A stretch of 64,000 bases of DNA from the NCBI RefSeq assembly GCF_000427445.1, contig NZ_KE386496.1:2433504-2497503 (forward strand), read 5' to 3'. Below, in pieces: positions 1 through 64,000 of the stretch. The translations under genes were made by a program, and so were the position numbers. The notes under the pieces are model-generated. The model was not told where the DNA came from and ran no database searches. It was given only the letters and a program-made list of their open reading frames with translations. The DNA comes from Methylocapsa acidiphila B2. Its GTDB lineage: Bacteria > Pseudomonadota > Alphaproteobacteria > Rhizobiales > Beijerinckiaceae. Within the stretch, counting starts at the first letter, position 1. Each line of letters starts with the position of its first letter.

Positions 1-2284
1 AAAAGCCGCCGTTGCCGCCGCCGCCGCCGAGCGATTGCGCGAGAATGCCGAAGGAATTGGCGCTCACGGTCGTGATGTTGCTATAGCTCGAAACGAGAAC
101 GGGGCCGCCGGAGCCGCCCGTGCCACCCGTGCCGCCAAAGGCCACGGAAATCGAAGCGTCTGGCGCAATGCTGCCAGCAATCGCGAAGCCGCCATTGCCG
201 CCGCCGCCGCCGATCGACTGCGCAATCAAGCCGGTCGAGTTCAGGCCTTCGGTAAAGATCTCGCCTTTCGTCGTAATGTTCACCGAGCCGGCGCTATTGC
301 CGGAGCCGCCCTGGCCGCCGCCGCCGATCGCCACGCTGAAGACTGGATTTGCGCTAAGCGAGACGGCAAAGCCGCCGTTGCCGCCGCCGCCGCCGATCGA
401 CTGGCCGACGATGGCGGCTGAATTGTCGCCATAGGTATGAACGGTGTAGGCGGTCGCGAGGCCGACGTTAGCGTTGTCCAGGCCGATAGAAACGGTTCCG
501 CCTTGGCCGCCGGCTCCGCCCGAGCCGCCAAAGCTGGCGCTAATGCCGGGGCCGACTGCAATCGAGCCGCCGCCGTTGCCGCCGCCGCCGCCGATCGATT
601 GCGCGAGAATGCCCTGAGACCCGGCCGACGCCGCGCCATTTGTTCCAGTAAAGATATCGCCCGAATTCGTGACGTTGACTGCGCCGCCGTCGGCGCCGGC
701 GCCGCCGTTGCCGCCCGCCGCGAAGAGACCGGCGGCTGTGCCGCCATTGCCGCCGCCGCCGCCGATCGATTGAGCGATGATGCCCGCCGCCAGCGCGCCC
801 GCCGTCGTCAAGGTCCCACTATTGGCGACGCCAACCGTGCCGCCCTGCGTCGTGCCGGACCCGGTTCCGCCGAGCGCGACGAGGCCGCCAGCGCTGGCGC
901 CATTGCCGCCCTGCCCGCCGATCGACTGCGCCTCGATCGCGATCGAGCCGGCGCCGAAGGTCGAAATCGCGCCCGTGTTGGTCACGGTGACGACGCCGCC
1001 ATTGCCGCCGGCGTTTCCGTTGCCGCCCAAAGCGACGAGGCCGATGACAGTGCCGGCGGAGCCGCCGCCGCCGCCAATCGACTGGGCTAAAATGCCCTGC
1101 GCGGAGTCGCCGTGGGTTATGATCGTCCCATTCGCGGTGACTGTGACGGCGCCGCCATTGCCGCCTGTGCTACCGTTGCTGCCGCCCGAATAGAACAGGC
1201 CGAAACCGCCGCCGCCACTGCCGCCGCCGCCGCCCAAGCTGCGCGCCTGAATGCCGTAAGCCGCCTGGCCAAATGTCTCGATGAGCGTGTCCGCGCTTGT
1301 CGTGACGGTCGCGACGCCGCCCTGGCCGGCCGCGTTGCCGCCGCCGGGGCTGAACACGAGACCGCCGCCGCCGCCGCCGGCGCCGCCCGCGCCGCCCTGG
1401 CTGAAGGCGCCGACGCCGACCGAGTTGTCTCCGGTAGTGATGATCGTACCGCCAGTGAAGTGCGCGGTCGCATCGCCGCCGAAGCCGCCGGCGCCGCCAT
1501 TGCCCGCGTTGCCACCGACAACGTAAGCGCTGCCGCCGTTGCCGCCGTTGCCGGCGAGGCTCGCCGCGGCGACGCCGGAATTGTTGGCGCCCGACGTGGT
1601 TGCGTTGCCGTTCAGGGTGACGCTAACGAGACCGCCATTGGCGCCGGCCGAGCCGTTGCCGGCGTCTCCGAAGACGTAGGAGTTGCCGCCGTCGCCTCCA
1701 TTCGAGCCGCGCGACACGCCCTGGACCGCTGCAATGACTCCGTTTGGCGCACCCGCGCCCGGAGTGATCGTGAACGGCGCGCCAGCGACGTTAACCGTGA
1801 GCGTCGGACCGGCGTTGCCGGTTGGGCCGCCGGTCGCGGCGCCCGTGGAGACGCATTGGGTGCCGGCCGGGGCGCCCGAATTCACCGTGCATACATCGGG
1901 GCCATTTGTGCCTGGAATGATGGTGCAGTTGGTGGAAGGATTGCCCATAGAGTCTTCACACGTGGCGTGCGAGCTCGTGCCGGATCCCGGAGCGGCTCCG
2001 ACGCCGGTGAGCGCCACCGAGCTAAGGTTTTGCGAAAGGGTGTTGACTTCGAGATCGTTGATCGGCGGCGATGAAAAAATCGCGCTTCCACCATTGGCGT
2101 CGCCGGTGCAAGTCTCGGTAGTTCCGTTTTGCGTGCACAGCGCCAGGGTCCGCGTCGGCGCCAGCATGGCGGTAAAACTGATTGCGCTGATCGCGGCGAG
2201 AATGACGTTGTATGATCGCGAGGGCTGGGAAAGCGCGACGGGCGACACACTGTCTCTCAGATCTAACGTCTGGCGCGATTTCAT
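1..2284 (-). CDS. Giant glycine-rich autotransporter-like surface protein, N-terminal 760 residues (3' end outside window)
   Basis: The reverse strand is open from an ATG at 2284-2282 to the window edge, about 760 codons with no stop. A purine-rich GGGGGG run lies about 8 bases upstream as a possible ribosome site. The first 45-48 residues form an extended signal peptide: a charged start, then a hydrophobic stretch (VILAAISAISFTAML), then an Ala-x-Ala-like end before LCTQNG. After a Thr/Ser/Gly-rich head, the chain becomes a long array of the unit SIGGGGGNGG alternating with beta-strand-like segments such as VTVTNSG and ILAQ. This matches large outer-membrane proteins of alphaproteobacteria that end in a C-terminal autotransporter barrel. 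That barrel would lie beyond base 1 and is not seen. A role as an exported repetitive surface protein is inferred. All proline- or alanine-rich frames over this stretch are shadows of the GGC/GCC-rich coding. Confidence 0.82.
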   Translation of the reverse strand, partial: MKSRQTLDLRDSVSPVALSQPSRSYNVILAAISAISFTAMLAPTRTLALCTQNGTTETCTGDANGGSAIFSSPPINDLEVNTLSQNLSSVALTGVGAAPGSGTSSHATCEDSMGNPSTNCTIIPGTNGPDVCTVNSGAPAGTQCVSTGAATGGPTGNAGPTLTVNVAGAPFTITPGAGAPNGVIAAVQGVSRGSNGGDGGNSYVFGDAGNGSAGANGGLVSVTLNGNATTSGANNSGVAAASLAGNGGNGGSAYVVGGNAGNGGAGGFGGDATAHFTGGTIITTGDNSVGVGAFSQGGAGGAGGGGGGLVFSPGGGNAAGQGGVATVTTSADTLIETFGQAAYGIQARSLGGGGGSGGGGFGLFYSGGSNGSTGGNGGAVTVTANGTIITHGDSAQGILAQSIGGGGGSAGTVIGLVALGGNGNAGGNGGVVTVTNTGAISTFGAGSIAIEAQSIGGQGGNGASAGGLVALGGTGSGTTQGGTVGVANSGTLTTAGALAAGIIAQSIGGGGGNGGTAAGLFAAGGNGGAGADGGAVNVTNSGDIFTGTNGAASAGSQGILAQSIGGGGGNGGGSIAVGPGISASFGGSGGAGGQGGTVSIGLDNANVGLATAYTVHTYGDNSAAIVGQSIGGGGGNGGFAVSLSANPVFSVAIGGGGQGGSGNSAGSVNITTKGEIFTEGLNSTGLIAQSIGGGGGNGGFAIAGSIAPDASISVAFGGTGGTGGSGGPVLVSSYSNITTVSANSFGILAQSLGGGGGNGGF

Positions 2285-2602
2285 GACGCAACCCCCCGGT
2301 TGAAATTCATCTTTGAATAATGATTAGTTTGGTGCTGTCGAATGAATAAATACGTTAGAGCGATTCCACTAGCTCCTATAGGCGCGCCGAGGCGATAAAC
2401 ACGCTGCGTTGTAAAATGGCCACAACCACTTCATGGCCCTCCATCGCGTGGGAAATTGTTCCGCAAATTGGCCGCCGCTCCGCCAACGAGAAACAACGGC
2501 GATACGAGATTTCCGAGCAAAACGAGGCTGCCGCAGCGCAATTCGCTGCGTCAACCAAAGCAATAAGATCAGTTGAAAAAAGATCCTATCCGACTTTCCG
2601 CT
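2285..2602. other. Intergenic region between comF and the surface-protein gene; no gene seen
   Basis: This stretch of 318 bases is AT-richer than its flanks. It separates the end of comF from the start of the large surface-protein gene, both on the minus strand, so the surface gene probably has its own promoter here. Short open frames exist on both strands, but none has a ribosome site, a family match or a codon bias that persuades. No clear promoter boxes or terminator were picked out by eye. Confidence 0.5.
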
Positions 2603-3457
2603 CTACACCACGCGCGCGAACACAAGGACGTCGACTTGCCGCGCGCCGGCGCGAAGCAAGGCGCGAGAGGCCGCGTTAACCGTTGCGCCGGATGTCAGCA
2701 CGTCGTCGACGAGAATGATTGAGCGGCCCTCGACGCGCGCCATCCGTTCGGCCGGCACGCGAAAAGCGCCCTGCAGATTGATGGCTCGTTGCGTGCGCGA
2801 TAGCCCGACTTGGGAGGGCGTCGCCTTCACCCGCGCAAGGACAAAGGGATCGACAGGGACGCCGCTCGCCGCGGAGACGCCTTGCGCCAGAGCGTTGGCC
2901 TGGTTGAAGCCGCGCAGGAAAAGCCGGCGCCGGTGCAGGGGGATCGGAACCAGGAGATCAGCCTCCGCCAGAATCTCCGTCCCCGCCCGAGCCATCCAGG
3001 CGCCGAGCGGACGAGCGAGCTCGAGCCGATCGTTATATTTGAGGCGGTGGACGAGGCGCCGGATGGGACCGTCCTCGAAACGGGCCACCGCGCGGGCGCG
3101 GCCGTAGACGGGCGGGTCCGCCACCGCCTCCGGCGAGAGCAGGCCCTCGGCCCCGAGATCGACCGCAAAGGGCGTCCCGAGGCGCTCGCAATAAGGTCGC
3201 TCGATAAAGCGCGCCTGGCCCCAGCAGGAGGGGCACAATGAATCGGGCGCATCGGTGGCGGCGCGGCAGCTGAGGCAGGCGGGTGGAAAAATGAGGTCGA
3301 GCGCGGCGCGGCGACACAGGCGCAAAAACGCCCGGGCGCTTGCGGCGGAGCCGGTTCTGGCGCGCTCCCAACTCCATCCCAACGCCGAACGCGGAACAAG
3401 GAATTCCAGACTTCGGCCTGCCGCTTGTTCGGCCTCTTTGCCCTTATTCCGGTTCAT
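2603..3457 (-). CDS. comF: ComF family phosphoribosyltransferase-like protein
   Basis: This is a protein of about 284 residues with the ComF layout. Near the N-terminus are zinc-binding cysteine pairs CLSC and CPSC. The C-terminal half is a phosphoribosyltransferase fold with the PRPP-loop motif ILVDDVLTSGAT. The basic segment PIPLHRRRLFLRGFNQA just before it is typical of the family. In naturally competent bacteria ComF helps DNA uptake, while in alphaproteobacteria its substrate is not established. The start chosen is ATG at 3457 (MNRNKGKE). The frame stays open upstream, but the extra 25 residues look non-coding. It ends at 2603, upstream of the large surface-protein gene on the same strand. 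Confidence 0.88.
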   Translation of the reverse strand: MNRNKGKEAEQAAGRSLEFLVPRSALGWSWERARTGSAASARAFLRLCRRAALDLIFPPACLSCRAATDAPDSLCPSCWGQARFIERPYCERLGTPFAVDLGAEGLLSPEAVADPPVYGRARAVARFEDGPIRRLVHRLKYNDRLELARPLGAWMARAGTEILAEADLLVPIPLHRRRLFLRGFNQANALAQGVSAASGVPVDPFVLARVKATPSQVGLSRTQRAINLQGAFRVPAERMARVEGRSIILVDDVLTSGATVNAASRALLRAGARQVDVLVFARVV

Positions 3458-3585
3458 GATCGATGTCTTGCCAGCCGATCGGCGTCCTCCGCCGGAGTTT
3501 TTGGCGGAGCTTAATCTTGTCTTGACTATCAACTAAAGTCAGCCAGTTTTTGTTAGCTAAATCTGAACTGGAGGGGAGGCGCGCC

Positions 3586-4401
3586 TTGGCGAGAAAACTC
3601 AGTTTGGCGGCGCTGATCCTTCTGGCCGCTGGGGCCTTCGGCGACTGCTGGGCGCAGGAAGGGAAATCGCCATGGGGCGAAGCGGCCGGATATTATCCCG
3701 GGCAAGCGCAAGGCATTCCCGCCGCGCAGCGGACGCGATGGCTCGAATGGATGCGGGCTCATGCCGGCGAGATCGACGCCATCGGCGCGAAGATCAATGC
3801 GATCAAGGCCGGCGGGCGGACGCCGGGCTGCTTCGGCCGGCCTCTCTATGATTGCGTCGCGAGCCTGGCCCAGACTCTTGTCGTCACCGATTGGTATCAG
3901 ACTTCGCTCATGTTCTACGAGCCGCAGACGGACGTGAACGGCAAGCCCATTGTCCTGAAGGGCCTTCAAGTGACGACCTATCTGCCCGGCGTCAAAATCG
4001 ACAATGCGACGCTGGACCAGAATTTTCTGAAAATCGGATTCTCCGAGGCCAATCTCGTCAATAGACTTGCCTTTGGCTTCGATGCGAGCGCGCGGACGCA
4101 AGAAGAATATGACCGGACGGGCGTCTTTGAGCTTTTTTCAGCTGTGGCCAAGGATCGCTGCCCGGCTGTGACCCGGAACGAGCTGGCGCGGTTTATCGAG
4201 AACAAGCTGAAGCCGGCCCTGCGGCCGGTCAAGGAGCGGCGTCTCGTTGGCGTCAGCGACGCCAAACGCTTAGATTCCCCCTTCGAATCATTTTGCGGCC
4301 GCGAGCTGCAATTGAGCGTGGCCGAGGCCCATTCGACCCGCTTCAAGAAGAGCGCAAATCCGACCGGCGAATTCGGCGGATCGGTGATCTATATTCGTTA
4401 G
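3586..4401 (+). CDS. Secreted protein of unknown function
   Basis: From a TTG start at 3586 the product is about 271 residues. It begins MARKLSLAALILLAAG and has an apparent signal-peptidase site after WAQ, so it is probably periplasmic or secreted. The start is chosen because a strong GGAGGGGAGG site lies about 6 bases upstream; the frame also allows a longer TTG start at 3550. The mature part has four or more cysteines (GCF, YDCV, DRCP, FCGREL) that could form disulfides. I recognise no family. It stands alone between comF (divergent) and the methyltransferase gene downstream. Confidence 0.7.
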   Translation: MARKLSLAALILLAAGAFGDCWAQEGKSPWGEAAGYYPGQAQGIPAAQRTRWLEWMRAHAGEIDAIGAKINAIKAGGRTPGCFGRPLYDCVASLAQTLVVTDWYQTSLMFYEPQTDVNGKPIVLKGLQVTTYLPGVKIDNATLDQNFLKIGFSEANLVNRLAFGFDASARTQEEYDRTGVFELFSAVAKDRCPAVTRNELARFIENKLKPALRPVKERRLVGVSDAKRLDSPFESFCGRELQLSVAEAHSTRFKKSANPTGEFGGSVIYIR

Positions 4402-4471
4402 GACGCCGCCGATCGTTGCGGAGCGCGAAATCCCGTTTCAATCAGGCGAGCCTTTGCGCTAGAAACTTACA

Positions 4472-5371
4472 GTGTCCCCGTCGCCGACGCAGATTTTCGC
4501 CCCCGCCCTCTTCCGGCGCAGGCTCGCCCGCGCCAATGCGGCGGGCGTGGGTTCGGCTGACTTTCTCTTGCGCCGCGCCATCGCCGATGTCGACGAAAGG
4601 CTCGACGTGATCAAGCGCGACTTCGCCGCCATCGCCGATATTGCGACGCCCTCGCCCGAGCTGGCCCGGCGACTCGCCGCCCGTTTCGCGACGGCCGTAG
4701 TCCTTCGCATGGCGCCGGTCGCCGAACCTCCCGTCGGAGGGCTCGCGGGCGCCATTGTTGGCGACATTGAAGCCTTGCCGCTCGCCGCCGGCGCGTTCGA
4801 CCTCGCGGTCTCGGTGCTGGCCTTGCAGCACGCCAATGACCTACCCGGCGCGCTAGTGCAGATCCGCCGCGCGCTGAAGCCGGACGGGCTTTTTCTCGGC
4901 TGCCTCCTCGGCGGGCAAAGCCTGCATGAATTGCGCACGGCGCTGGCGGCGGCCGAATCCGAGCTGTACGGCGGGCTCAGTCCTCGCGTCGCACCTTTCG
5001 CCGAAGTGCGCGACATGGGCGGCCTATTGCAGCGAGCGGGCTTCGCTCTTCCGGTCGCCGACAGCGAGCCCTTGACCGTGCGCTACGCCGATATGTTCGG
5101 GCTTATGGCGGATCTGCGCGCCATGGGAGGCGCCAATCCGCTCGCCGCGCGCCTGCGGCGGCCCTCGACGCGGGGCTTTTTCCAGCGCGCGGCGCAAATT
5201 TACGCGGCCCGCTTCGCCGATCCGGACGGCCGGATTCGCGCGAGTTTCGAGCTGATTTTTCTCTCCGGCTGGGCGCCGCATGAGAGCCAGCAAAAGCCGC
5301 TGCGGCCTGGCTCGGCGAAAATGCGCCTAGCCGACGCCCTCGGAACAACTGAAATCACGCCTCGGGAGTGA
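4472..5371 (+). CDS. SAM-dependent methyltransferase-like protein (NDUFAF5/BioC-like)
   Basis: This is a 299-residue protein starting at GTG 4472. It resembles the alphaproteobacterial methyltransferase family related to mitochondrial NDUFAF5, with the N-terminal FAPALFRRRLARA, the central AFDLAVSVLALQHANDLPGAL and LKPDGLFLGCLLGG. The central part is the usual post-motif II and post-motif III region of class I methyltransferases. The place where a glycine-rich SAM loop should lie (about residues 50-65) reads FAAIADIATPSPELARRLA and lacks the GxGxG pattern, so cofactor use is uncertain. Some NDUFAF5 relatives act in complex I assembly; that role here is only family-based inference. It converges with the SIMPL gene, with 14 bases between them. 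Confidence 0.75.
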   Translation: MSPSPTQIFAPALFRRRLARANAAGVGSADFLLRRAIADVDERLDVIKRDFAAIADIATPSPELARRLAARFATAVVLRMAPVAEPPVGGLAGAIVGDIEALPLAAGAFDLAVSVLALQHANDLPGALVQIRRALKPDGLFLGCLLGGQSLHELRTALAAAESELYGGLSPRVAPFAEVRDMGGLLQRAGFALPVADSEPLTVRYADMFGLMADLRAMGGANPLAARLRRPSTRGFFQRAAQIYAARFADPDGRIRASFELIFLSGWAPHESQQKPLRPGSAKMRLADALGTTEITPRE

Positions 5372-5385
5372 TCCCGCAGGAAGCT

Positions 5386-6138
5386 TTACTGCGCCAGCTC
5401 CCAAGTGACCGAGACCTCGGTCCGCAGGGTCAGCACGCCCGGCTCGATCGGCACGGCGCTCGCCGCCTCGCGCGGCGCGGCCTTCGCGAAAGAGGCGGCC
5501 TGAGGCGGTCCGCCGCTGTAGGGCGGCGCGGCGATCTCCAAGACGCGCCCAAGCCGCACGCCAAGGCCATTCACATAGGAGGTCGCGCGGCGCAACGCGT
5601 CACGAATGGCCTCGCCGCGCAAGGCGTCATATTTCAACTCTTTCTGCTCGTGGTCATATTCGACGCCGCCGAAGCTATTGGCGCCCTTCTCCATTAACTT
5701 CTGGGCCAAGGCGCCAGCCTTGTCGATCTGTCTAACCCGTATGCGCAGGTCGTTGCGGGCGACATAGCCGCGCAGGGTCCGCTTGGTCAGCCGGCCATTG
5801 GAGTCATTTGTCTCGTCATAGACGGGGGAAAGCGTGACGGCGACGGTCCTGACGTCCCGCGGATCGATCCCCTGAGCCTTGATCTCGCCGATGATCGCCT
5901 GCGCCGCCCGCGCATTTTCGCTGGCCGCCTCCGCCGCCGTCGGCCGCTCCGTCTCGACCCCGAGCGAAATGGTCGCAATATCGGGAACGACCTCCGCGCT
6001 CGCCGTCCCGACGGTGGTGAGCGAAGGAACCGCATCCTTCAGGGGAACGCACTGCTGTGCGCCCGCCGCGGCGGACCAGAAAAGCAAACTCATCGCGGCC
6101 GCTGCTACGCGAAAGGCGGGAAGAAGCAAAGGCGGCAT
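5386..6138 (-). CDS. SIMPL (DUF541) domain periplasmic protein
   Basis: This 250-residue protein has a signal peptide (hydrophobic stretch ending SAAAGAQQ). It carries the SIMPL/DUF541 pattern: VPDIATISLGVETERPTAAEAASENARAAQAII near the start of the mature chain and the conserved stretch ALRRATSYVNGLGVRLGRVLEI. The family includes periplasmic or outer-membrane-associated proteins such as E. coli YggE, which is linked to oxidative stress tolerance; the biochemical activity is unknown. It is transcribed divergently from rlmN across a 147-base intergenic region and converges with the methyltransferase gene. Confidence 0.87.
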   Translation of the reverse strand: MPPLLLPAFRVAAAAMSLLFWSAAAGAQQCVPLKDAVPSLTTVGTASAEVVPDIATISLGVETERPTAAEAASENARAAQAIIGEIKAQGIDPRDVRTVAVTLSPVYDETNDSNGRLTKRTLRGYVARNDLRIRVRQIDKAGALAQKLMEKGANSFGGVEYDHEQKELKYDALRGEAIRDALRRATSYVNGLGVRLGRVLEIAAPPYSGGPPQAASFAKAAPREAASAVPIEPGVLTLRTEVSVTWELAQ

Positions 6139-6285
6139 GAGGCGATCCTTACCGGGCGTGAGGCGCCCCTTCGAGCGATCTTTGCAGGAGCTTAGCCTAT
6201 CTTTTTAACGCATTTGCGGACACCATGCGCGCTCTCCCGCCGACGAATTCTGGAGAAATTCGCCGCATCATGGTAAAAGCCGCCG

Positions 6286-7485
6286 ATGCAGCCCCTTCAA
6301 TTCGCTGAGCCCGCCTCCCCTCCGGCGGAGCCTTTAGACATTCCCCGCCGCTCGCTTGCCGGCGCAACTCGGAGGGAGCTCGCCTCGGCTCTCGCGGAGA
6401 TCGACGTTCCCGAGCGTGAGATCCGCATGCGCGCCGCGCAGCTCTGGCATTGGATCTATCATCGGGGCGCATCCTCTTTCGATCCGATGCTGAATGTGAG
6501 CAAGCATTTGCGGGCGAGGCTCGGTGAGCGGTTCACCCTGGCGCGGCCCGAGGTCGCGGCGGAGCAGATTTCTCGCGACGGGACGCGCAAATGGCTGATT
6601 CGGCTTGCGCCGAAGGACGGCGAGTCCCGCGGCGCCGAGGTCGAATGCGTCTATATTCCAGACGTCGATCGCGGCACGCTCTGCGTCTCGAGCCAGGTCG
6701 GATGCACCTTGACCTGCTCATTTTGTCATACAGGGACGCAAAAGTTCGTCCGCAATTTAACTTCGCAAGAGATCATATCGCAATTGATCATCGCCCGCGA
6801 ACAGCTTGGCGACTTCCCCTGTCAGGCGCCGCCTGAAGGGGCTCCCGTCCTCTCCGACGGCTCTCGCTTGATCTCGAATATCGTCTTCATGGGCATGGGC
6901 GAGCCCCTCTATAATTACGAAAGCGTGCGAGAGGCCTTGGCGGTCATGGCGGACGGCGACGGCCTTTCCGTCTCGAAGCGGCGGATCACGGTCTCGACGG
7001 CGGGGGTCACGCCGCGGATGGAGGAACTTGGCCGCGAGACCGGCGCCATGCTCGCGATCTCGCTTCACGCTGTGCGCGATGAACTTCGCGACCGTCTGGT
7101 GCCGCTCAACAAGAAATATCCCATCAAGGATTTGCTGCAGGCGTGCCGGACTTATCCCGGCGCCTCCAACGCGCGGCGCATCACCTTCGAATATGTGATG
7201 CTGAAGGGAATTAACGATTCCCCGGCGGAGGCTCGCGAGCTGGTGCGGCTTCTGAAGGGCGTTCCGGCGAAGATCAATCTGATCCCCTTCAATCCTTGGC
7301 CCGGCGCGCCTTATGAATGCTCCGACTGGCCGACGATCGAGCGATTCTCCGACATTGTCTTCAACGCAGGCTATGCGAGCCCCGTGCGCACGCCGCGCGG
7401 ACGCGACATTTTGGCGGCCTGTGGGCAGCTCAAGAGCGAAACCGAAAAGCTGCGGGCGCGGGCGCTTCTGTCAGTCGACCCCTAA
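6286..7485 (+). CDS. rlmN: Dual-specificity 23S rRNA A2503 / tRNA A37 C2-methyltransferase RlmN
   Basis: This is a radical-SAM methylase of 399 residues. The iron-sulfur cysteines are in CTLTCSFC (about residues 140, 144 and 147). The C-terminal [18 protein letters not shown] carries the second catalytic cysteine used for the protein-bound methylene intermediate. Other family blocks are present: [36 protein letters not shown] and LISLHA-like [13 protein letters not shown]. The enzyme methylates A2503 of 23S rRNA and A37 of some tRNAs. Length and motifs are complete. Its stop codon directly abuts the end of dsbB on the other strand. Confidence 0.97.
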
Positions 7486-7977
7486 TCAGCGCCGCGCTTC
7501 CGAGGCGCCGACAAAAGCCAGAAGCGCGAGACCTGTCGAGATGACCGCATTCCAGCCGGCGAGCGAGAGCCCGACGATCCGAATCGCGGCCGCGTCGCAG
7601 CGAATGACTTTCACGCGTTGCAGCTCGGCGAGAAAATCCTTGACTGAAGCTGCGTGATCGAGCGGGCCGGTGCAATCGGTCGGGCCCGGCCAAAATCCCC
7701 ATTCGACGCCTGCGTGATAAGCGCCAAAGCCGGCGCTCGCAGCAAAAATAAAGCTGAGCCCGGCGAAGGCCGCCGCGAGTGCAGCGTTCCGGCTTGTGGC
7801 GGCGCAATAAACGGCGACGCCCGCGAGCGGGACGCCGACGTAATAGGGCAGCCGCTCCTTGAGGCAGAGCTCGCAAGGCGCATAGCCCGCGGCCTCGAAA
7901 ATCCAGGCTGACGCGATCGATCCGGCCGCGATCAGCAGGATGGCGAGGGAGATGCGAAAGGTCGCGCGCGCCGGCAT
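7486..7977 (-). CDS. dsbB: Disulfide bond formation protein DsbB
   Basis: From ATG 7977 the product is 163 residues with four predicted membrane helices. The first periplasmic pair of cysteines is in YAPCELCLKERLPYY, a CxxC after the first helix as in DsbB. A further cysteine is in the second loop (GPTDCTG), and another near the third helix (VIRCDAAA) could be its partner. DsbB reoxidises periplasmic DsbA and passes electrons to quinone. The YqaA-like gene is upstream with an 8-base gap, so the two are probably co-transcribed. The frame extends further upstream, but MPARATFRISLAILL fits a normal first helix. Confidence 0.9.
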   Translation of the reverse strand: MPARATFRISLAILLIAAGSIASAWIFEAAGYAPCELCLKERLPYYVGVPLAGVAVYCAATSRNAALAAAFAGLSFIFAASAGFGAYHAGVEWGFWPGPTDCTGPLDHAASVKDFLAELQRVKVIRCDAAAIRIVGLSLAGWNAVISTGLALLAFVGASEARR

Positions 7978-7985
7978 GGTTGCGC

Positions 7986-8567
7986 TCAGACTACGCGCGC
8001 GGCGAGCCAGAACCCGACGACGACAAGGATGACGAGGCCGAGCAGGAACCAAGCGAAATATTTATCGAGCAACGCCTTGATCGGCTCTCCATAACGTTGC
8101 AGGAGCACCGCGAGAATGAAGAAGCGCGCGCCGCGCGTGACCAAAGACAGCGCGATGAAGATCGGCAAGCTATAGGCGAGGAGCCCGCTCGTGATCGTGA
8201 CCAGTTTGAACGGGATCGGTGTCAGGCCCTTCAAGAGGATGACCGCCCAAAACCATTGCTGAGACGACGCGCGCAATTCATCGAAGCGTGCGCCCAGGTG
8301 ATAGAATTCGATCAGCCATTTTCCAACCGTTTCGAACAAGAGCGCGCCGATAGCATAACCGAGCACGCCGCCCGCGACCGAAGCGATGGTGCAGATCAGC
8401 GCATAGACCCAGGCCCGCTGAGGCTTGGCCAGCGACATGGGGATGAGGATGACGTCGGGCGGCACCGGAAAAAAGGAGCTTTCCGCAAATGCGATCGCGC
8501 CGAGCGCCAAAGGCGCATGGCGGCTCTCGGCGAGGCTCAAGGTCCAACGATAAAGCTTTTGAAACAT
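7986..8567 (-). CDS. YqaA/DedA-like (SNARE-associated/VTT-type) inner-membrane protein
   Basis: This is a 193-residue membrane protein starting at ATG 8567 (MFQKLYRW). It has the hallmark FAESSFFPVPPDVILIPM near the first helix, then GGVLGYAIG and GLTPIPFKLVTITSGL, which are features of the YqaA branch of the DedA/VTT family. Four to five membrane segments are visible. Family members act in membrane homeostasis and possibly lipid flipping; no specific substrate can be read here. An in-frame extension upstream to 8720 is arginine-rich and not convincing. The gene sits directly upstream of dsbB. Confidence 0.85.
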   Translation of the reverse strand: MFQKLYRWTLSLAESRHAPLALGAIAFAESSFFPVPPDVILIPMSLAKPQRAWVYALICTIASVAGGVLGYAIGALLFETVGKWLIEFYHLGARFDELRASSQQWFWAVILLKGLTPIPFKLVTITSGLLAYSLPIFIALSLVTRGARFFILAVLLQRYGEPIKALLDKYFAWFLLGLVILVVVGFWLAARVV

Positions 8568-8793
8568 GTTCTTCCGCTTGTCGGGCCGGCGAAGCCGTGA
8601 GATAGGCGGGTCGCGCCGGCCTGGGAGTCGGGAGTTCGTGTAGCGCGATTGGCGGCCGTAAGTCCATGACCGAGGCGATAAAGACAGGCGCGGGCGCCAG
8701 CGGTAGGGCGCCGCAAGCAAACCGTGCTATGACGAATTTGCGGCGCGCGGCCAATGTCTGTTACGGGCCGAGAGAGGATGCGGGACGACCGAC

Positions 8794-9480
8794 GTGCGAA
8801 TGTGTCGGCTGATCGGAATGGGCATGGTTCTCGGCCTCGGCGCCTTGGCGACTCACGGTAAACCTGCGTCGGCGCGGATGGCGCGCGCCTGGCCGGATAC
8901 GATGCTCGCGCGAGTCGAGGCCCTCGCCCTCATCGAGACTCTGAATGCGACCCTGCTCGCCTCTCACAGCGCGACGACGACGCTCGACCAATGGTGCGCC
9001 AACCATAAATTGGCCGAGGAGCCGAAGATTCGGGCGCACCGCATGCCGGGAATGGAGAAACCGGTCACGGCCGAGCAGCGCGAGCGGCTGCGCGTCGGCG
9101 ACGCCGAGCCCGTGAAATATCGCAGGGTCGAGCTCGCATGCGGCGATCATGTCCTGTCTGAGGCGGATAATTGGTATGTTCCAAGCCGGCTGAGCCCGGA
9201 GACCAATAGGATTCTCGAGACCACCGACATCGCTTTCGGACGCGCGGTGCTCGATATGAAGCCGATCCGCCGGACCTTCGCCGTCGAGATCTTATGGAAA
9301 CCGCTGCCGGACGGATGGGAGCTCGCTCCGCCGCCGCCGGACTCGCCCGGCGCCGAGCTTTCGATTCCCTGGCGGCTTTTCCAGCATCGCGCCTTGGTCT
9401 TCGGCCAGGATCAACTGCCCTTTTCCGAGGTCAGCGAGACCTATACGAGCGAAATCCTGGCGTTCGGGCCTCCCCCGTGA
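8794..9480 (+). CDS. Secreted chorismate-lyase-like protein of unknown function
   Basis: The product has 228 residues with a short signal-like N-terminus (GMGMVLGLGALATHG). The central block VLSEADNWYVPSRLSPETNRILETTDIAFGRAV resembles the core of UbiC/chorismate lyase-like proteins, and similar conserved unknowns occur across Hyphomicrobiales. True cytosolic UbiC makes 4-hydroxybenzoate for ubiquinone, but a signal peptide argues against that role. The start may be GTG 8794 or ATG 8800. It converges with the metallophosphoesterase gene, with 13 bases between their stops. The fold assignment is recognition by pattern only. Confidence 0.6.
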   Translation: MRMCRLIGMGMVLGLGALATHGKPASARMARAWPDTMLARVEALALIETLNATLLASHSATTTLDQWCANHKLAEEPKIRAHRMPGMEKPVTAEQRERLRVGDAEPVKYRRVELACGDHVLSEADNWYVPSRLSPETNRILETTDIAFGRAVLDMKPIRRTFAVEILWKPLPDGWELAPPPPDSPGAELSIPWRLFQHRALVFGQDQLPFSEVSETYTSEILAFGPPP

Positions 9481-9493
9481 CAACGGACGTCCA

Positions 9494-10381
9494 TCAAAGC
9501 GGGATCGGACCTAGATCGCCGATCGTCGCCGCGCCGGGCAAAAGGCCTCGCGCTTGCGCCTCGATCTTGTAATCGCTGCGGCTTCCCGAGATCTCGAAGA
9601 GATTATAGCCGGCGCGATGACGAGGCGCCCCACGAATAGCCGAGGCGGACGGCGCGCCAACGACAGGGATCGGACCCGCAGGTCCCTCAAGCCGCGTGAC
9701 GCTAAGCTTGTGATTATGTCCGTGAAGGATGAGTTCGGCGCCGACCCGTCGCATCAGGGCTTCAAAATCGCGCGCGTCGGTGAGCCCCCGGGCGATGCTC
9801 GACGCCACGCTCCGCGGCGGATGATGAAGCATGATCACGCGGACGAGGTCAGCGTCCGCCGCCTGGCGCAGCAGCGTCTCGGCCGCCGCCAATTGCTCCC
9901 GCCCGAGGCGGCCCGAGGCGATGAAGAACGGCGTCGGCGCGCCGGACGAGAGGCCAATCAGGGCGACATGGCCGCGCACGCGAAGATAGGGGAATTGTCC
10001 GCCTTCCGCTCCGTCTCCCGTCGTCCAAGGCGCGAAAGCCCGCGCGAGATCCGGCATCGAGCCGCGCACATAGGCGTCATGATTGCCCGGCACGAAGCTG
10101 ACGTCCTCAGCGGGACCGAGCGTTTCGAGCCAGCTCCGGGCGAGCTGGAACTCGGCCGGAAGCCCGATATTGGAGATGTCGCCCGTCATCGCCACGTGGT
10201 TCGGGTGATGCGCCTTGAGGTCGGCGACGATTTGCGCCAGCGCGCCCATGTCATGGGCGTGGCGTCGGCCGCTCTTCCAGTTCAAATAGCCGGTGACGCG
10301 CTTGCCGATAAGCTCGCGGCCGCGCGGACGCGGCATGGGTCCGATATGGGGATCGGACAGATGGACGATTCGGAAGCTCAC
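9494..10381 (-). CDS. Metallophosphoesterase (calcineurin-like)
   Basis: This is a phosphoesterase of about 295 residues starting at GTG 10381 (VSFRIVHLSDPHIGP). The metal ligands are seen in order: HLSDPHIG, AMTGDISN, FVPGNHDAY, LHHPPRS and LHGHNHK. These are the five blocks of calcineurin-like phosphoesterases, closest to the CpdA/Icc group that can cleave cyclic nucleotides; the substrate is not determined. The frame is open further upstream into the mbfA end, but that N-terminus is low-complexity Ser/Arg and unlikely. It lies 31 bases downstream of mbfA on the same strand. Confidence 0.88.
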   Translation of the reverse strand: MSFRIVHLSDPHIGPMPRPRGRELIGKRVTGYLNWKSGRRHAHDMGALAQIVADLKAHHPNHVAMTGDISNIGLPAEFQLARSWLETLGPAEDVSFVPGNHDAYVRGSMPDLARAFAPWTTGDGAEGGQFPYLRVRGHVALIGLSSGAPTPFFIASGRLGREQLAAAETLLRQAADADLVRVIMLHHPPRSVASSIARGLTDARDFEALMRRVGAELILHGHNHKLSVTRLEGPAGPIPVVGAPSASAIRGAPRHRAGYNLFEISGSRSDYKIEAQARGLLPGAATIGDLGPIPL

Positions 10382-10412
10382 GCGCGCCAATATGCGATCT
10401 CGCGCCCGCGCA

Positions 10413-11384
10413 TCAAGACGCGCCGATGAGAATGCCCGCCGCCAGCACGATGGCGCCGCCGACGACGACTTGGAAAGCCGCCTTGAGGAAAGGCGTGTCC
10501 ATATAGCGCGTGCGGATGAAGGCGATGATCCAGAGCTCAAAAAAGACGACGAGGCCGGCGATCCCGGTCGCGATCCAGAATGCGTTCGGCGTGGCGTCCG
10601 GCACGAGATAAGGGAGTGTGTGCCCGACGCCGCCGAGGGCCGTCATTAGGCCGCATATGCCGCCGCGCAGCACCGGCGAGCCGCGCCCAGTGATCGAGCC
10701 GTCGTCGGACAGGGCCTCGGCGAAGCCCATGCTGATCCCGGCGCCGAGCGACGCCGCGGCGCCGACCAGGAAAGTCTGCCAATTATTATGGGTGGCGAAG
10801 GCCGCGGCGAAGACTGGCGCCAGCGTCGAGACGGAGCCGTCCATCAGCCCGGCGAGCCCCGGCTGGACATATTGCAACAAGAAAAGCCGGTCGCTTGTCT
10901 TCGCCTCCTTGGCCCGCTCGCTCTTGGTCAGGATCGCGCTTTCGAGATTGGCGGCGATCTCCTCGTGGCTCTGCTCGGTCTCGGCCAGATCCGCCAAGAG
11001 CTTGCGGACGCCGGGATCCTGCGCATGCTCGGCGGCCTTTTTATAGAAGCCGTAAGCCTCCGCCTCGCGAAGCTCGGCCTCCCGCCGGATCGTATCGAGA
11101 GACAGGTTCTTGGTGAGCCAAACCGGCGGCCGCTTGATGAAGAAATTCACGTCGCCGCGCCGAATGGGCAGCAGAATCGAGCCGAAACGCTTCTCGTAGA
11201 GATCCATCAGCATCCGGCGATGCCCGGCCTCTACGGCCGCCATTCCCTCGAACACTTTGGCCGTCGCCGGATAGCGCTCGTGAAGATCGTCGGCGAACGC
11301 CATATAGACACGATTATCGTCCTCCTCCGACGCAATCGCCAGGGCGAGGATCTCGCGTTCGCTCAAATCGGCAAACCGTTTCAC
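10413..11384 (-). CDS. mbfA: Membrane-bound ferritin MbfA (rubrerythrin-VIT1 fusion iron exporter)
   Basis: The 323-residue protein joins two modules. Residues 1-150 form a ferritin/rubrerythrin-like di-iron domain with ligand pairs in SEEDDNRVY, AAVEAGHRRM, REAEAYGFY and ETEQSHEEI. Residues 170-323 form a VIT1/CCC1-type membrane part with about five helices and the conserved VQPGLAGLMDGSVSTLAPVF. This architecture is that of MbfA of Bradyrhizobium and Agrobacterium, which exports iron and protects against iron and peroxide stress. There it is repressed by Irr in low iron. A candidate Irr box lies just upstream at 11406-11422. Confidence 0.92.
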   Translation of the reverse strand: MKRFADLSEREILALAIASEEDDNRVYMAFADDLHERYPATAKVFEGMAAVEAGHRRMLMDLYEKRFGSILLPIRRGDVNFFIKRPPVWLTKNLSLDTIRREAELREAEAYGFYKKAAEHAQDPGVRKLLADLAETEQSHEEIAANLESAILTKSERAKEAKTSDRLFLLQYVQPGLAGLMDGSVSTLAPVFAAAFATHNNWQTFLVGAAASLGAGISMGFAEALSDDGSITGRGSPVLRGGICGLMTALGGVGHTLPYLVPDATPNAFWIATGIAGLVVFFELWIIAFIRTRYMDTPFLKAAFQVVVGGAIVLAAGILIGAS

Positions 11385-11405
11385 GCTCGCGCTCCGAAAT
11401 TCATT

Positions 11406-11422
11406 GCTGGAATGACTCTAAA
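11406..11422 (-). promoter_or_regulatory. Candidate Irr/ICE-type iron-control box upstream of mbfA
   Basis: Read on the minus strand the 17 bases are TTTAGAGTCATTCCAGC. They begin 22 bases upstream of the mbfA start codon. They resemble the rhizobial iron-control element, commonly given as a TTTAGAA-N3-TTCTAAA palindrome. The left half matches six of seven positions and the right half about four of seven. The position upstream of a known Irr target makes the match meaningful, but the right half is weak. Confidence 0.45.
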
Positions 11423-11638
11423 CACTGCGGATTCATTTTTCCAGCTAGGTTTTCGTCGATTTTTGCGACGAGAGCGCGAAGCCGATCGGTCGGTCTGCGC
11501 TCCCGCGTCGCATCCTTCGCGTTTCCGCACAAGGTGCGCGGCGCATATGCGCTTCCCGGCCTGGATCACAATGGTTTAGAGCAGAGACGCAAGCGAGAAG
11601 CCGATTCCCGCTTTTCCTGATTCAGTTCAACTTGGCCC

Positions 11639-12148
11639 ATGGCGGACCTTTCCCTCATCCTCAGTCCTCAGACCCCCGCCGATCATCCGGCGATCGAAAA
11701 GCTCGACGAGCGCGCATTCGGGCCCGGGCGATTCGCCCGCTCCGCCTACCGTCTGCGCGAGGGCGTCGAGCCCGACTACGCCCTGTCCTTCGTCGCCAGG
11801 GTCGGCACGCTGCTCGTCGGGGCGAACCGCATGACTCCGATCAGATGCGGCGATCAGCCAGCTCTGCTGCTCGGCCCGCTGACTGTCGATCCGGCCTTCC
11901 GCTCCGGCGGCATCGGCGAGGCGCTGGTCATGCGGTCTCTCGAGGCGGCGCGCGCCGCGGGCCATGCGCTTGTGCTCCTGGTCGGAGACCAATCCTATTA
12001 TGGCCGCATGGGTTTTGCGCCCGCGCTCGAAGGCAAGCTCGAATTTATCGGCCCCGTCGATCCGGAGCGCCTGCTCTATTGCGAGCTCGTTCAAGGCGCG
12101 TTCGAAGCCGCCCAGGGAAAGGTGCGTCGCGCCTTTCGGCCGCGCTGA
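11639..12148 (+). CDS. GNAT family N-acetyltransferase (YhbS-like)
   Basis: This 169-residue protein has the GNAT core: LLLGPLTVDPAFRSGGIGEALVMRSLEAARAAG holds the acetyl-CoA pyrophosphate-binding loop (R/Q-x-x-G-x-G/A type, here RSGGIG). It is followed by VLLVGDQSYYGRMGF, typical of the YhbS subgroup. The acceptor substrate cannot be read from sequence. It starts at ATG 11639 in an isolated position between mbfA (divergent) and the YqeB-like gene (same strand, 150 bases downstream). Confidence 0.88.
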   Translation: MADLSLILSPQTPADHPAIEKLDERAFGPGRFARSAYRLREGVEPDYALSFVARVGTLLVGANRMTPIRCGDQPALLLGPLTVDPAFRSGGIGEALVMRSLEAARAAGHALVLLVGDQSYYGRMGFAPALEGKLEFIGPVDPERLLYCELVQGAFEAAQGKVRRAFRPR

Positions 12149-12298
12149 GAAACGGACGCTCAGCTCCCGCGTCGGTCTGGTTCGGCGCCCGAATTTTCAG
12201 CGCCGACTCCGCAATAGGCGCACTTTTTGAATGCTTGCGTTCGGACAACCAAGCTGACACATTCCTAAAGCTCGACCCAAGCAAGATCGGCCCGACCC

Positions 12299-13120
12299 AT
12301 GAGCGAAGAAACGTCCGTCCTCGTATTCGGCATCGACGAACTCGCCTCGGCGGTCGCCCGGAAGTTGCATTTGGCCGGCCATGCGGTCGCGATCCACCAG
12401 CCTTCGCCGCCGACGACCCTTCGCCGACGCATGGCCTTCGCCGACGCCTGGTCCGACGGGGCCTGCACGTTCGAGGGCGTGGAAGCGCGCCGCGCCGATA
12501 AAACCAAGGATTTTCTAGCGGGCTTGCGCAGCGGAACCTTCATTCCGGTGCTGTGGCATCCGTTCGACGACGTGACGTCGCGTTGGCCCTGGGACGTCCT
12601 GGTCGACGCGCGACCCAAAACCGAGAAGCCCCGGCAAAAATTGCGCGACCTCAGCGATCTCACGATTGGCCTCGGCGCTGGATTCGTCGCCGGCGAAAAT
12701 TGCGACATCGTCGTCGATAGCGGCGGACGCGACCCCGGCGCCGTGTTTCGCGCGGGCGCGGCTCCAGATCATGACCCGTATGAAGCGCCTTTCGCCGATG
12801 GAGTCATGGTCAGCGCGCCGGTTCCAGGGCTTTTCCACGGCTCCAAGCTTCTCGGCGAACCGGTGGAATCCGGTCAGATTTTGGGATTTATCGGCACAAC
12901 CGCGGTCATGGCTTCTGCGTCTGGCCGGCTGCGCGGACTCGTGCGCGACGGCTCCGCTGTCGCAAAAGGCGCGGCGGTCGCCGAAATTGTCAGTTCTTCT
13001 CCCAAAGCCGAATTCGTCGGAATGACCCAGAGGGACCGATTGATCGCACGCAGCGTCGCTTTCGTAATCGAGATGGAGCGCGCCGGCTATACGCCGATTT
13101 CCTTCGAGAATTTCATTTAA
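12299..13120 (+). CDS. EF2563/YqeB-like molybdenum-hydroxylase accessory protein
   Basis: The 273-residue chain begins with a Rossmann-like VLVFGIDELASAVARKLHLAGHAVAIHQ. It continues with the family blocks TLRRRMAFADAW, LVDARPKTEK, TIGLGAGFVAGENCDIVVDS and a biotinyl/lipoyl-like C-terminal segment GRLRGLVRDGSAVAKGAAVAEI. This pattern fits the EF2563 family (YqeB-like), linked to maturation of selenium-dependent or other molybdenum hydroxylases. No hydroxylase or XdhC gene lies nearby in the window, so the partner enzyme is unknown. A function in cofactor maturation is family inference. Confidence 0.75.
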   Translation: MSEETSVLVFGIDELASAVARKLHLAGHAVAIHQPSPPTTLRRRMAFADAWSDGACTFEGVEARRADKTKDFLAGLRSGTFIPVLWHPFDDVTSRWPWDVLVDARPKTEKPRQKLRDLSDLTIGLGAGFVAGENCDIVVDSGGRDPGAVFRAGAAPDHDPYEAPFADGVMVSAPVPGLFHGSKLLGEPVESGQILGFIGTTAVMASASGRLRGLVRDGSAVAKGAAVAEIVSSSPKAEFVGMTQRDRLIARSVAFVIEMERAGYTPISFENFI

Positions 13121-13164
13121 GCAGACTTGAGAAAAAGCCGCTTTGAGGCGGCTCGCGGCGGGCG

Positions 13165-14151
13165 TCAAAAAATCGACGCGCGTAGCATTTCAGCGCCAAG
13201 TCCGGCGAAAAGAATGAAGCCGGCGTCGCGATTTGAGCGAAAGAGCCGCAAAGCGCCCGCTTTATCGTCGGGATCGGTTGATCGAGCCTGCCAGGCAAGA
13301 TGCAAGGCGAAGCCGGCGCCCCCTAAATGCGACGGCCAGCCTGCCCCCGCGGCGAGAAAGCTGATTTCGACGAAAAGGACCGCAAGCGCGTAAAGCGCCG
13401 CGACCCCTGCCTGGACCCGAGCGCCGAAAAAACGCGCGGTCGAGCCTATGCCCGCGAGCAGGTCGTCCTCAATGTCCTGGAGGGCGTAGATCGTGTCGTA
13501 TCCGATCGTCCAGAAGATCGCGCCGAGATAGAGACAAACAGGAGCGAAGGCGAGGGAGCCGAAGGCGGCGGCCCATCCCATCAGCGCGCCCCAGGCGAAG
13601 GCCGCGCCGAGCACCGCCTGCGGCCAGGACGTGATCCGCTTCATGAAGGGATAAATCGCGACAATCCCGAGCGAAGCGAATCCAAGCCAAATGGAGAAAC
13701 CGTTGAAGCTCAGGAGAACGGCCAGGCCGACGAGGCATTGCGCCGCGAGGAAAATCTTGGCCGCCCCCGGCGAGACGCGGCCGGAGGGCAAAGGCCGGCC
13801 GCGCGTGCGCTCGACCTTAGCGTCGATCTCCCGGTCGACGAGGTCATTATAGGTCGAGCCGGCGCCGCGCATGGCGACCGCTCCGATCAAGAACAGAAGA
13901 AGATCGCGCCAATGCGGCCCCTGGTTTTGGCTGACGCTCGCGAGCGCGCTCGACCACCAGCACGGCAGGACCAAGAGCCACCAGCCGATCGGCCGATCAA
14001 TCCGCGCCAATTGGAGGAAAGGACGCCAGCTCTTCGGGGCCGCTCGAAAGATGAACTGGCCCGCGACGGCGTCCGGCAGCGCCGGCGCGGACTCCAGCTG
14101 AGAGCCGTCGAGCCGATCGACGGTTTGATGGGCTCGGCGCGTCTTAGTCAT
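13165..14151 (-). CDS. ubiA: 4-hydroxybenzoate polyprenyltransferase UbiA
   Basis: This integral membrane prenyltransferase has 328 residues. It carries the two aspartate-rich motifs of the family: NDLVDREIDAKVERTRGRPLPSG near the first third, and YDTIYALQDIEDDLLAGIGSTARFFG later. They bind the magnesium-diphosphate of the prenyl donor. About eight helices are visible. The enzyme attaches a polyprenyl chain to 4-hydroxybenzoate in ubiquinone synthesis. The N-terminal 30-40 residues before APKSWRPFLQLARIDRPIGWWLL are variable. The gene converges with the YqeB-like gene. Confidence 0.95.
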   Translation of the reverse strand: MTKTRRAHQTVDRLDGSQLESAPALPDAVAGQFIFRAAPKSWRPFLQLARIDRPIGWWLLVLPCWWSSALASVSQNQGPHWRDLLLFLIGAVAMRGAGSTYNDLVDREIDAKVERTRGRPLPSGRVSPGAAKIFLAAQCLVGLAVLLSFNGFSIWLGFASLGIVAIYPFMKRITSWPQAVLGAAFAWGALMGWAAAFGSLAFAPVCLYLGAIFWTIGYDTIYALQDIEDDLLAGIGSTARFFGARVQAGVAALYALAVLFVEISFLAAGAGWPSHLGGAGFALHLAWQARSTDPDDKAGALRLFRSNRDAGFILFAGLGAEMLRASIF

Positions 14152-14218
14152 GCTTTTGTGAAGCGCATCCCGGAGGAAGGAGCGAGCACCCCATCCAATC
14201 GGAACGCGCTCTTGCCCG

Positions 14219-14665
14219 CTAGAGAGGTCCGGTCGGCAGCTTCTGAGCCGGCGCCCCGCCAGCGCCGGTCGCCTGCTGCTGTTGCGCCTTCTTCATTTGC
14301 GCGGCGGCGGCGCAAGCCTGATTGGCGACCCCGCCCGTCTTCGAGCTGCTGGCGCTAATATTTTCCAGGGCCTGATCCGGGACCGCGCACCAATCCTTAT
14401 TTTTGGTCAGATAGCTAACGAGGTCACGCTCAGCGGAGACCAGCGAGCGCAATTTGGGGCAAGCGGCGATCGGATCGAGCTGGCTCTTACCGCCCTTCGA
14501 CAACTGATTGAGCTGGTCAATGATCGCTTGGCGCTTCTTGGTGAGATTGGCGATGTCTTCGTTGCAGTCGCCCGCGAAAGCGGCTCCAGAGATCAGACAT
14601 GCGATCAAGGCCGCGCCAAGAACGGCGGCCGCGCGCGGGGCATGCACGAGCTTATCTGCGGTCAT
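14219..14665 (-). CDS. Small secreted cysteine-containing protein, unknown function
   Basis: The product has 148 residues with a clear signal peptide (AVLGAALIACLISGAAFAG). The mature chain has four cysteines (DCNED, AACPK, DWCAV, NQACAA), which suggests two disulfides. The helical, coiled-coil-prone segment NLTKKRQAIIDQLNQLSKG follows the first of them. The C-terminus is low-complexity (Gln/Ala/Gly/Pro). No family is recognised. It lies between ubiA and an LprI-like gene, all on the minus strand. Confidence 0.65.
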   Translation of the reverse strand: MTADKLVHAPRAAAVLGAALIACLISGAAFAGDCNEDIANLTKKRQAIIDQLNQLSKGGKSQLDPIAACPKLRSLVSAERDLVSYLTKNKDWCAVPDQALENISASSSKTGGVANQACAAAAQMKKAQQQQATGAGGAPAQKLPTGPL

Positions 14666-14770
14666 GATCCGAGCCTCTCGCTAGCATTTTTGACGCCATA
14701 CCTTTTGTTTCTTAGCAAAGCTGCGCATCAGGAGGCAAGCGCGCCGCCAGAACGCCCTGTATCCGACGGA

Positions 14771-15160
14771 TTATTGGCCGCCGCAGGACAGGTCTCCTTC
14801 TTCGCAATTCAATTGGGCGGCGAGATCCTTCGTCCGCTGGTCGGTGAGGCGCGTCAAGCACTCGGCCAAGACCAATGGGTGCACCGAGCCTTCCACGGTG
14901 CCCATGGTCTCAAAAGCGCATTCCTGATCGCGGAACGAGATCCATGTCTTCTCGACATTGCGAAGGCTCGCCCGTCCCTTCTCGGAGATTTTCTCCATCA
15001 GCTTTTGGTAAGTTTCGTTCAACTTTTTGTCGGATTTCTTGAAATCATTGCCGGCTTGCTCATTCAGTTCCGCCTGGCTCTGGGCGATGGCAGGAGATCG
15101 CGGCGTCGCGACCAAAGCCAGCAGAAGGCAACATGCGAGAATGCGACAAGTTTTCAACAT
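14771..15160 (-). CDS. LprI/DUF1311-like secreted protein
   Basis: From ATG 15160 (MLKTCRILACCLLLALV) the product has 129 residues with a signal peptide ending near AIAQS. The mature part matches the LprI-N/DUF1311 pattern: LNETYQKLMEKISEKGRASLRNVEKTWISFRDQECAFET, then CLTRLTDQRTKDLAAQL. The four cysteines of that domain are present. Some relatives bind lysozyme, but the role in alphaproteobacteria is unknown. An upstream in-frame extension to 15211 lacks a signal-like start and is left out. Confidence 0.8.
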   Translation of the reverse strand: MLKTCRILACCLLLALVATPRSPAIAQSQAELNEQAGNDFKKSDKKLNETYQKLMEKISEKGRASLRNVEKTWISFRDQECAFETMGTVEGSVHPLVLAECLTRLTDQRTKDLAAQLNCEEGDLSCGGQ

Positions 15161-15341
15161 CGGCGATGTCCTAAGCCCGCGGCGCGGAAAACAGCGATTG
15201 CGCCCCAGCAATATCCCTCGTCTTGAATCATTGTCCAGAAGAGCCTAGCTGACGACGCTCACAAGACGTGAAGAAAGACGCTGATCATGGGCTTCAAATC
15301 GCGCGTCTCGGCGATCGCCGGGCTCCCTTTTAGGATCATGC

Positions 15342-16100
15342 ATGGCGCGCCATGATTTTACCACCCGCCGCCTCTATGTCGATGCCCCTCTTGCGCTTGG
15401 GGCCCGCGTCGATCTCGATTCGGGACAGACGAATTATCTCCGCAACGTCCTGCGTCTGCCCGACGGGGCCGAGATCCTGGCGTTCAACGGCCGCGACGGC
15501 GAATGGCGCGCGGAGATTTCCGCCGAGGGCCGCAAATCCGTGGCGCTCATTCCCAAGGAGCTGACTCGCGCCCAGGAGCCGCTCCCGGATCTGCATTATC
15601 TCTTCGCGCCGCTCAAACATGCGCGACTGGATTATATGGTCCAAAAGGCCGTCGAGATGGGGGCCGGCCGGCTCCAGCCGACGCTGACCCGTCGCACCCA
15701 GGCGGAGCGGATCAATCTCGACCGGATGCGCGCAAACGCCGTCGAAGCCGCCGAGCAATGCGGCGTCATCGCGCTCGCCGAGATCGCGCCGGCGAAGCGG
15801 CTCGAGGCTCTAATCGCCGAATGGGAGGCAGATCGCCTTCTCGTTTTCTGCGACGAAGATGCGCCGACGGGCCGCCCGATCGACGCCTTGCGGCCCCTGG
15901 CCGACGCCCGCGAGCGGCGTCCCCTGGCGGTGTTGATCGGCCCCGAGGGCGGCTTCGACGCAAAGGAGCGGGACATGCTGCTCGCCATGCCCCAGGCGAT
16001 GCGTCTGTCTCTCGGGCCACGAATCTTGCGCGCCGACACGGCGGCCGTTGCGGCCTTGGCCCTGGTGCAAGCAGAGCTCGGCGATTGGCGCGAAGGGTGA
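15342..16100 (+). CDS. rsmE: 16S rRNA m3U1498 methyltransferase RsmE
   Basis: The 252-residue protein has the RsmE/SPOUT layout. An N-terminal PUA-like region has RRLYVDAPLALGARVDLD and NYLRNVLRLPDGAEILAF. A C-terminal trefoil-knot domain has VLIGPEGGFDAKERDML and LSLGPRILRADTAAVAALA, the SAM-binding knot loops. It methylates U1498 of 16S rRNA. The start is ATG 15342. It is divergent from the LprI-like gene and is followed by the porin-like small gene. Confidence 0.95.
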   Translation: MARHDFTTRRLYVDAPLALGARVDLDSGQTNYLRNVLRLPDGAEILAFNGRDGEWRAEISAEGRKSVALIPKELTRAQEPLPDLHYLFAPLKHARLDYMVQKAVEMGAGRLQPTLTRRTQAERINLDRMRANAVEAAEQCGVIALAEIAPAKRLEALIAEWEADRLLVFCDEDAPTGRPIDALRPLADARERRPLAVLIGPEGGFDAKERDMLLAMPQAMRLSLGPRILRADTAAVAALALVQAELGDWREG

Positions 16101-16179
16101 CTTAACGGATCATTAATTCGCCCCAATGTAGGCTCTATTAGACCCCGTCAAATCGGGAAGCGATTCGTTTAGGCATTAC

Positions 16180-16548
16180 ATGATCTCGCGCAAGTTTTTC
16201 GCCTTCATTTGCTCCACGGCGGCGGGCCTTCTCGGCGCCGGCGCGGTTGCACAGGCAAGCGACCTCCAATCGGGCGATTCGGCGCGGGCGAACGCCCAAT
16301 GCGCCGCCTTCGGCCCGGGCTTCGCTGCGGTCGACGGCGCCGACGCTTGCGTCTGGGTCGGTGGCCATGTGCGCCTCGAGGTCGGCTCGCGCATGGCGAG
16401 CGCTCCCGACAATGGCTGGGCGTCGGGCGGGGCCACGCCGGCGGCCATGCGCGTCAATGACGACGATGCCGACACTAGGGCAAAGGCGCGCGAGCATATG
16501 CGCGTGCGCGATCGCGATCAGGCCAAATCGAGCGACGCCTATCGCTGA
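16180..16548 (+). CDS. Porin-like mini-protein (N-terminal porin_2 fragment)
   Basis: The 122-residue product has a signal peptide (FFAFICSTAAGLLGAGAVAQA). It then has CAAFGPGFAAVDGADACVWVGGHVRLEVG, which closely follows the start of rhizobial porin_2 proteins (a Cys, a glycine-rich turn, a second Cys, then GGYVR-like first strand). Normal family members are over 350 residues, and here the chain stops after the first strand with a charged tail. It may be a decayed porin or a small envelope protein built from that module. The coding frame is clean, so I do not call it a pseudogene. Confidence 0.65.
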   Translation: MISRKFFAFICSTAAGLLGAGAVAQASDLQSGDSARANAQCAAFGPGFAAVDGADACVWVGGHVRLEVGSRMASAPDNGWASGGATPAAMRVNDDDADTRAKAREHMRVRDRDQAKSSDAYR

Positions 16549-16652
16549 TTGGACGGCCGGCTAAGCCCGGCTTGGAGCTCGTTCCGATTGCGCAAGCCGC
16601 GCGGACACGATGCCTCGTCTCGATCGCGATCTTCTCTCCCTACTGAAAAGCG

Positions 16653-18020
16653 TCAGAAAACGCAGTCTTCAAAGGCCGGCTCGACGCTCCCGCCCCAACT
16701 TGTCTTATAGGCCTCGATGAGACGCTCGGCTTCGGTGCGCCCGGCGGCGACCGCGTCGAGCGGATCGAGGAAATAGGCTTCGTCGCGGCTCAATGCGTCG
16801 CGCCGCCCCCGCGCGGCGAGTCCGGCGCGCGCGATCGCCAAGGCCTCGCGGGCGACGCCGCGCAGCGGCCGCCCGGCAACTTGCGCTTCGAGCCCGAGGC
16901 GCGGAACGTCCGCCCGCAATTTGTCGCGCGCCTCGGCGCTCCATCCCTTGACGAGATCCCAAGCGGCGTCGAGCGACGACGGCTCATAAAGAAGGCCTGT
17001 GAAAAAGGCCGGCAAGGCGGTCAGGAACGGGCGCGGCCCGACATCCGCCCCGCGCATTTCGAGATAGCGCTTCAGCCGCACCTCGGGAAAAATCGTCGAG
17101 AGATGATTGGCCCAATCGGAGAGGACGGCGCGCTCGCCCGGCAGGCGCGCGAGCGTCCCATTGAGCAAATCGCGAAAGTTCGAGCCCGCAACATCGTGAT
17201 ACAGGTCGTCGCGCTTGACAAAATAGAGCGGCACATCGAGGGCGTAGTCGACATAGCGCTCGAAGCCCATGCCATCCTCGAAGACGAAAGGCAGCATCCC
17301 GGTGCGGGCCGCGTCCGTGTCGCGCCAAACCTCCGCGCGCGCGGACAGGAAACCATTCAGCTTGCCGTCGGAGAAGGGTGAATTGGCGAAAAGCGCCGCC
17401 GCGAGCGGCTGCAAGGCGAGCGACAGGCGAAACTTCTTGACCATGTCGGCTTCGCTCGAGAAGTCGAAATTGGCCTGGACAGTCGAGGTGCGAAACATCA
17501 TGTCGAGGCCGCGTTCGCCGACCTTAAGCATATAGCGGGCCATAATTTCATAGCGCTGCTTCGGCATGACCGGGGTGTCGGCGAGGCGCCATTTGGGGCT
17601 CATGCCGAGCGACAGAAACCCTATGCCGAGTGGTCCGGCTACGTTTTCGAGAGCGGCGAAATGCCGATCGAGTTCGGCCTCGGTTTCATGAATGGTCGAC
17701 ACGGGCGCGCCAGACAGCTCAAATTGGCCGCCCGGCTCGAGCGAGATCGCGCCGCCGCCCACCTCATCATAAAGCCCGATAACGTTGTCGCCGTCGCGAA
17801 TTTCGGTCCAGCCGAGAGCGGCCTCCATCCCCTCGAGCAGGGCGCGGATTCCAGTTTCTCCCCCATAGGGCACCGGAGAATGATCGGCGCGGCGGAACGG
17901 AAATTTTTCATGCTCCGTGCCAACCCGGAAAGCTTCCGGCGGCTTCGAGCCGGCCTCGAACCAAGCGACAAGCTCATCGCGCGACGCGATAGGCGTGGAA
18001 TCCGATACGTCGCGAGCCAT
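16653..18020 (-). CDS. gshA: Glutamate-cysteine ligase (plant/alphaproteobacterial type)
   Basis: From ATG 18020 (MARDVSDSTPIASRDELVAWFEAG) the enzyme has 455 residues, the usual size for class III ligases. Conserved blocks include RVGTEHEKFPF, GGAISLEPGGQFELSGAP, FLSLGMSPKW, MFRTSTVQANFDFSSE and YLEMRGADVGP. It makes gamma-glutamylcysteine, the first step of glutathione synthesis. The frame is open a further 74 codons upstream, but that segment is Ser/Arg/Ala-rich and lies in the gap shared with hrpB. It is divergently transcribed from hrpB. Confidence 0.95.
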   Translation of the reverse strand: MARDVSDSTPIASRDELVAWFEAGSKPPEAFRVGTEHEKFPFRRADHSPVPYGGETGIRALLEGMEAALGWTEIRDGDNVIGLYDEVGGGAISLEPGGQFELSGAPVSTIHETEAELDRHFAALENVAGPLGIGFLSLGMSPKWRLADTPVMPKQRYEIMARYMLKVGERGLDMMFRTSTVQANFDFSSEADMVKKFRLSLALQPLAAALFANSPFSDGKLNGFLSARAEVWRDTDAARTGMLPFVFEDGMGFERYVDYALDVPLYFVKRDDLYHDVAGSNFRDLLNGTLARLPGERAVLSDWANHLSTIFPEVRLKRYLEMRGADVGPRPFLTALPAFFTGLLYEPSSLDAAWDLVKGWSAEARDKLRADVPRLGLEAQVAGRPLRGVAREALAIARAGLAARGRRDALSRDEAYFLDPLDAVAAGRTEAERLIEAYKTSWGGSVEPAFEDCVF

Positions 18021-18302
18021 TTCCAAACTTTCAGTTGCGCAATCGCCGTCCAGCCCGAACAGGCTGGGTCGAGACCGCGATGCAAGATCTGATCTCGATC
18101 CAGCCGCAAGGCTCCCGCGAGCCGCCGAAGCCGCGATCTGCGATCGAGCTTCGAGCCATCGCGCCGAGGTTTCCGAGCGAGAGGACGGACCTTGCCGATC
18201 CGCCGCCGGACGCTTCATAGGCGGGCGGGCGATCCGGCGCAATGAGCCCCCACGATCGAAGAGGCTTCCGCTGCGCCGACGCGGCGATTTCTCGACCCGG
18301 CC

Positions 18303-20804
18303 ATGCTAAACGCCGGGGGCATGACAAGTTTTACGCCCCCCCTTCCGATCGACGCCGTCCTCGACGAGATCAAGGCCGCGCTCGCGGCGCGCGTCAAGGC
18401 GGTCTTGGTCGCACCGCCCGGCGCCGGCAAGACCACGCGCATCCCGCTGGTCCTGATGGACCAGCCCTTCGTCGCTGGCCGCAAGATCCTCCTTCTCGAA
18501 CCTCGCCGCATCGCCGCGAGGGCGGCAGCCGAACGCATGGCCGCGACGCTCGGCGAGCGCGTCGGCGCGACCGTCGGACTGCGGGTGCGCGCCCAATCCC
18601 TGGTCTCGGCGCAAACCCGCATCGAGGTCGTGACCGAGGGCGTGTTCACGCGAATGATTCTTGACGACCCTTCGCTCTCCGGCGTCGCCCTGGTCATTTT
18701 TGACGAGTTTCACGAACGCTCGCTCGACGCCGATCTTGGCCTCGCCCTGGCGCTCGACGTCGCCGGCGCGCTCCGCGACGATCTGCGCCTCCTCGTCATG
18801 TCGGCGACGCTCGACGGCGCCCGGGTCGCGCAACTTCTCGACCAAGCGCCGGTGATTTTGAGCGAGGGACGCGCGTTCCCGGTCGAGACGATCTATCTCG
18901 GCCGCGACCCGAATGTCCGGATTGAGGCGGCGGTCGCCGCCGCGACCCTGCGCGCGCTCAGCGAGCAAAGCGGCTCCATTCTGGCGTTCCTTCCCGGCCA
19001 AGGCGAAATCAATCGCTCCGCCAGCCTTTTGGCCGAGCGGCTCGGCGATTCCGCCGTCGAGATCGCCCCACTTTACGGCGCGATCGACAAGGCGGCGCAG
19101 GACCGCGCGATCGCGCCGGCGCGGCCGCCACGTCGAAAGATCGTGCTCGCGACCTCCATCGCCGAAACCTCCCTGACGATCGACGGCGTCAGGGTCGTCA
19201 TCGATTCCGGCCTGACGCGAACGCCGCGATTCGAGCCTGATCTCGGCTTGACGCGGCTGGAGACGGTTAGGGTCTCGCGCGCGGCCGCCGATCAGCGCCA
19301 AGGCCGCGCCGGACGCACCGAGCCCGGCGCCTGCTATCGCTTGTGGGAGGCGGAGGCGACCGGCGCGCTCGCGCCCTTCTCGACGCCGGAGATCCTTGCA
19401 GCCGACCTTTCCGGGCTTGTGCTCGATCTCGCCCTTTGGGGCGTTCGCGACCCATCGAGCCTTCGATGGCTCGATCCGCCGCCGTCTCCCGCCCTCAAGG
19501 AAGCGCGCGCGCTGCTGCGCGAGATCGGCGCCCTCGACGGCGAGGGCGCTCTGACCGATAAAGGCCGCGCCATCGCCGGGATCGCCGCCCCGCCTCGCCT
19601 CGCCGCCATGATCGTCGGCGCCGCTCAGGAAGGCGAAGCTCTCGCGGCCGCCGAGGTCGCGGCTCTGGTCGTCGAGCGAGGCCTCGGCGGCGATTCGCCC
19701 GATCTCGCCCTGCGCCTGGAGCGCTTTCGGCGCGAGCGCTCGCCGCGCGCCGAGGATGCGCGGCGTTTGGCGCGCGGCTTTTCCGCCCGCGCCGGCGGAA
19801 AACCGAGATCGCAAGCGCCATGCGAAAGCGCGATGGGCTGCGGCCTCCTGCTCGCCCGCGCCTTCCCCGACCGCATCGCCAAGGCGCGCGGCAAGCCGGG
19901 CGAGTTTTTGATGGCGAATGGCCGCGCAGCCCTGCTCGAGCCGCAAGAGCCCCTTGCGCGGGAACCGTTTCTCGCCATCGGCGAAATCGCCGGCCGGGCC
20001 GGCGCCGCGCGCATTCTGCTCGCCGCCGCGCTGGACTTGTCAGAGATCGAGAAAGTCGCGGGCAACCAGATCGCGATCGAGGATGAATGCGCTTTCGATC
20101 CTGAGCGGGCCGCGCTGCGGGCGCGTCGCCGGCGTCGGCTCGGCGCGCTGATTTTGAACGAGCAAAACCTGCCCGTCGCGCCGGGGCCGAAAAGCGCCCG
20201 CGCGCTGGCGGAAGGCGTCGCTGCCCTCGGGATCCACAGGCTTCCTTTCAGCAAGAGCCTGACTCAGTGGCGCGATCGGGTTCATTTTTTGCGCCGAAGC
20301 GAAGGCGACGACGCCTGGCCGGATCTCTCGGACGCGGCGCTCGCCAAAACCGCCTCGGATTGGCTTGCGCCATTCGTCGAAGACAAGACGGCGCTCGCCG
20401 AGATCGGCCCAGACGCTCTGGAGCAGGCTGTGAAAAGCCTTTTGCCATGGGATCTGCGCCGGCGCCTCGACGACGAAGCCCCGACCCATTTCGACACACC
20501 TGCAGGTTCGCGCGTCCCGCTCGACTATTCAGCCGAAACGGGGCCAACCCTCTCAGTCCGGGTGCAGGAGTTATTCGGCCTCACGCGCCATCCGGCCATC
20601 GCCAAAGGCCGGGCGCCATTGACGCTGGAGCTCCTCTCCCCGGCGTCGCGCCCGATCCAGATCACGCGCGATCTGCCGGGCTTCTGGAAGGGCTCCTGGG
20701 CGGCGGTGAAGGCCGAGATGAAAGGACGCTATCCGCGCCATTCATGGCCGGACGACCCGGCGGCCGCCGCGCCGACGACGCGCGCCAAGCCGCGCGGCGC
20801 ATGA
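18303..20804 (+). CDS. hrpB: ATP-dependent helicase HrpB (DEAH/RHA family)
   Basis: The helicase is 833 residues long. Motif I is APPGAGKTTRIPL, motif II is FDEFHERSLDADLGLAL (DEFH variant), motif III is VMSATLDG and motif VI is QRQGRAGRTEPGACYRL. The C-terminal HrpB domain contains YSAETGPTLSVRVQELFG and ends near RYPRHSWPDDP. HrpB is an RNA-helicase-like protein of uncertain cellular role, widespread in proteobacteria. The start may be ATG 18303 or ATG 18321. It converges with ugd, with a strong hairpin between them. Confidence 0.95.
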   Translation: MLNAGGMTSFTPPLPIDAVLDEIKAALAARVKAVLVAPPGAGKTTRIPLVLMDQPFVAGRKILLLEPRRIAARAAAERMAATLGERVGATVGLRVRAQSLVSAQTRIEVVTEGVFTRMILDDPSLSGVALVIFDEFHERSLDADLGLALALDVAGALRDDLRLLVMSATLDGARVAQLLDQAPVILSEGRAFPVETIYLGRDPNVRIEAAVAAATLRALSEQSGSILAFLPGQGEINRSASLLAERLGDSAVEIAPLYGAIDKAAQDRAIAPARPPRRKIVLATSIAETSLTIDGVRVVIDSGLTRTPRFEPDLGLTRLETVRVSRAAADQRQGRAGRTEPGACYRLWEAEATGALAPFSTPEILAADLSGLVLDLALWGVRDPSSLRWLDPPPSPALKEARALLREIGALDGEGALTDKGRAIAGIAAPPRLAAMIVGAAQEGEALAAAEVAALVVERGLGGDSPDLALRLERFRRERSPRAEDARRLARGFSARAGGKPRSQAPCESAMGCGLLLARAFPDRIAKARGKPGEFLMANGRAALLEPQEPLAREPFLAIGEIAGRAGAARILLAAALDLSEIEKVAGNQIAIEDECAFDPERAALRARRRRRLGALILNEQNLPVAPGPKSARALAEGVAALGIHRLPFSKSLTQWRDRVHFLRRSEGDDAWPDLSDAALAKTASDWLAPFVEDKTALAEIGPDALEQAVKSLLPWDLRRRLDDEAPTHFDTPAGSRVPLDYSAETGPTLSVRVQELFGLTRHPAIAKGRAPLTLELLSPASRPIQITRDLPGFWKGSWAAVKAEMKGRYPRHSWPDDPAAAAPTTRAKPRGA

Positions 20805-20864
20805 TTACGGCTTCTCGCGCCGAGCGGGATGACGCCGAACCGCATCCCGATCCACATCACGGGA

Positions 20865-20904
20865 CTCGACGTTGCGATGATTTCGAGTTCATCGCAACGT
20901 CGAG
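20865..20904. terminator. Perfect 16-bp hairpin between convergent hrpB and ugd, probable bidirectional terminator
   Basis: The arms CTCGACGTTGCGATGA (20865-20880) and its exact reverse complement (20889-20904) are separated by eight bases. There is no long T run on either side, so intrinsic termination is not certain. The place, in the 115-base gap between two convergent stops, fits a bidirectional terminator or a processed 3'-end hairpin. Confidence 0.6.
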
Positions 20905-20919
20905 CTTCAAACCGAAGCG

Positions 20920-22242
20920 TCAGCTCTTGACCGGAGCCGTTCCGCGGCCGACGCCGGCATAGATAAAGTCGCGCCGCTCGAGCTCCGCCGGCTCATAGAT
21001 ATTGCGCAGATCGACGAGGATCGGCGCGGTCAGGAGCGATTTGATGCGGTCGAGGTCGAGCGCGCGGAACGCATCCCACTCGGTGACGATCACCAGCGCG
21101 TCCGCCTTGTCGCAGCAGGAATAGGGGTCGTAATAATAAGTGAGGTTGTCGAGGACATGGCGGGCTTGGTCCATGCCCTCGGGATCGAAGGCGTTGATTT
21201 GCGCGCCGCCATCCTGAAGCGCGGTGATGATCGAGATCGCCGGCGAATCCCGCATGTCGTCCGTGTTCGGCTTGAAGGTGAGCCCGAGCACCGCGATCGT
21301 CTTGCCGCGCACGGATCCGCCGAGCGCGGCGAAAACCTTGCGGGCCATGGCGCGCTTGCGCTGATCATTGACCGCAGAGACCGTCTCGACAATGCGAATC
21401 GGCGCGCCGAAATCCTGAGCCGTCTTGATCAAGGCCTGCGTGTCCTTGGGAAAGCAGGAGCCGCCATAGCCTGGCCCGGCGTGAAGGAATTTTGAGCCAA
21501 TGCGCTTGTCGAGGCCGATGCCGCGCGCGACATCCTGCACATTGGCGCCGACCTGCTCGCAGAGATCCGCGATCTCGTTGATGAAGGTGATCTTGGTGGC
21601 GAGAAAGGCATTGGCGGCGTATTTGGTCAGTTCGGAGGTGCGGCGGCTCGTGATGACGAACGGCGCCTGGTTGAGGTAGAGCGGCCTATAGACCTCCTTC
21701 ATAACGGCCTCGGCGCGCTCGTCGTTGACGCCCACGACAATGCGGTCGGGCCGCTTGAAATCGTCGATCGCAGCGCCTTCGCGCAGGAATTCCGGGTTGG
21801 AGACGACCGCGAATTCAGCGTCCGGACGGGCTTCGCGAATGATGCGCTCGACCTCGTCGCCCGTGCCGACCGGAACCGTCGATTTGGTGACGACGACGGT
21901 GAAGCCGTTGAGCCCCGCGGCGATGGCCCGCGCCGCTTGATAGACGAAGGTCAGATCCGCATGGCCGTCGCCGCGACGGGACGGCGTGCCGACCGCAATG
22001 AAAACCGCCTGCGCGCCGCTGACGGCGGCGGTGAGATCGGTCGAGAAGGACAGGCGCTGCTGGCGAACGTTATTGGCGACGAGCTCCTGCAAGCCCGGCT
22101 CGTAAATCGGCATCTTGCCGGCCTTCAGCGCTTCGATTTTTTTCTCATCCGTGTCGATGCAGCTGACAGTATGCCCGAAATCAGCGAGACATGCTCCCGA
22201 GACAAGGCCCACGTAGCCGGAACCGACCATAGCGATATGCAT
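20920..22242 (-). CDS. ugd: UDP-glucose 6-dehydrogenase
   Basis: From ATG 22242 (MHIAMVGSGYVGLVSGACLADFG) the enzyme has 440 residues. The NAD-binding GxGYVG loop is at the N-terminus. The catalytic cysteine lies in GPGYGGSCFPKDTQALI. The C-terminal UDP-binding domain includes VLGLTFKPNTDDMRDSPA. It oxidises UDP-glucose to UDP-glucuronate for polysaccharide or lipid modification. No other polysaccharide genes are near it. The frame extends to 22263, but the extra seven residues do not fit the family start. Confidence 0.95.
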   Translation of the reverse strand: MHIAMVGSGYVGLVSGACLADFGHTVSCIDTDEKKIEALKAGKMPIYEPGLQELVANNVRQQRLSFSTDLTAAVSGAQAVFIAVGTPSRRGDGHADLTFVYQAARAIAAGLNGFTVVVTKSTVPVGTGDEVERIIREARPDAEFAVVSNPEFLREGAAIDDFKRPDRIVVGVNDERAEAVMKEVYRPLYLNQAPFVITSRRTSELTKYAANAFLATKITFINEIADLCEQVGANVQDVARGIGLDKRIGSKFLHAGPGYGGSCFPKDTQALIKTAQDFGAPIRIVETVSAVNDQRKRAMARKVFAALGGSVRGKTIAVLGLTFKPNTDDMRDSPAISIITALQDGGAQINAFDPEGMDQARHVLDNLTYYYDPYSCCDKADALVIVTEWDAFRALDLDRIKSLLTAPILVDLRNIYEPAELERRDFIYAGVGRGTAPVKS

Positions 22243-22582
22243 TTTTGACCCCCAGAAACCCAAGACGAGGGCAGCCTTAGCACGCCCCGAAGAAGACTTG
22301 AAGCAACCATGAGTTCGGACGTGTTACAGAGGCATGACAGAACTATCCTGGACGCGCAGTTTGCGGCGGCCGCGTCTCGGAGACTTGGACAAATCGAGCT
22401 AGACCATGTGTTCTGGCTGGGAGGGCCGCCCTTTTTTGCTACGTGCGTTGGCTCACGAGAACTTTGCGGCGAATCGATCCATGATCCTGAAGACGATCGA
22501 CGGAGATCGGAAATTGGGCGCGGAAATGGGCCGAACGCGCTCTTCCGCCGCCGAGACTGCTGACAGAAAGGGCGGCTAGCGC
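22243..22582. other. Intergenic region between ugd and the flavoprotein gene; no gene supported
   Basis: This stretch of 340 bases lies between divergent genes, so both promoters should be here. A plus-strand frame at 22309-22563 could encode 84 residues beginning MSSDVLQRHD, but it has no recognisable ribosome site or family features. I see no clear operator or RNA structure. Confidence 0.45.
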
Positions 22583-23992
22583 ATGGCGGGAACATTGCAA
22601 CCGGATCTCTGCATCGTCGGCGGCGGCGCCAGCGGCCTCGCGCTCGCGGCCGCCGCGTCGTCCCGCGGACTGTCCGTCGTCCTCGTCGAAAGTGGCGAGA
22701 TAGGCGGCGACCGCCTGGCGCAATGGGTCCCGAGCCTCGCCCTTTTGGCGGCGAGCCGCAGCAACGAGCCGAAGGTTGATTTCGCGCAGGCCCGCGCGCA
22801 AATCGCCGCCGCCGTCGCCAGGATCGCGCCGAATTATTCCGTCGCTCGGCTTGAAGCCTGGAACGTTCGACTCATCCGCGCGCGAGGACGGTTCACGCGC
22901 CCGGACACGCTCGACGCCGCCGGGACGACGATTAAGGCCGGCCATTTCGCCGTCGCGACAGGCGCCGGGGCCAAGATCTTGCCCGTGCAGGGGCTCGACT
23001 TGGTCAGGCCCCTGAGCTGCGCGGAGCTTTGCCGGCTGGAAGAGGCGCCAAGTCGGTTGATCGTGATTGGCGGCGATCCACAGGGGATCGCGCTGGCGCA
23101 AGCGATGCGCCGGCTCGGGGCAGAGGCGGTGATTCTGGCGCCCGAGAAGCTGCTGGCGCCGCTGGACGAAGAACTCGTCGCGCCGGTTCGAGATCAATTG
23201 GCCCGCGACGGCGTCCGTGTCCTTGAAAATATCAAAATTCACAGGCTGGAGCCGCTGGCGGACGGCCTTTGCGTCGTCTTCGTGCGCGCTCCAAACGGTG
23301 ACGCCCCCCCAGCCAAGGTCGAGAGGGAGACGATCGAAGGCTCGCACCTCCTGATCGCCGGCGGGCGAATCCCGGTCGTCGAGGGTGTCGGCCTTGGGGC
23401 GGCGCGGGTGCGCTATGACGCCGCAGGCATTTGGGTCGATGCCGAACTGCGGACGCGAAACCGACGGATCTCCGCGATCGGCGCCGTCGCTAAAGGCCCT
23501 CGGTCGGCCGGCGCCGCCGACAGTCACGCGCAGATCGTCCTACGGTATCTCCTTCACCCCGGATTTCGGCTCCCCCTCGAGGGCGCGCCATTCCCTACGG
23601 TCGCCCGAACCATCATGACCGACCCCGAAATCGCCGTGACCGGCCTTTCGGAGGCGGAAGCGCGGGAGAGGCGGCGCGCCATCCGCGTGCTGCGCTGGCC
23701 CTTCTGCGAGACGGATCGCGCGCGCGTCGACGGCGCGGCGAGGGGTCATGTCAAGCTGATCACCGCCGCAAGCGGAAAAATTCTCGGAGCGGGAATCGTC
23801 GGACCTGCGGCAGGGGAGTTGATCAATCTCTGCACGCTCGCCATATCCAAGGGGATGAGCGCCACAGATCTAGCTTCGATCATGGTTCCCTATGCGTCGC
23901 TAGCCGACGCAGTGCGTCAGGCCGCCGCGGCGCAGGACGGCAATGAGCGGCCGGGGCTTGCTCGAGGCCTCTTGCGCCTGCTCGGACGGTGA
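22583..23992 (+). CDS. Dihydrolipoamide-dehydrogenase-like flavoprotein lacking the redox disulfide
   Basis: The protein has 469 residues with the fold of class I pyridine nucleotide-disulfide oxidoreductases. It has the FAD loop CIVGGGASGLALAAAAS, the NAD(P)-binding segment LIVIGGDPQGIALAQAMRRLG and a C-terminal dimerisation domain with TDPEIAVTGLSEAEA and HVKLITAASGKILGAGIVGPAAGELI. Where relatives have GGTCLNVGCIPSK, this chain reads GGDRLAQWVPSLALL (about residues 41-55), so both redox cysteines are gone. The HP dyad region near the C-terminus is also altered. It cannot act as a normal disulfide reductase. It overlaps the start of the sensor kinase gene, so the two are translationally linked. 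Confidence 0.88.
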   Translation: MAGTLQPDLCIVGGGASGLALAAAASSRGLSVVLVESGEIGGDRLAQWVPSLALLAASRSNEPKVDFAQARAQIAAAVARIAPNYSVARLEAWNVRLIRARGRFTRPDTLDAAGTTIKAGHFAVATGAGAKILPVQGLDLVRPLSCAELCRLEEAPSRLIVIGGDPQGIALAQAMRRLGAEAVILAPEKLLAPLDEELVAPVRDQLARDGVRVLENIKIHRLEPLADGLCVVFVRAPNGDAPPAKVERETIEGSHLLIAGGRIPVVEGVGLGAARVRYDAAGIWVDAELRTRNRRISAIGAVAKGPRSAGAADSHAQIVLRYLLHPGFRLPLEGAPFPTVARTIMTDPEIAVTGLSEAEARERRRAIRVLRWPFCETDRARVDGAARGHVKLITAASGKILGAGIVGPAAGELINLCTLAISKGMSATDLASIMVPYASLADAVRQAAAAQDGNERPGLARGLLRLLGR

Positions 23993-25503
23993 AGGCTATG
24001 AGCGATCTCGCAATGCCTCCGGGCGATCGGCTGGCCGCGCCGACGGCGCGACGCGCGCGGGCGAGCCGCGTCCAGATCCGATTCGGTCTCACGACCCGGC
24101 TGCTTGTCCTGATGGCGGCTTTTGTGATGGTCGCGGCGACATTGATCTATCTGCCCGCCGTCGCCACCTTTCGTGACTTTTGGCTGCGCAACCGGCTCAG
24201 CGCGGCTTATACGGCTGCGCTCGTGCTCGAGGCGGCGCCGCACGCCATGGCGCCCGAGCACCTATCTCGGCAATTGCTCGACAGCGTCGGCGCGCGGATC
24301 ATCGTTCTCAGCGTGCATGGGACCAAGCGAATCCTGGCCGCCAGCGAATTGCCCGCCGCAGTCGACGAAGTCTATGATCTGCGCGAACCGACTTTCTTCT
24401 CTTCCGTCGTCGGTGCGATCCAGACGCTCGCCGCGCCAAACGGCCGCTTTCTCACCGTCGTCGGCGAGGCGCCCATGGGCGGCGAATCGGTCGCCATCAC
24501 CATGGAGGAGGGTCCGTTAAAGCGCGCGATGGCGGGCTATTCGCTTCGCCTTCTTGCAAATACGCTCGTCATGTCGGCAGTCGTGGCCGGCCTTGCGGCC
24601 GTCGCCTTCCATCGCATGATCTTGCGGCCGGTCCGACGCCTGACGGACAGTCTCGCCGGCTTCGGCGCCGATCCCGAAAACGCGTCCCGGATCATCGTAC
24701 CGTCCGGCGGCAATCACGAGATCGGCGAAGCCGAAGCCGAGCTCGCCGTCATGCAAGAGGCGCTGGCGCGCGAGCTGAACCAGAAAAAGCATCTTGCCGC
24801 GCTGGGCCTCGCCGTAGCGAAGATCAACCATGACATGCGCAATATGCTGGCCTCGGCGCAGCTCCTCTCCGACCGTCTCGCCAATGTGACGGATCCACTA
24901 GCGCAACGGCTCGCGCCCAAGCTTGTCGCGACGCTCGATCGGGCGATCCGCTTTTGCCAGGCGACCTTGGCCTATGGCCGCGCCGTCGACGAGCCGCCGA
25001 AGATGCAGCGCTTCGCTTTGCGCCCGGTGGTCGTCGACGCCATCGAGAGCCTGGGCCTCGAGGGACGGACAAGCGTCGAGATCCGCAATGAGCTCGGCGA
25101 AGATTACGAAATCGTCGCTGATCCAGAGCAGATTTTTCGGGTGGTCATGAACCTTGTGCGCAACGCCGTCGAGGCGCTTCAGAGCGCGGGCCCTGCGCCG
25201 GAGCAAAAGGCGCTGGTTCGCGTCACCGGCTATTGGGAGCCGGAGGCTGCCGTGATTGAGGTCGCCGACAATGGCCCGGGGGTGCCTGCGGCCGCGCGGG
25301 CGAAGCTTTTCACCGCTTTTTTCAGCTCGAGCCGCGCCGGCGGAACCGGCCTCGGCCTCGTGATCGCGGCCGATCTTGTCCGGGCGCATGGCGGCGAGAT
25401 CGCGCTTGTTCCACCCGCCAAGGATCAGCCTTTCGGCGCGCGGTTTCGCATTACCCTTCCGCAGCGGGACGCGAACGGCGCGGTAGAATCGCTTGATCGA
25501 TGA
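23989..25503 (+). CDS. HAMP-domain sensor histidine kinase
   Basis: The product is about 504 residues (GTG 23989; ATG 23998 is an equally good start). Two membrane helices (TRLLVLMAAFVMVAATLIYL and LANTLVMSAVVAGLAAVAF) flank a periplasmic sensor region of about 140 residues. A HAMP segment (LRPVRRLTDSLAGFG) follows. The H box is AVAKINHDMRNMLASAQLL. The ATPase boxes are NLVRNAVEALQ, VADNGPGVPAA and GGTGLGLVIAADLV. It autophosphorylates the histidine in INHDMRN. No response regulator is next to it, so it is an orphan here. It shares four bases with the upstream flavoprotein gene. Confidence 0.92.
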   Translation: MKAMSDLAMPPGDRLAAPTARRARASRVQIRFGLTTRLLVLMAAFVMVAATLIYLPAVATFRDFWLRNRLSAAYTAALVLEAAPHAMAPEHLSRQLLDSVGARIIVLSVHGTKRILAASELPAAVDEVYDLREPTFFSSVVGAIQTLAAPNGRFLTVVGEAPMGGESVAITMEEGPLKRAMAGYSLRLLANTLVMSAVVAGLAAVAFHRMILRPVRRLTDSLAGFGADPENASRIIVPSGGNHEIGEAEAELAVMQEALARELNQKKHLAALGLAVAKINHDMRNMLASAQLLSDRLANVTDPLAQRLAPKLVATLDRAIRFCQATLAYGRAVDEPPKMQRFALRPVVVDAIESLGLEGRTSVEIRNELGEDYEIVADPEQIFRVVMNLVRNAVEALQSAGPAPEQKALVRVTGYWEPEAAVIEVADNGPGVPAAARAKLFTAFFSSSRAGGTGLGLVIAADLVRAHGGEIALVPPAKDQPFGARFRITLPQRDANGAVESLDR

Positions 25504-25799
25504 AGGCATGCTTTTTAGGCTGCGGCGGACGTCCCGACGCCCAATCGAATTTCCGCACGCCATGCTTTCTTGGCAAAAGCGCTATTGCCAGGATCGCCCA
25601 GAGCCGGTAAACCACGCCTCGCTCGAACCGCGATCCAGGCTCACGCTCGGATCGACCGACTGGGTCGTGCGATCACGCCCGACCGTCGGAATTGGGGTCG
25701 CCACCAGAAGCGCCATATGCTTCAATGTCGGCGAGCGTCTTTTTCGTGTGGTCCGAGTGAAGCTCGGATGCGCATTTCAGGGGAAGACGTAAATCACAG

Positions 25800-25876
25800 G
25801 CGCCCGTAGCTCAGCTGGATAGAGCACTAGACTACGAATCTAGGGGTCAGGAGTTCGAATCTCTTCGGGCGCGCCA
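25800..25876 (+). tRNA. tRNA-Arg(ACG)
   Basis: The 77-base cloverleaf is complete. The acceptor stem is GCGCCCG with CGGGCGC, the D arm is GCTC/GAGC, the anticodon arm is CTAGA/TCTAG with loop CTACGAA giving anticodon ACG, the T arm is AGGAG...CTCTT with TTCGAAT, and CCA is encoded. A mobile element appears to begin directly after its 3' end, so this is the likely chromosomal attachment site, with the tRNA left intact. Confidence 0.97.
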
Positions 25877-26401
25877 GTTTTATCAATGACTTGCTATATG
25901 GAGACCGTTTGAAAGCCAATTGATAAAACGGTTTTTCAAACGGTCTTTTGCGGGAGATCGACTGCGCCAGTCTTTAGGAATTCGTTTGGCTTTTCGCGTT
26001 GCGCAACCAAAGCCAATTCCCAACCCCGTGCCAAGGTTGGGGTCGAGGGTTTTGAATCCCTCCGCCCACTCTAGATTTTATCAAGAAAATCACGCAAAAC
26101 CTTTTTCACGGACCAATCTGAGCGCCATTCAACGCATTTGAACGGAAATCGCCGGATAACGTGGCGCAGCTTGGCGGCATCGCGCAGTAGACAGCCTTCG
26201 CCCATCCTTCAGCACGCCATCGTCTTACGCCTATGCAGTTTTGCTCCTTGCCGCGATGACAGACGCCCGATCGTCGGTCGACTTGGCACGTCAACCTTCA
26301 CAGCTGGCGGTGACCGGCGAACACGGGGGCCATGCAGGTCACTAGCCGTTGATGGTGAACTCTGGCATCCTCTGCCTTCCCATCGATTCGGAGCCCTTTT
26401 G
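25877..26401. other. Non-coding left-end region of the element with hairpins and a T-arm-like scar
   Basis: These 525 bases hold no convincing gene. They contain a perfect 13-bp hairpin (25902-25946), an inverted repeat TTGGCTTT/AAAGCCAA (25986-26016) enclosing the palindrome GTTGCGCAAC, and a T-arm-like GAGGG...CCCTC at 26045-26062. The last is followed, like the real tRNA, by TTTTATCAA (25878-25886 and 26076-26084). The rest, up to the HTH gene at 26402, is featureless to my eye and probably holds the promoter of the defence operon. Confidence 0.55.
25902..25946 (+). terminator. Hairpin after tRNA-Arg, probable terminator
   Basis: AGACCGTTTGAAA (25902-25914) is repeated as its exact reverse complement at 25934-25946, with a 19-base AT-rich loop and a following TTTG. 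The position 25 bases after the tRNA 3' end fits termination of tRNA transcription, or a site belonging to the element end. Confidence 0.5.
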
Positions 26402-26611
26402 ATGCCGGATGAGATCCTGACCCTGGCGGAAGTGGCGCAGTTGCTGAAGGTCGCCGACAAGACAGTGTACACGATGGCCCAGCGCGGCGAGGTTCCCGCC
26501 TTCAAGGTCCGCGGACAGTGGCGCTTCAAGCGCGACGATCTCGACCAATGGATCGAGCAGAAGAAGCTATCCCAGCGCGACCACGACAAACCTGATGGCG
26601 GGCACGGATGA
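26402..26611 (+). CDS. Small excisionase-type helix-turn-helix protein
   Basis: The 69-residue protein begins at ATG 26402 (MPDEILTLAEVAQLLKVADKTVYTMAQRGEVPAFKVRGQWRFKRDDLDQWI is split here only as blocks LTLAEVAQLL, KTVYTMAQRG and WRFKRDDLDQWI). A GGAG site lies about 8 bases upstream. It is a MerR/excisionase-like winged helix domain (HTH_17 type) and nothing more. Such proteins act as recombination directionality factors or as repressors. Its 3' end overlaps the helicase gene by 17 bases, which argues that it is the first gene and likely regulator of the defence operon rather than a true excisionase. Confidence 0.82.
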   Translation: MPDEILTLAEVAQLLKVADKTVYTMAQRGEVPAFKVRGQWRFKRDDLDQWIEQKKLSQRDHDKPDGGHG

Positions 26612-29504
26612 ACCGACGTGTCCCCGATGGGTGCCGGCGATGATGACGACGGACTGCCAGGCGAAGTATTTCGCCTATGACCTCACGCGTCGGTATGCGC
26701 CTGACAGCGCCGAGCGTATGGCAGGCGCGGTTGCGGGCGCACAGGTCGATCTCAATCCGCATCAGGTCGACGCCGCGCTGTTCGCCTTTGCCTCCCCGCT
26801 CTCCAAAGGAGCGCTGCTGGCTGACGAGGTGGGGCTGGGGAAGACGATCGAGGCGGGCCTTGTCATCTCTCAACGCTGGGCGGAGCGAAAGCGCCGTATC
26901 CTGATTATCGCGCCGTCCAACCTGCGAAAGCAGTGGCACCAGGAACTGAGCGAGAAGTTCTTCCTCCCATGCGCCATCCTGGAATCGAAGTCATACAACC
27001 AGGCCATAAAGGGCGGTAACTACCGGCCGCTTGACCTTGATGGAACAGTCGTCATTTGTTCCTACCAGTTCGCACGGAGCAAAGCGGCGGACGTCCACGC
27101 CACCCCCTGGGATCTCGTGGTCATCGATGAGGCCCACCGCCTTCGTAATGTCTACAAGCCGTCGAATGTCATCGCGAACACCCTCAAGCAGGCACTCGCC
27201 CAGAAACAGAAGCTGCTTCTCACCGCGACGCCGCTGCAGAATTCGCTTCTGGAGCTTTTCGGCCTCGTCAGTTTCATCGACGAATATACGTTCGGCGATC
27301 TCAAGAGCTTCCGGGAGCAATTCGCGAACGCCGCACCCGACCGGGTCTTCAATCTCCTGCGTGAGCGGCTGAAGCCGATCTGTCATCGGACGCTGCGGCG
27401 CCAGGTCACCACTTACGTCCCCTATACGCGCCGCTATCCGATCGTCGAGGAATTCACCCCCGAGGACGGCGAGGACAAGCTTTACGATCTCGTCTCGGAA
27501 TACCTCCGCCGGGACAATCTGCAGGCCCTCCCAGCCAGCCAGCGGTCGCTCATGACGCTGGTCCTTCGCAAGCTGCTGGCGTCCTCCACATTCGCGATCG
27601 CTGGCGCGTTGACATCGATTTCGCGCCGTTTGCAATCGAAGCTCGATGACGACGCGGCACTCGGCTCCGCCGAAGAGGATTTGGCTGAAGACTATGAGGC
27701 GCTCGATGAGACGGAAGATGAATGGACCGAGGATGACAAGCTCGAACCCCTGACGGCCGCTGACCGCAAAGCGATCGAAGCCGAGATCGCTGATCTGACG
27801 GGGTTTGCCAAGCTTGCCACCTCCATTGATCAGAACGGTAAGGGCAAGGCTTTGCTGAAGGCGCTCGGCGTCGCCTTCGCCAAGGCGGAGGAGCTCGGCG
27901 CCGCCAAGAAGGCGATCATTTTTACGGAATCGCGCCGCACGCAGGCATACCTCCTGCGCGTATTGGCCGACAGCCCGTATGCCGAGGGCATTGTCCTGTT
28001 CAACGGCACCAACACGGACGAGCGTTCGAAGGAGATCTACGCCGCTTGGTTCGCCCAACATCAGGGCTCGGATCGTGTCTCCGGCTCCCGCACAGCCGAT
28101 ATGCGGTCAGCGCTGGTGGATTACTTCCGCGACAACGGCCGCATCATGATCGCGACCGAGGCCGGCGCAGAAGGCATTAACCTCCAATTCTGTTCACTCG
28201 TCGTGAATTACGACCTGCCCTGGAATCCCCAGCGCATCGAACAGCGGATCGGCCGCTGTCATCGCTATGGCCAGAAGCACGACGTCGTCGTTGTAAATTT
28301 TCTCAACCGCAAGAACGAAGCTGATAAGCGCGTCTATCAGCTGCTCTCGGAGAAATTCAAACTCTTCGAAGGCGTGTTCGGCGCGAGCGACGAGGTTCTC
28401 GGCGCGATTGAGTCGGGCGTCGACTTCGAAAAGCGCATCGGGACCATCTATCAAAAATGCCGCCAGATGGATGAGATCAAGTCGGCATTCGACCAGCTGC
28501 AACTCGAACTAAGCCTTGAGGTCAACGAGGCAATGAGCCAGACGCGGCAAAAGCTGCTCGAAAATTTTGATGATGAGGTTCGCGAGAAGCTGAAGATCCG
28601 CGATGACGACGCGAAGGTCTATCTTGACCGCTTTGAGCATCTGCTGATGCGCCTGACGCAGCATGAACTGCGTTCGGATGCGGAATTTCGGAATATCTCT
28701 ACGTTTGAGCTGCGGTCTCGCCCAGCGTGGACGAGCGCGCGCGATATCCCGCTCGGCCTCTATGAATTACCCAGGCGCTCGGGCGAGGCGCATCTCTATC
28801 GGCTGAATCACCCCCTCGGCGAGGCCGTTGTTGAGCGGGCAAAGGCGAGACAGCTCAACCCTGTGCAAGTCACCTTCGATTACACCAACCACGCGGGACG
28901 GATCAGCGCCCTTGAGCCTCTTCGCGGCCGGAGCGGATGGCTCAGTGTCTCAGCACTGACCATCGAGGCGCTCGACACGCCGGAAGACCATATCCTCCTG
29001 GCCGGAGTGGGGGATGATGGCACCCCCTTGAGCCGTGACGAGGCGATGCGCGTCCTGACGCTCTCAGCTTATGGCGGTGAATCGGTGGAGACGCCGGCGC
29101 CATTGGCCGACGATCTCAATGGAAGACTAGGCCTTGAGGCAAGCCAAATCCAGCGTGCCGTCTCAGAACGCAATGCGCGATTTTTCGGTGAAGAGGCCGA
29201 CAAGCTGGATGGCTGGGCGGATGACTTGAAGGTCGGCCTGGAACGGGAGATCAAGGAGATTGATCGTCAGATCAAGGAGGCGCGGCGCGCCGCGACGGCG
29301 GCGGTGACGCTGGAAGAAAAGCTCGCCGGGCAAAAACAGATCAAATCGCTGGAGGCGCTTCGCAACACCAAGCGCCGCAACCTTTTTGAAGCGCAGGACG
29401 AAATCGATCGGCAGCGCGCAACACTCATTGCGCAGATCGAGTCGAAGCTAGAACAGAAGTCTGCGACTACTCCAATGTTCACGATCCGCTGGGTGCTTGC
29501 ATGA
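26595..29504 (+). CDS. SNF2-family helicase of a defence operon (DrmD-like/helicase-related)
   Basis: The helicase has 969 residues. Motif I is GALLADEVGLGKTIEAGLV (about residues 72-90), motif II VVIDEAHRLRN (about 175-185) and motif III LLLTATPLQNSLLELFG. Motifs V-VI are MIATEAGAEGINLQ and PQRIEQRIGRCHRYGQ (about 515-565). The SNF2/RapA-like order is complete. An acidic linker (about 350-380) separates the two RecA lobes, and a C-terminal charged coiled coil (about 870-960) ends the chain. Similar SNF2 helicases occur in DISARM class 1 (DrmD), but no DrmA, DrmB or DrmC is present here. The start may instead be ATG 26640. It overlaps the HTH gene and the following mini-ORF, so it is part of one operon. 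Confidence 0.88.
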   Translation: MAGTDEPTCPRWVPAMMTTDCQAKYFAYDLTRRYAPDSAERMAGAVAGAQVDLNPHQVDAALFAFASPLSKGALLADEVGLGKTIEAGLVISQRWAERKRRILIIAPSNLRKQWHQELSEKFFLPCAILESKSYNQAIKGGNYRPLDLDGTVVICSYQFARSKAADVHATPWDLVVIDEAHRLRNVYKPSNVIANTLKQALAQKQKLLLTATPLQNSLLELFGLVSFIDEYTFGDLKSFREQFANAAPDRVFNLLRERLKPICHRTLRRQVTTYVPYTRRYPIVEEFTPEDGEDKLYDLVSEYLRRDNLQALPASQRSLMTLVLRKLLASSTFAIAGALTSISRRLQSKLDDDAALGSAEEDLAEDYEALDETEDEWTEDDKLEPLTAADRKAIEAEIADLTGFAKLATSIDQNGKGKALLKALGVAFAKAEELGAAKKAIIFTESRRTQAYLLRVLADSPYAEGIVLFNGTNTDERSKEIYAAWFAQHQGSDRVSGSRTADMRSALVDYFRDNGRIMIATEAGAEGINLQFCSLVVNYDLPWNPQRIEQRIGRCHRYGQKHDVVVVNFLNRKNEADKRVYQLLSEKFKLFEGVFGASDEVLGAIESGVDFEKRIGTIYQKCRQMDEIKSAFDQLQLELSLEVNEAMSQTRQKLLENFDDEVREKLKIRDDDAKVYLDRFEHLLMRLTQHELRSDAEFRNISTFELRSRPAWTSARDIPLGLYELPRRSGEAHLYRLNHPLGEAVVERAKARQLNPVQVTFDYTNHAGRISALEPLRGRSGWLSVSALTIEALDTPEDHILLAGVGDDGTPLSRDEAMRVLTLSAYGGESVETPAPLADDLNGRLGLEASQIQRAVSERNARFFGEEADKLDGWADDLKVGLEREIKEIDRQIKEARRAATAAVTLEEKLAGQKQIKSLEALRNTKRRNLFEAQDEIDRQRATLIAQIESKLEQKSATTPMFTIRWVLA

Positions 29505-29569
29505 GTGAAGACATGACACCATCACCACAGCTGGCCACGCGCAAGAAATCCACGGGGGAATTTGAATAG
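29501..29569 (+). CDS. 22-residue mini-ORF bridging the helicase and AIPR genes
   Basis: ATG 29501 overlaps the helicase stop (ATGA). The frame runs 22 codons (MSEDMTPSPQLATRKKSTGE then FE), and its TAG overlaps the AIPR GTG start (TAGTG). It therefore links the two large genes by stop-start overlaps at both ends. It may be a true micropeptide, a coupling leader, or a chance frame. The GGGGGA purine run near 29553 can serve the AIPR start. Confidence 0.35.
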   Translation: MSEDMTPSPQLATRKKSTGEFE

Positions 29570-31368
29570 TGCCTGCGCTTAGTCCTCACCACATGTCTAT
29601 GCTGGAGAAGGTCCTCGCGGCAGACTTCGTGCCACATCTACCGCCGCTGCTTGATGCCAGCAAGCCTGCTGACCAACAGGCGCGGAAGAACCTGTCTCGG
29701 GCGTTTGCCGGCTTCGCGATATCAAAACTCTGCGAAATTCCGCCCAAGGAGGCGGCAGCCTCAGTTGTCGACGATTTCGACGACTATGGGATCGATGCCG
29801 TCTACTACCACGCGGCATCTGAAACCCTTTTTGTTGTGCAGGCCAAGCTCAAGGCGTCGGAAACATTCAGTCAGGAAGAGGCGCTCGCGTTCTGCCAGGG
29901 AGTCCGCAAACTGGTCAGCCAGGACTTCTCGGGATTCAACGCAAACGTACTCAAGCGACAAACCGAGCTCGAGGACGCGGTCACGTCATGTTCGCAAATT
30001 GAGCTTGTGATTGCGCATACTGGTTCTGGGATAAGTTTGCATGCAAAGACAGCAGTAGCGGATTTGATCGCCGATGATACCCACGGTGAGGAACGTTTCA
30101 AGGGCTCGGTAACTGACTACGACGCAATCCGGGTCGTAGCAGATTTGCAGGCGGCGCAAGCCTATCCCCGCGTCGACGCTACACTGGTGTTGCAAGCCTG
30201 GTCATCCGAGGCAGCGCCGAGGCAGACGTACTTCGGTCTGGTGCGCGTTTCTGATCTCGTGAAGCTGCATGCAACATATGACAAAGCACTCTACGCGAAG
30301 AATATCAGAACTTTTTTAGGTCAAGCGACTGAGGTCAATGCGGCAATCCGGGGAACGCTCGCGAGCCAGCCGGAAAAGTTTATATATCTGAACAATGGCG
30401 TGACTGCACTTTGTGAGCGTATCGACCCGAAGGAAAACCGGAAGGCGGGCAAGCGGCTGAAGCTTACTGGTGTTTCCGTCATCAACGGGGCTCAGACAAT
30501 CGCATCTTCTGCGCAGTTTGTCCAAAGCAACGCTAAACAAGATATATCCAGTGCGCGTGTCCTGATAACTTTGATCAAGGCTGATGGAGACAGCGAGTTC
30601 GGAAAGGCTGTCACACGGGCGCGCAACCATCAGAATCCGGTCCAGCTAGCCAATTTTGCCGCACTGGATGATGAACAGGAGCGCCTCCGCCGCGACCTCG
30701 CGCTATTGGGAATCCACTACGCCTACAAGGCTGAAGGCCCAGATTGTACCCACGATCCCAATCGCATTCGGATTGATGAGGCTGCGCATGCGCTGGCTCT
30801 GATGCAGCCAGATCCTCGGTTTGCAGTTTGGCTGAAGAAAGAGCCAGCGCAGCTTTTGGACACCGAACGCGATCCTTACAAGGCTATGTTTACGTCCAAG
30901 CTGACGGCGTTCCAACTGGCCAATGCTGTGCGGGTTTTTCGGTATCTGCAGAGGCGTATGGTGACAGAGGTGGCGACCGCCACTGGCGTAGAGAAGCTAA
31001 CCTATAAGCATGGTGTGTTCGGCTTGGGCTTCATTCTGACGAAGCGGCTCGCAAAGGCCATTGATGGAGCCGTACTGATCGACAGCGCAAAGGTCTTAAG
31101 TGCGCTAAGCCTAGAATTTGATGCCCTTCGACAGGCATTGTGGACCGCCGTACAACCGCGCGCCGTGGCGAAGGGGCCACTAGCGCTTTTCCGAAATCAG
31201 GCTGAGGCGATCCCAATCCTTCGTGACACGATGATCGCTCACTACGGGTTGGCTGCAGACTCTGCCATTGCGCCGCTTAGGGCAAAAGTGACACCCGGCG
31301 AACTCTATCCGCAGGCCTTGTTCGCATACCTAGCGTCTAAGGCGCCGCAGATTGGGAATTTGACATGA
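29569..31368 (+). CDS. AIPR (abortive infection phage resistance) family protein
   Basis: The protein has 599 residues starting at GTG 29569. The core region, about residues 265-400, matches AIPR proteins: FIYLNNGVTALCERI, LTGVSVINGAQTIASS and TRARNHQNPVQLANFAALDDEQERLRRDLA. The N-terminus has DDYGIDAVYY and then LFVVQAKLK, that is D76, then Q91-x-K93, spaced like a PD-(D/E)xK nuclease core with Gln in place of the acidic residue. AIPR genes are found in phage-defence settings. The mechanism here (DNA cleavage or sensing) is not shown. It overlaps the methyltransferase gene by four bases (ATGA). Confidence 0.88.
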   Translation: MPALSPHHMSMLEKVLAADFVPHLPPLLDASKPADQQARKNLSRAFAGFAISKLCEIPPKEAAASVVDDFDDYGIDAVYYHAASETLFVVQAKLKASETFSQEEALAFCQGVRKLVSQDFSGFNANVLKRQTELEDAVTSCSQIELVIAHTGSGISLHAKTAVADLIADDTHGEERFKGSVTDYDAIRVVADLQAAQAYPRVDATLVLQAWSSEAAPRQTYFGLVRVSDLVKLHATYDKALYAKNIRTFLGQATEVNAAIRGTLASQPEKFIYLNNGVTALCERIDPKENRKAGKRLKLTGVSVINGAQTIASSAQFVQSNAKQDISSARVLITLIKADGDSEFGKAVTRARNHQNPVQLANFAALDDEQERLRRDLALLGIHYAYKAEGPDCTHDPNRIRIDEAAHALALMQPDPRFAVWLKKEPAQLLDTERDPYKAMFTSKLTAFQLANAVRVFRYLQRRMVTEVATATGVEKLTYKHGVFGLGFILTKRLAKAIDGAVLIDSAKVLSALSLEFDALRQALWTAVQPRAVAKGPLALFRNQAEAIPILRDTMIAHYGLAADSAIAPLRAKVTPGELYPQALFAYLASKAPQIGNLT

Positions 31369-33038
31369 CCAAAAAGCAGAAGCTCGAACTGACATGGGTT
31401 GGCAAGGAGAACCGACCTCGGCTGGAGCCGCGCATCCTGCTCGAGGATACAGCTAAGTCATATCACGCGTCGCATCGTGTCGGTGACGACGACATTTTCG
31501 ACAACCGACTAATCTTCAGTGACAATCTGCTTGCGCTGAAAGCGTTGGAGCAGGATTTCGCCGGTAAGGTAAAGTGCATTTTCATCGACCCGCCCTACAA
31601 CACTGGCAGCGCATTCGAGCACTATGACGACGGAGTCGAGCACTCAATCTGGTTATCGTTGATGCGAGACCGTCTGGAGATTATCCGGCATTTGCTTTCA
31701 GAAGATGGTTCACTATGGATCACCATCGACGATAACGAGGCGCACTATCTGAAAGTTCTTTGCGACGAAATATTCGGCCGTCGTAATTTCGTTGCTAACG
31801 TGGTTTGGCAAAAGGCCTATACAGCTAATCAGACTGCAATGCACATCTCGAATGTGCATGATCATATTCTTATCATCGCAAAAAATACCGAAGTTTTCCG
31901 TTTAGGGAAAGTTTCAAGAACCGAGGACCAAAAGGCAAAATTTAGAAACTATGACAATGATCATCGAGGAGCATGGAAGGCTGAAAATCTATCTGCGGGT
32001 AAGTTTTATGCAGCAGGACAGTTTGAAATCACCGGCCCTACGGGTTTGAAATTCCTTCCTCCGAAGGGCCGCTACTGGAGGTGTAACGAGGAGCAGTACC
32101 AGCGCTGGCTTGCAGATAAGCGAATAACTTTTGGGCTTTCTGGCACCGGGCGGCCGATGCTGAAAAAATTCCTCTCCGAGATGGACGACGGCCTTACTGC
32201 TACAACGTGGTGGACCCATGAGGAGGTAAGCAATAACAAGCAAGCTAGTATTGATCTGAAAAATCTCCTGCCCGACATTCCGATATTTCAAAACCCTAAG
32301 CCGGAGCAACTTCTCAGCCGAATAGTTGAATTAGCCACGGATCCAGGCGACCTCGTCCTTGACTCCTTCGCGGGCTCCGGCACCACCGGTGCAGTCGCTC
32401 ATAAAATGGGGCGGCGGTGGATCATGGTGGAGCTGGGCGAGCATTGCCACACACACATCATCCCGCGCCTGAGGAAGGTCATCGACGGCGAGGACAAGGG
32501 CGGTATCACCGCCGCTGTGGAATGGCATGGCGGGGGTGGGTTCCGGTATTTCAAGATCGCGCCGTCCTTGCTCGAGGTTGACCATTTTGGCCGGGAAGTT
32601 ATCAGCAAAGCCTACAACGCTGAGATGCTTGCCGAAGCATTGTGCAAGCTGGAGGGCTTCACCTACGCCCCGAGCGATAGCGTCTATTGGCAGCACGGGG
32701 CATCGACTGAGCATGACTTCATCTACGTGACGACGCAGACATTCAGTCAAGAGCAACTCGCCCATTTGAGCGACGAGGTCGGGCCGGATCGATCCCTGCT
32801 CGTGCTCTGCTCCGCGTTCCGGGGCAATCTGGCAGCGTTTCCGAATCTCACGGTCAAGAAGATTCCCAACCATGTCAGAAGCCGCTGTGAGTGGGGCCAT
32901 GACGACTACAGCCTGAACGTCGAGAACTTGCCTAAAGCTCCGCCGAAGGTTCCGAAGATGGACGCGCGAGAGGGAGAACTGTTTGCCGGGCTGTCTAAGC
33001 GGCAGACTGACCTGTTTGGCATTGAGGGGGGCAAGTGA
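31365..33038 (+). CDS. Type III-like Mod adenine DNA methyltransferase
   Basis: The protein has 557 residues. The catalytic motif IV DPPYNTGSAFEHYDDG (D75-Y78) precedes the SAM-binding motif I FAGSGTTGAVAHKMGRRW (about residues 334-351). This is the beta-class order of type III Mod and N6-adenine enzymes. The intervening stretch, about residues 145-300, is the expected target recognition domain and is visibly AT-richer than the two flanks. The C-terminal 180 residues carry Mod-like extensions. It should methylate a short recognition sequence to protect host DNA. It overlaps both neighbours by four bases. Confidence 0.92.
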   Translation: MTKKQKLELTWVGKENRPRLEPRILLEDTAKSYHASHRVGDDDIFDNRLIFSDNLLALKALEQDFAGKVKCIFIDPPYNTGSAFEHYDDGVEHSIWLSLMRDRLEIIRHLLSEDGSLWITIDDNEAHYLKVLCDEIFGRRNFVANVVWQKAYTANQTAMHISNVHDHILIIAKNTEVFRLGKVSRTEDQKAKFRNYDNDHRGAWKAENLSAGKFYAAGQFEITGPTGLKFLPPKGRYWRCNEEQYQRWLADKRITFGLSGTGRPMLKKFLSEMDDGLTATTWWTHEEVSNNKQASIDLKNLLPDIPIFQNPKPEQLLSRIVELATDPGDLVLDSFAGSGTTGAVAHKMGRRWIMVELGEHCHTHIIPRLRKVIDGEDKGGITAAVEWHGGGGFRYFKIAPSLLEVDHFGREVISKAYNAEMLAEALCKLEGFTYAPSDSVYWQHGASTEHDFIYVTTQTFSQEQLAHLSDEVGPDRSLLVLCSAFRGNLAAFPNLTVKKIPNHVRSRCEWGHDDYSLNVENLPKAPPKVPKMDAREGELFAGLSKRQTDLFGIEGGK

Positions 33039-35740
33039 TGAACCGTCATGTCAACGCCATCGCCGGCCGCCTGAGCCTTCGCCCGCCGCAGCGGCGCTCG
33101 CTCGAAATTCTCGACCGCATTTCCGAGATCGTTCCTCCGACGAAGGGGGGTGACCTGGACGCGGCGCTCGCGGCCATTCGCAGTGAGTTCCCAACCGTCG
33201 TGGACTTTGAGCGCGAATTTCCAAGCCTTTGCTTCGCGCTCGCCACAGGTGTCGGAAAGACCCGCCTAATGGGCGCGTTCATCGCTTACCTGCATCTCGC
33301 GCACGGTCTGAACAATTTCTTCGTGCTGGCCCCGAACCTGACGATCTACAACAAGCTGATCACCGACTTCACCCAGAACACGCCGAAGTACGTGCTCAAG
33401 GGCATTTCCGAGTTCGCCATCTCGCCGCCGGTCATTACGACCGGCGAGAACTATGAGAGGCAGATCGCGAGCGGCGGAAGCCTGTTCCCGGTCACGATCA
33501 ATATTTTCAACATCTCGAAGATCAATTCCGAGGTCCGCGGCGGGCGGTCGCCGAAAATCCGCAGCTTCAAGGAGGAAATCGGCGAAAGCTACTTCGAGTA
33601 TCTCGCCGGTCTCGACGACCTCGTTCTTATCATGGACGAATCGCACCGCTATCGCGCGTCGGCCGGCATCCGCGCCATCAATGAGCTGAAGCCGGTTATC
33701 GGCCTCGAACTGACGGCCACGCCCTTCGTCGAGACATCGCGCGGGCCGGTCCCGTTTCAGAACGTCATCTTCGACTATCCGCTTGGGAAGGCGATGGCCG
33801 ATGGGTTCGTGAAGGAGCCGGCAGTCGTCACGCGGGAGAACTTCTCCCCGATCGGAAAATCGCCAGAGTCGATCCAGCAGATCAAGCTCGAAGACGGGGT
33901 GCGCCTGCACGAGAGCGTCAAGGTCGAGTTGGAAACCTATGCGCGCCAGGTTGGCGAACGCATCGTCAAGCCGTTCATGCTGGTCATTGCCCGCGACACG
34001 ACACATGCCGCCGAGCTGATGCAGCTCATCAAATCCGACAGCTTTTTCGAAGGCCGCTATACGGACAAGGTCATCCAGGTCGATTCCAGCGTGAAGGAAG
34101 AGGAGACGATCGAGCGTCTGCTCAAGGTCGAGCACACGGAGGAGCCGACGGAGATCGTGATCCACGTTAACATGCTCAAGGAAGGTTGGGACGTCACCAA
34201 CCTCTATACGATCGTGCCGCTGCGCGCCGCCAACGCCCGCACGCTCATCGAGCAGTCGATCGGGCGTGGCCTTCGACTGCCCTATGGCAAGCGGACCGGC
34301 GTGACGGCCGTGGACCGGCTGAACATCGTGGCGCACGATCGCTTCCAGGAAATCGTCGACGAGGCGAAGAAACCTGACTCGGCGATCCGGCTCCAGCAGG
34401 TGATCCTTTCCAACGATCAGCTTCAGCAGAAGACGGTCACCGTCGTCTCCCAACCGCAACTTGCCTCGAAACTGGGGATTCAGTCTGACGGTGCGGCGCC
34501 TTCAGCGGCGAGCGGCTTTCACGAGGCGCAGTCGGTTTTCAACGCCGATGAACAGAAGATCGCCAAGATCGCCTACGACGTGATCCGGAAGTTTGAGACG
34601 CAGCCGTCACGGTTGCCGAGCGTCGGCCATCTTCAGAAGCCCGAGGTGCAGGCGGCACTCCTTCGCGAGGTCGAGAGCCAGTACCGGCCCGCACAGATGG
34701 AGTTGGATGGAATCTCAGGCCAACCCGACCTGGCCGCGATTGTTGCGAAGACCGCTGAAATCGTCGTCCAGCAGACCATCGACATCCCGCGCATCCTCGT
34801 GGTTCCGAAGGGCGAGGTGAAGTCGGGGTTCCGGCCGTTCACTCTCGATCTCGCTCGTATGAGGTATGAGGCGCCGAATGAAACGCTCTGGGCGGCCCAT
34901 CTGCGGACTGGCCAAATTGATCGGATCGGCGTGGGTGCCGGGACGATCGACGAACAGCGTCTTGAAGATTATGTGGTCAGCGGGCTCATCGACTTCGACG
35001 ACGTCGCCTACGACGAACACGCCGACCTTCTCTATGACTTGGCCGAGCAGGTCATCCGTCATTTTCTTTCATATCTCTCGGAAGAAGATGTGCGGAAGGT
35101 GCTGCGGCTCCATCAGAAGGAGATCGCCTGCTTCGTCCATGTCCAGATGCAGAAGCACTTCTGGCAGGACACGCAGGTCGCGTACGACGTCGTGATCACG
35201 CGAGGTTTCACTGAGCTTCGAAACAGCGCCTATACCGCCGCCGCTGACGAGGCGCCCCTCGATTTTCGTATCTCGCCGTCCGACAAAAGCAACATGTCGC
35301 GCTACCTGTTTGGCGGGTTTTCCCGCTGCCTCTACCCGACCCAGAAGTTCCAGTCCGATGCCGAGCGAAAGCTCGCAGTCGTGCTGGAGAGAGAGTCGCT
35401 CAAATGGTTCAAGCCGGCCAAGGGCCAGTTTCAGCTGTTCTATCGTAGCGGCATTGAGGACCTGGAATACCAGCCGGATTTCGTCGCCGAGACGGAGACG
35501 CGCATTTTCATGCTGGAGCCAAAGGCGTCGAATCAGATGGCGGTTCCGGATGTTCTCGCAAAACAAGAGGTTGCCATCGAATGGTGCCGCCGAGCGACTG
35601 ATCACGCCGCAACCTACGAGGGAAAACCATGGACCTATGTGCTCATTCCTCACGATGCCATTGCTGAGAATATGACGCTTGAGGGGCTCTCCCGGCAGTT
35701 TGCGGCGAAGGGGGGCGTTCACACCATGGAGCGGAGCTAA
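33035..35740 (+). CDS. Type III-like Res helicase-endonuclease
   Basis: The protein has 901 residues (GTG 33035 or ATG 33038). The Walker A motif is ALATGVGKTRLMG (T71-T76), motif II is LIMDESHRYRA (about 198-208), then ELTATPF. Motif VI is LIEQSIGRGLRLPYG (about 405-420). Near the C-terminus YQPDFVAETETRIFMLEPKAS (about 812-832) has a PD...ExK arrangement typical of type III Res nuclease domains. With the Mod upstream it should form a type III restriction enzyme, but the same operon also carries SNF2 and AIPR genes. It is the last gene of the operon and is followed by about 170 bases before the LysR gene. Confidence 0.92.
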   Translation: MMNRHVNAIAGRLSLRPPQRRSLEILDRISEIVPPTKGGDLDAALAAIRSEFPTVVDFEREFPSLCFALATGVGKTRLMGAFIAYLHLAHGLNNFFVLAPNLTIYNKLITDFTQNTPKYVLKGISEFAISPPVITTGENYERQIASGGSLFPVTINIFNISKINSEVRGGRSPKIRSFKEEIGESYFEYLAGLDDLVLIMDESHRYRASAGIRAINELKPVIGLELTATPFVETSRGPVPFQNVIFDYPLGKAMADGFVKEPAVVTRENFSPIGKSPESIQQIKLEDGVRLHESVKVELETYARQVGERIVKPFMLVIARDTTHAAELMQLIKSDSFFEGRYTDKVIQVDSSVKEEETIERLLKVEHTEEPTEIVIHVNMLKEGWDVTNLYTIVPLRAANARTLIEQSIGRGLRLPYGKRTGVTAVDRLNIVAHDRFQEIVDEAKKPDSAIRLQQVILSNDQLQQKTVTVVSQPQLASKLGIQSDGAAPSAASGFHEAQSVFNADEQKIAKIAYDVIRKFETQPSRLPSVGHLQKPEVQAALLREVESQYRPAQMELDGISGQPDLAAIVAKTAEIVVQQTIDIPRILVVPKGEVKSGFRPFTLDLARMRYEAPNETLWAAHLRTGQIDRIGVGAGTIDEQRLEDYVVSGLIDFDDVAYDEHADLLYDLAEQVIRHFLSYLSEEDVRKVLRLHQKEIACFVHVQMQKHFWQDTQVAYDVVITRGFTELRNSAYTAAADEAPLDFRISPSDKSNMSRYLFGGFSRCLYPTQKFQSDAERKLAVVLERESLKWFKPAKGQFQLFYRSGIEDLEYQPDFVAETETRIFMLEPKASNQMAVPDVLAKQEVAIEWCRRATDHAATYEGKPWTYVLIPHDAIAENMTLEGLSRQFAAKGGVHTMERS

Positions 35741-35911
35741 CCCCGCTCGGTGAGGAAGCCCTCGCCAATTCCGCGGCATTATATGGCTATCAAAGTATTT
35801 CGCTTCGAAACGTCGCATTTGCGGAAACATCGCCGCTTTTTTGCCCAAAAAAAGATGCGGCTGCCTGCTCAGGTGACGCTTGCGGACCCCAATGATTCGG
35901 AAGGTTGACGC

Positions 35912-36829
35912 ATGGTCAAACTTGTATCGATCTCGCAGGCGCTTCTGGTAGCCGAGCATCTCAGCTTCAGTCGCGCGGCGCAGGTCCTCGGCATCCAGCA
36001 ATCCGCGGTCAGCCGGCGGGTGCGGGCGCTGGAGGACAAGCTCGGCGTTTCGCTGTTTGAGCGCGACGCGAGCGGAATCCGGCTGACAGAGGCCGGGCGC
36101 CGGTTTCTGGACCGGTCGCGTTCGGCGCTGGCCGAGATCGATCACGCCGTGAAGGGCGCCGCCAATGCGGGATGCGGCGCCGAGGGCGCACTGAGCATCG
36201 GGATCCTGTCGTCGCTTTCGCGCGGTTTCGTGCGTGAGTTGATTCGCACCTATCGCGAAACGCATCCGGCGATCGCCATCGATATCGTCGAGGGCTCCGC
36301 CAGCGAGCACCTTGCGCGTATAAGCGAGCGTCTGCTCGACATCGCTTTCGTCACCGGGACGCCCTCGGCGCTACACTGCGATACCCTCGTCCTGTGGGAG
36401 GCACGCGTTTTCGCTGCCCTGCCGGCGCGCCATCGCCTCGCCAAGGAAGACGCGGTCGGTTGGGAGGGGCTGAAGGACGAGCGCTTCATCGTCAGCCGGG
36501 ACGCGCCCGGCCCGGAGATCCATGACTATCTTGTCCGGCGACTGGCGGATTTTGGGCACAGCCCATCTGTGGAGCGCTATGACGTCGGCCGCGAAAGCTT
36601 GATGCATCTGGTTGCGCTTGGCTTCGGCATCAGCCTCGCCAGCGAAGCGGCGACCGCGACGCGCTATCCCGAGGTCGTCTTTCGGCCGCTCGCAACCGCG
36701 GAGGATATATTGCCCTGCAGCGCGGTCTGGTTGCCGGTCAACGACAATCCGGCGCTGCGGCGCTTCCTTAGCCTCGCCCGGTCGATGTCCCTGGGCCAGC
36801 CGGCTCCGCGGGCGCCTGCGGCTTCATGA
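35912..36829 (+). CDS. LysR family transcriptional regulator at the end of the trb operon
   Basis: The 305-residue protein has a winged HTH at the N-terminus (ALLVAEHLSFSRAAQVLGIQQSAVSRRVRALEDKLGVSLFERD) shown here only as family blocks FSRAAQVLG, QSAVSRRVRALEDKLG and SLFERD. The C-terminal half is a LysR-type substrate-binding domain. A LysR gene next to trbI and DUF2274 is a frequent arrangement in Trb-type ICEs, so it may control transfer genes or accessory functions. Its last 62 bases overlap the DUF2274 gene on the opposite strand. Confidence 0.9.
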   Translation: MVKLVSISQALLVAEHLSFSRAAQVLGIQQSAVSRRVRALEDKLGVSLFERDASGIRLTEAGRRFLDRSRSALAEIDHAVKGAANAGCGAEGALSIGILSSLSRGFVRELIRTYRETHPAIAIDIVEGSASEHLARISERLLDIAFVTGTPSALHCDTLVLWEARVFAALPARHRLAKEDAVGWEGLKDERFIVSRDAPGPEIHDYLVRRLADFGHSPSVERYDVGRESLMHLVALGFGISLASEAATATRYPEVVFRPLATAEDILPCSAVWLPVNDNPALRRFLSLARSMSLGQPAPRAPAAS

Positions 36830-37040
36830 CATTCCGCATTTTGGCGAAGGCGCGATCGCTGGCGATGAAGCGCGCCAATATGGGCGCGATCAGCCTGGCC
36901 GGCTGATTGATGGGCTGTCCGGTTTCTTGGGCAAGCGCATCGGCATAGGCGACGAGATCGCGATGGACGGCCGCCGGCAATTCAACGGTCAGCTTAACGG
37001 GCTTGTCATCGGCGATCGCGCCGAGTTTCAGCTTGGCCAT
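36768..37040 (-). CDS. DUF2274 protein, last gene of the trb operon
   Basis: The 90-residue protein (MAKLKLGAIADDKPVKLTVE at its start) matches DUF2274, a small protein coded directly after trbI in many Trb-type ICEs. It resembles ribbon-helix-helix or arc-like DNA-binding proteins in its alternating N-terminal strand and two helices (AAVHRDLVAYADALA, PARLIAPILARFIASD). A role in transfer regulation is likely but unproven. It is 11 bases downstream of trbI, and its end overlaps the LysR gene. Confidence 0.85.
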   Translation of the reverse strand: MAKLKLGAIADDKPVKLTVELPAAVHRDLVAYADALAQETGQPINQPARLIAPILARFIASDRAFAKMRNVMKPQAPAEPAGPGTSTGRG

Positions 37041-37051
37041 CTGTCACTTCC

Positions 37052-38266
37052 TCAGCCTTGATAGGGCTCGAGCACAAGATCCCGATTGACAATCACACGC
37101 ACGGGGAATCCCGGCCGGATCGTCAGGGTCGGCTGGATGTTGAGATTGCGGCCGACGATCTGCTGACCGGTCTGATTGAAGCTCTCGGACGCTCCGCGAC
37201 GTATGGCTTGCGTCAGATCGTTCTGGCTGCCGCTCGTGCCGACCTCCGATCCGACGCTGAGCAGGGTCGAGAGCAAGGCCGCCTTGAACAGGGCGCCCCA
37301 ATGATCGTCGACCTGATCCTCGAGCCCGGAATAGCCCGCAGTGTCCGCGCCCGGCTGGCGCTCCAGCACGATCGACTTGCCGTTGGGCAGGATGAGCCGG
37401 GTCCAGACCAGCAGCACGCGGGACTGGCCGAAGGCGACCTGGCTGTCATAAATGCCGATCAGACGCGCGCCCTGCGGGATCAGCAGCGAGCGGCCGGTCG
37501 GACTGTCGTAGACGTTCACTGAGACCTGGGCGGTGATCTGGCCAGGAAGATCGGAGCGAATGCCGGTGATCAGTGCGGCGGGAATGACCGTGCCCGCCTG
37601 CACAACGTAGGGCGATGCCGGCTCGGCCAGCCGGTCGGGACTGGTGGTGCGGCGATCCACCGAGGCATTGACGAAAGCGAGCTTGCGGTCCTGGCCGTTC
37701 TGCGCGAAGGCGGCGTCGGTCGAGGGCTGCGCGGTCTGAGCTGCTATGGCGCTCGAATCTAAAGGCGCGCCAGACGCCAGCGTCGGTGCGGGCAGCTCGC
37801 GGATGTTCGTCGATGCGAACAGGCGGCTGAGCAGCGCGGCTTCGATTTCCTGAGCGCGGCGCTGCGCTTCGGGGTCGACGGCCGGCGCGCCGGGAACGAC
37901 GGTGTTCTGAGCGCCTCCCGCATTGAGCATCGGCCGGCCGAGATCGCCCGGTAGCGGCGGCCCGAGTTGCGGGGCCGACCGGGGAATGCCGGCATAGTCG
38001 CGCGGCAGGCCGGCGAGACCATCGGCGGTGGTACGATGATCGGTGCTGTAAAGCTCTTCTGGAGCCGCCCCACGGCTGCGGTTATTCTGCAAGGCCCAGA
38101 ACACAGCGCCGAAAACGGCGACGAGGGCGACCGCCGCGCCGCCGGCCAGCACCTTGCGCGACAACCGAGTGACCCGCGGCCTCGCAGGCCGCAGACGCAG
38201 CGCCTCGCCGGGATCGCCGGCCCGTTGCGCCGGGTCAGCCGCTTCCTCTTTCCGGTCCTCGCTCAC
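37052..38266 (-). CDS. trbI: Conjugal transfer protein TrbI (VirB10-like)
   Basis: The 404-residue protein starts at GTG 38266. An N-terminal cytoplasmic tail is followed by one membrane helix (KVLAGGAAVALVAVFGAVFWAL), a Pro/Gln-rich periplasmic linker, and the C-terminal VirB10/TrbI domain with YVVQAGTVIPAALITGI, SLLIPQGARLIGIYDS and GLEDQVDDHWGALF. VirB10-type proteins span inner and outer membranes in the type IV secretion core. It directly follows trbG (adjacent stop and start). Confidence 0.95.
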   Translation of the reverse strand: MSEDRKEEAADPAQRAGDPGEALRLRPARPRVTRLSRKVLAGGAAVALVAVFGAVFWALQNNRSRGAAPEELYSTDHRTTADGLAGLPRDYAGIPRSAPQLGPPLPGDLGRPMLNAGGAQNTVVPGAPAVDPEAQRRAQEIEAALLSRLFASTNIRELPAPTLASGAPLDSSAIAAQTAQPSTDAAFAQNGQDRKLAFVNASVDRRTTSPDRLAEPASPYVVQAGTVIPAALITGIRSDLPGQITAQVSVNVYDSPTGRSLLIPQGARLIGIYDSQVAFGQSRVLLVWTRLILPNGKSIVLERQPGADTAGYSGLEDQVDDHWGALFKAALLSTLLSVGSEVGTSGSQNDLTQAIRRGASESFNQTGQQIVGRNLNIQPTLTIRPGFPVRVIVNRDLVLEPYQG

Positions 38267-39283
38267 TTATGATCTCCCGTCCGTGCGGGAGATGCGAACG
38301 GTCTGCAGGTGATCGCCGCCAAGGCGCAGCTCGGCGGCGCCGAACAGACGGTCGACGACATAGTAGTTCTGGCGGACGCGATAATTGACGAGCTGGCCGT
38401 CGCCCTGCGGCCCGATAACGAACAGCGGCGGCGCCTCGCCCTGCGCCAGACCGCGCGGCATCTCGATATAGACCTTGGAGCCGTCGTCGAAGGCCGAAAG
38501 CGGCCGCCAGGGCGGAGCATCCCCCGTGATCTGATAGCGGAAGCGAAGCCGGGACACGTCGATGCCGGCGTCGATCGGGGCCGCGCTCGCGGCCGCCGCG
38601 TTCTGGCGTCGTAGCGCGATGAGCTGGTCTTCGGGATACTGCCAGGAGACCGAAGCCATGTAGGTCTGCTCGGTCGAACGCAGCTCGAGGAGATACGTCC
38701 GTCGATCGGTGTTGATGACGAGATTGGTCACCAGGTCCGGCCGGGTCGGTTTGACCAGGATGTGAACTTTCTTCGTCGCGCCCGCGCCGCTCTCGGTGTC
38801 GCCGATGATCCATCTGACGGTATCGCCGGCGGCGACGGGGCCGGATCCTACGAGCTGCTCGCCGTCCTGCAGCGCGACGTCCGTGACCTCGCCCGGCGCC
38901 GTATAGACCTGATAGAGGGCTCCACCCGAGAAGGGATAGACCTGCACGGCGTTGATGAAGCCGTCGCGAACCGGCTGCACGCGCGCGGCGGCGTTGGCCT
39001 GTTTGACGCGGACCGTCGGATCGCCCGGCTCCGGGGGAGCCTTGCCGCCAGGCAGAGGCTTCAATTGGCCGGGGAGCGGCAACGGCTTTCGTAGCTCCAC
39101 GATCTGCACCGGGCCTGGCCGATCGGTCTGAAGAGTCGCGGGCTCGGCCACGTCGTCGAGCGCGATTTCCGGCGGCTTCTGAAGTTGCGCGCAACCGGCG
39201 AGCGCGGAAGCGGAAAGCAGTAAAGCCGCGAGGGCGTCTCTACGAAAAGCCGGAAGAGCGGGATTACGAAAAGACGGCTTCAT
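38267..39283 (-). CDS. trbG: Conjugal transfer lipoprotein TrbG (VirB9-like)
   Basis: From ATG 39283 (MKPSFRNPALPAFRRDALAA) the protein has 338 residues. A signal peptide ends in a lipobox (SASALAGC). The VirB9/TrbG part includes VYPFSGGALYQVYTAPGEVTDVALQDGE, shown here as blocks YPFSGGALYQVYTAPG and VTDVALQDGE. It ends with VRQNYYVVDRLFGAAELRLG. It forms the outer-membrane ring of the secretion system with TrbI. Its start overlaps the trbF stop (ATGA). Confidence 0.94.
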   Translation of the reverse strand: MKPSFRNPALPAFRRDALAALLLSASALAGCAQLQKPPEIALDDVAEPATLQTDRPGPVQIVELRKPLPLPGQLKPLPGGKAPPEPGDPTVRVKQANAAARVQPVRDGFINAVQVYPFSGGALYQVYTAPGEVTDVALQDGEQLVGSGPVAAGDTVRWIIGDTESGAGATKKVHILVKPTRPDLVTNLVINTDRRTYLLELRSTEQTYMASVSWQYPEDQLIALRRQNAAAASAAPIDAGIDVSRLRFRYQITGDAPPWRPLSAFDDGSKVYIEMPRGLAQGEAPPLFVIGPQGDGQLVNYRVRQNYYVVDRLFGAAELRLGGDHLQTVRISRTDGRS

Positions 39284-39969
39284 TGCCCGAGCTCCTTCGA
39301 CCAGTTGATGGCGTTGACATAGATGCCGAGCGGGTTCCTGCGCAGACGATCGGCGTCGTGTGGGGTCTGGAGCACGACGGTGAGGATGGCGGTCCAACGC
39401 TCGGTCGCGCTGAGGCTGCCATTCTCGTAGCGGCGCTGGATCCACGCGACGCGGAATGAGTCGGGCGAGGCGCGAATGACGCTGGAGACTTCGACGGAGA
39501 TCTGGGCCTTGCCGAGATTGGCGAAGGGATCGTTGGTCCGCGCGTAGTCATTGAGCGCCGCCGCGCCGCGATCGGTGGTGAATTCATAGGCGCGCAGCCA
39601 TTGCTTGCGCAGGATGATCGGATCGGCCGGCAGGCCGCGCACATCCTCGATGAAGTGCGCGAGGTGATAGGCGATCTGCGGATCGGTCGCCTGATAGTCC
39701 GCGCTGGCCGGCGCGATCGCCTGAGCCTGGCCGAGCTTGTCGACCTGCACCACCCAGGGCGTGATCGTGCCGCTCGCCGATTGCCAGATGAGACCGCCCG
39801 CGAGGCCGCCTGAGAGGATCAGGCAGCCGAAGGCCATCAATCGCCAGTTCTTGGCCTGGACGCGGGCCGAACCGATCCGTTCGTCCCAGACCTGGGCGGC
39901 TTTCTGATAGGGCGTCTCTGGCTCGGGGGTTCGCCCGTAGCGCACGGATGGTCGTCGGAACATGCTCAT
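39280..39969 (-). CDS. trbF: Conjugal transfer protein TrbF (VirB8-like)
   Basis: The 229-residue protein has the TrbF pattern: RYGRTPEPETPYQKAAQVWDERIG at the N-terminus (given as blocks PETPYQKAAQVWDERIG), one membrane helix (LMAFGCLILSGGLAGGLIW), and the periplasmic NTF2-like VirB8 domain with ITPWVVQVDKLGQA, HLAHFIEDVRGLP and WTAILTVVLQTP. It is an inner-membrane scaffold of the transfer machine. It overlaps trbL by four bases. Confidence 0.95.
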   Translation of the reverse strand: MSMFRRPSVRYGRTPEPETPYQKAAQVWDERIGSARVQAKNWRLMAFGCLILSGGLAGGLIWQSASGTITPWVVQVDKLGQAQAIAPASADYQATDPQIAYHLAHFIEDVRGLPADPIILRKQWLRAYEFTTDRGAAALNDYARTNDPFANLGKAQISVEVSSVIRASPDSFRVAWIQRRYENGSLSATERWTAILTVVLQTPHDADRLRRNPLGIYVNAINWSKELGQ

Positions 39970-41240
39970 TCCCCTTCGGAGAGATCGACGGAAGCGCCGC
40001 TGCCGCCGCCATCACCGGATTTGACTGCGTGGGCAGCCGTTGAGGCGCCATGGCTGATGGTTTGCGAGCGTCTCATCCGCTTCGCCCACTCGGGCGGACC
40101 GGCAGTCGCCGAGGGACCAGCCGAGGGCGTGTCCCCGGCCGCTTCCCCCATCGCGGCCCGCCCGCCGGCTTCGAAGCTCGACTTGACGTTGGCGGCGGCG
40201 CGGCGCAACGGGCTGATGATCGCCTCCGCGCCGTTGGAGAGCCCGGCTGTCGCAACGCCGGATGCGCCCCCTGCGCGATAGGCGGCGGTCGCGCCGCCGG
40301 CGATAGCCGCGCCGCCACGGGCGGTTCCCGCGATGGCGCCACCGACAAGGCCGGCGCCGCCCGCGGCGAGACCGGCTCCGGCGACGACGATGCCGCCAGC
40401 CGCGAGGCTCGTGCCGACGGCGGCGCCGGCGCCGAGCTGCGGTCCGCCCGAGACAATGCCGTTGGCGATGCCGGGTCCGAAGATGCCGAGACCGAGCAGC
40501 GACAGCGCGGCGAGCACGATCGCCATGGCGTCGTCGATCGAGGGCTGCGCGCCGCCGAAGCCAGCTGTGAATTGGGAGAATAGAGTCGATCCGATGCCGA
40601 CGATCACGGCGAGCACCAGTACCTTGACGCCCGAGGAGACGACGCTGCCGAGCACGCGTTCGGCGGCGAAGGCGGTCTTGCCGAAGAGGCCGAAGGGGAT
40701 CAGCACGAAGCCGGCGAGCGTCGTCAGCTTGAATTCGATCAGCGTGACGAAAAGCTGGATCGCGAGGATAAAGAAGGCGAGCAGCACCATCATCCAGGCG
40801 AACAGCAGCACCGCGATCTGGATGAAGTTCTCGAAGAACGAGACATAGCCCATGAGGCCCGAGATCGAATCGAGGATGGGTCGGCCGGCGTCGAGGCCGA
40901 CCTCTGCGATGCGGCCGGGGCGCAGAAAATCCGCTTCCGCCAATCCCGTCCCAGACGCCTTCAGGCCGAGCCCGGCAAAACTCTCGAAGACGATGCGGGC
41001 AAGGTTGTTCCAGTTGCCGATGAGCCAGGCGAAGACGCCGACGAACAGCGTCTTCTTGACGAGTCGCGCGATGATGTCGTCGTCGGCGCCCCAGGACCAG
41101 AAGAGCGCGGCCAGCGTCATATCGATCGCGATCAGCGTGGTGGCGATGAAGGCTACTTCGCCGCCGAGCAGGCCGAAGCCGCTGTCGATGTATTGGGTGA
41201 AGACCGCGAGGAAACGATCGATGGCGCCCGTGCCGCCCAT
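39966..41240 (-). CDS. trbL: Conjugal transfer protein TrbL (VirB6-like)
   Basis: The 424-residue membrane protein begins MGGTGAIDRFLAVFTQYIDS and has about six helices in the first 260 residues (for example AVLLFAWMMVLLAFFILAIQ). An Ala/Gly-rich region (AGAGLAAGGAGLVGGAIAG) and a charged tail ending in a Ser/Gly/Glu-rich stretch follow. This is the TrbL/VirB6 layout of the inner-membrane channel. It overlaps trbF and lies just after the trbK-like gene. Confidence 0.94.
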   Translation of the reverse strand: MGGTGAIDRFLAVFTQYIDSGFGLLGGEVAFIATTLIAIDMTLAALFWSWGADDDIIARLVKKTLFVGVFAWLIGNWNNLARIVFESFAGLGLKASGTGLAEADFLRPGRIAEVGLDAGRPILDSISGLMGYVSFFENFIQIAVLLFAWMMVLLAFFILAIQLFVTLIEFKLTTLAGFVLIPFGLFGKTAFAAERVLGSVVSSGVKVLVLAVIVGIGSTLFSQFTAGFGGAQPSIDDAMAIVLAALSLLGLGIFGPGIANGIVSGGPQLGAGAAVGTSLAAGGIVVAGAGLAAGGAGLVGGAIAGTARGGAAIAGGATAAYRAGGASGVATAGLSNGAEAIISPLRRAAANVKSSFEAGGRAAMGEAAGDTPSAGPSATAGPPEWAKRMRRSQTISHGASTAAHAVKSGDGGGSGASVDLSEGE

Positions 41241-41243
41241 GAC

Positions 41244-41612
41244 TTACTTGTCCTCCGATTTGGGCTGATCGGCCGACACCGTGCCGGGCGCGCCGTTCGG
41301 CGGCGGGTTCGGGAACATCTGAACGGGCGAGCGTTCGGAGGGTTGAGCGCCCAGCCGGAGGAAGCGGCGGCGATTCTCGGCCCAGGCGCGTAGGCAACCA
41401 GCATCGTGCGCCCCGGCTTCGCCAAGAAGCTGGCAACGGCTCAGCTCGGCCCGGAGGGGATCGCCGTCGACTATGACCGTCGACGATGAGGAAGGGGCCG
41501 CTGGCTTTGGATCGCCGTGTTTGATCTGAACCGCGGTCACGGCAATCGCGAGCATGACGAAAGCCATCGCCGCGATCCGCGCCGCCATCGTCGGATTCAG
41601 TCGCGTCGTCAT
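41244..41612 (-). CDS. trbK: Putative entry exclusion protein TrbK (alternate type)
   Basis: From ATG 41612 (MTTRLNPTMAARIAAMAFVM) the product has 122 residues. It has an N-terminal signal anchor and a short conserved core RAELSRCQLLGEAGAHDAGCLRAWAENRRRF, given here as blocks LSRCQLLGEAGAHDAGC and AWAENRRRF. This is the small protein found between trbJ and trbL in this ICE type and annotated as TrbK-alt. It may block uptake of a second element. It overlaps trbJ by four bases. Confidence 0.8.
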   Translation of the reverse strand: MTTRLNPTMAARIAAMAFVMLAIAVTAVQIKHGDPKPAAPSSSSTVIVDGDPLRAELSRCQLLGEAGAHDAGCLRAWAENRRRFLRLGAQPSERSPVQMFPNPPPNGAPGTVSADQPKSEDK

Positions 41613-42349
41613 TGGTGAAACATCGTGACGGTCGTGGACTGATAGCTCGTCCCCGGCGTCAGGAAGCGGCGAAGCTGTTCTTTGGCCTGATCCTGGGCAG
41701 CGGCTTGCTGGGCGGCCTGAAGACTCTGCGCCCGACCTTGGGCGGCCACGGTTGCCGTCAAGTCCGCGAGCTGCTGGGCCTGAAGGGCGAGGATCTGATT
41801 GCCCGCCTGAGCCGCCTGAAGTGCGCCCGTCGCCGACTGGCTCGACGTGACCAGCGCCGACATCTGCGTGCGGTTCGTGTCGAGATTTCCTACGACGCCA
41901 GCCTGGACGCGCAATGCGTCCTGTAGACCGGCGACCGAGTTCTGCCAACGCTGTTGGGCGTTGGCGATCAGCGCCTGATTGGACTGGCTGGCGTTCGCGC
42001 TTCCGTAGGTGGTCTGGAACGCGCGGTCGATCTGCTGAACGTTATAGGCAATGTTCTGCGCCTGGGCGAGGAGCTGCTGGGTCCTCTGGATCGACGATTG
42101 AAGCTGTTGCAGCGAGGAATACGGCAGGCTCGCGAGATTGCGCGCCTGATTGATCAGCATCTGCGCCTGGTTCTGAAGCGAGGTGATCTCGTTCGTGACC
42201 TGCTGCAACTCGCGCGCTGCGGTCAGGACGTTCTGGGAAAAATTGCTGGGATCGAAGACGATCATTTGCGCGAACGCTGGCACCGCCAAAGCGAGCGATA
42301 GCGCGAGCGCGGTCGACGCCGCGAGATGACGCGGACGGATACGAATCAT
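41609..42349 (-). CDS. trbJ: Conjugal transfer protein TrbJ (VirB5-like)
   Basis: The 246-residue protein has a signal peptide (ALALSLALAVPAFAQ). It then has the TrbJ start MIVFDPSNFSQNVLTAARELQQ and long Gln-rich helices (LQQLQSSIQRTQQLLAQAQN). VirB5/TrbJ proteins are pilus-tip or assembly components. The trbE stop overlaps its start (ATGA). Confidence 0.95.
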   Translation of the reverse strand: MIRIRPRHLAASTALALSLALAVPAFAQMIVFDPSNFSQNVLTAARELQQVTNEITSLQNQAQMLINQARNLASLPYSSLQQLQSSIQRTQQLLAQAQNIAYNVQQIDRAFQTTYGSANASQSNQALIANAQQRWQNSVAGLQDALRVQAGVVGNLDTNRTQMSALVTSSQSATGALQAAQAGNQILALQAQQLADLTATVAAQGRAQSLQAAQQAAAQDQAKEQLRRFLTPGTSYQSTTVTMFHQ

Positions 42350-44787
42350 GGCTGGCTCTCCAGGTTCCCGAGGTCGGGGATGAAATCAGCCGCCCAGCCT
42401 GCATCGCGCAGGCGCAGCCAGGCGGACGTGAAGCCGTCGCGGCCATGCTCGGCGAGCAGGCGCTCGATGGCGGCCTGATCGGTCTTCGAGGACGCGGCGG
42501 TGAAGGCCAGCGCGACGTCGCCAAGCCCCAATTCGAACAGGCGATTGCCGCGCCGCGACTGGCAGTAGTAGTCGCGCTTCGGCGTCGCGCGGGCGAGGAT
42601 CTCGATCTGACGATCGTTGAGGCCGAAGCGGCGATAGATGGCGGCGATCTGCGGCTCGATCGCGCGCTCGTTCGGCAGGAACAGGCGTGTCGGGCAGCTT
42701 TCGATGATGGCGGGCGCGATCGCGGAGCCGTCGATGTCCGACAGCGATTGGGTGGCGAAGACGACGCTGGCGTTCTTCTTGCGAAGGGTCTTCAGCCATT
42801 CGCGGAGCTGGCCGGCGAAGCCCTCGTCGTCAAGCGCGAGCCAGCCTTCGTCGACGATCAGCAGAGTCGGCCAACCGTCGAGACGGCCTTCGATGCGGTG
42901 GAAGAGATAGGCGAGCACGGCGGGGGCGGCGCCCGTGCCGATCAGGCCCTCGGTCTCGAAGGCCTGCACCCTCGCATCGCCGAGACGCTCAGTCTCGGCG
43001 TCGAGCAGGCGGCCATAGGGACCGCCGAGACAATAGGGCTGCAGGGCGCGCTTCAGCGCCTGCGATTGCAGCAGCACGGAGAGACCGGTCAGCGTACGTT
43101 CCTCGGTCGGCGCGCTGGCGAGCGAGGAGAGCGCGGACCAGAGGTGATCTTTGGCTTCCGGCGTCACGCTGACCTTCTCGCGCGTGAGGATGCCGGCGAT
43201 CCATTCCGCCGCCCAGCCGCGTTCAGCGACGCTGTCGATGAGCGCCAATGGCTGCAAGGCGACAGGCTCGGTCGCATCCGCGGACAGGGCGCCGCCGAGA
43301 TCGTGCCAGTCGCCGCCCATGGCGAGCGCCGCGGCGCGGATCGAGCCGCCGAAGTCGAAAGCGAAGATCTGGGACCAGGCATACCGGCGGAACTGCAATG
43401 CCATCAGCGCCAGGAGCACAGACTTGCCCGCGCCGGTCGGCCCGACCACCAGCGTGTGGCCGACATCGCCGACATGCAGGCTGAAGCGGAACGGGGTAGA
43501 CCCTTCCGTCCGCGCGAAGAACAGCGGCGGCGCCTTGAAATGCTCATCCCTTGACGGGCCTGCCCACACCGCCGAGAGCGGGATCATGTGGGCGAGGTTC
43601 AGGGTTGAGACCGGCGGCTGACGAACATTGGCGTAGGCATGCCCCGGCAAAGAGCCAAGCCAGGCTTCGACCACGTTGACCGTCTCCACCATGCAGGTGA
43701 AGTCGCGGCCCTGGATGACCTTTTCGACCAGCCGCAGCTTCTCGTCGGCGATGCGCGGATCATCGTCCCAGACCGTGACGGTCGCGGTGACATAGGCCTG
43801 ACCGATCAAGTCGGAACCCAACTCCTGGAGCGCCGCGTCCGCATCCATGGCCTTGTTGTGGGCGTCGGTGTCGAGGAGCGTCGAAGCCTCATTGGTCATC
43901 ACCTCCTTGAGGATCGCCGCGATCGACTTCCGCTTGGCGAACCATTGCCGACGGATCCTGGTCAGCAACCTGGTCGCATCGTTCTTGTCGAGCATGATCG
44001 CTCGCGTCGACCAGCGGTATGGGAAGGCGAGCCGGTTCAGTTCGTCGAGGATGCCGGGCGTGGTCGCGGTTGGGAACCCAACGACCGTCAGCACGCGCAG
44101 ATGCGCGGCGCCCAGCATTGGCTCCAGCCCGCCGGTCAGCGGCTGGTCGGCGAGCACCGCATCGAGGTACATCGGCGTCTCGGGGATGCGGACGCGTTGG
44201 CGCTTCGTCGACACGCAGGAATGCAGATAGGTCAGCGTCTCTGCGTCATCGAGCCAGCCGCTCTCGGGCATGAAGCCCTCGACGAGTTGCAGCACGCGGT
44301 CGGTGCGGGCGATGAAACCGCGCAGCACCACGCGCGCGGCGGCGCGCTCGGTGCGCGCGCGGCCCTCATAGAGGAAGCGCTCGGCGCGGGCGGCGTCTTC
44401 TGCCGGCGGCAGGTAGAGGAAGGTCAGGAAATAGCTCGACTCGAAGTGGACCCCTTCTTCCTCGAACTCGGCCTTGCGTTCGGCATCGACCAGCGCCGAA
44501 GCCACGTCGGGAAAGCGGCTCTCCGGATAATGGAAGGCTGGATGACGCTGGGCCTCGACGAAGACGGCCCATCCCGAGCCCAGCCGGCGCAAGGCGTTGT
44601 TCAGCCGGCCGGCGACGGCGACGAGTTCCGCCGGAACGGCGGAATCGAGATCCGGCCCCCGAAACCGCGCCGTGCGCTGGAAGCTGCCGTCCTTGTTGAG
44701 GACGACGCCTTCCCTGACGAGCGCCGCCCAGGGAAGAAAATCCGCGAGCCGGGTGGTGGGGCGGCGATATTCGGCGAGGTTCATCAT
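42346..44787 (-). CDS. trbE: Conjugal transfer ATPase TrbE (VirB4-like)
   Basis: The 813-residue ATPase begins MMNLAEYRRPTTRLADFLPW. Walker A is VVGPTGAGKSVLLALMALQF and Walker B is TLLIVDEGWLAL. The CagE/TrbE N-terminal domain includes HLRVLTVVGFPTATTPGILDELN (blocks VVGFPTATTPG). It is the large hexameric ATPase that powers pilus assembly. All motifs are intact. It lies 25 bases after trbD. Confidence 0.97.
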   Translation of the reverse strand: MMNLAEYRRPTTRLADFLPWAALVREGVVLNKDGSFQRTARFRGPDLDSAVPAELVAVAGRLNNALRRLGSGWAVFVEAQRHPAFHYPESRFPDVASALVDAERKAEFEEEGVHFESSYFLTFLYLPPAEDAARAERFLYEGRARTERAAARVVLRGFIARTDRVLQLVEGFMPESGWLDDAETLTYLHSCVSTKRQRVRIPETPMYLDAVLADQPLTGGLEPMLGAAHLRVLTVVGFPTATTPGILDELNRLAFPYRWSTRAIMLDKNDATRLLTRIRRQWFAKRKSIAAILKEVMTNEASTLLDTDAHNKAMDADAALQELGSDLIGQAYVTATVTVWDDDPRIADEKLRLVEKVIQGRDFTCMVETVNVVEAWLGSLPGHAYANVRQPPVSTLNLAHMIPLSAVWAGPSRDEHFKAPPLFFARTEGSTPFRFSLHVGDVGHTLVVGPTGAGKSVLLALMALQFRRYAWSQIFAFDFGGSIRAAALAMGGDWHDLGGALSADATEPVALQPLALIDSVAERGWAAEWIAGILTREKVSVTPEAKDHLWSALSSLASAPTEERTLTGLSVLLQSQALKRALQPYCLGGPYGRLLDAETERLGDARVQAFETEGLIGTGAAPAVLAYLFHRIEGRLDGWPTLLIVDEGWLALDDEGFAGQLREWLKTLRKKNASVVFATQSLSDIDGSAIAPAIIESCPTRLFLPNERAIEPQIAAIYRRFGLNDRQIEILARATPKRDYYCQSRRGNRLFELGLGDVALAFTAASSKTDQAAIERLLAEHGRDGFTSAWLRLRDAGWAADFIPDLGNLESQP

Positions 44788-44812
44788 CGGGCGACGTCCA
44801 TGATGTGCGGCC

Positions 44813-45091
44813 TCAGACGGTCAGATGACCGGGGATGCGCAGATGCCGGCGCACCACTTCGACGAACATCGGATCGCGCTTCGCCGCCCAGACGGCGGTC
44901 GCGTGGCCGACGACCCACAGCAACAGGCCGGCGATCCAGAGGCGCAGACCGAGGCCAAGAGCTGCGGCCAGCGTGCCGTTGAGGATCGCCACGGCGCGCG
45001 GCGCGCCGCCCATGAGGATCGGCTCGGTCAGCGCGCGGTGGACCGGGACCACGAAGCCGGGGACGGGCTGCTCGCCAGTGAGGTCTTGCAT
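44813..45091 (-). CDS. trbD: Conjugal transfer protein TrbD (VirB3-like)
   Basis: From ATG 45091 the product has 92 residues: MQDLTGEQPVPGFVVPVHRA followed by LTEPILMGGAPRAVAI and two membrane helices (LNGTLAAALGLGLRLWIAGL and LLWVVGHATAVWAA). These are the standard TrbD/VirB3 features. Start and trbC stop overlap (TGATG). Confidence 0.94.
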   Translation of the reverse strand: MQDLTGEQPVPGFVVPVHRALTEPILMGGAPRAVAILNGTLAAALGLGLRLWIAGLLLWVVGHATAVWAAKRDPMFVEVVRRHLRIPGHLTV

Positions 45092-45420
45092 CAGATCAGG
45101 GCCCCGCCGCCGAAGGAGAAGAAAGACAGGAAGAAGCTCGACGCGGCGAAAGCGATCGAGAGACCAAAGACGATCTGGATCAGCCGGCGGAAGCCGCCCG
45201 ACGTGTCGCCAAACGCCAGAGTGAGGCCGGTGACGACGATGACGATCACCGCCATGATCTTGGCGACCGGCCCCTCGACCGATTGCAGGATCTGATTGAG
45301 CGGTTGCTCCCACGGCATGTTTGAGCCGGCGGCCCAGGCGGGGATGCTGGTCAACGTGACGAAGCCGACGGCGGCGACCGTCGCGATATGCTGGCGGATG
45401 AGGAATGGTCGACGGATCAT
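45091..45420 (-). CDS. trbC: Conjugal transfer pilin TrbC (VirB2-like)
   Basis: From ATG 45420 the product has 109 residues. A long signal sequence ends at PAWAAG. The short mature chain then has two hydrophobic helices (KIMAVIVIVVTGLTLAFG and IQIVFGLSIAFAASSFFLSF), the prepilin layout of TrbC/VirB2. It is the major pilus subunit. It overlaps trbB (ATGA) and trbD. Confidence 0.94.
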   Translation of the reverse strand: MIRRPFLIRQHIATVAAVGFVTLTSIPAWAAGSNMPWEQPLNQILQSVEGPVAKIMAVIVIVVTGLTLAFGDTSGGFRRLIQIVFGLSIAFAASSFFLSFFSFGGGALI

Positions 45421-46385
45421 GACGGGTCTCCTGCGCTTGAGAGGGCATAGTCGCCGGCCGGTCCCAGCCCGGTGACGTGGACGAGTTCGGCGAGACGGCG
45501 CTCCGAGCCGCGACCAGCGAGCACGGCGACCACATCGATGGTCTCGGCGATCAGCGCGCGCGGAACGGTGACGACGGCTTCCTGGATGAGCTGCTCGAGG
45601 CGGCGCAGCGCGCCTATCCCTGAGCCGGCATGGATGGTGCCGATGCCGCCGGGATGGCCGGTGCCCCAGGCCTTCAGGAGATCGAGCGCCTCGGCGCCCC
45701 GCACTTCGCCGATCGGGATTCGGTCGGGGCGCAGGCGCAGCGACGAGCGCACAAGATCGGAAAGCGAGACGACGCCATCCTTGGTGCGGAGCGCCACGAG
45801 GTTTTGCGCCTCGCATTGAAGCTCGCGCGTGTCCTCGATCAGCACCACGCGATCGGCGGTCTTGGCGACCTCGGCCAGAAGCGCATTGGTGAGCGTCGTC
45901 TTGCCGGTGGAGGTGCCGCCGGCGACCAGAATGTTTTTGCGCGCGGCAACCGCCGTGCGCAGAATCGCTGAATGCGCCTGGCTCATGATCCCGGCGGCGA
46001 CATAATCGTCGAGGGTGAAAACGGCGACGGCAGGCTTGCGGATCGCGAAGGCCGGAGCGGCGACAACGGGCGGCAGAAGCCCCTCGAACCGCTCTCCCGT
46101 CTCGGGCAATTCCGCCGAGACGCGCGGCGAACCGGGATGCACCTCCGCGCCGACATGGTGCGCCACAAGCCGGATGATGCGCTCGCCATCGGCGGCGGAG
46201 AGGCGCTCTCCCGTGTCGGCGAGACCGCTGGACAGCCGGTCGATCCAGAGCCGCCCGTCGGGGTTCAGCATCACTTCGACAATGGCGGGGTCTTCGAGGA
46301 AGCTGGCGATCGCCGGTCCGAGCGCCGTGCGCAGCATGCGCGCGCCACGAGATATCGCCTCGGACTGGAAGGAATGAACCGCCAC
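45417..46385 (-). CDS. trbB: Conjugal transfer ATPase TrbB (VirB11-like)
   Basis: The 322-residue ATPase starts at GTG 46385. Walker A is [19 protein letters not shown], the Asp/Walker B region is [12 protein letters not shown], and the His box region is [16 protein letters not shown]. The N-terminal domain includes [18 protein letters not shown]. It is the secretion-ATPase ring of the transfer system. In most elements of this type the ribbon-helix-helix gene precedes trbB directly, but here a 2.9-kb insert separates them. Confidence 0.97.
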
Positions 46386-46819
46386 CTGCGTCCCCGGTCT
46401 TGCGGGCTGCGACGGGCGGCCCTGGATCGGGGATGATTAGAAAAGGCAGGACCTCGGGCGGCGCAACAACGCTATCAGAGGCGTAGGGCGCTGGCGGACA
46501 AAGACAGGGGGGTGGCGGAGTTGCTCGGATTTATTCATCATCGATGGTGGCCGAATGGATGATCTCTTTCGTTGTCGCAGCGGACATCGGCCTAGTTGCG
46601 AGTGACTCCTCCGTTTGACCCTCGGGCCCCGTTCGGGCCACGCGGGATGGTGATCGTGTCGCGCCGATTGTCGTCGTTTAGCTAAGCAGCGCTGCTCCCC
46701 ATAAAGCGGACACCGCAATTGGCGGGATGAACAAGGCCGTTTCGGGTGGAAACCTGCCTATCGCAGCTCAAGTTTCGATGATAGACTAACCGCGCGTCGA
46801 AAGCATTGGACTAATAAGC
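46386..46819. other. Junction between trbB and the inserted cassette; no gene supported
   Basis: These 434 bases separate trbB (minus) from the membrane-protein gene (plus). A minus-strand frame at 46437-46718 is Arg/Pro-rich and unlike its neighbours in codon use. I judge it spurious. The segment should carry the promoter of the cassette and possibly a promoter for trbB, since the insert would disrupt read-through from traG. No inverted repeats marking a transposon end were found by eye. Confidence 0.45.
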
Positions 46820-47707
46820 ATGTCTAGAAGCAACAGGTCTATGTTTCAATGGCTTTTTCCTATCGGGGAAGGTGAAGGACCAAGACGCCGAACGACAATC
46901 GCCGCCTTTTTCATCGGCATGACACTGCCCGCCATCGTAGACCTACTAGTCCAGCACACGGAGCAGTCCCTTCCTGGTGATTTGATGCAGTTGGTTGTCT
47001 CCGTCACAGCCGGAGCTGTGTTGACACTGCCACCGCTATTCTTCTTCTGTAAACCAAGGGATCCGGCCTTGAAATGGCCAACAGTTGTAATTGGCTTGGG
47101 TTACATAATGATGGCGGTACTTTATGCGCTGAAAATTCTCAGTACTTTGAATGTACAAGGTGCCGTGTTGTTTACTACAAAGATTGGATATGATCCATTA
47201 ACCGATGCTATTTCATCAATGATATTTGTCTATGCGTGGTTTTTGTTCTCACAGACAGAACCAGATCAGGGAACTAAAAGAACCGAACGTTTCATGATTT
47301 TCGTCATGTCCCTAGCTGTTCTCGTAAGCGGTGCATGGAAGTTTTTTGGCGACTGGCGTGACGATCAGCAAATGATCGCGATCGCTAGACGCGCACTGAA
47401 TTTCAGTAACGGTGCAGTTTTCCTTTGCTTATACACTCAAATGCTTCGGATATTACCGCCACCAGATCCCATCAGCCGCTTTATTATTCTTCTCTATGGC
47501 TGCGTTCAGATTGAAGCAGATATTCGAGATTGCTTAGGCGCCTGCTCAAACTTATCAGAGGACGCGGCTGCCATCATCGTCGGTTGGATCCTTGTGATGG
47601 GGAAAGTTTTATTTGCCCTTTATGTAGTCTACTGTTTTCTTGAGGCCAAGCTTATAAATAGAGACTATGGGAGTTCCCTAAGTGAGGTCGGTGTTACTCG
47701 TCACTGA
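46820..47707 (+). CDS. Polytopic membrane protein of unknown function (cassette gene 1)
   Basis: The 295-residue protein starts at ATG 46820 and has about eight hydrophobic segments, for example TIAAFFIGMTLPAIVDLLV, LMQLVVSVTAGAVLTLPPLF, WPTVVIGLGYIMMAVLYAL, FMIFVMSLAVLVSGAW and AAIIVGWILVMGKVLFALYV. No family is recognised. The gene is visibly AT-richer than the trb genes around it, which suggests separate arrival. It overlaps the start of the ATP-grasp gene by 26 bases, so the two belong together and probably act in one function. Confidence 0.75.
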   Translation: MSRSNRSMFQWLFPIGEGEGPRRRTTIAAFFIGMTLPAIVDLLVQHTEQSLPGDLMQLVVSVTAGAVLTLPPLFFFCKPRDPALKWPTVVIGLGYIMMAVLYALKILSTLNVQGAVLFTTKIGYDPLTDAISSMIFVYAWFLFSQTEPDQGTKRTERFMIFVMSLAVLVSGAWKFFGDWRDDQQMIAIARRALNFSNGAVFLCLYTQMLRILPPPDPISRFIILLYGCVQIEADIRDCLGACSNLSEDAAAIIVGWILVMGKVLFALYVVYCFLEAKLINRDYGSSLSEVGVTRH

Positions 47708-49004
47708 TTCGATCTATCCGAAGACCAAAAGGCATATCGAAAAAATCCGGTCTCTAATTGGAGACGATCGACTTTCTGTCTTGTTGATTCGGGATAAGGG
47801 AGATCCTTTTTTTCAAAGAACGGGCGAGTACCTCAGCGATCTCGAAGTGTTGATCGAGGAGGTCGACTCACTAGAATCGCTTTACCGGTTTTTCGCGTCG
47901 AACACGACGCCAGCTGACGAAATATCTGTCTTGGCGCTGAACCAATCCGCCCTCCTCCCGGGATTGGCAGTGTTGGCGGTGCTGGGGCGATCGTTTCGAC
48001 CCGGAATACTGGAGTCGTGTGACAAAGGTATCATGCGGTCCAGGCTTCAACCGGTTCCGAATCTAAGATTGGACCACTACGTCGTTCTTGGCGACGACGT
48101 GCCACCAGCACGCGCGCCATTTGAGCCAGGCCCCTACATTGTGAAACCCTGCCTTGGTACGAGCAGCCGCGATGTTTACCGGGCACAGAGTTGGGACGAG
48201 ATCCGCCGGGTCATTCCCCTCTGGCAGGGATCCTGTAAATGGCTTCCTGACTGGATCGGAGCGTTGCTAGGTCTGACAAGGCCTTCAATTGGCGCGTTTA
48301 TCGTAGAGCGTTTCATCGAGGGAACCGAGTTTTCAGTTGACGGCTGGATCGGTGATGACTTCGATGCGATTGTACAACAAAAGCTTTGGACTTTTGAACA
48401 GCCATTCTTTGGGGATGGCCTCACAATTTCTCCTCCTGCCTGCTCTGCCTGTCTGCCGGCGGATTACAATGCTCTGAAGACTCGCGAGGACAACATTGTT
48501 TACTTTGCGAGATCCATTCTCGAGGCAATTGGGTTGCGGAATGGCGTCTTCCACATCGAAGGCCGCGAATGTCGATCGAGCGGTGCGCTGCGCCTGATCG
48601 AGGTGAATCCCCGCGCCCCAGGCGGATCGTTATGGAGATCCGCTCTCCTGCGAATGAATTGCGACCTCGAATTGATGGATGCGGCGCTTCAGCTCGGTTA
48701 CCCTTACCCAAAGTTGGCGGACGCTCCCGCTAAGCACGTACTGCATTATCCATTTTACGCCATGCAAAGCGGAACGCTACAGGACTGGGGTGGTCTGGAC
48801 GGACCCTTCAGGCTGCCTAACCTCAAGATCGACAAAGTCGCCACTTTGAAGCAATCTTTCTACTCAGATCGCGTTCGGGAAGAGGCTTACCTTGCTTTTG
48901 CGGTGACGCACGATGACACTCTTGAGGCTCTCCTGGCTCAAGGACAAGAGATCCTGCGTCTTCGTCGCCCACAAATCCTCCAAAACCCACTCATGGGGAC
49001 CTAG
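47682..49004 (+). CDS. ATP-grasp domain ligase (cassette gene 2)
   Basis: The 440-residue protein starts at GTG 47682, preceded by GGGAG. The ATP-grasp fold is visible: GPYIVKPCLGTSSRDVY (ATP-binding lysine), FIVERFIEGTEFSVDGWI (central strand), and RLIEVNPRAPGGS (metal-binding Glu/Asn). Overall it resembles carboxylate-amine ligases of the carbamoyl-phosphate-synthase-like or peptide-ligase group. The substrates are unknown. With the overlapping membrane protein it may make and export or insert a small peptide-like or modified product; that is inference. Confidence 0.8.
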   Translation: MRSVLLVTDSIYPKTKRHIEKIRSLIGDDRLSVLLIRDKGDPFFQRTGEYLSDLEVLIEEVDSLESLYRFFASNTTPADEISVLALNQSALLPGLAVLAVLGRSFRPGILESCDKGIMRSRLQPVPNLRLDHYVVLGDDVPPARAPFEPGPYIVKPCLGTSSRDVYRAQSWDEIRRVIPLWQGSCKWLPDWIGALLGLTRPSIGAFIVERFIEGTEFSVDGWIGDDFDAIVQQKLWTFEQPFFGDGLTISPPACSACLPADYNALKTREDNIVYFARSILEAIGLRNGVFHIEGRECRSSGALRLIEVNPRAPGGSLWRSALLRMNCDLELMDAALQLGYPYPKLADAPAKHVLHYPFYAMQSGTLQDWGGLDGPFRLPNLKIDKVATLKQSFYSDRVREEAYLAFAVTHDDTLEALLAQGQEILRLRRPQILQNPLMGT

Positions 49005-49250
49005 TGCGAGAGCCACGCGCTCCGCTCCGTGTGCGATTTTTATCGAGCGAACGCCGCCATTTTCGCCCAGTGCGGTCTTTCCGTATAATGAATGAGCGAT
49101 GCTAAGCTGAAAGATTAATCTGATCCAACGGATGGTTAGACTAGGGTCGGACTTGCCCTCGCAATTTTCACGACCCGACGTCTGCTTGTTGCCCTTGGGC
49201 ACTCCAAGCGGCCAATCTAGTTTCGGGCTGACCCGGTCCAAGATCGCCAA

Positions 49251-49673
49251 TCATCTTTCCTCGCCTGTCTTGCCCTCTACATCTTGCGGAATCTCATCGA
49301 GCAGGCTTTGGCCCTTCTGCAGCCGTCGGCCGAGCGCCTCGATGAAGCCTTCGTAGCGCTCACGGCCCTTGATCTGAGCGGCTGCTTGCGCATCGCTTGG
49401 CAGCGGCGGCGTGATCGTCAGCCAGAAGCGGATGAACAGCGCCAGCGTCTCGGTCGAGATACCGACATTGCGTTCAAGCCGCTGGACCTGCCGGGACAGC
49501 CGGTCGAGACGGCGGGTGAAGGCGGCCTCGCGGAGATCGACGCCGTCCGGTGACAGGAACGATGCGACAGCGGCCTCAACGATGGCCGAGCGCGACAGGC
49601 CTTTGCGGTCGGCAAGATCCGCGATCTGCTTCAATAGTTCCGGCGGAAAATAGACGTTCATCCGGTCGCGCAT
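49251..49673 (-). CDS. Ribbon-helix-helix (CopG-like) protein between traG and trbB
   Basis: From the ATG at 49673 (MRDRMNVYFPPELLKQIADL) the product has 140 residues. An N-terminal ribbon-helix-helix (MNVYFPPELLKQIADLADRKGLSRSAIVEAAVASFL in outline) is followed by a helical C-terminal part with ISTETLALFIRFWLTITPPLP and GRERYEGFIEALGRRLQ. This CopG-like protein is a standard member of the traG-trb operon in this ICE family and may autoregulate it. It lies 10 bases after traG. Confidence 0.88.
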   Translation of the reverse strand: MRDRMNVYFPPELLKQIADLADRKGLSRSAIVEAAVASFLSPDGVDLREAAFTRRLDRLSRQVQRLERNVGISTETLALFIRFWLTITPPLPSDAQAAAQIKGRERYEGFIEALGRRLQKGQSLLDEIPQDVEGKTGEER

Positions 49674-49683
49674 AGGCCATCCT

Positions 49684-51672
49684 TCACAATTCGAGGCCGT
49701 CGCCGGGATCGAGCGAAGCCTGACGCGCGAAGCCGCGCATCTGCTGGCGGAGCACTCGGGCCTGACGCACCGTGTCTTCCGGTTCATCGTCGATGACGGC
49801 GAATTCCTCATGCGGCGGCGGGTTCGCCGTCTCCTTTACGATCGCCACATGATCAGGCAGTTCGGGCTCCCGGCGCAGGCCGCCATTGGCGGCGTCCTCG
49901 GCTTTCTCGAACTCGGTGATCAACGAGATTGACGGCTTTTGTGGCGCGAGCGCGGACCAGCTATCGGGCATTGGCGGCTCTGATGTCGGGACGGGCTTGG
50001 GCGGCGGCAGCACGCGCTCGGTCAAGCGCTTGTCCTCAAAGTATCGCGCCTTCTTTGCCCGGATGGGCGGCGTGCCCGCGAGCATGACAATCTCGTCGGC
50101 GGGCGGGAGTTGCATCACCTCGCCGGGCGTGAGCAATGGCCGTGCGGTCTCGGACCGCGAGACCATGAGATGCCCAAGCCAGGGCGAGAGCCGATGCCCG
50201 GCATAGTTCTTCATCGCCTTCATTTCGGTGGCGGTGCCAAGCGCATCTGAAACGCGCTTGGCGGTGCGTTCGTCGTTGGTCGCGAAGCTCACGCGGACAT
50301 GGCAGTTGTCGAGGATCGAATTGTTCGCGCCGTAGGCTTTCTCGATTTGGTTCAGCGACTGCGCGATCAGGAACGCCTTGAGGCCGTAGCCCGCCATGAA
50401 CGCCAGAGCGCTCTCGAAGAAATCGAGCCGGCCGAGCGCGGGAAACTCGTCGAGCATGAGCAGAACGCGATGACGACGATTCCTGGCGTGCAGGTCCTCG
50501 GTCAGCCGCCGGCCGATCTGGTTGAGGATTAGTCGGATCAGTGGCTTGGTGCGGCTGATGTCCGAAGGCGGGACCACGAGATAGAGCGTCGCTGGGCGAT
50601 CGTCAGCGATCAGGTCGGAGATGCGCCAGTCGCAGCGGCGTGTGACCTGCGCGACCGCGGGATCGCGATAGAGGCCCAGGAACGACATGGCGGTGGAGAG
50701 GACGCCGGAGCGTTCATTGTCGGATTTGTTCAAAAGCTCCCGCGCCGTGGACGCCACCACGGGATGCGGCCCCGCTTCGCCCAGATGCGGCGTGGTCATC
50801 ATCGCCTTCAGCGTCGTCTCGATCGGACGCTTCGGATCGGAGAGGAAGGCGGCGACGCCGGCCAGCGTTTTATCCGCCTCGGCGTAAAGGACATGCAGGA
50901 TGGCGCCGACCAGCAGTGAGTGACTGGTCTTCTCCCAATGGTTCCGACGCTCCAGCGAACCTTCGGGGTCGACCAGCACGTCGGCGACGTTCTGGACGTC
51001 GCGAACCTCCCACTCGCCGCGGCGAACCTCGAGCAAAGGATTATAGGCGGCGGACGCCGCATTGGTTGGGTCGAACAGCAGCACGCGCCCATGCCGCGCG
51101 CGGAAGCCGGCGGTCAGAGTCCAGTTCTCTCCCTTGATGTCATGGACGATGGCCGAACCCGGCCAGGTCAGCAGCGATGGGACGACGAGGCCGACGCCTT
51201 TGCCGGAGCGCGTTGGTGCGAAACACAGGACATGCTCCGGCCCGTCGTGCCGGAGATAGTCCCGCTCCAACCTTCCCAGGATGACGCCGTCCGGACCGAG
51301 CAGCCCGCCGCTCTTCATCTCGGCGGGCGTCGCCCATCGCGCCGAACCGTAGGTCTCGACGTTCTTCGCCTCGCGGGCGCGCCAGACCGACATGCCAATG
51401 GCAACCGCGATCGAGATGAATCCGCCCGAAGCTGCCATGTACGCGCCCTCGACGAAGATCGACGGGGCATAGGCGTCATAGGCGTACCACCACCAGAAGA
51501 AGGCAGGCGGCAGATAGACCGGCACGCCGCGCGCCAGCTCGAACCATGGTCGGCCAAGCTCAGGCTGGAAGCCGAGCCGCCACGCCGTCCACTGCGTCGC
51601 GGTCCAGATTGTGACGAGCACGATCAGGAAGACGACGGTGATTTGGCCCCAGAGGATTTTGGTGGCGGACAG
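49684..51672 (-). CDS. traG: Coupling protein TraG (VirD4-like), apparent CTG start
   Basis: The coupling ATPase has 645 residues from GTG 51621, or 662 if translation starts at CTG 51672. Walker A is CFAPTRSGKGVGLVVPSLL and Walker B is RVLLMLDEFPALG; the region after them includes LYLVVPPSDISRTKPLIRLIL. Two N-terminal membrane helices are seen. The longer start is preferred because AAGGAG sits seven bases before the CTG, an in-frame stop lies 9 codons upstream with no ATG, GTG or TTG between, and LSATKILWGQITVVFLIVLV completes the first helix. It brings the relaxase-DNA complex to the secretion channel. Confidence 0.93.
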   Translation of the reverse strand: MSATKILWGQITVVFLIVLVTIWTATQWTAWRLGFQPELGRPWFELARGVPVYLPPAFFWWWYAYDAYAPSIFVEGAYMAASGGFISIAVAIGMSVWRAREAKNVETYGSARWATPAEMKSGGLLGPDGVILGRLERDYLRHDGPEHVLCFAPTRSGKGVGLVVPSLLTWPGSAIVHDIKGENWTLTAGFRARHGRVLLFDPTNAASAAYNPLLEVRRGEWEVRDVQNVADVLVDPEGSLERRNHWEKTSHSLLVGAILHVLYAEADKTLAGVAAFLSDPKRPIETTLKAMMTTPHLGEAGPHPVVASTARELLNKSDNERSGVLSTAMSFLGLYRDPAVAQVTRRCDWRISDLIADDRPATLYLVVPPSDISRTKPLIRLILNQIGRRLTEDLHARNRRHRVLLMLDEFPALGRLDFFESALAFMAGYGLKAFLIAQSLNQIEKAYGANNSILDNCHVRVSFATNDERTAKRVSDALGTATEMKAMKNYAGHRLSPWLGHLMVSRSETARPLLTPGEVMQLPPADEIVMLAGTPPIRAKKARYFEDKRLTERVLPPPKPVPTSEPPMPDSWSALAPQKPSISLITEFEKAEDAANGGLRREPELPDHVAIVKETANPPPHEEFAVIDDEPEDTVRQARVLRQQMRGFARQASLDPGDGLEL

Positions 51673-51906
51673 CGCTTGGCTCCTTGATAGCGAATGTCAT
51701 CAAGGTCGGTAGTCAGCGCCACGGATTACAAGATGTCTCAGTTGCAGATCGCAGGTTCGACGGCGGCAGCGAATAGATACAGGGAATGGCGTAAAAGGCC
51801 CGGAGATCGCTTGCGGACTCAAGGCGGAAATTCGGCTCACCGTTCTCGATGGACGTTCGTGAAACTTCTCGGACATAATAGTCGTCCGCTTTCGGGAAGG
51901 CCGGTG

Positions 51907-52782
51907 TCAGAACGATAGGCCTCGGCCTACAAATCGATTCAGAACATCCGCGACTGCTTCTTCGCCAAAGCCTGTGTTGAAGACCGGCTTCCTGGGCAGG
52001 ATCAGCAGGGAAATGGTGGCGTCGTAGCGGTCGGCGAAAATGGTCATCTCGCGAACGGGTTCGAAGCGCCGCCAGACGCCTGGACCCAGTTCAACGCCGA
52101 CCGGTCCTGGTTGGGCCGCGGGGCCCAACGCCGCAAGGGAGCCGCCGGGCAGCTCCATGCCCGTCTCGAAGAAGACGCCGGACTTCTTCGCGGCGTCGCT
52201 GCGCCGGCCCCAAAGGACGTTGCCGTCGCGGGCGTAGATCAGGACGGCGCGCTCCTCGGTGAACTGGATCCACTTCAACGCCGCGGCCGTGAAGGAGACA
52301 CGGTAGCGATCCGCGCAATGGCCGAGCAGGTCGAGCGTCATGATCTGATCGGCAATCTGGGCCCGATAGTCGGTGATGGGCATCAGCAGATAGGAGGCGA
52401 ACTCATCGGCCTCCTTCTCCAGCCGGCGAGCCGCTGCGTCGGCATCGAAGCCCAAGACGGCTTGGGCGGAGCATTGGAATCCCATCGCGCGAAGATGGCG
52501 ATGGTTGAGGTAATGCCCAAGCTCGTGACCGAGGGTGAAGTTGATGCGGCCCAGTACGTCGACCTCGGGATTGTAGAGGATCGCCCATTCGCCGCTCTTG
52601 GGCAGAGGAAACAGAGCGCCCTCGAAGGCCTGGCCGACAGGGGCGGCCTTCACGTCTCGGATCGGATCCGGGAAACGTTTAGAGTACTCGAGCGCGATCG
52701 TCCGCACATCGACGGGGAACCGATCACCCCAGACGGTGACCAGGAAGTTCGCCCAGGCGATGGGAGAGGTCGGCTCGCGCAT
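51907..52782 (-). CDS. ImmA/IrrE family metallopeptidase
   Basis: From ATG 52782 (MREPTSPIAWANFLVTVW) the protein has about 291 residues. The zinc motif is LGHELGHYLNHRH (HExxH at about residues 86-90), followed by a downstream glutamate region RRLEKEADEFASYLLMP. ImmA-type peptidases cleave or inactivate partner repressors. The XRE gene upstream overlaps or abuts it (a TTG start at 52788 would overlap), so the pair resembles the ImmR-ImmA switch of ICEBs1 and phages. It may release repression of the divergent ubiquitin-like operon. Confidence 0.9.
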   Translation of the reverse strand: MREPTSPIAWANFLVTVWGDRFPVDVRTIALEYSKRFPDPIRDVKAAPVGQAFEGALFPLPKSGEWAILYNPEVDVLGRINFTLGHELGHYLNHRHLRAMGFQCSAQAVLGFDADAAARRLEKEADEFASYLLMPITDYRAQIADQIMTLDLLGHCADRYRVSFTAAALKWIQFTEERAVLIYARDGNVLWGRRSDAAKKSGVFFETGMELPGGSLAALGPAAQPGPVGVELGPGVWRRFEPVREMTIFADRYDATISLLILPRKPVFNTGFGEEAVADVLNRFVGRGLSF

Positions 52783-52784
52783 GC

Positions 52785-53108
52785 TCAATCGTCATCCAGC
52801 AGTTTCAGGATTTCGGCGATCTTGGTCTTCACGTCCGGACTGGCACCCTGGTACTTGCGGAAGAAAGCCTCGTCCCGCTCGTCGACCGTGGCTTCCGTAC
52901 GATTCTTGTCCAACAAGTACTCCGGCGTGACGCCGAGCACGGCGGCGATCTTGTTGATCTTTTCGGCCGATGGCCTGGCCGTAGGCTTATTCTCCAATTC
53001 CCAAAGGTAGCTCTTGCTGGCTTCGGCCTGCGCAGCGAGCTCCTCCAGCGACAGGCCCTTTTCCTTTCTCAGTTCTCGAAGTTTTCGCCCCATGGCGGAT
53101 GACGGCAT
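52785..53108 (-). CDS. XRE-family HTH repressor
   Basis: The 107-residue protein has an N-terminal XRE domain: GRKLRELRKEKGLSLEELAA, QAEASKSYLWELENKPTARP and KINKIAAVLGVTPEYLL. A charged tail (DERDEAFFRKYQGASPDVKTK) follows. The start is ATG 53108 or ATG 53093. It is transcribed divergently from the multiubiquitin gene across about 157 bases that contain a perfect 12-bp palindrome, a likely operator. Confidence 0.9.
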   Translation of the reverse strand: MPSSAMGRKLRELRKEKGLSLEELAAQAEASKSYLWELENKPTARPSAEKINKIAAVLGVTPEYLLDKNRTEATVDERDEAFFRKYQGASPDVKTKIAEILKLLDDD

Positions 53109-53153
53109 AGACGCGCTCCATGGCTACATCCGCGTGGCAGGCAGCGGACAAAT

Positions 53154-53165
53154 TCGGTATACCGA
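53154..53165. promoter_or_regulatory. Palindrome TCGGTATACCGA, candidate XRE operator
   Basis: This is a perfect 12-bp palindrome in the gap between the divergent XRE and multiubiquitin genes, 46 bases upstream of the XRE start. Only a single copy was found. Position and symmetry suggest binding by the XRE dimer. Confidence 0.4.
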
Positions 53166-53177
53166 CCATTATCGTAC

Positions 53178-53209
53178 TTGACAAGCGGATTTCAGAATAC
53201 CAATATAAA
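53178..53209 (+). promoter_or_regulatory. Candidate promoter of the multiubiquitin operon
   Basis: TTGACA at 53178-53183 is a perfect -35 box. AT-rich CAATATAAAA (53201-53210) follows with TATAAA at 53204, a 20-base spacing that is longer than ideal; CAATAT at 53201 gives 17. It ends about 56 bases before the multiubiquitin start. Confidence 0.4.
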
Positions 53210-53265
53210 ACCGTTCGGCACTCCGAATGGCGCGGTGCCGGTCAGAGTATCCGCGGAGATCCATT

Positions 53266-53976
53266 ATGAGCATCATCGAGATTGCCGACGAAGCCCCGGC
53301 TAAGCCCGGGGACCATGAAATCGACGTCGCTAACGACCGCTTCGAAACGCGGACGTTGACCTTGGAGCCCGCCCACGCGACCGGGCAGGGTCTGATCCAG
53401 GCCTTGGGGTACGAGCCGGCCGAGGCCTACATCGTACTGCGCTACCGGCCCGATGGGTTTCTCGAGGAGATAGGTCTGGAAGAGCCGATCGATCTGACCG
53501 AGCCGCGCGGGAACAGCTTCTTTGTCAACGAGGCCTCGGAGATGGCCAATCTGGCCATCGGAGGGGTGCGGCTCACCTGGACGCAGAGCGTGGTCACCGG
53601 TTGGACAGTGAGGCATCTGGCCCGCCAGGCTGACAGCGATCTCGAAGTTGTCTTAGAGCGTGAGAATGAAGCCCCGGTCGTCATCGGGGATGAGGACGAG
53701 GTCCGGCTCAGTCGTCCTGGCCTGGAGCGGTTCCATCTGCGTCCGCCCACCGAGGTCACCATCGAAGTGAACGGCCAACCCGTGAAAATCCGCCGCGGGC
53801 GTCGCACCGGCGGGGAAATCAAGGCGGCTGCCATCGACCAAGGCGTGAAGATCCAAGCCAGCTTCACCCTCTCCGCGGATTTGCCCGGCGATTCCAAGCT
53901 GATCGGCGATACCGATCACGTGCGGATCAAGGGCGGCGAAAAGTTCCTTGCCATCGACGACCACGATGACAGCTAA
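53266..53976 (+). CDS. Multiubiquitin domain protein (three ubiquitin-like folds)
   Basis: From ATG 53266 (GGAG upstream) the protein has 236 residues. Three consecutive beta-grasp-like units can be seen at about residues 20-85, 88-155 and 160-228. Each ends with a hydrophobic strand followed by an aromatic residue (NSFFVNEA, ERFHLRPP, EKFLAIDDHD). This is the multiubiquitin (Multi_ubiq) architecture, which occurs in operons with E2, E1 and JAB genes. The chain ends GGEKFLAIDDHDDS, so no free di-glycine tail is present. It is presumably the modifier protein or its precursor. An E2 gene follows after 10 bases. Confidence 0.85.
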   Translation: MSIIEIADEAPAKPGDHEIDVANDRFETRTLTLEPAHATGQGLIQALGYEPAEAYIVLRYRPDGFLEEIGLEEPIDLTEPRGNSFFVNEASEMANLAIGGVRLTWTQSVVTGWTVRHLARQADSDLEVVLERENEAPVVIGDEDEVRLSRPGLERFHLRPPTEVTIEVNGQPVKIRRGRRTGGEIKAAAIDQGVKIQASFTLSADLPGDSKLIGDTDHVRIKGGEKFLAIDDHDDS

Positions 53977-53986
53977 GGAGGCGGTC

Positions 53987-54394
53987 ATGAAGCCGGAGGT
54001 CGAGAAAGCGGTCGCGGCTATCCAGAACCATTATGCGTCGCTGTGCGTGGAAGTGTTTGAGAGCGCCTGCGGCGGCGCCTATGTGCTGATCCACGAAGTT
54101 CCCCTCGGGTCGCCTTACGCACAGGCGACAACCTGGATCGGCTTCTTCATCACCAACGCCTGCCCGTTCGCCGATACCTATCCTTTCTACGTTCGGCATG
54201 ACCTGTCGCGGCGGGATGAGGCGGCGCTAAAGGTTCCCCTGCACATCAACAACAGCTGGGCGCCCCAGCTGCCCGGCTTCACCGCGCGGCCGGCCGTCAT
54301 GGTCTCTCGCCGCCAGAACCACACCCATTGTTGGGGTCTCGAGACCCCGCTCCTCAAGCTGCAGAAGGTGATCGCGTGGATGCTCAAGCAATAG
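53987..54394 (+). CDS. Prokaryotic E2-like protein (E2/UBC family)
   Basis: A TAAGGAGG site sits just before ATG 53987; the product has 135 residues. The core block ATTWIGFFITNACPFADTYPFYV and the C-terminal LETPLLKLQKVIAWMLKQ fit prokaryotic E2-type proteins found next to multiubiquitin genes. Cysteines are at about residues 20, 28, 59 and 115; which one could carry the thioester is not clear. It should pass the ubiquitin-like protein from E1 to a target. It is followed by the JAB-E1 gene after about 20 bases. Confidence 0.72.
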   Translation: MKPEVEKAVAAIQNHYASLCVEVFESACGGAYVLIHEVPLGSPYAQATTWIGFFITNACPFADTYPFYVRHDLSRRDEAALKVPLHINNSWAPQLPGFTARPAVMVSRRQNHTHCWGLETPLLKLQKVIAWMLKQ

Positions 54395-54414
54395 GTTGTG
54401 GTTGGTCGCTGCGC

Positions 54415-55004
54415 ATGACGCAGTTCCTCTACGATGATCTGCACGCCCATCTGTTTCCAGGCGACGGAGACGAGCACGGCGCCGTGATTGAGGCGGGCCT
54501 AGCGACACTCGGCGGTCGTCAGGTGTTGCTGGCGCGACGGCTCTGGAAAGCGGCCGGCGGAGTCGATTGGTTGCCAGGCACGCGCGGCTATCGAATGATG
54601 CCAGCCGCCTATGTCACCCGCCGCATTCGAGATTGCCGCGCCCAGAGGCTCGTCTATCTCGCCGTCCACAATCACGGCGGACGAGGATCCGTTGCCTTTT
54701 CTAGCGTGGATCTCGCGACGCACGAGCGCGGATTTCCGGCGCTGCTGGATGTGATGAAGGGGGTTCCAGTCGGCGCCTTGGTATTCGCCGAGGACGCCAT
54801 CGCCGGAGATATCTGGACGTCCGACGGCCGACGGCATGTCCTGCAAGAGGCCGTCGTGGTGGGACCTACGCGGCGACGGCTAACGCCGGTGCCGGATCTC
54901 CACGGCTATGGTGTCGATACGCGCTTTGACCGTCAGGTCCGCCTATTCGGCGAGCGCGGTCAGGCGGTCCTTGGCAGAGCCAAGATCGCGATTGTGGGCC
55001 TGGG
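54415..55004 (+). pseudogene. JAB-E1 fusion, 5' part (JAB peptidase domain and E1 start), interrupted by IS21
   Basis: From ATG 54415 the frame encodes a JAB/MPN isopeptidase domain with an upstream glutamate (about residue 20) and the zinc motif AVHNHGGRGSVAFSSVD (H85, H87 and D99). It continues into the start of a ThiF/E1 nucleotide-binding domain: YGVDTRFDRQVRLFG then KIAIVGLG. There it meets the IS21 element, which adds an out-of-context tail. The JAB domain may still be made as a truncated protein. In intact relatives the JAB part trims or removes the modifier and the E1 part activates it. Confidence 0.85.
54998..55004 (+). repeat. Left copy of the 7-bp target duplication (GCCTGGG)
   Basis: GCCTGGG occurs directly before the IS21 left end and again directly after its right end. 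It falls inside the codons for the E1 GLGG turn, so the duplication marks insertion into an intact gene. Confidence 0.85.
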
Positions 55005-55210
55005 TGCGCGCCGACAATTAAACTGTCCGGTTCAACGACAACTATCTTGGCCGGTAAGGTCGTCCGCCAGCGCCGGTTGAAGGGAGGGGCGAGCCCCCGA
55101 CCGGAGATCGGCGCTGGCGGACGACGGCGCTGTTAAACTCCCTTCTGGGGGCATCTGCCGCTCGGCGTCGAGGGTGGTATCGCGGCTCAATCAACCAAAG
55201 ATTGAGCTCG

Positions 55211-56725
55211 ATGCCGAACCCTCATATTTCCGACAGACAGGTGATGCGCTACATGGCTTCGCGTTCACAGCACCATAATCAGGCAGCCGCCGCGGCAATG
55301 GCCGGCATCAGCGAGCGCTCAGCGCGCCGCATTGACAAAGATCCGCGTTTTCCGTCCCAGAAGAAGCAGCCGCGAACTTGGCGAACCCGCCCGGATCCAC
55401 TGGAGACTGTCTGGCCGCGGGTTCTGGAGATGCTCAAAATCCCCGGCATCATGGCGGTGACGATTTTCGAAGAGCTCCAGGATGAGCTCGGCGCCGAGGT
55501 TCTCCCAGACAGCGTCCGCCGGACGCTTGAACGCCGCATCGCCAAATGGCGCGCCCTTCACGGCGCGGACAAGGAGGTTTTCTTCCCTCAACGCCATGAT
55601 CCCGGCCGCCAGGCATTGTCCGATTTCACCGTCGCCGACAGCCTCGGGGTCACCATCGTCGGCGAGCCCTTGCCGCATCGCCTTTATCATTTCCGGCTGG
55701 CCTTCAGCGGTTGGGAGCACGCGCAAGTGATCCTTGGAGGCGAGAGCTTTTCAGCCGTCGCCGAGGGGCTGCAAGATGCGCTTTGGAAGCTCGGAGGCGT
55801 CCCGGAAGAGCATCGGACCGACTCGCTGTCGGCCGCCTTCAAAAATCTTGACCGTGACGCCCAGCTCGATTTCACCAAGCGTTATGACGAGCTGTGCCGG
55901 CATTACGGCATGAAGGCGACCCGTAATAATCCAGGCGTGGCCAATGAGAACGGGAGCATCGAGGCGGCCAACGGCCATATCAAGATCCGCCTCGACCAAA
56001 GGCTCCGGCGGCGGGAGAGCCGAGATTTCGTCAGCCTTGAAGCCTACCGCGCCTTTGTCGACGGCGTCTGCAGCCGTTACAACGCCCGTTGCGCGACGCT
56101 CGTCGCGATCGAGCGCGAGAAGCTCGAGCCCTTGCCCAAGCGCCGGACGACCGACTTTGCTACGGTGACGGTGAAAGCGACGCGCAATAGCACCATCAAT
56201 GTCGATCGAGTCATCTACTCCGTCCCGTCTCGCCTGATCGGACACATGATCGAGGTGCATCTCTTCGACGATCGGCTTGAATGTTTCCTTGGGCCGGATC
56301 CGGTCATGCGCATGGCGCGGGTGAGAACGGACGGCAAGCGCGCCCACTCCATCAATTATCGTCACCTGATCGGCTCGCTCCGGCGCAAGCCGCAAGCCCT
56401 TCGATATCTCGTCTATCAAGAAGCTCTCTTCCCGAGCGCCCCATATGCCCGTTCGTGGGCGGCTCTCGACGCCGGCTTGGCCCCCAGGCATGCATGCCGA
56501 ACCATGGTCGGATTGCTCGTTCTGGCAGCATCCGGCGAAGCCTGCGAGACGGCTTTGGCCGCCCGGCTCGACGCCATCCTTGACGCAGGCCTGCTACCCG
56601 ACCTCGGCGAGCTCAAAAAGGAATTCCAGACCGCGCCACATCAGTCCCGCGACGTCACCATCCCTCCGCCAAACCTCGATGACTATAATCTGCTGCTGCC
56701 TTCCGCGTGCGAGGTGCGGCCATGA
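55211..56725 (+). CDS. istA: IS21-family transposase IstA
   Basis: From ATG 55211 the protein has 504 residues. An N-terminal HTH region is followed by the DDE catalytic core: Asp in LSDFTVADSLG, Asp in HRTDSLSAAF and Glu in NENGSIEAANGHIK. The beta-barrel domain later includes VIYSVPSRLIGHMIEVHLFDD. It catalyses transposition. The stop overlaps the istB start (ATGA). Confidence 0.95.
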   Translation: MPNPHISDRQVMRYMASRSQHHNQAAAAAMAGISERSARRIDKDPRFPSQKKQPRTWRTRPDPLETVWPRVLEMLKIPGIMAVTIFEELQDELGAEVLPDSVRRTLERRIAKWRALHGADKEVFFPQRHDPGRQALSDFTVADSLGVTIVGEPLPHRLYHFRLAFSGWEHAQVILGGESFSAVAEGLQDALWKLGGVPEEHRTDSLSAAFKNLDRDAQLDFTKRYDELCRHYGMKATRNNPGVANENGSIEAANGHIKIRLDQRLRRRESRDFVSLEAYRAFVDGVCSRYNARCATLVAIEREKLEPLPKRRTTDFATVTVKATRNSTINVDRVIYSVPSRLIGHMIEVHLFDDRLECFLGPDPVMRMARVRTDGKRAHSINYRHLIGSLRRKPQALRYLVYQEALFPSAPYARSWAALDAGLAPRHACRTMVGLLVLAASGEACETALAARLDAILDAGLLPDLGELKKEFQTAPHQSRDVTIPPPNLDDYNLLLPSACEVRP

Positions 56726-57495
56726 CCGACACGACCATTCTTCCTTCCTTGCTGGCCACCCTTCGGCTGCCCAGCATCGCCCGCAATTGGAAGCGGATCA
56801 CCGAGGTCGCCAATCGAGATGGATGGTCGGCCGAGAAGCTGCTTGCCACGCTGATGGAGATCGAAGTCACCGAGCGGGCGTCACGGCGCATCCAGCGCTA
56901 TCGTGATCAGTCCGAAGCGCCAGCCGGAAAAACCTTCGCCAGTTTCGACTTCAAGGCCGCGCCGGGCGTGCGCAAGCAGCACCTTTTGGCGCTGGGCGCC
57001 GGCGGAGACTGGATCAAGGATGGCGACAATCTCTTGGTTTTTGGTCAAAGCGGCACCGGCAAAAGCCATGCCCTGGCGGCCATATGCCATACGCTCATTG
57101 ATGCTGGAACCCGGGTTTTATTCAATCGAACCATCGACATCGTTCAACGGCTGCAGATCGCGCGCCGTGACCTCTCCTTGGTCAGCGCCCTCGAGAAGCT
57201 CGACAAGTATGATCTCATCGTGCTCGACGACCTCTCGTATGTTCGAAAAGATCAAGCCGAGACCAGCGTCTTGTTCGAACTCATCGCGCATCGATACGAA
57301 CGCCGCAGCATCGCCATCACCGCCAATCAGCCATTTTCGGCTTGGTGCGAGGTTTTTCCAGATGCCGCAATGACCGCGGCGGCCGTCGATCGATTGGTCC
57401 ATCACGCAACCATCATCGAGATGAATGGCGACTCTTACCGAAAGCGCTCCGCTGTCCGCAGAACAACGAAGGAAGAACCCGGCGCATCGGAATAG
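56722..57495 (+). CDS. istB: IS21-family helper ATPase IstB
   Basis: From ATG 56722 the product has 257 residues with an AAA+/DnaC-like fold. Walker A is LLVFGQSGTGKSHALAAI and Walker B is YDLIVLDDLSYV. Near the end, IAITANQPFSAWCEVFPD is a family hallmark. It chooses the target and activates IstA. Confidence 0.95.
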   Translation: MTDTTILPSLLATLRLPSIARNWKRITEVANRDGWSAEKLLATLMEIEVTERASRRIQRYRDQSEAPAGKTFASFDFKAAPGVRKQHLLALGAGGDWIKDGDNLLVFGQSGTGKSHALAAICHTLIDAGTRVLFNRTIDIVQRLQIARRDLSLVSALEKLDKYDLIVLDDLSYVRKDQAETSVLFELIAHRYERRSIAITANQPFSAWCEVFPDAAMTAAAVDRLVHHATIIEMNGDSYRKRSAVRRTTKEEPGASE

Positions 57496-57721
57496 CCATG
57501 CGCGGCCAAACACCCTCGCATGATGGAAACATAATCGCCGGCCACAGAGCGTCTGCCAACATAAACCCGTGCTTTGATCAGCGACAGTTAATGTAGTTGT
57601 CGCTGCGCTAACCTGTTGCCAAACGACAATTAGATTGATACCTCTATCAGCGCTACTCGACGATGGCCCCTGCCGGCCAGTTTAATTGTCGATGACCGGC
57701 CATCATAATTGTCGTGTGTCA

Positions 57722-57728
57722 GCCTGGG
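57722..57728 (+). repeat. Right copy of the 7-bp target duplication (GCCTGGG)
   Basis: This is the second GCCTGGG, directly after the IS21 right end. Joining 55004 to 57729 rebuilds the E1 glycine-rich loop without a frame change. Confidence 0.85.
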
Positions 57729-58554
57729 TGGCGTTGGCACCTTGCTCGCCGAGTACTTGGGTCGTTTGGGGGTCGGCGAGATCGTCCTGGTCGATCCAGA
57801 CTATGTCGATCCCACCAATCTCCCGCGCTTGGTGGAGGCAACAAGTTGGGACGCCATGAGCTGGCTCGTCGCTCCGAATCGCCCATCGTGGATCCGCGCC
57901 GTCGGTCGGCGTCTCGCCACGCCGAAGGTGCGCCTGGCTACCCGGATCATCCGAAAGGCGAATTCGCGAGTCCGGGCCCGGCCGTTTCAGACGGATATGG
58001 AAGATGCGGCGGCGCTCGAGGCGATCAAGGGCTGTGACTACGTCTTTCTCGCTGCGGACAGCCATAGGGCACGGCTGCTGTTCAACGCGCTGGTCCATCA
58101 GTTCCTGATCCCCGGCGTGCAGCTTGGCTCGCGCATCCGGTCCGACGCCGCGACCGGCGCGTTAGAGCATGTGCACACCGTGGTCCGATGGGTATTGCCT
58201 GACTGCGGTTGCCTCGTCTGCAACCAGGCGATCAATCCGGCGCGCCTGCAGGAAGAGAGCATCTCGGCCACCATGCGGGCGCGTCAGAAATACACTGACG
58301 ATCCCGATATCGTAGCGCCTAGCGTTATCACTTTGAACGCCATGGCGGCCGCGCAAGCTGCCAACGACTTCTTGTTTTACATGACTGGCCTAGCTCGCCC
58401 TGACGCCTTCGACGGCTATGTGCGGTCCCATCCGTTGCGCCGCCGTCTGGAGATGCTGGTGCCACGCAAGGATACGGCTTGCCCGGACTGCGGCGCCTCG
58501 AGCGAAAGCCGGTTTGCGCGCGGCGACTGCGCCGCGTTGCCTTTGGTTGATTGA
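57722..58554 (+). pseudogene. JAB-E1 fusion, 3' part (E1/ThiF domain), cut off by IS21
   Basis: The frame resumes after IS21 with LGGVGTLLAEYLGRLGVGEI followed by VLVDPDYVDPTNLPRL, the ThiF/E1 adenylation domain. It then has a region of cysteine pairs (PDCGCLVCNQ) and a second pair near the end (CPDCGASS), which can bind zinc. No start codon with a ribosome site precedes it except one inside the IS end, so it is probably not made. Fused with the 5' part it gives about 471 residues. Confidence 0.85.
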
Positions 58555-58791
58555 CCGACCCCTTGTCAGGTGACAGCTAGAGTACGTTCGTCGTCCAAAG
58601 CCCCGACTTTATGAGGAAGTCCAGGCTGCGCAGGCGTTCAAGCCGGTCTGATAGCCGTAGGACGCGCCGTATACAGCTCAGCGCAGTCCCTCGTTGCGTC
58701 GGGCCAAAGGAACGCAAATTACAATGACACCTTGACGCGAATCTTTTGTTCTCTATATGTTCTGACACCAGGCCATGCGGATGTTGGAAAA

Positions 58792-59013
58792 ATGCACGAT
58801 TCCAAAATCAAATATTTTGATCGGCCGAGTTGCAGACACTGTAATCACAAGTGGTTGCCGGGCCATGGCAAAGTTGATGGTGTTGAATACTGCAATAAAT
58901 GCTCAGATAATCGCAAGGTCCACGCCAATTCGGTCTTGGAAAACCGGATATTGAAAGCTTCAGATTTCCTTGGAAATTATCTCTTGCCGCGGCGAATGAG
59001 GCCAGGCCGCTAA
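58792..59013 (+). CDS. Small zinc-ribbon protein, unknown function
   Basis: From ATG 58792 the product has 73 residues. Two cysteine pairs, SCRHCNHKWL and YCNKCSDNRK, form a zinc ribbon. The N-terminal and C-terminal parts have no known motif. Base composition is AT-richer than the ubiquitin-like genes before it. Its end overlaps the kinase gene on the other strand by four bases. It could belong with the kinase module. Confidence 0.5.
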   Translation: MHDSKIKYFDRPSCRHCNHKWLPGHGKVDGVEYCNKCSDNRKVHANSVLENRILKASDFLGNYLLPRRMRPGR

Positions 59014-60044
59014 GTTTGAGATTCGAAGAATTTCGTCAATTCCTTCAGAGCAGCGCTTCTTGTTAGCGGCTTCGTTGATCCGCCAAGTGTGCGGTTGATA
59101 CCGCTTCCCAATGGCTCGCTCCAAGCCTTCCATTTGGACTTCTTGGGTATTGAGATATCCCATACCACTGAGATTTTCCGTGTTTTCGAGTTGCGTTGCC
59201 ACCGCACTTCAGTCGGCCCAACTACGCAAAGCCAGCTCGGTTGCGAGGGAAGCGAACTTAGCGCCGCGAAGACGTCGGTCGCCGTCTGGTGGCGCTGAAC
59301 GGGATCATCGCGAAGCATCTTTCTGATCGGGCGACGCCAATCGGCTGGAATATGTGGCAACCAGACGAGTGAATCGGCGTATCTGCCGTTAGCGACGACA
59401 GTTCTTGGCGTCGACCCTTGTTCATACCATTGACGGCCATGAAGGAGTCGATACAGCGTCATGCCTAACGCCCAGATGTCAGTCTTAGCGCTGGTGCCGT
59501 TTCCCGCCCAAACTTCCGGGGCAATGTGGTCGGCGTATCCAGCTTGCGAGCCATAACCAAGAATGAGATTGTCTGTGACAAGACCGAAATCTCCGAGCTG
59601 GGCAACCCCCTTCGAGTTGATTAAGAGGTTCCCCGGCTTAATGTCTCGGTGGAGCATTTCGCGGCTATGAAGTGCCTGAAGCCCTGACGTAATCTCCGTT
59701 GCCACCCTCAAGACCTTATCGATCGATATGGGTCCATTGTCGTATGGTTTCTGGAGAGAACCACCGCTGCAATACTCCATTACACAGAGCATCGCATCGT
59801 CCTTGTGTTCACCCAAGTGGTAAACTTGCACGACATTGCGATGGGTCGCCTTTTTGAGGTGCTGAGCCTCCTTCAGCAAATTATCTTTTCTCTTCTGCCA
59901 TTCTTCGGGCGATTCCGTTGCGTCCCGAGCGATCACTTTGACGGCAACTTCCCCGTGAACGGGGTCGTTGGCAAGAAATACGTCCCCGAAATGACCCGAG
60001 CCGATGTGCGTACCCATTTTAAGATTGGAGGTGAGGACTGTCAT
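59010..60044 (-). CDS. Eukaryote-like Ser/Thr protein kinase
   Basis: The 344-residue kinase has all the catalytic elements: glycine loop GSGHFGDVF (about residues 15-23), lysine in VAVKVIA (K36), HRDIKPGNLL (about 132-141), DFG (152-154) and the APE-like IAPEVWAG. No membrane helix is visible, so it is cytosolic. The C-terminal 90 residues have basic, tryptophan-containing stretches of no known family. It lies three bases after the 153-residue gene, so they form a pair. Kinases of this kind recur in phage-defence islands; that role here is inference. Confidence 0.9.
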   Translation of the reverse strand: MTVLTSNLKMGTHIGSGHFGDVFLANDPVHGEVAVKVIARDATESPEEWQKRKDNLLKEAQHLKKATHRNVVQVYHLGEHKDDAMLCVMEYCSGGSLQKPYDNGPISIDKVLRVATEITSGLQALHSREMLHRDIKPGNLLINSKGVAQLGDFGLVTDNLILGYGSQAGYADHIAPEVWAGNGTSAKTDIWALGMTLYRLLHGRQWYEQGSTPRTVVANGRYADSLVWLPHIPADWRRPIRKMLRDDPVQRHQTATDVFAALSSLPSQPSWLCVVGPTEVRWQRNSKTRKISVVWDISIPKKSKWKAWSEPLGSGINRTLGGSTKPLTRSAALKELTKFFESQT

Positions 60045-60047
60045 TAC

Positions 60048-60509
60048 CTAGTCCTTTGCCGCAAGCAGTAGCAGCGCAGCATCACGACTGCCTGCTCTTA
60101 ATGCCACGCCCGCGATCGCCGTCGTCCAGAAGCCGTCGTCTCTTACATACTCGTCGAATTTGCGCGAACCAAATGTCTTGCTGATCTGAGCCTTCGCAAT
60201 GGTCGAGACCTCCGTCGCTGACGCGGCGGCAGCCATGACAACGCCCCGAAGTTCGGCGGCGTCTAGATGGCTTTTACCCGAACCGCTTTGGGATACTGCG
60301 CTGGCTTTGATGACGACACGGCCTATCTTGTGGTTGGAGATATAGTCTGAGACCTGGCCATGTACGACCGCGTACGCTGCGGCCCGGTCGCCCTTTTGAA
60401 GTTTTAGCGTCTGGTCAGACTTTATCAGCAATGGTTTCCCTGTTTCCACTGAAGCATCTACCAGCGTGATTCTGTCGCCCGAAACGGCGATACCTACCCA
60501 ACGTTCCAA
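60048..60509 (-). CDS. Possible RNase H-fold (DUF3010-like) protein paired with the kinase
   Basis: The 153-residue protein begins MERWVGIAVSGDRITLVDAS, a GIxxSGxxxxLV strand-turn-strand as at the start of RNase H-fold proteins. It continues with GRVVIKASAVSQSGSGKSH and a helical C-terminal half (ELRGVVMAAAASATEVSTIA, then ISKTFGSR). The overall pattern reminds me of DUF3010-type small proteins, but conserved acidic catalytic residues are not clear. It may be a kinase substrate or partner. It sits directly upstream of the kinase gene. Confidence 0.55.
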   Translation of the reverse strand: MERWVGIAVSGDRITLVDASVETGKPLLIKSDQTLKLQKGDRAAAYAVVHGQVSDYISNHKIGRVVIKASAVSQSGSGKSHLDAAELRGVVMAAAASATEVSTIAKAQISKTFGSRKFDEYVRDDGFWTTAIAGVALRAGSRDAALLLLAAKD

Positions 60510-60829
60510 AATAGGTTCCTCCCCAAAGCTGTTTATGGCTCAGTTCGCCCTTTTCGCGAAGAGGGGAGTGGCGCATTAGGAGGCTATTTCATTTCGCCAG
60601 CTGGCGAGGGGGAAAATTGGTGCGAAGGCGTCGGACTGTCAGGCGTTTCGCGCTCACAGGCCCCCTTTTCGCCGCGGAGGATAGTGCCGGTTCGACGCTC
60701 GCCGTCAAGCAACGCTAGGGAACGTCCGCTCATAGGTTAGATTCCAACGTCGGCAACTGGTGCATCTCGGCTATCGGTACGTTTGATCCCAAGGTCCGGA
60801 AACAACCCAACTGCGCCATTCTGGAGCAT
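60510..60829. other. Intergenic region between relaxase end and the kinase operon start; no gene seen
   Basis: These 320 bases should hold the promoter of the kinase pair. No convincing frame with a ribosome site is present on either strand, and no strong hairpin or repeat was noted apart from a short imperfect inverted repeat near 60547-60566. Confidence 0.4.
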
Positions 60830-62590
60830 TTACAATCCGAGCCCCCGTTTCCGTCCGAAGCTCCATTCAATTCCACCGCCGTCCTTCGCCACGCCGGCGA
60901 CATGGCGGCCTAGCTGCCTCTCCAGCGGCGGCGCCCAGGGCACGAGCTGGAAGCCGAGTCCATTGTCGATCATCGCGAATCGGCCGGAGGAAAGCGTTAG
61001 GCGCTGCCGACATGTGCCGGAGACATGCTCACCAGCGGCCGACTGGACATAGGGCAACCCCGTCTCGGCCGACAGCTTGGCCCCGGCGGCACTCAGTTCG
61101 CGCCTTCGCAGCGTGTCGAGGAGATCACGCTGAAGGATGACGCGCCGGCCCTGCCGACGCGCGAGCCCTTCGTCGGCGAGATGCTCGGCCCGAGCCGCCA
61201 TCGCGTCGCGCACCTCCTGTCCGAACCCGCCCATGGAGAGCGGCATCGGCTGACGCTCGACCAGCCGATGATCGAGCCATGTCGCGCCCGGCGCCGTCAC
61301 TTGCTGGGCGAGGTCGAAGTCCGAGCGATTGGCCAGCACCAGCGTTGGCTGCCGGTCGTCGGCGCCCTCGAAACGGCGCACCTCGACGATGCCGCCGATC
61401 GACGGGGAATGATCGAAGGCCTCGACCCCTCGGAAACGGACATGGTGGGCGCGGCCATCCGTGCCGTCGATCACGGCATAGGCTTCCCCAGTCAACTCAT
61501 CAAGGAGGCCCTTGTCCATCAGCCGGCCGATGATCGGGGAAGCCGCCGCGCCAGTTTCGATGACATAGTCGCCGATTCCGCGGTCCAGCCCTCGTTCGGT
61601 GAATGCGCGGTGCATGGTCTTGATGATGTCGCCGCGCATGCCGAGGTCGCGCAGGCTGCGTTCAGCTTCGAGCCCGACCATCCATTCGCCTGGACCGGCG
61701 GGTGCCGCGAGCCCCATCTTCTCCAGATGCTGGAGCCGGCCAATCATCAGACGGCGGGTTTCGGGGTCGCTCGAACCCGGATGGTCAGCGCGCAGGTCGA
61801 TATAGCCGGTCTCGTCGGCGGCAATTCGGATCTCGGCATCGAGCCGCGTCCAGCGCTCGGCGCCGACCTCCCGCTCGAGCGCAGAGCGGATCTGGAGCTC
61901 GGGCTTGGGACCGAGTTCGATCGATGCAAGCTCCTCGGCCCGAGAGCGCAGACCCCGGCTGATATAGTCGCGGGAGATCACGAGGTCCTCGCCGTTTTGA
62001 TCAACGCCGCGCACCAGAAGGTGAACATGAGGATTGTCGGTGTTCCAGTGATCGACGGCGACCCAATCGAGCTTCGCGCCAAGATCGATTTCCATCTGCC
62101 GGGCGAGGTCCCGGGTGAAGGCTCTGAGGTCGGTCATCTCGGCCGCATCTTCGGGCGAGACGATGAAGCGGAAGTGATGCCGATCATCCTGGCAGCGGTC
62201 GGCGAAGGCGGCATCATCGGCGCCGTCGGTCTCGGCATCGAACATGCGCGCCTTCTCGTCGTCCCGGGTGACGCCCTCGCGCTTGAGATAGGAGAGATGC
62301 GCCGACATTGGAGCGGAGCGGAAGCCACGGCCCTGATGACGCGCGATCCGCGCCTTCACCATGACGCGGCGGCCGGCCCTGAACAGGCGGTTGCGGCTGA
62401 AGGCGATCCGGCCGCGGCCGAAAGTGGAGCGACCCAAGCCGCCGCGCTTGCCGGCGCCGGTCTGGGACGCCTGATGGCCAGCCTTCTTCGCGGCGCGCAG
62501 CACCTGATTGATGAAGCTCTTGGGCCTGCCCGCGCGGGCGCCACGGATGCGTCCAGGCCGGATGCGAAAATCCTCGCCGCTGCCGCTCAT
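60830..62590 (-). CDS. VirD2/RlxS-type relaxase (DUF3363-like)
   Basis: From ATG 62590 (MSGSGEDFRIRPGRIRG) the protein has 586 residues. The N-terminus is very basic. The three-histidine relaxase motif is DHWNTDNPHVHLLVRG, upstream of it is RHHFRFIVSPEDAAEM, and a tyrosine nucleophile may be in SAHLSYLKREGVTRDD. The C-terminal part matches the DUF3363 region of RlxS-type relaxases of Trb-type ICEs. It nicks the element at oriT and leads the strand into the recipient. It is separated from traG by about 9 kb of cargo. Confidence 0.93.
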   Translation of the reverse strand: MSGSGEDFRIRPGRIRGARAGRPKSFINQVLRAAKKAGHQASQTGAGKRGGLGRSTFGRGRIAFSRNRLFRAGRRVMVKARIARHQGRGFRSAPMSAHLSYLKREGVTRDDEKARMFDAETDGADDAAFADRCQDDRHHFRFIVSPEDAAEMTDLRAFTRDLARQMEIDLGAKLDWVAVDHWNTDNPHVHLLVRGVDQNGEDLVISRDYISRGLRSRAEELASIELGPKPELQIRSALEREVGAERWTRLDAEIRIAADETGYIDLRADHPGSSDPETRRLMIGRLQHLEKMGLAAPAGPGEWMVGLEAERSLRDLGMRGDIIKTMHRAFTERGLDRGIGDYVIETGAAASPIIGRLMDKGLLDELTGEAYAVIDGTDGRAHHVRFRGVEAFDHSPSIGGIVEVRRFEGADDRQPTLVLANRSDFDLAQQVTAPGATWLDHRLVERQPMPLSMGGFGQEVRDAMAARAEHLADEGLARRQGRRVILQRDLLDTLRRRELSAAGAKLSAETGLPYVQSAAGEHVSGTCRQRLTLSSGRFAMIDNGLGFQLVPWAPPLERQLGRHVAGVAKDGGGIEWSFGRKRGLGL

Positions 62591-62702
62591 TGGCGGCCGC
62601 CGAACTGTGGGAGGTATGGGGCAGTGCCGCAAACCTCGTTGAAATCGTTGATCTTATGCCATGGAGCGGCACACGACCCGACCGACCGGCACGGAGAAAG
62701 AC

Positions 62703-62720
62703 AAGCCCTATCAAGGGCTT
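62703..62720. repeat. Small hairpin upstream of the relaxase, candidate oriT component
   Basis: AAGCCCT, four bases, AGGGCTT forms a perfect 7-bp stem. It lies about 115 bases upstream of the relaxase start and 60 bases from the IS66 end. oriT of this element type often lies near the relaxase gene, and hairpins are common there. No nic consensus was identified. Confidence 0.3.
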
Positions 62721-62863
62721 GGATGGCGACCGGAGAGCCGCTTTTATCTTGCCGTCTTTTGGTCGTGCGCCCCTGATCTCTGTAAGCGTCCGGTTCTCGC
62801 ACATCGAATTGGGGGTGCGTTGGCGGTCCATTTCGGGTTCCTTCGTGCATTGGAGGATCTCCG

Positions 62864-63751
62864 GTGGCGTCGAAACATTTTGAGAACAAAGCTCGGCAGG
62901 CGTGGTGGTCGGTCCACATCGAGGCATGGCAGCGGAGCGGCCTCGACCGGACCAAATATTGTCGCCAGCATCGGTTGACGAAGCATACGTTCGATCGCTG
63001 GCTGCGGTATCTGGAAGGCGAGGAAGCCGCACGTAAAGCGAGGGAACTCCCGCAAGAACAGCGTCGTCAGCGCCGCCGTCGAGGCGCCTCTCCGCTGTGC
63101 ACGTCGAAGCGGTCGACCGCCGTCCAGGCGTTCTGGGCGATGCATGTCGAAGCGCTGAACTGGAGCGGATTGGCCGCCGCCCATTACGCCGCCGCGCATC
63201 GGATCTCGGCCCACAGTCTGCGCCGCTGGCGCGATCTGCTGGAGTCCGGCGAGGTGGAGGTCGACTGGCGCGCCCGTCTTCATCCGAGCGCCCGCCCGCC
63301 AATAAGCACTAGTGCTAAGGGTAGTGCTAACGATTGCGCGGCCGAATCCGGCTTGACAGCCGCATCGGACGATGATCCGCGGACGCCAGAAAAGCAAACC
63401 CGCCGCAGCTTCAGCGCAGAAGAAAAGCTGGCGATCGTGCTGGAAGCCGAACGCGCCGGCGAGACGGTATCGTCGGTCGCACGGCGGCATGGCGTGGTTG
63501 CTAGCATGTTGTTCCGGTGGCGCGCCGACCTCAGCTTCGGCAAGAACAAACGCGCGAAGCTGGCAGCTGTGAAAATGGCCGATGGCCAGACCAGCACATT
63601 GGCTGCGCCGCTTGTGCTGCATAATCTGTTGCAGCCGCCCGACGGCATGACGGCAGTCGAACTGGGTGACGGGCGTCGCGTCTTCGCGCCGATCGGCAGC
63701 GATCCGGAAGCCGTCCGGCAGCACGTTCTCAACCGGGAGGCGGCGCGATGA
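62864..63751 (+). CDS. tnpA: IS66-family accessory protein TnpA
   Basis: The 295-residue product starts at GTG 62864. It has HTH segments of the TnpA type: the C-terminal SAEEKLAIVLEAERAGETVSSVARRHGVVASMLFRWR in outline, and two N-terminal repeats of a related module (YCRQHRLTKHTFDRWLRYLE and YAAAHRISAHSLRRWRDLLE). It is longer than common TnpA proteins because of the added N-terminal repeats. Its stop overlaps the tnpB start (ATGA). Confidence 0.9.
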   Translation: MASKHFENKARQAWWSVHIEAWQRSGLDRTKYCRQHRLTKHTFDRWLRYLEGEEAARKARELPQEQRRQRRRRGASPLCTSKRSTAVQAFWAMHVEALNWSGLAAAHYAAAHRISAHSLRRWRDLLESGEVEVDWRARLHPSARPPISTSAKGSANDCAAESGLTAASDDDPRTPEKQTRRSFSAEEKLAIVLEAERAGETVSSVARRHGVVASMLFRWRADLSFGKNKRAKLAAVKMADGQTSTLAAPLVLHNLLQPPDGMTAVELGDGRRVFAPIGSDPEAVRQHVLNREAAR

Positions 63752-64000
63752 TGATCATTCCGGCCGGCGTGAAGGTGCATCTGGCGCTGGGCTACACCGA
63801 CATGAGGAAGGGCATGGACGGGCTCGCGATGCTGGTTCAGGATACGCTGAAGAAGGATCCGTTCTCGGGCCATCTGTTCGCCTTCCGGGGAAAGAGGGCG
63901 CAGATAATCAAGATCCTTTTCTGGGACGGAAACGGAATGTGTCTGTTCACCAAACGGCTCGATCAGGGCGGGTTCGCATGGCCCCGGATGGCAGGCTTCG
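63748..64000 (+). CDS. tnpB: IS66-family TnpB (Orf2), partial
   Basis: ATG 63748 opens a frame that runs past the window: MMIIPAGVKVHLALGYTDMR, then KGMDGLAMLVQ, HLFAFRGKRAQIIKILFWDG and GFAWPRM. These are the hallmark blocks of IS66 TnpB. Only the first 84 residues are in the window. Confidence 0.93.
   Translation, partial: MMIIPAGVKVHLALGYTDMRKGMDGLAMLVQDTLKKDPFSGHLFAFRGKRAQIIKILFWDGNGMCLFTKRLDQGGFAWPRMAGF

Follow-up and report, generated by a model that had tools for sequence, protein, structure and literature searches.

Identification of a Bub operon interrupted by an IS21 element

Our analysis indicates that the window, which is the whole 64,000 nucleotide stretch of Methylocapsa acidiphila B2 DNA studied here, very probably carries an ICE-borne Bub (bacterial ubiquitination-like) operon with a CapH+CapP switch that has been turned off by a recent IS21 insertion. 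The operon represents a known kind of machinery, close to row 6e of Iyer et al. 2006, and all Bub parts are present, namely a multi-ubiquitin-type Ubl, a BubB-like E2-fold protein and a JAB-E1 fusion, the last of which is interrupted in the window. The features considered are the following:

51907..52788, minus strand: capP, M78/ImmA-IrrE metallopeptidase (PADLOC E 3.3e-61; PF06114 E 2.6e-13)
52785..53108, minus strand: capH, HTH repressor (PADLOC E 3.8e-31; HTH_19 E 1.8e-13)
53109..53265, no strand: divergent capH-bubA gap, presumed promoter/operator region (weak sites)
53266..53976, plus strand: bubA-like multiubiquitin (Ubl) gene (PF14452 E 5.4e-24)
53987..54394, plus strand: bubB-like E2-fold gene (AlphaFold2 and Foldseek; start codon inferred from sequence)
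54376..55004, plus strand: bubCD 5' part with JAB, the first E1 strand and the beginning of the glycine loop (JAMM motif, profile)
54998..55004, no strand: left copy of the target-site duplication GCCTGGG (sequence)
55005..55080, plus strand: tail and stop codon that the element adds to the JAB-fragment frame (ORF 54328-55080)
55005..57721, plus strand: IS21-family element, 2717 bp (exact second copy; third copy 100% over 2714 bases)
55202..56725, plus strand: istA transposase (NF033546 E 8.9e-66, above cut-off)
56722..57495, plus strand: istB helper ATPase (NF038214 E 1e-76, above cut-off; PF01695 E 1.1e-60)
57722..57728, no strand: right copy of GCCTGGG (sequence)
57722..58554, plus strand: bubCD 3' part with the remaining E1 (adenylation) domain and CxxC...CxxC (ThiF E 3.8e-23)

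The original prediction of multiubiquitin, E2-like and JAB plus ThiF/E1 proteins on the plus strand was borne out by Pfam, a check of the JAMM motif and Foldseek. It also placed this ubiquitin-like conjugation operon as cargo on an ICE, which is supported by the operon parts together with genes for a T4SS, a coupling protein and a relaxase (matches to PF03432 and DUF3363; the NCBIfam RlxS match lies under its cut-off); a tRNA-Arg is found at 25800-25876.

The E1 glycine loop had been described as cut by a 2717-bp IS21 element between GCCTGGG repeats, and its exact boundaries were confirmed as 55005-57721. The element is complete with ends TG..CA. Two more genomic copies were detected, both on a contig of 186,693 bp. 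Each agrees at 100% with the 2714 query bases that were matched and is flanked by its own 7-bp duplication (CAGAAGC and ATCGGAT, the latter read by eye), which marks true transposition. The break sits in a glycine loop that is invariant across the 73 rows covering it. The 5' part keeps five of five JAMM positions (E, H, H, S, D) and has two candidate start codons, GTG 54376 and ATG 54415; by coordinate arithmetic, removal of the element and one repeat rejoins the frame to 471 residues from ATG 54415, as predicted. When the halves were searched separately and never joined, they mapped side by side on 74/75 relatives; the target duplication contributes one residue that is thereby counted twice. 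The exception, L131, has an internal deletion of its own. Furthermore, a JAB-E1 profile built from eight intact relatives matched Citrobacter BubCD across both domains (E 1e-38).

The modifier and the E2-fold protein

Among solved multi-ubiquitin proteins the Ubl protein matched 9d59 best (E 1.1e-16). In Pfam the E2-like protein showed no match above a cut-off, and searches of NCBIfam and PADLOC likewise returned nothing for it at the limits applied; no NCBIfam match at E 1 was obtained for either this protein or the Ubl. By sequence profile the match of the E2-like protein to BubB is weak, with E 0.004 for 8 sequences and 0.05 for 70 sequences. Structure prediction, which had been proposed as a check, yielded an AlphaFold2 model with pLDDT 94.2, whose single PDB match in Foldseek at E <=0.001 was Citrobacter BubB (9eae_C, E 5.2e-5, prob 1.00).

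Conservation among relatives

The scan kept 80 of 84 relatives, of which 75 contain the Ubl and 78 the E2-like gene, with the gene order Ubl, E2-like, E1 in 75. Among the naturally intact ones is L001, a plasmid operon of Mesorhizobium huakuii 583. These relatives are distant (~60% identity at best), and functional detail is therefore carried over. JAB and E1 lie in a single frame in 73/80 relatives from one genome scan, where "fused" required a single frame to span the profile from position <=60 to >=395 of 485 and where the scan profile, made from fused proteins and patterns of their JAB part, favours fused forms. The predicted fusion is thus seen in most relatives rather than being replaced throughout by separate, unrelated genes. 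Not counted as fused were L114, L126, L128 and L130 with two overlapping frames, L122, which stops after about residue 292, L127 at a contig end, and L131 with its internal deletion. Other Bub types, with DUF6527, are annotated without the JAB fusion. Viral contigs scanned with the JAB-E1 alignment yielded 23 pattern matches and no relatives.

Four E1 cysteines in two CxxC pairs are present in the window and in 74/74 aligned relatives, and no further invariant E1 cysteine was found, the next best column reaching 56 of 74 rows. The E2-like alignment likewise revealed no conserved cysteine, with at most 11 Cys in 70 sequences in any column that the window protein occupies. This alignment drew on 69 of the 78 loci that gave an E2-like match: the length filter left 73, and L071, L086, L113 and L128 were then omitted. 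Neither protein shows the conserved catalytic cysteine of the classical cysteine-thioester E1-E2 relay. The window Ubl ends in ...HDDS, and across the relatives the modifier C-terminus is a conserved Ser, not Gly-Gly. The survey makes these two points, the lack of a conserved catalytic Cys and the terminal Ser, testable. Bub systems employ oxyester chemistry.

The CapH+CapP controller

An HTH gene and an M78 peptidase gene adjoin the operon in divergent orientation, as in CapH+CapP systems, with the capP motif HELGH (HExxH) intact and the two genes overlapping by 4 bp. This pair was absent from the original prediction. In the gap between capH and bubA the scans detected weak sites only: imperfect inverted repeats of 17 nt at 76% and 12 nt at 83%, and one promoter-like site on the minus strand. 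By eye, a 10-bp palindrome can also be made out at 53155-53164, which is not in the computed repeat list. Stronger repeats occur in the corresponding gap of the relatives L025 and L060. Using our own four-sequence profiles, capH and capP were found divergent and upstream in 26/80 relatives; lone HTH matches of the capH profile in L063, L067 and L055 are not called capH by PADLOC. According to PMC13373217, 219 of 544 Bub operons carry CapW or CapH+CapP, so that the link to a DNA-damage switch is already reported, and ssDNA-activated cleavage of CapH is described for CapH+CapP systems.

A possible alternative front end

Three close relatives have, in place of CapH+CapP, a module made up of an HTH protein, a small protein of ~190 residues and, at its end, a fusion of M78 peptidase, UvrD helicase and PD-(D/E)XK nuclease. 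Of three HTH proteins examined by Pfam, two matched sigma region 4 above cut-off; the fusion protein has four conserved cysteines and intact HExxH and Walker A motifs. With a query from a Bub locus and a strict threshold (E <=1e-100), a ubiquitin-like operon, Bil or Bub, directly followed the fusion in 9/9 sampled genomes, and the fusion adjoined such an operon in 11 of 13 inspected plasmid loci, which are not a random sample. Inspection of the 12-row list of its spread covered the rows other than four from Acinetobacter. These features of the sampling speak against generalising the link. We consider the chances about even that Bil, DUF6527-type Bub and JAB-E1 Bub share interchangeable front ends and that the M78-UvrD module senses DNA and releases the operon by proteolysis. 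In this reading the module would detect damaged or phage DNA while unwinding or resecting it; its domains, motifs and adjacency are observed, and the control function is proposed. Such a front end is apparently undescribed so far. This side result is possibly of more weight than the broken operon, as it offers a concrete candidate switch for Bil and Bub pathways in the form of a helicase-nuclease with a built-in peptidase.

Proposed function and consequences of the insertion

By analogy to the family, ssDNA would activate CapP in an intact copy, CapP would cleave the repressor CapH, and bubA-bubB-bubCD would then be transcribed. In BubCD, the E1 half would adenylate multi-ubiquitin at its C-terminus; BubB would help to hand the modifier on to targets, from which the JAB half would presumably release it again. 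In the window copy the element parts the first E1 strand and the glycine loop from the remainder, which should leave no complete ATP-binding site and block conjugation at the outset. An anti-phage role, which the original prediction considered, is an assumption; according to PMC13373217, protection against phage has not been demonstrated for Bub operons.

The element copies are identical and the other operon frames are open, with the Ubl, E2-like and regulator genes upstream of the break intact. Judged from these features, the simplest reading is a recent loss of E1 activity. The insertion is known from one genome of the species. An uninterrupted copy in a sister ICE, or an intact sister ICE with an empty site, was sought among 397 same-family genomes and none was found, the next-best E1 match after the window's own being 46% identical (G507).

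It is quite unlikely that the JAB fragment is still used as a stand-alone deconjugating peptidase or regulator, which would turn the locus into a novel gene set lacking E1 instead of a defunct one. Its JAMM residues are kept, its frame is still read from the operon start, and the JAB of Bil systems is a separate gene; moreover, L122 (Nostoc sp. WHI) retains Ubl, E2-like protein and JAB next to its truncated E1 frame. However, L122 is one of 80 relatives and could equally be a decayed gene, and the window fragment finishes with the tail supplied by the element, its share of the E1 fold being a lone first strand. Selection has had no visible time to act, given that the sister copies of the element are identical to it. 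Of the two outcomes originally offered, recent inactivation is thus retained, and analysis of the sequence and the relatives gave no evidence for a new role of JAB.

Even less credit is given to production of the halves as separate polypeptides that reassemble into a working split enzyme, which is very unlikely. Both half frames are open and TTG 57709, within the element end, is a conceivable start codon for the E1 remainder, but the split lies inside the glycine loop and not at a domain boundary, there is no plus-strand promoter-like site at the right end of the element (57450-57800), and a terminator-like hairpin is found on the plus strand at 57664-57679 (0.3 expected by chance).

With inactivation as the preferred reading, the window offers a naturally occurring Bub operon null for E1, in which the regulator, the modifier, the E2-like protein and the JAB domain are all retained. 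Its existence suggests that the carrying element does not need cargo of this type.

Comparison with known systems

Bub systems are said to have been defined by Gong in 2025 and Ye in 2026, and Bil systems by Chambers in 2024. Type II CBASS consists of a CD-NTase and an E2-E1 fusion (Cap2). The original prediction offered these names side by side, of which Bub is upheld by profile and fold. That the operon is of Bil or CBASS type is hardly credible: it shares Ubl, E1 and JAB parts and the gene logic Ubl-E2-JAB-E1 with Bil, the Ubl matches BilA 8u38 weakly (E 3.1e-8) and there are weak partial matches to PADLOC E1-E2 models, but Bil has its own separate JAB gene, none of the four operon proteins matched PADLOC BilA, BilB, BilC or BilD at E 0.01 whereas the same library finds all four in the positive control L135, and the E1 is not fused to an E2, with no CD-NTase model among the PADLOC matches listed for the ten proteins scanned.

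Table 1, row 6e of Iyer et al. 2006 (PMC1779556) gives polyUbl, an inactive E2/RWD-like protein and JAB fused to E1, with a range of proteobacteria, cyanobacteria and actinobacteria. The same three parts occur in the window; the row adds a metal-binding protein, whereas none was identified in the window, and the portions of that text compared do not mention a divergent capH/capP pair. The controller agrees with known CapH+CapP pairs: an HTH repressor gene and an M78 peptidase gene overlap each other and point away from the operon, with no difference seen. The element is an ordinary IS21 member (istA and istB, TG..CA ends, 7-bp duplications). A multi-ubiquitin-type Ubl is shared with the Bub pathway, and the E2-like protein and JAB-E1 fusion agree in profile and fold with Citrobacter BubB/BubCD (PDB 9ea4, 9ea5, 9ea8, 9eae, 9eav). 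However, Citrobacter BubCD has no Cys at the first CxxC pair, the second pair lying beyond the alignment, whereas CxxC...CxxC occurs in the E1 of all aligned relatives of the window, whose own E1 gene is broken. In build, the window clade therefore differs from the studied one.

An IS21 element in the JAB-E1 gene

Every physical element of the predicted arrangement, a ubiquitin-like operon in an ICE with its JAB-E1 gene split by an IS21 element, was present in the sequence. The E1 side of the split gene, its 3′ half, matched ThiF (E 3.8e-23). The halves were kept unjoined and each was compared singly with 75 proteins, namely the Mesorhizobium huakuii fusion and 74 proteins from our genome scan; the closest relatives of the split protein are ~60% identical to it. 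With the duplicated-target residue counted twice, the second half begins at the end of the first in 74 of the 75 proteins, and the lone exception (L131) has an internal deletion of its own. This side-by-side placement bears out the original prediction that the JAB and E1 pieces are halves of one gene, as judged from these alignments.

Insertion in the JAB-E1 gene
55005-57721: IS21 element of 2717 bp, with GCCTGGG on either side

Both istA and istB of the element pass curated cut-offs. A second contig, of 186,693 bp, holds two more copies, 100% identical across 2714 matched query bases. One of them matches exactly over the full length and has its own duplication (CAGAAGC); the other lies on the opposite strand with ATCGGAT flanks (read by eye). 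The insertion is a real transposition rather than a repeat that arose by chance, and the fact that its copies are identical suggests a recent date.

The cut lies in the E1 glycine loop; all 73 rows that cover this loop keep its glycines unchanged. The JAB fragment reads into the element and meets a stop at 55080, a terminator-like hairpin precedes the E1 remainder, and a promoter scan gave no plus-strand promoter-like site near this remainder; the remaining operon frames are open. This lesion is shown directly by the sequence. A complete adenylation site would not be encodable and, with that site incomplete, the system would be expected to halt before modifier activation. We favour a recent loss of function over a role of the truncated gene as JAB alone, for which some room is left by L122, a locus of Nostoc sp. 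WHI that likewise retains Ubl, E2-like protein and JAB while its E1 ends early. Directly after the broken E1 gene there is a small open frame (58732-59013, 93 codons) with two CxxC pairs, for which a Pfam search gave no match.

CapH and CapP ahead of the operon

The original prediction read the parts of the operon correctly but overlooked two divergent genes that are matched by PADLOC.

Controller genes divergent from the operon
52785-53108: capH (PADLOC E 3.8e-31)
51907-52788: capP (PADLOC E 3.3e-61)

According to the available part of PMC13373217, single-stranded DNA switches on the protease CapP, which cleaves the CapH repressor, and CapW or CapH+CapP accompanies 219 of 544 Bub operons. For the relatives we built capH and capP profiles from four sequences each. 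With these, both genes were found divergent and at most 3.5 kb upstream in 26/80 relatives. At least one profile match on either strand occurred in 63/80, which is an upper figure, since PADLOC did not confirm several profile matches: of the three among the 26 pairs on which it was run, it called capH and capP in L082 and L084 but capP alone in L060, and it did not call capH for the lone HTH matches in L063, L067 and L055. Two relatives have strong inverted repeats between capH and bubA, which are candidate CapH operators: L025:5128-5187 (13 bp, perfect) and L060:3687-3758 (21 bp at 90%).

An M78-UvrD-nuclease fusion next to ubiquitin-like operons

In three close relatives (L001, L055, L057) the capH/capP pair is absent ahead of the operon, and a same-strand protein of ~1120 residues precedes it instead, in which Pfam detects an M78 peptidase, a UvrD helicase and a PD-(D/E)XK nuclease.

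Fusion loci
L001:4033-7386: M78 peptidase-UvrD helicase-PD-(D/E)XK nuclease fusion
Also in L055, L057, L135-L138, L141-L149, L151-L154, L156 and L157

At E 1e-100, relatives of the fusion occur in 4/385 genomes of the class and 5/398 of the phylum, two draws that overlap in some genomes but not in these nine; the nine include the Caulobacter genome of L055, as L145. A ubiquitin-like operon starts directly downstream on the same strand in 9/9, although a query from a Bub locus and a strict threshold favour such neighbours. Two of the nine operons are Bil-like and three are DUF6527-type, one is a JAB-E1 Bub operon, and in the other three a multiubiquitin goes with an E1 of another subfamily. Out of 92 plasmid records we looked at 13, made up of the query's own record, six hits that ranked high and six rows of a spread list. 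The fusion adjoins a ubiquitin-like operon in eleven, directly downstream in ten (L001, L135-L138, L151-L153, L156, L157) and divergent in L154; L155 is a fragment with no such operon. PADLOC matches all four Bil genes in L135. In the remaining locus, of Pseudomonas koreensis p2 (L150/L158), an IS66 insertion separates the helicase module from a putative E1 gene, which makes this a second ubiquitin-like region interrupted by an IS.

HExxH and the Walker A motif AGPGTGKT are each kept in 16/16 fusion loci. The nuclease part has four cysteines that are shared by at least 16 of 17 rows; the copy in L137 is interrupted by a stop. BLAST detected an upstream HTH-type gene related to that of L001 or L138 in 7/9 genomes and 9/13 plasmid loci, with Pfam sigma-70 region 4 above cut-off in L001 and L135 and below it in L138. 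The fusion is often preceded by this HTH gene and a gene of ~190 codons.

The fusion is possibly an undescribed controller or effector. A literature search, with the main Bub and Bil papers outside its scope, returned nothing for most of its terms; in the available text of PMC13373217 UvrD appears just in connection with E. coli uvrD strains and the word helicase is absent, and that of PMC1779556 mentions neither. The module is thus not proven to be new.

Host and other genes of the window

The source genome has a strong match to PF02461 (methane/ammonia monooxygenase family, E 2.4e-109), and the host is probably a methane-oxidising member of the Beijerinckiaceae. A second defence-like cluster follows tRNA-Arg (25800-25876), and the kinase gene and its neighbour at 59010-60509, which lie between bub and the relaxase gene, might be a further defence unit.

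Other features
26595-35740: DrmD-like SNF2 helicase, AIPR/AbiU-like protein, type III methyltransferase, type III restriction enzyme
46820-49004: 295-residue protein without Pfam match and ATP-grasp protein, between T4SS and coupling-protein genes
59010-60044, minus: Ser/Thr kinase resembling PADLOC Mad6 and PD-T4-6 kinases
60048-60509, minus: 153-residue protein, no family above cut-off, adjoining the kinase gene

Relatives and conserved residues

The genome scan matched 414 stretches with 84 relatives among them, of which 80 were retained. Ubl was found in 75/80 and the E2-like gene in 78/80, with the order Ubl, E2-like, E1 in 75/80. JAB and E1 share a single frame in 73/80, a form that the scan profile, built from fused proteins, favours; for DUF6527-type Bub operons the annotation shows no JAB fusion. 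The L054 locus (Rhizobium sp. 16-488-2b) encodes a JAB-E1 fusion that shares 72% identity with the protein of L001; the 5 kb upstream gave neither a Ubl nor an E2-like match.

The five JAMM residues are kept in the window and in all 73 rows covering them. The invariant E1 cysteines are only two CxxC pairs, resembling a zinc site, and the next cysteine column reaches 56/74. In the alignment of 70 E2-like sequences, at most 11 cysteines occur in any column with a window residue, and G35, P65, Y70, P71 and S112 are invariant. Ubl ends in Ser in 73/77 sequences (75 loci, the window and L001) and in DDNS in 66/77. These columns and ends therefore show no conservation of a classical cysteine relay or of a Gly-Gly tail in this clade. 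Oxyester intermediates have reportedly been proposed for Bub, which would fit the unconserved relay.

Comparison with known systems

The multiubiquitin gene matches PF14452 (E 5.4e-24), and among solved structures its product is matched by multi-ubiquitin proteins (best E 1.1e-16) and by BilA 8u38 (E 3.1e-8). A profile from eight intact JAB-E1 fusions matched both domains of Citrobacter BubCD in the PDB (E 1e-38). The E2-like protein had no family match above cut-off in Pfam, NCBIfam or PADLOC, and by sequence it matches BubB weakly (E 0.004 from 8 sequences, 0.05 from 70). Its AlphaFold2 model (70 sequences, pLDDT 94.2) matched Citrobacter BubB (E 5.2e-5, probability 1.00), the sole PDB match at E≤0.001 among the matches listed (best 50 of 195, E≤10).

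In the available text of Iyer et al. 2006 (PMC1779556), row 6e of Table 1 shows an almost identical arrangement; it differs in an extra metal-binding gene, none of which was identified in the window. The available part of PMC13373217 places such pathways in a family named Bub, mentions 544 operons and states that phage protection by Bub is not demonstrated; its CapK and CapS accessions are the two genes ahead of the DUF6527-type multiubiquitin operon of L029. These accessions, and the PDB entries that attach the name Bub to the JAB-E1 form as well, make the window operon one of a known kind. The earlier finding is real and was well read, and the insertion is of an ordinary type in a system of known kind; the system is of interest as a natural E1-null Bub operon and for the switch modules brought to light by the comparison.
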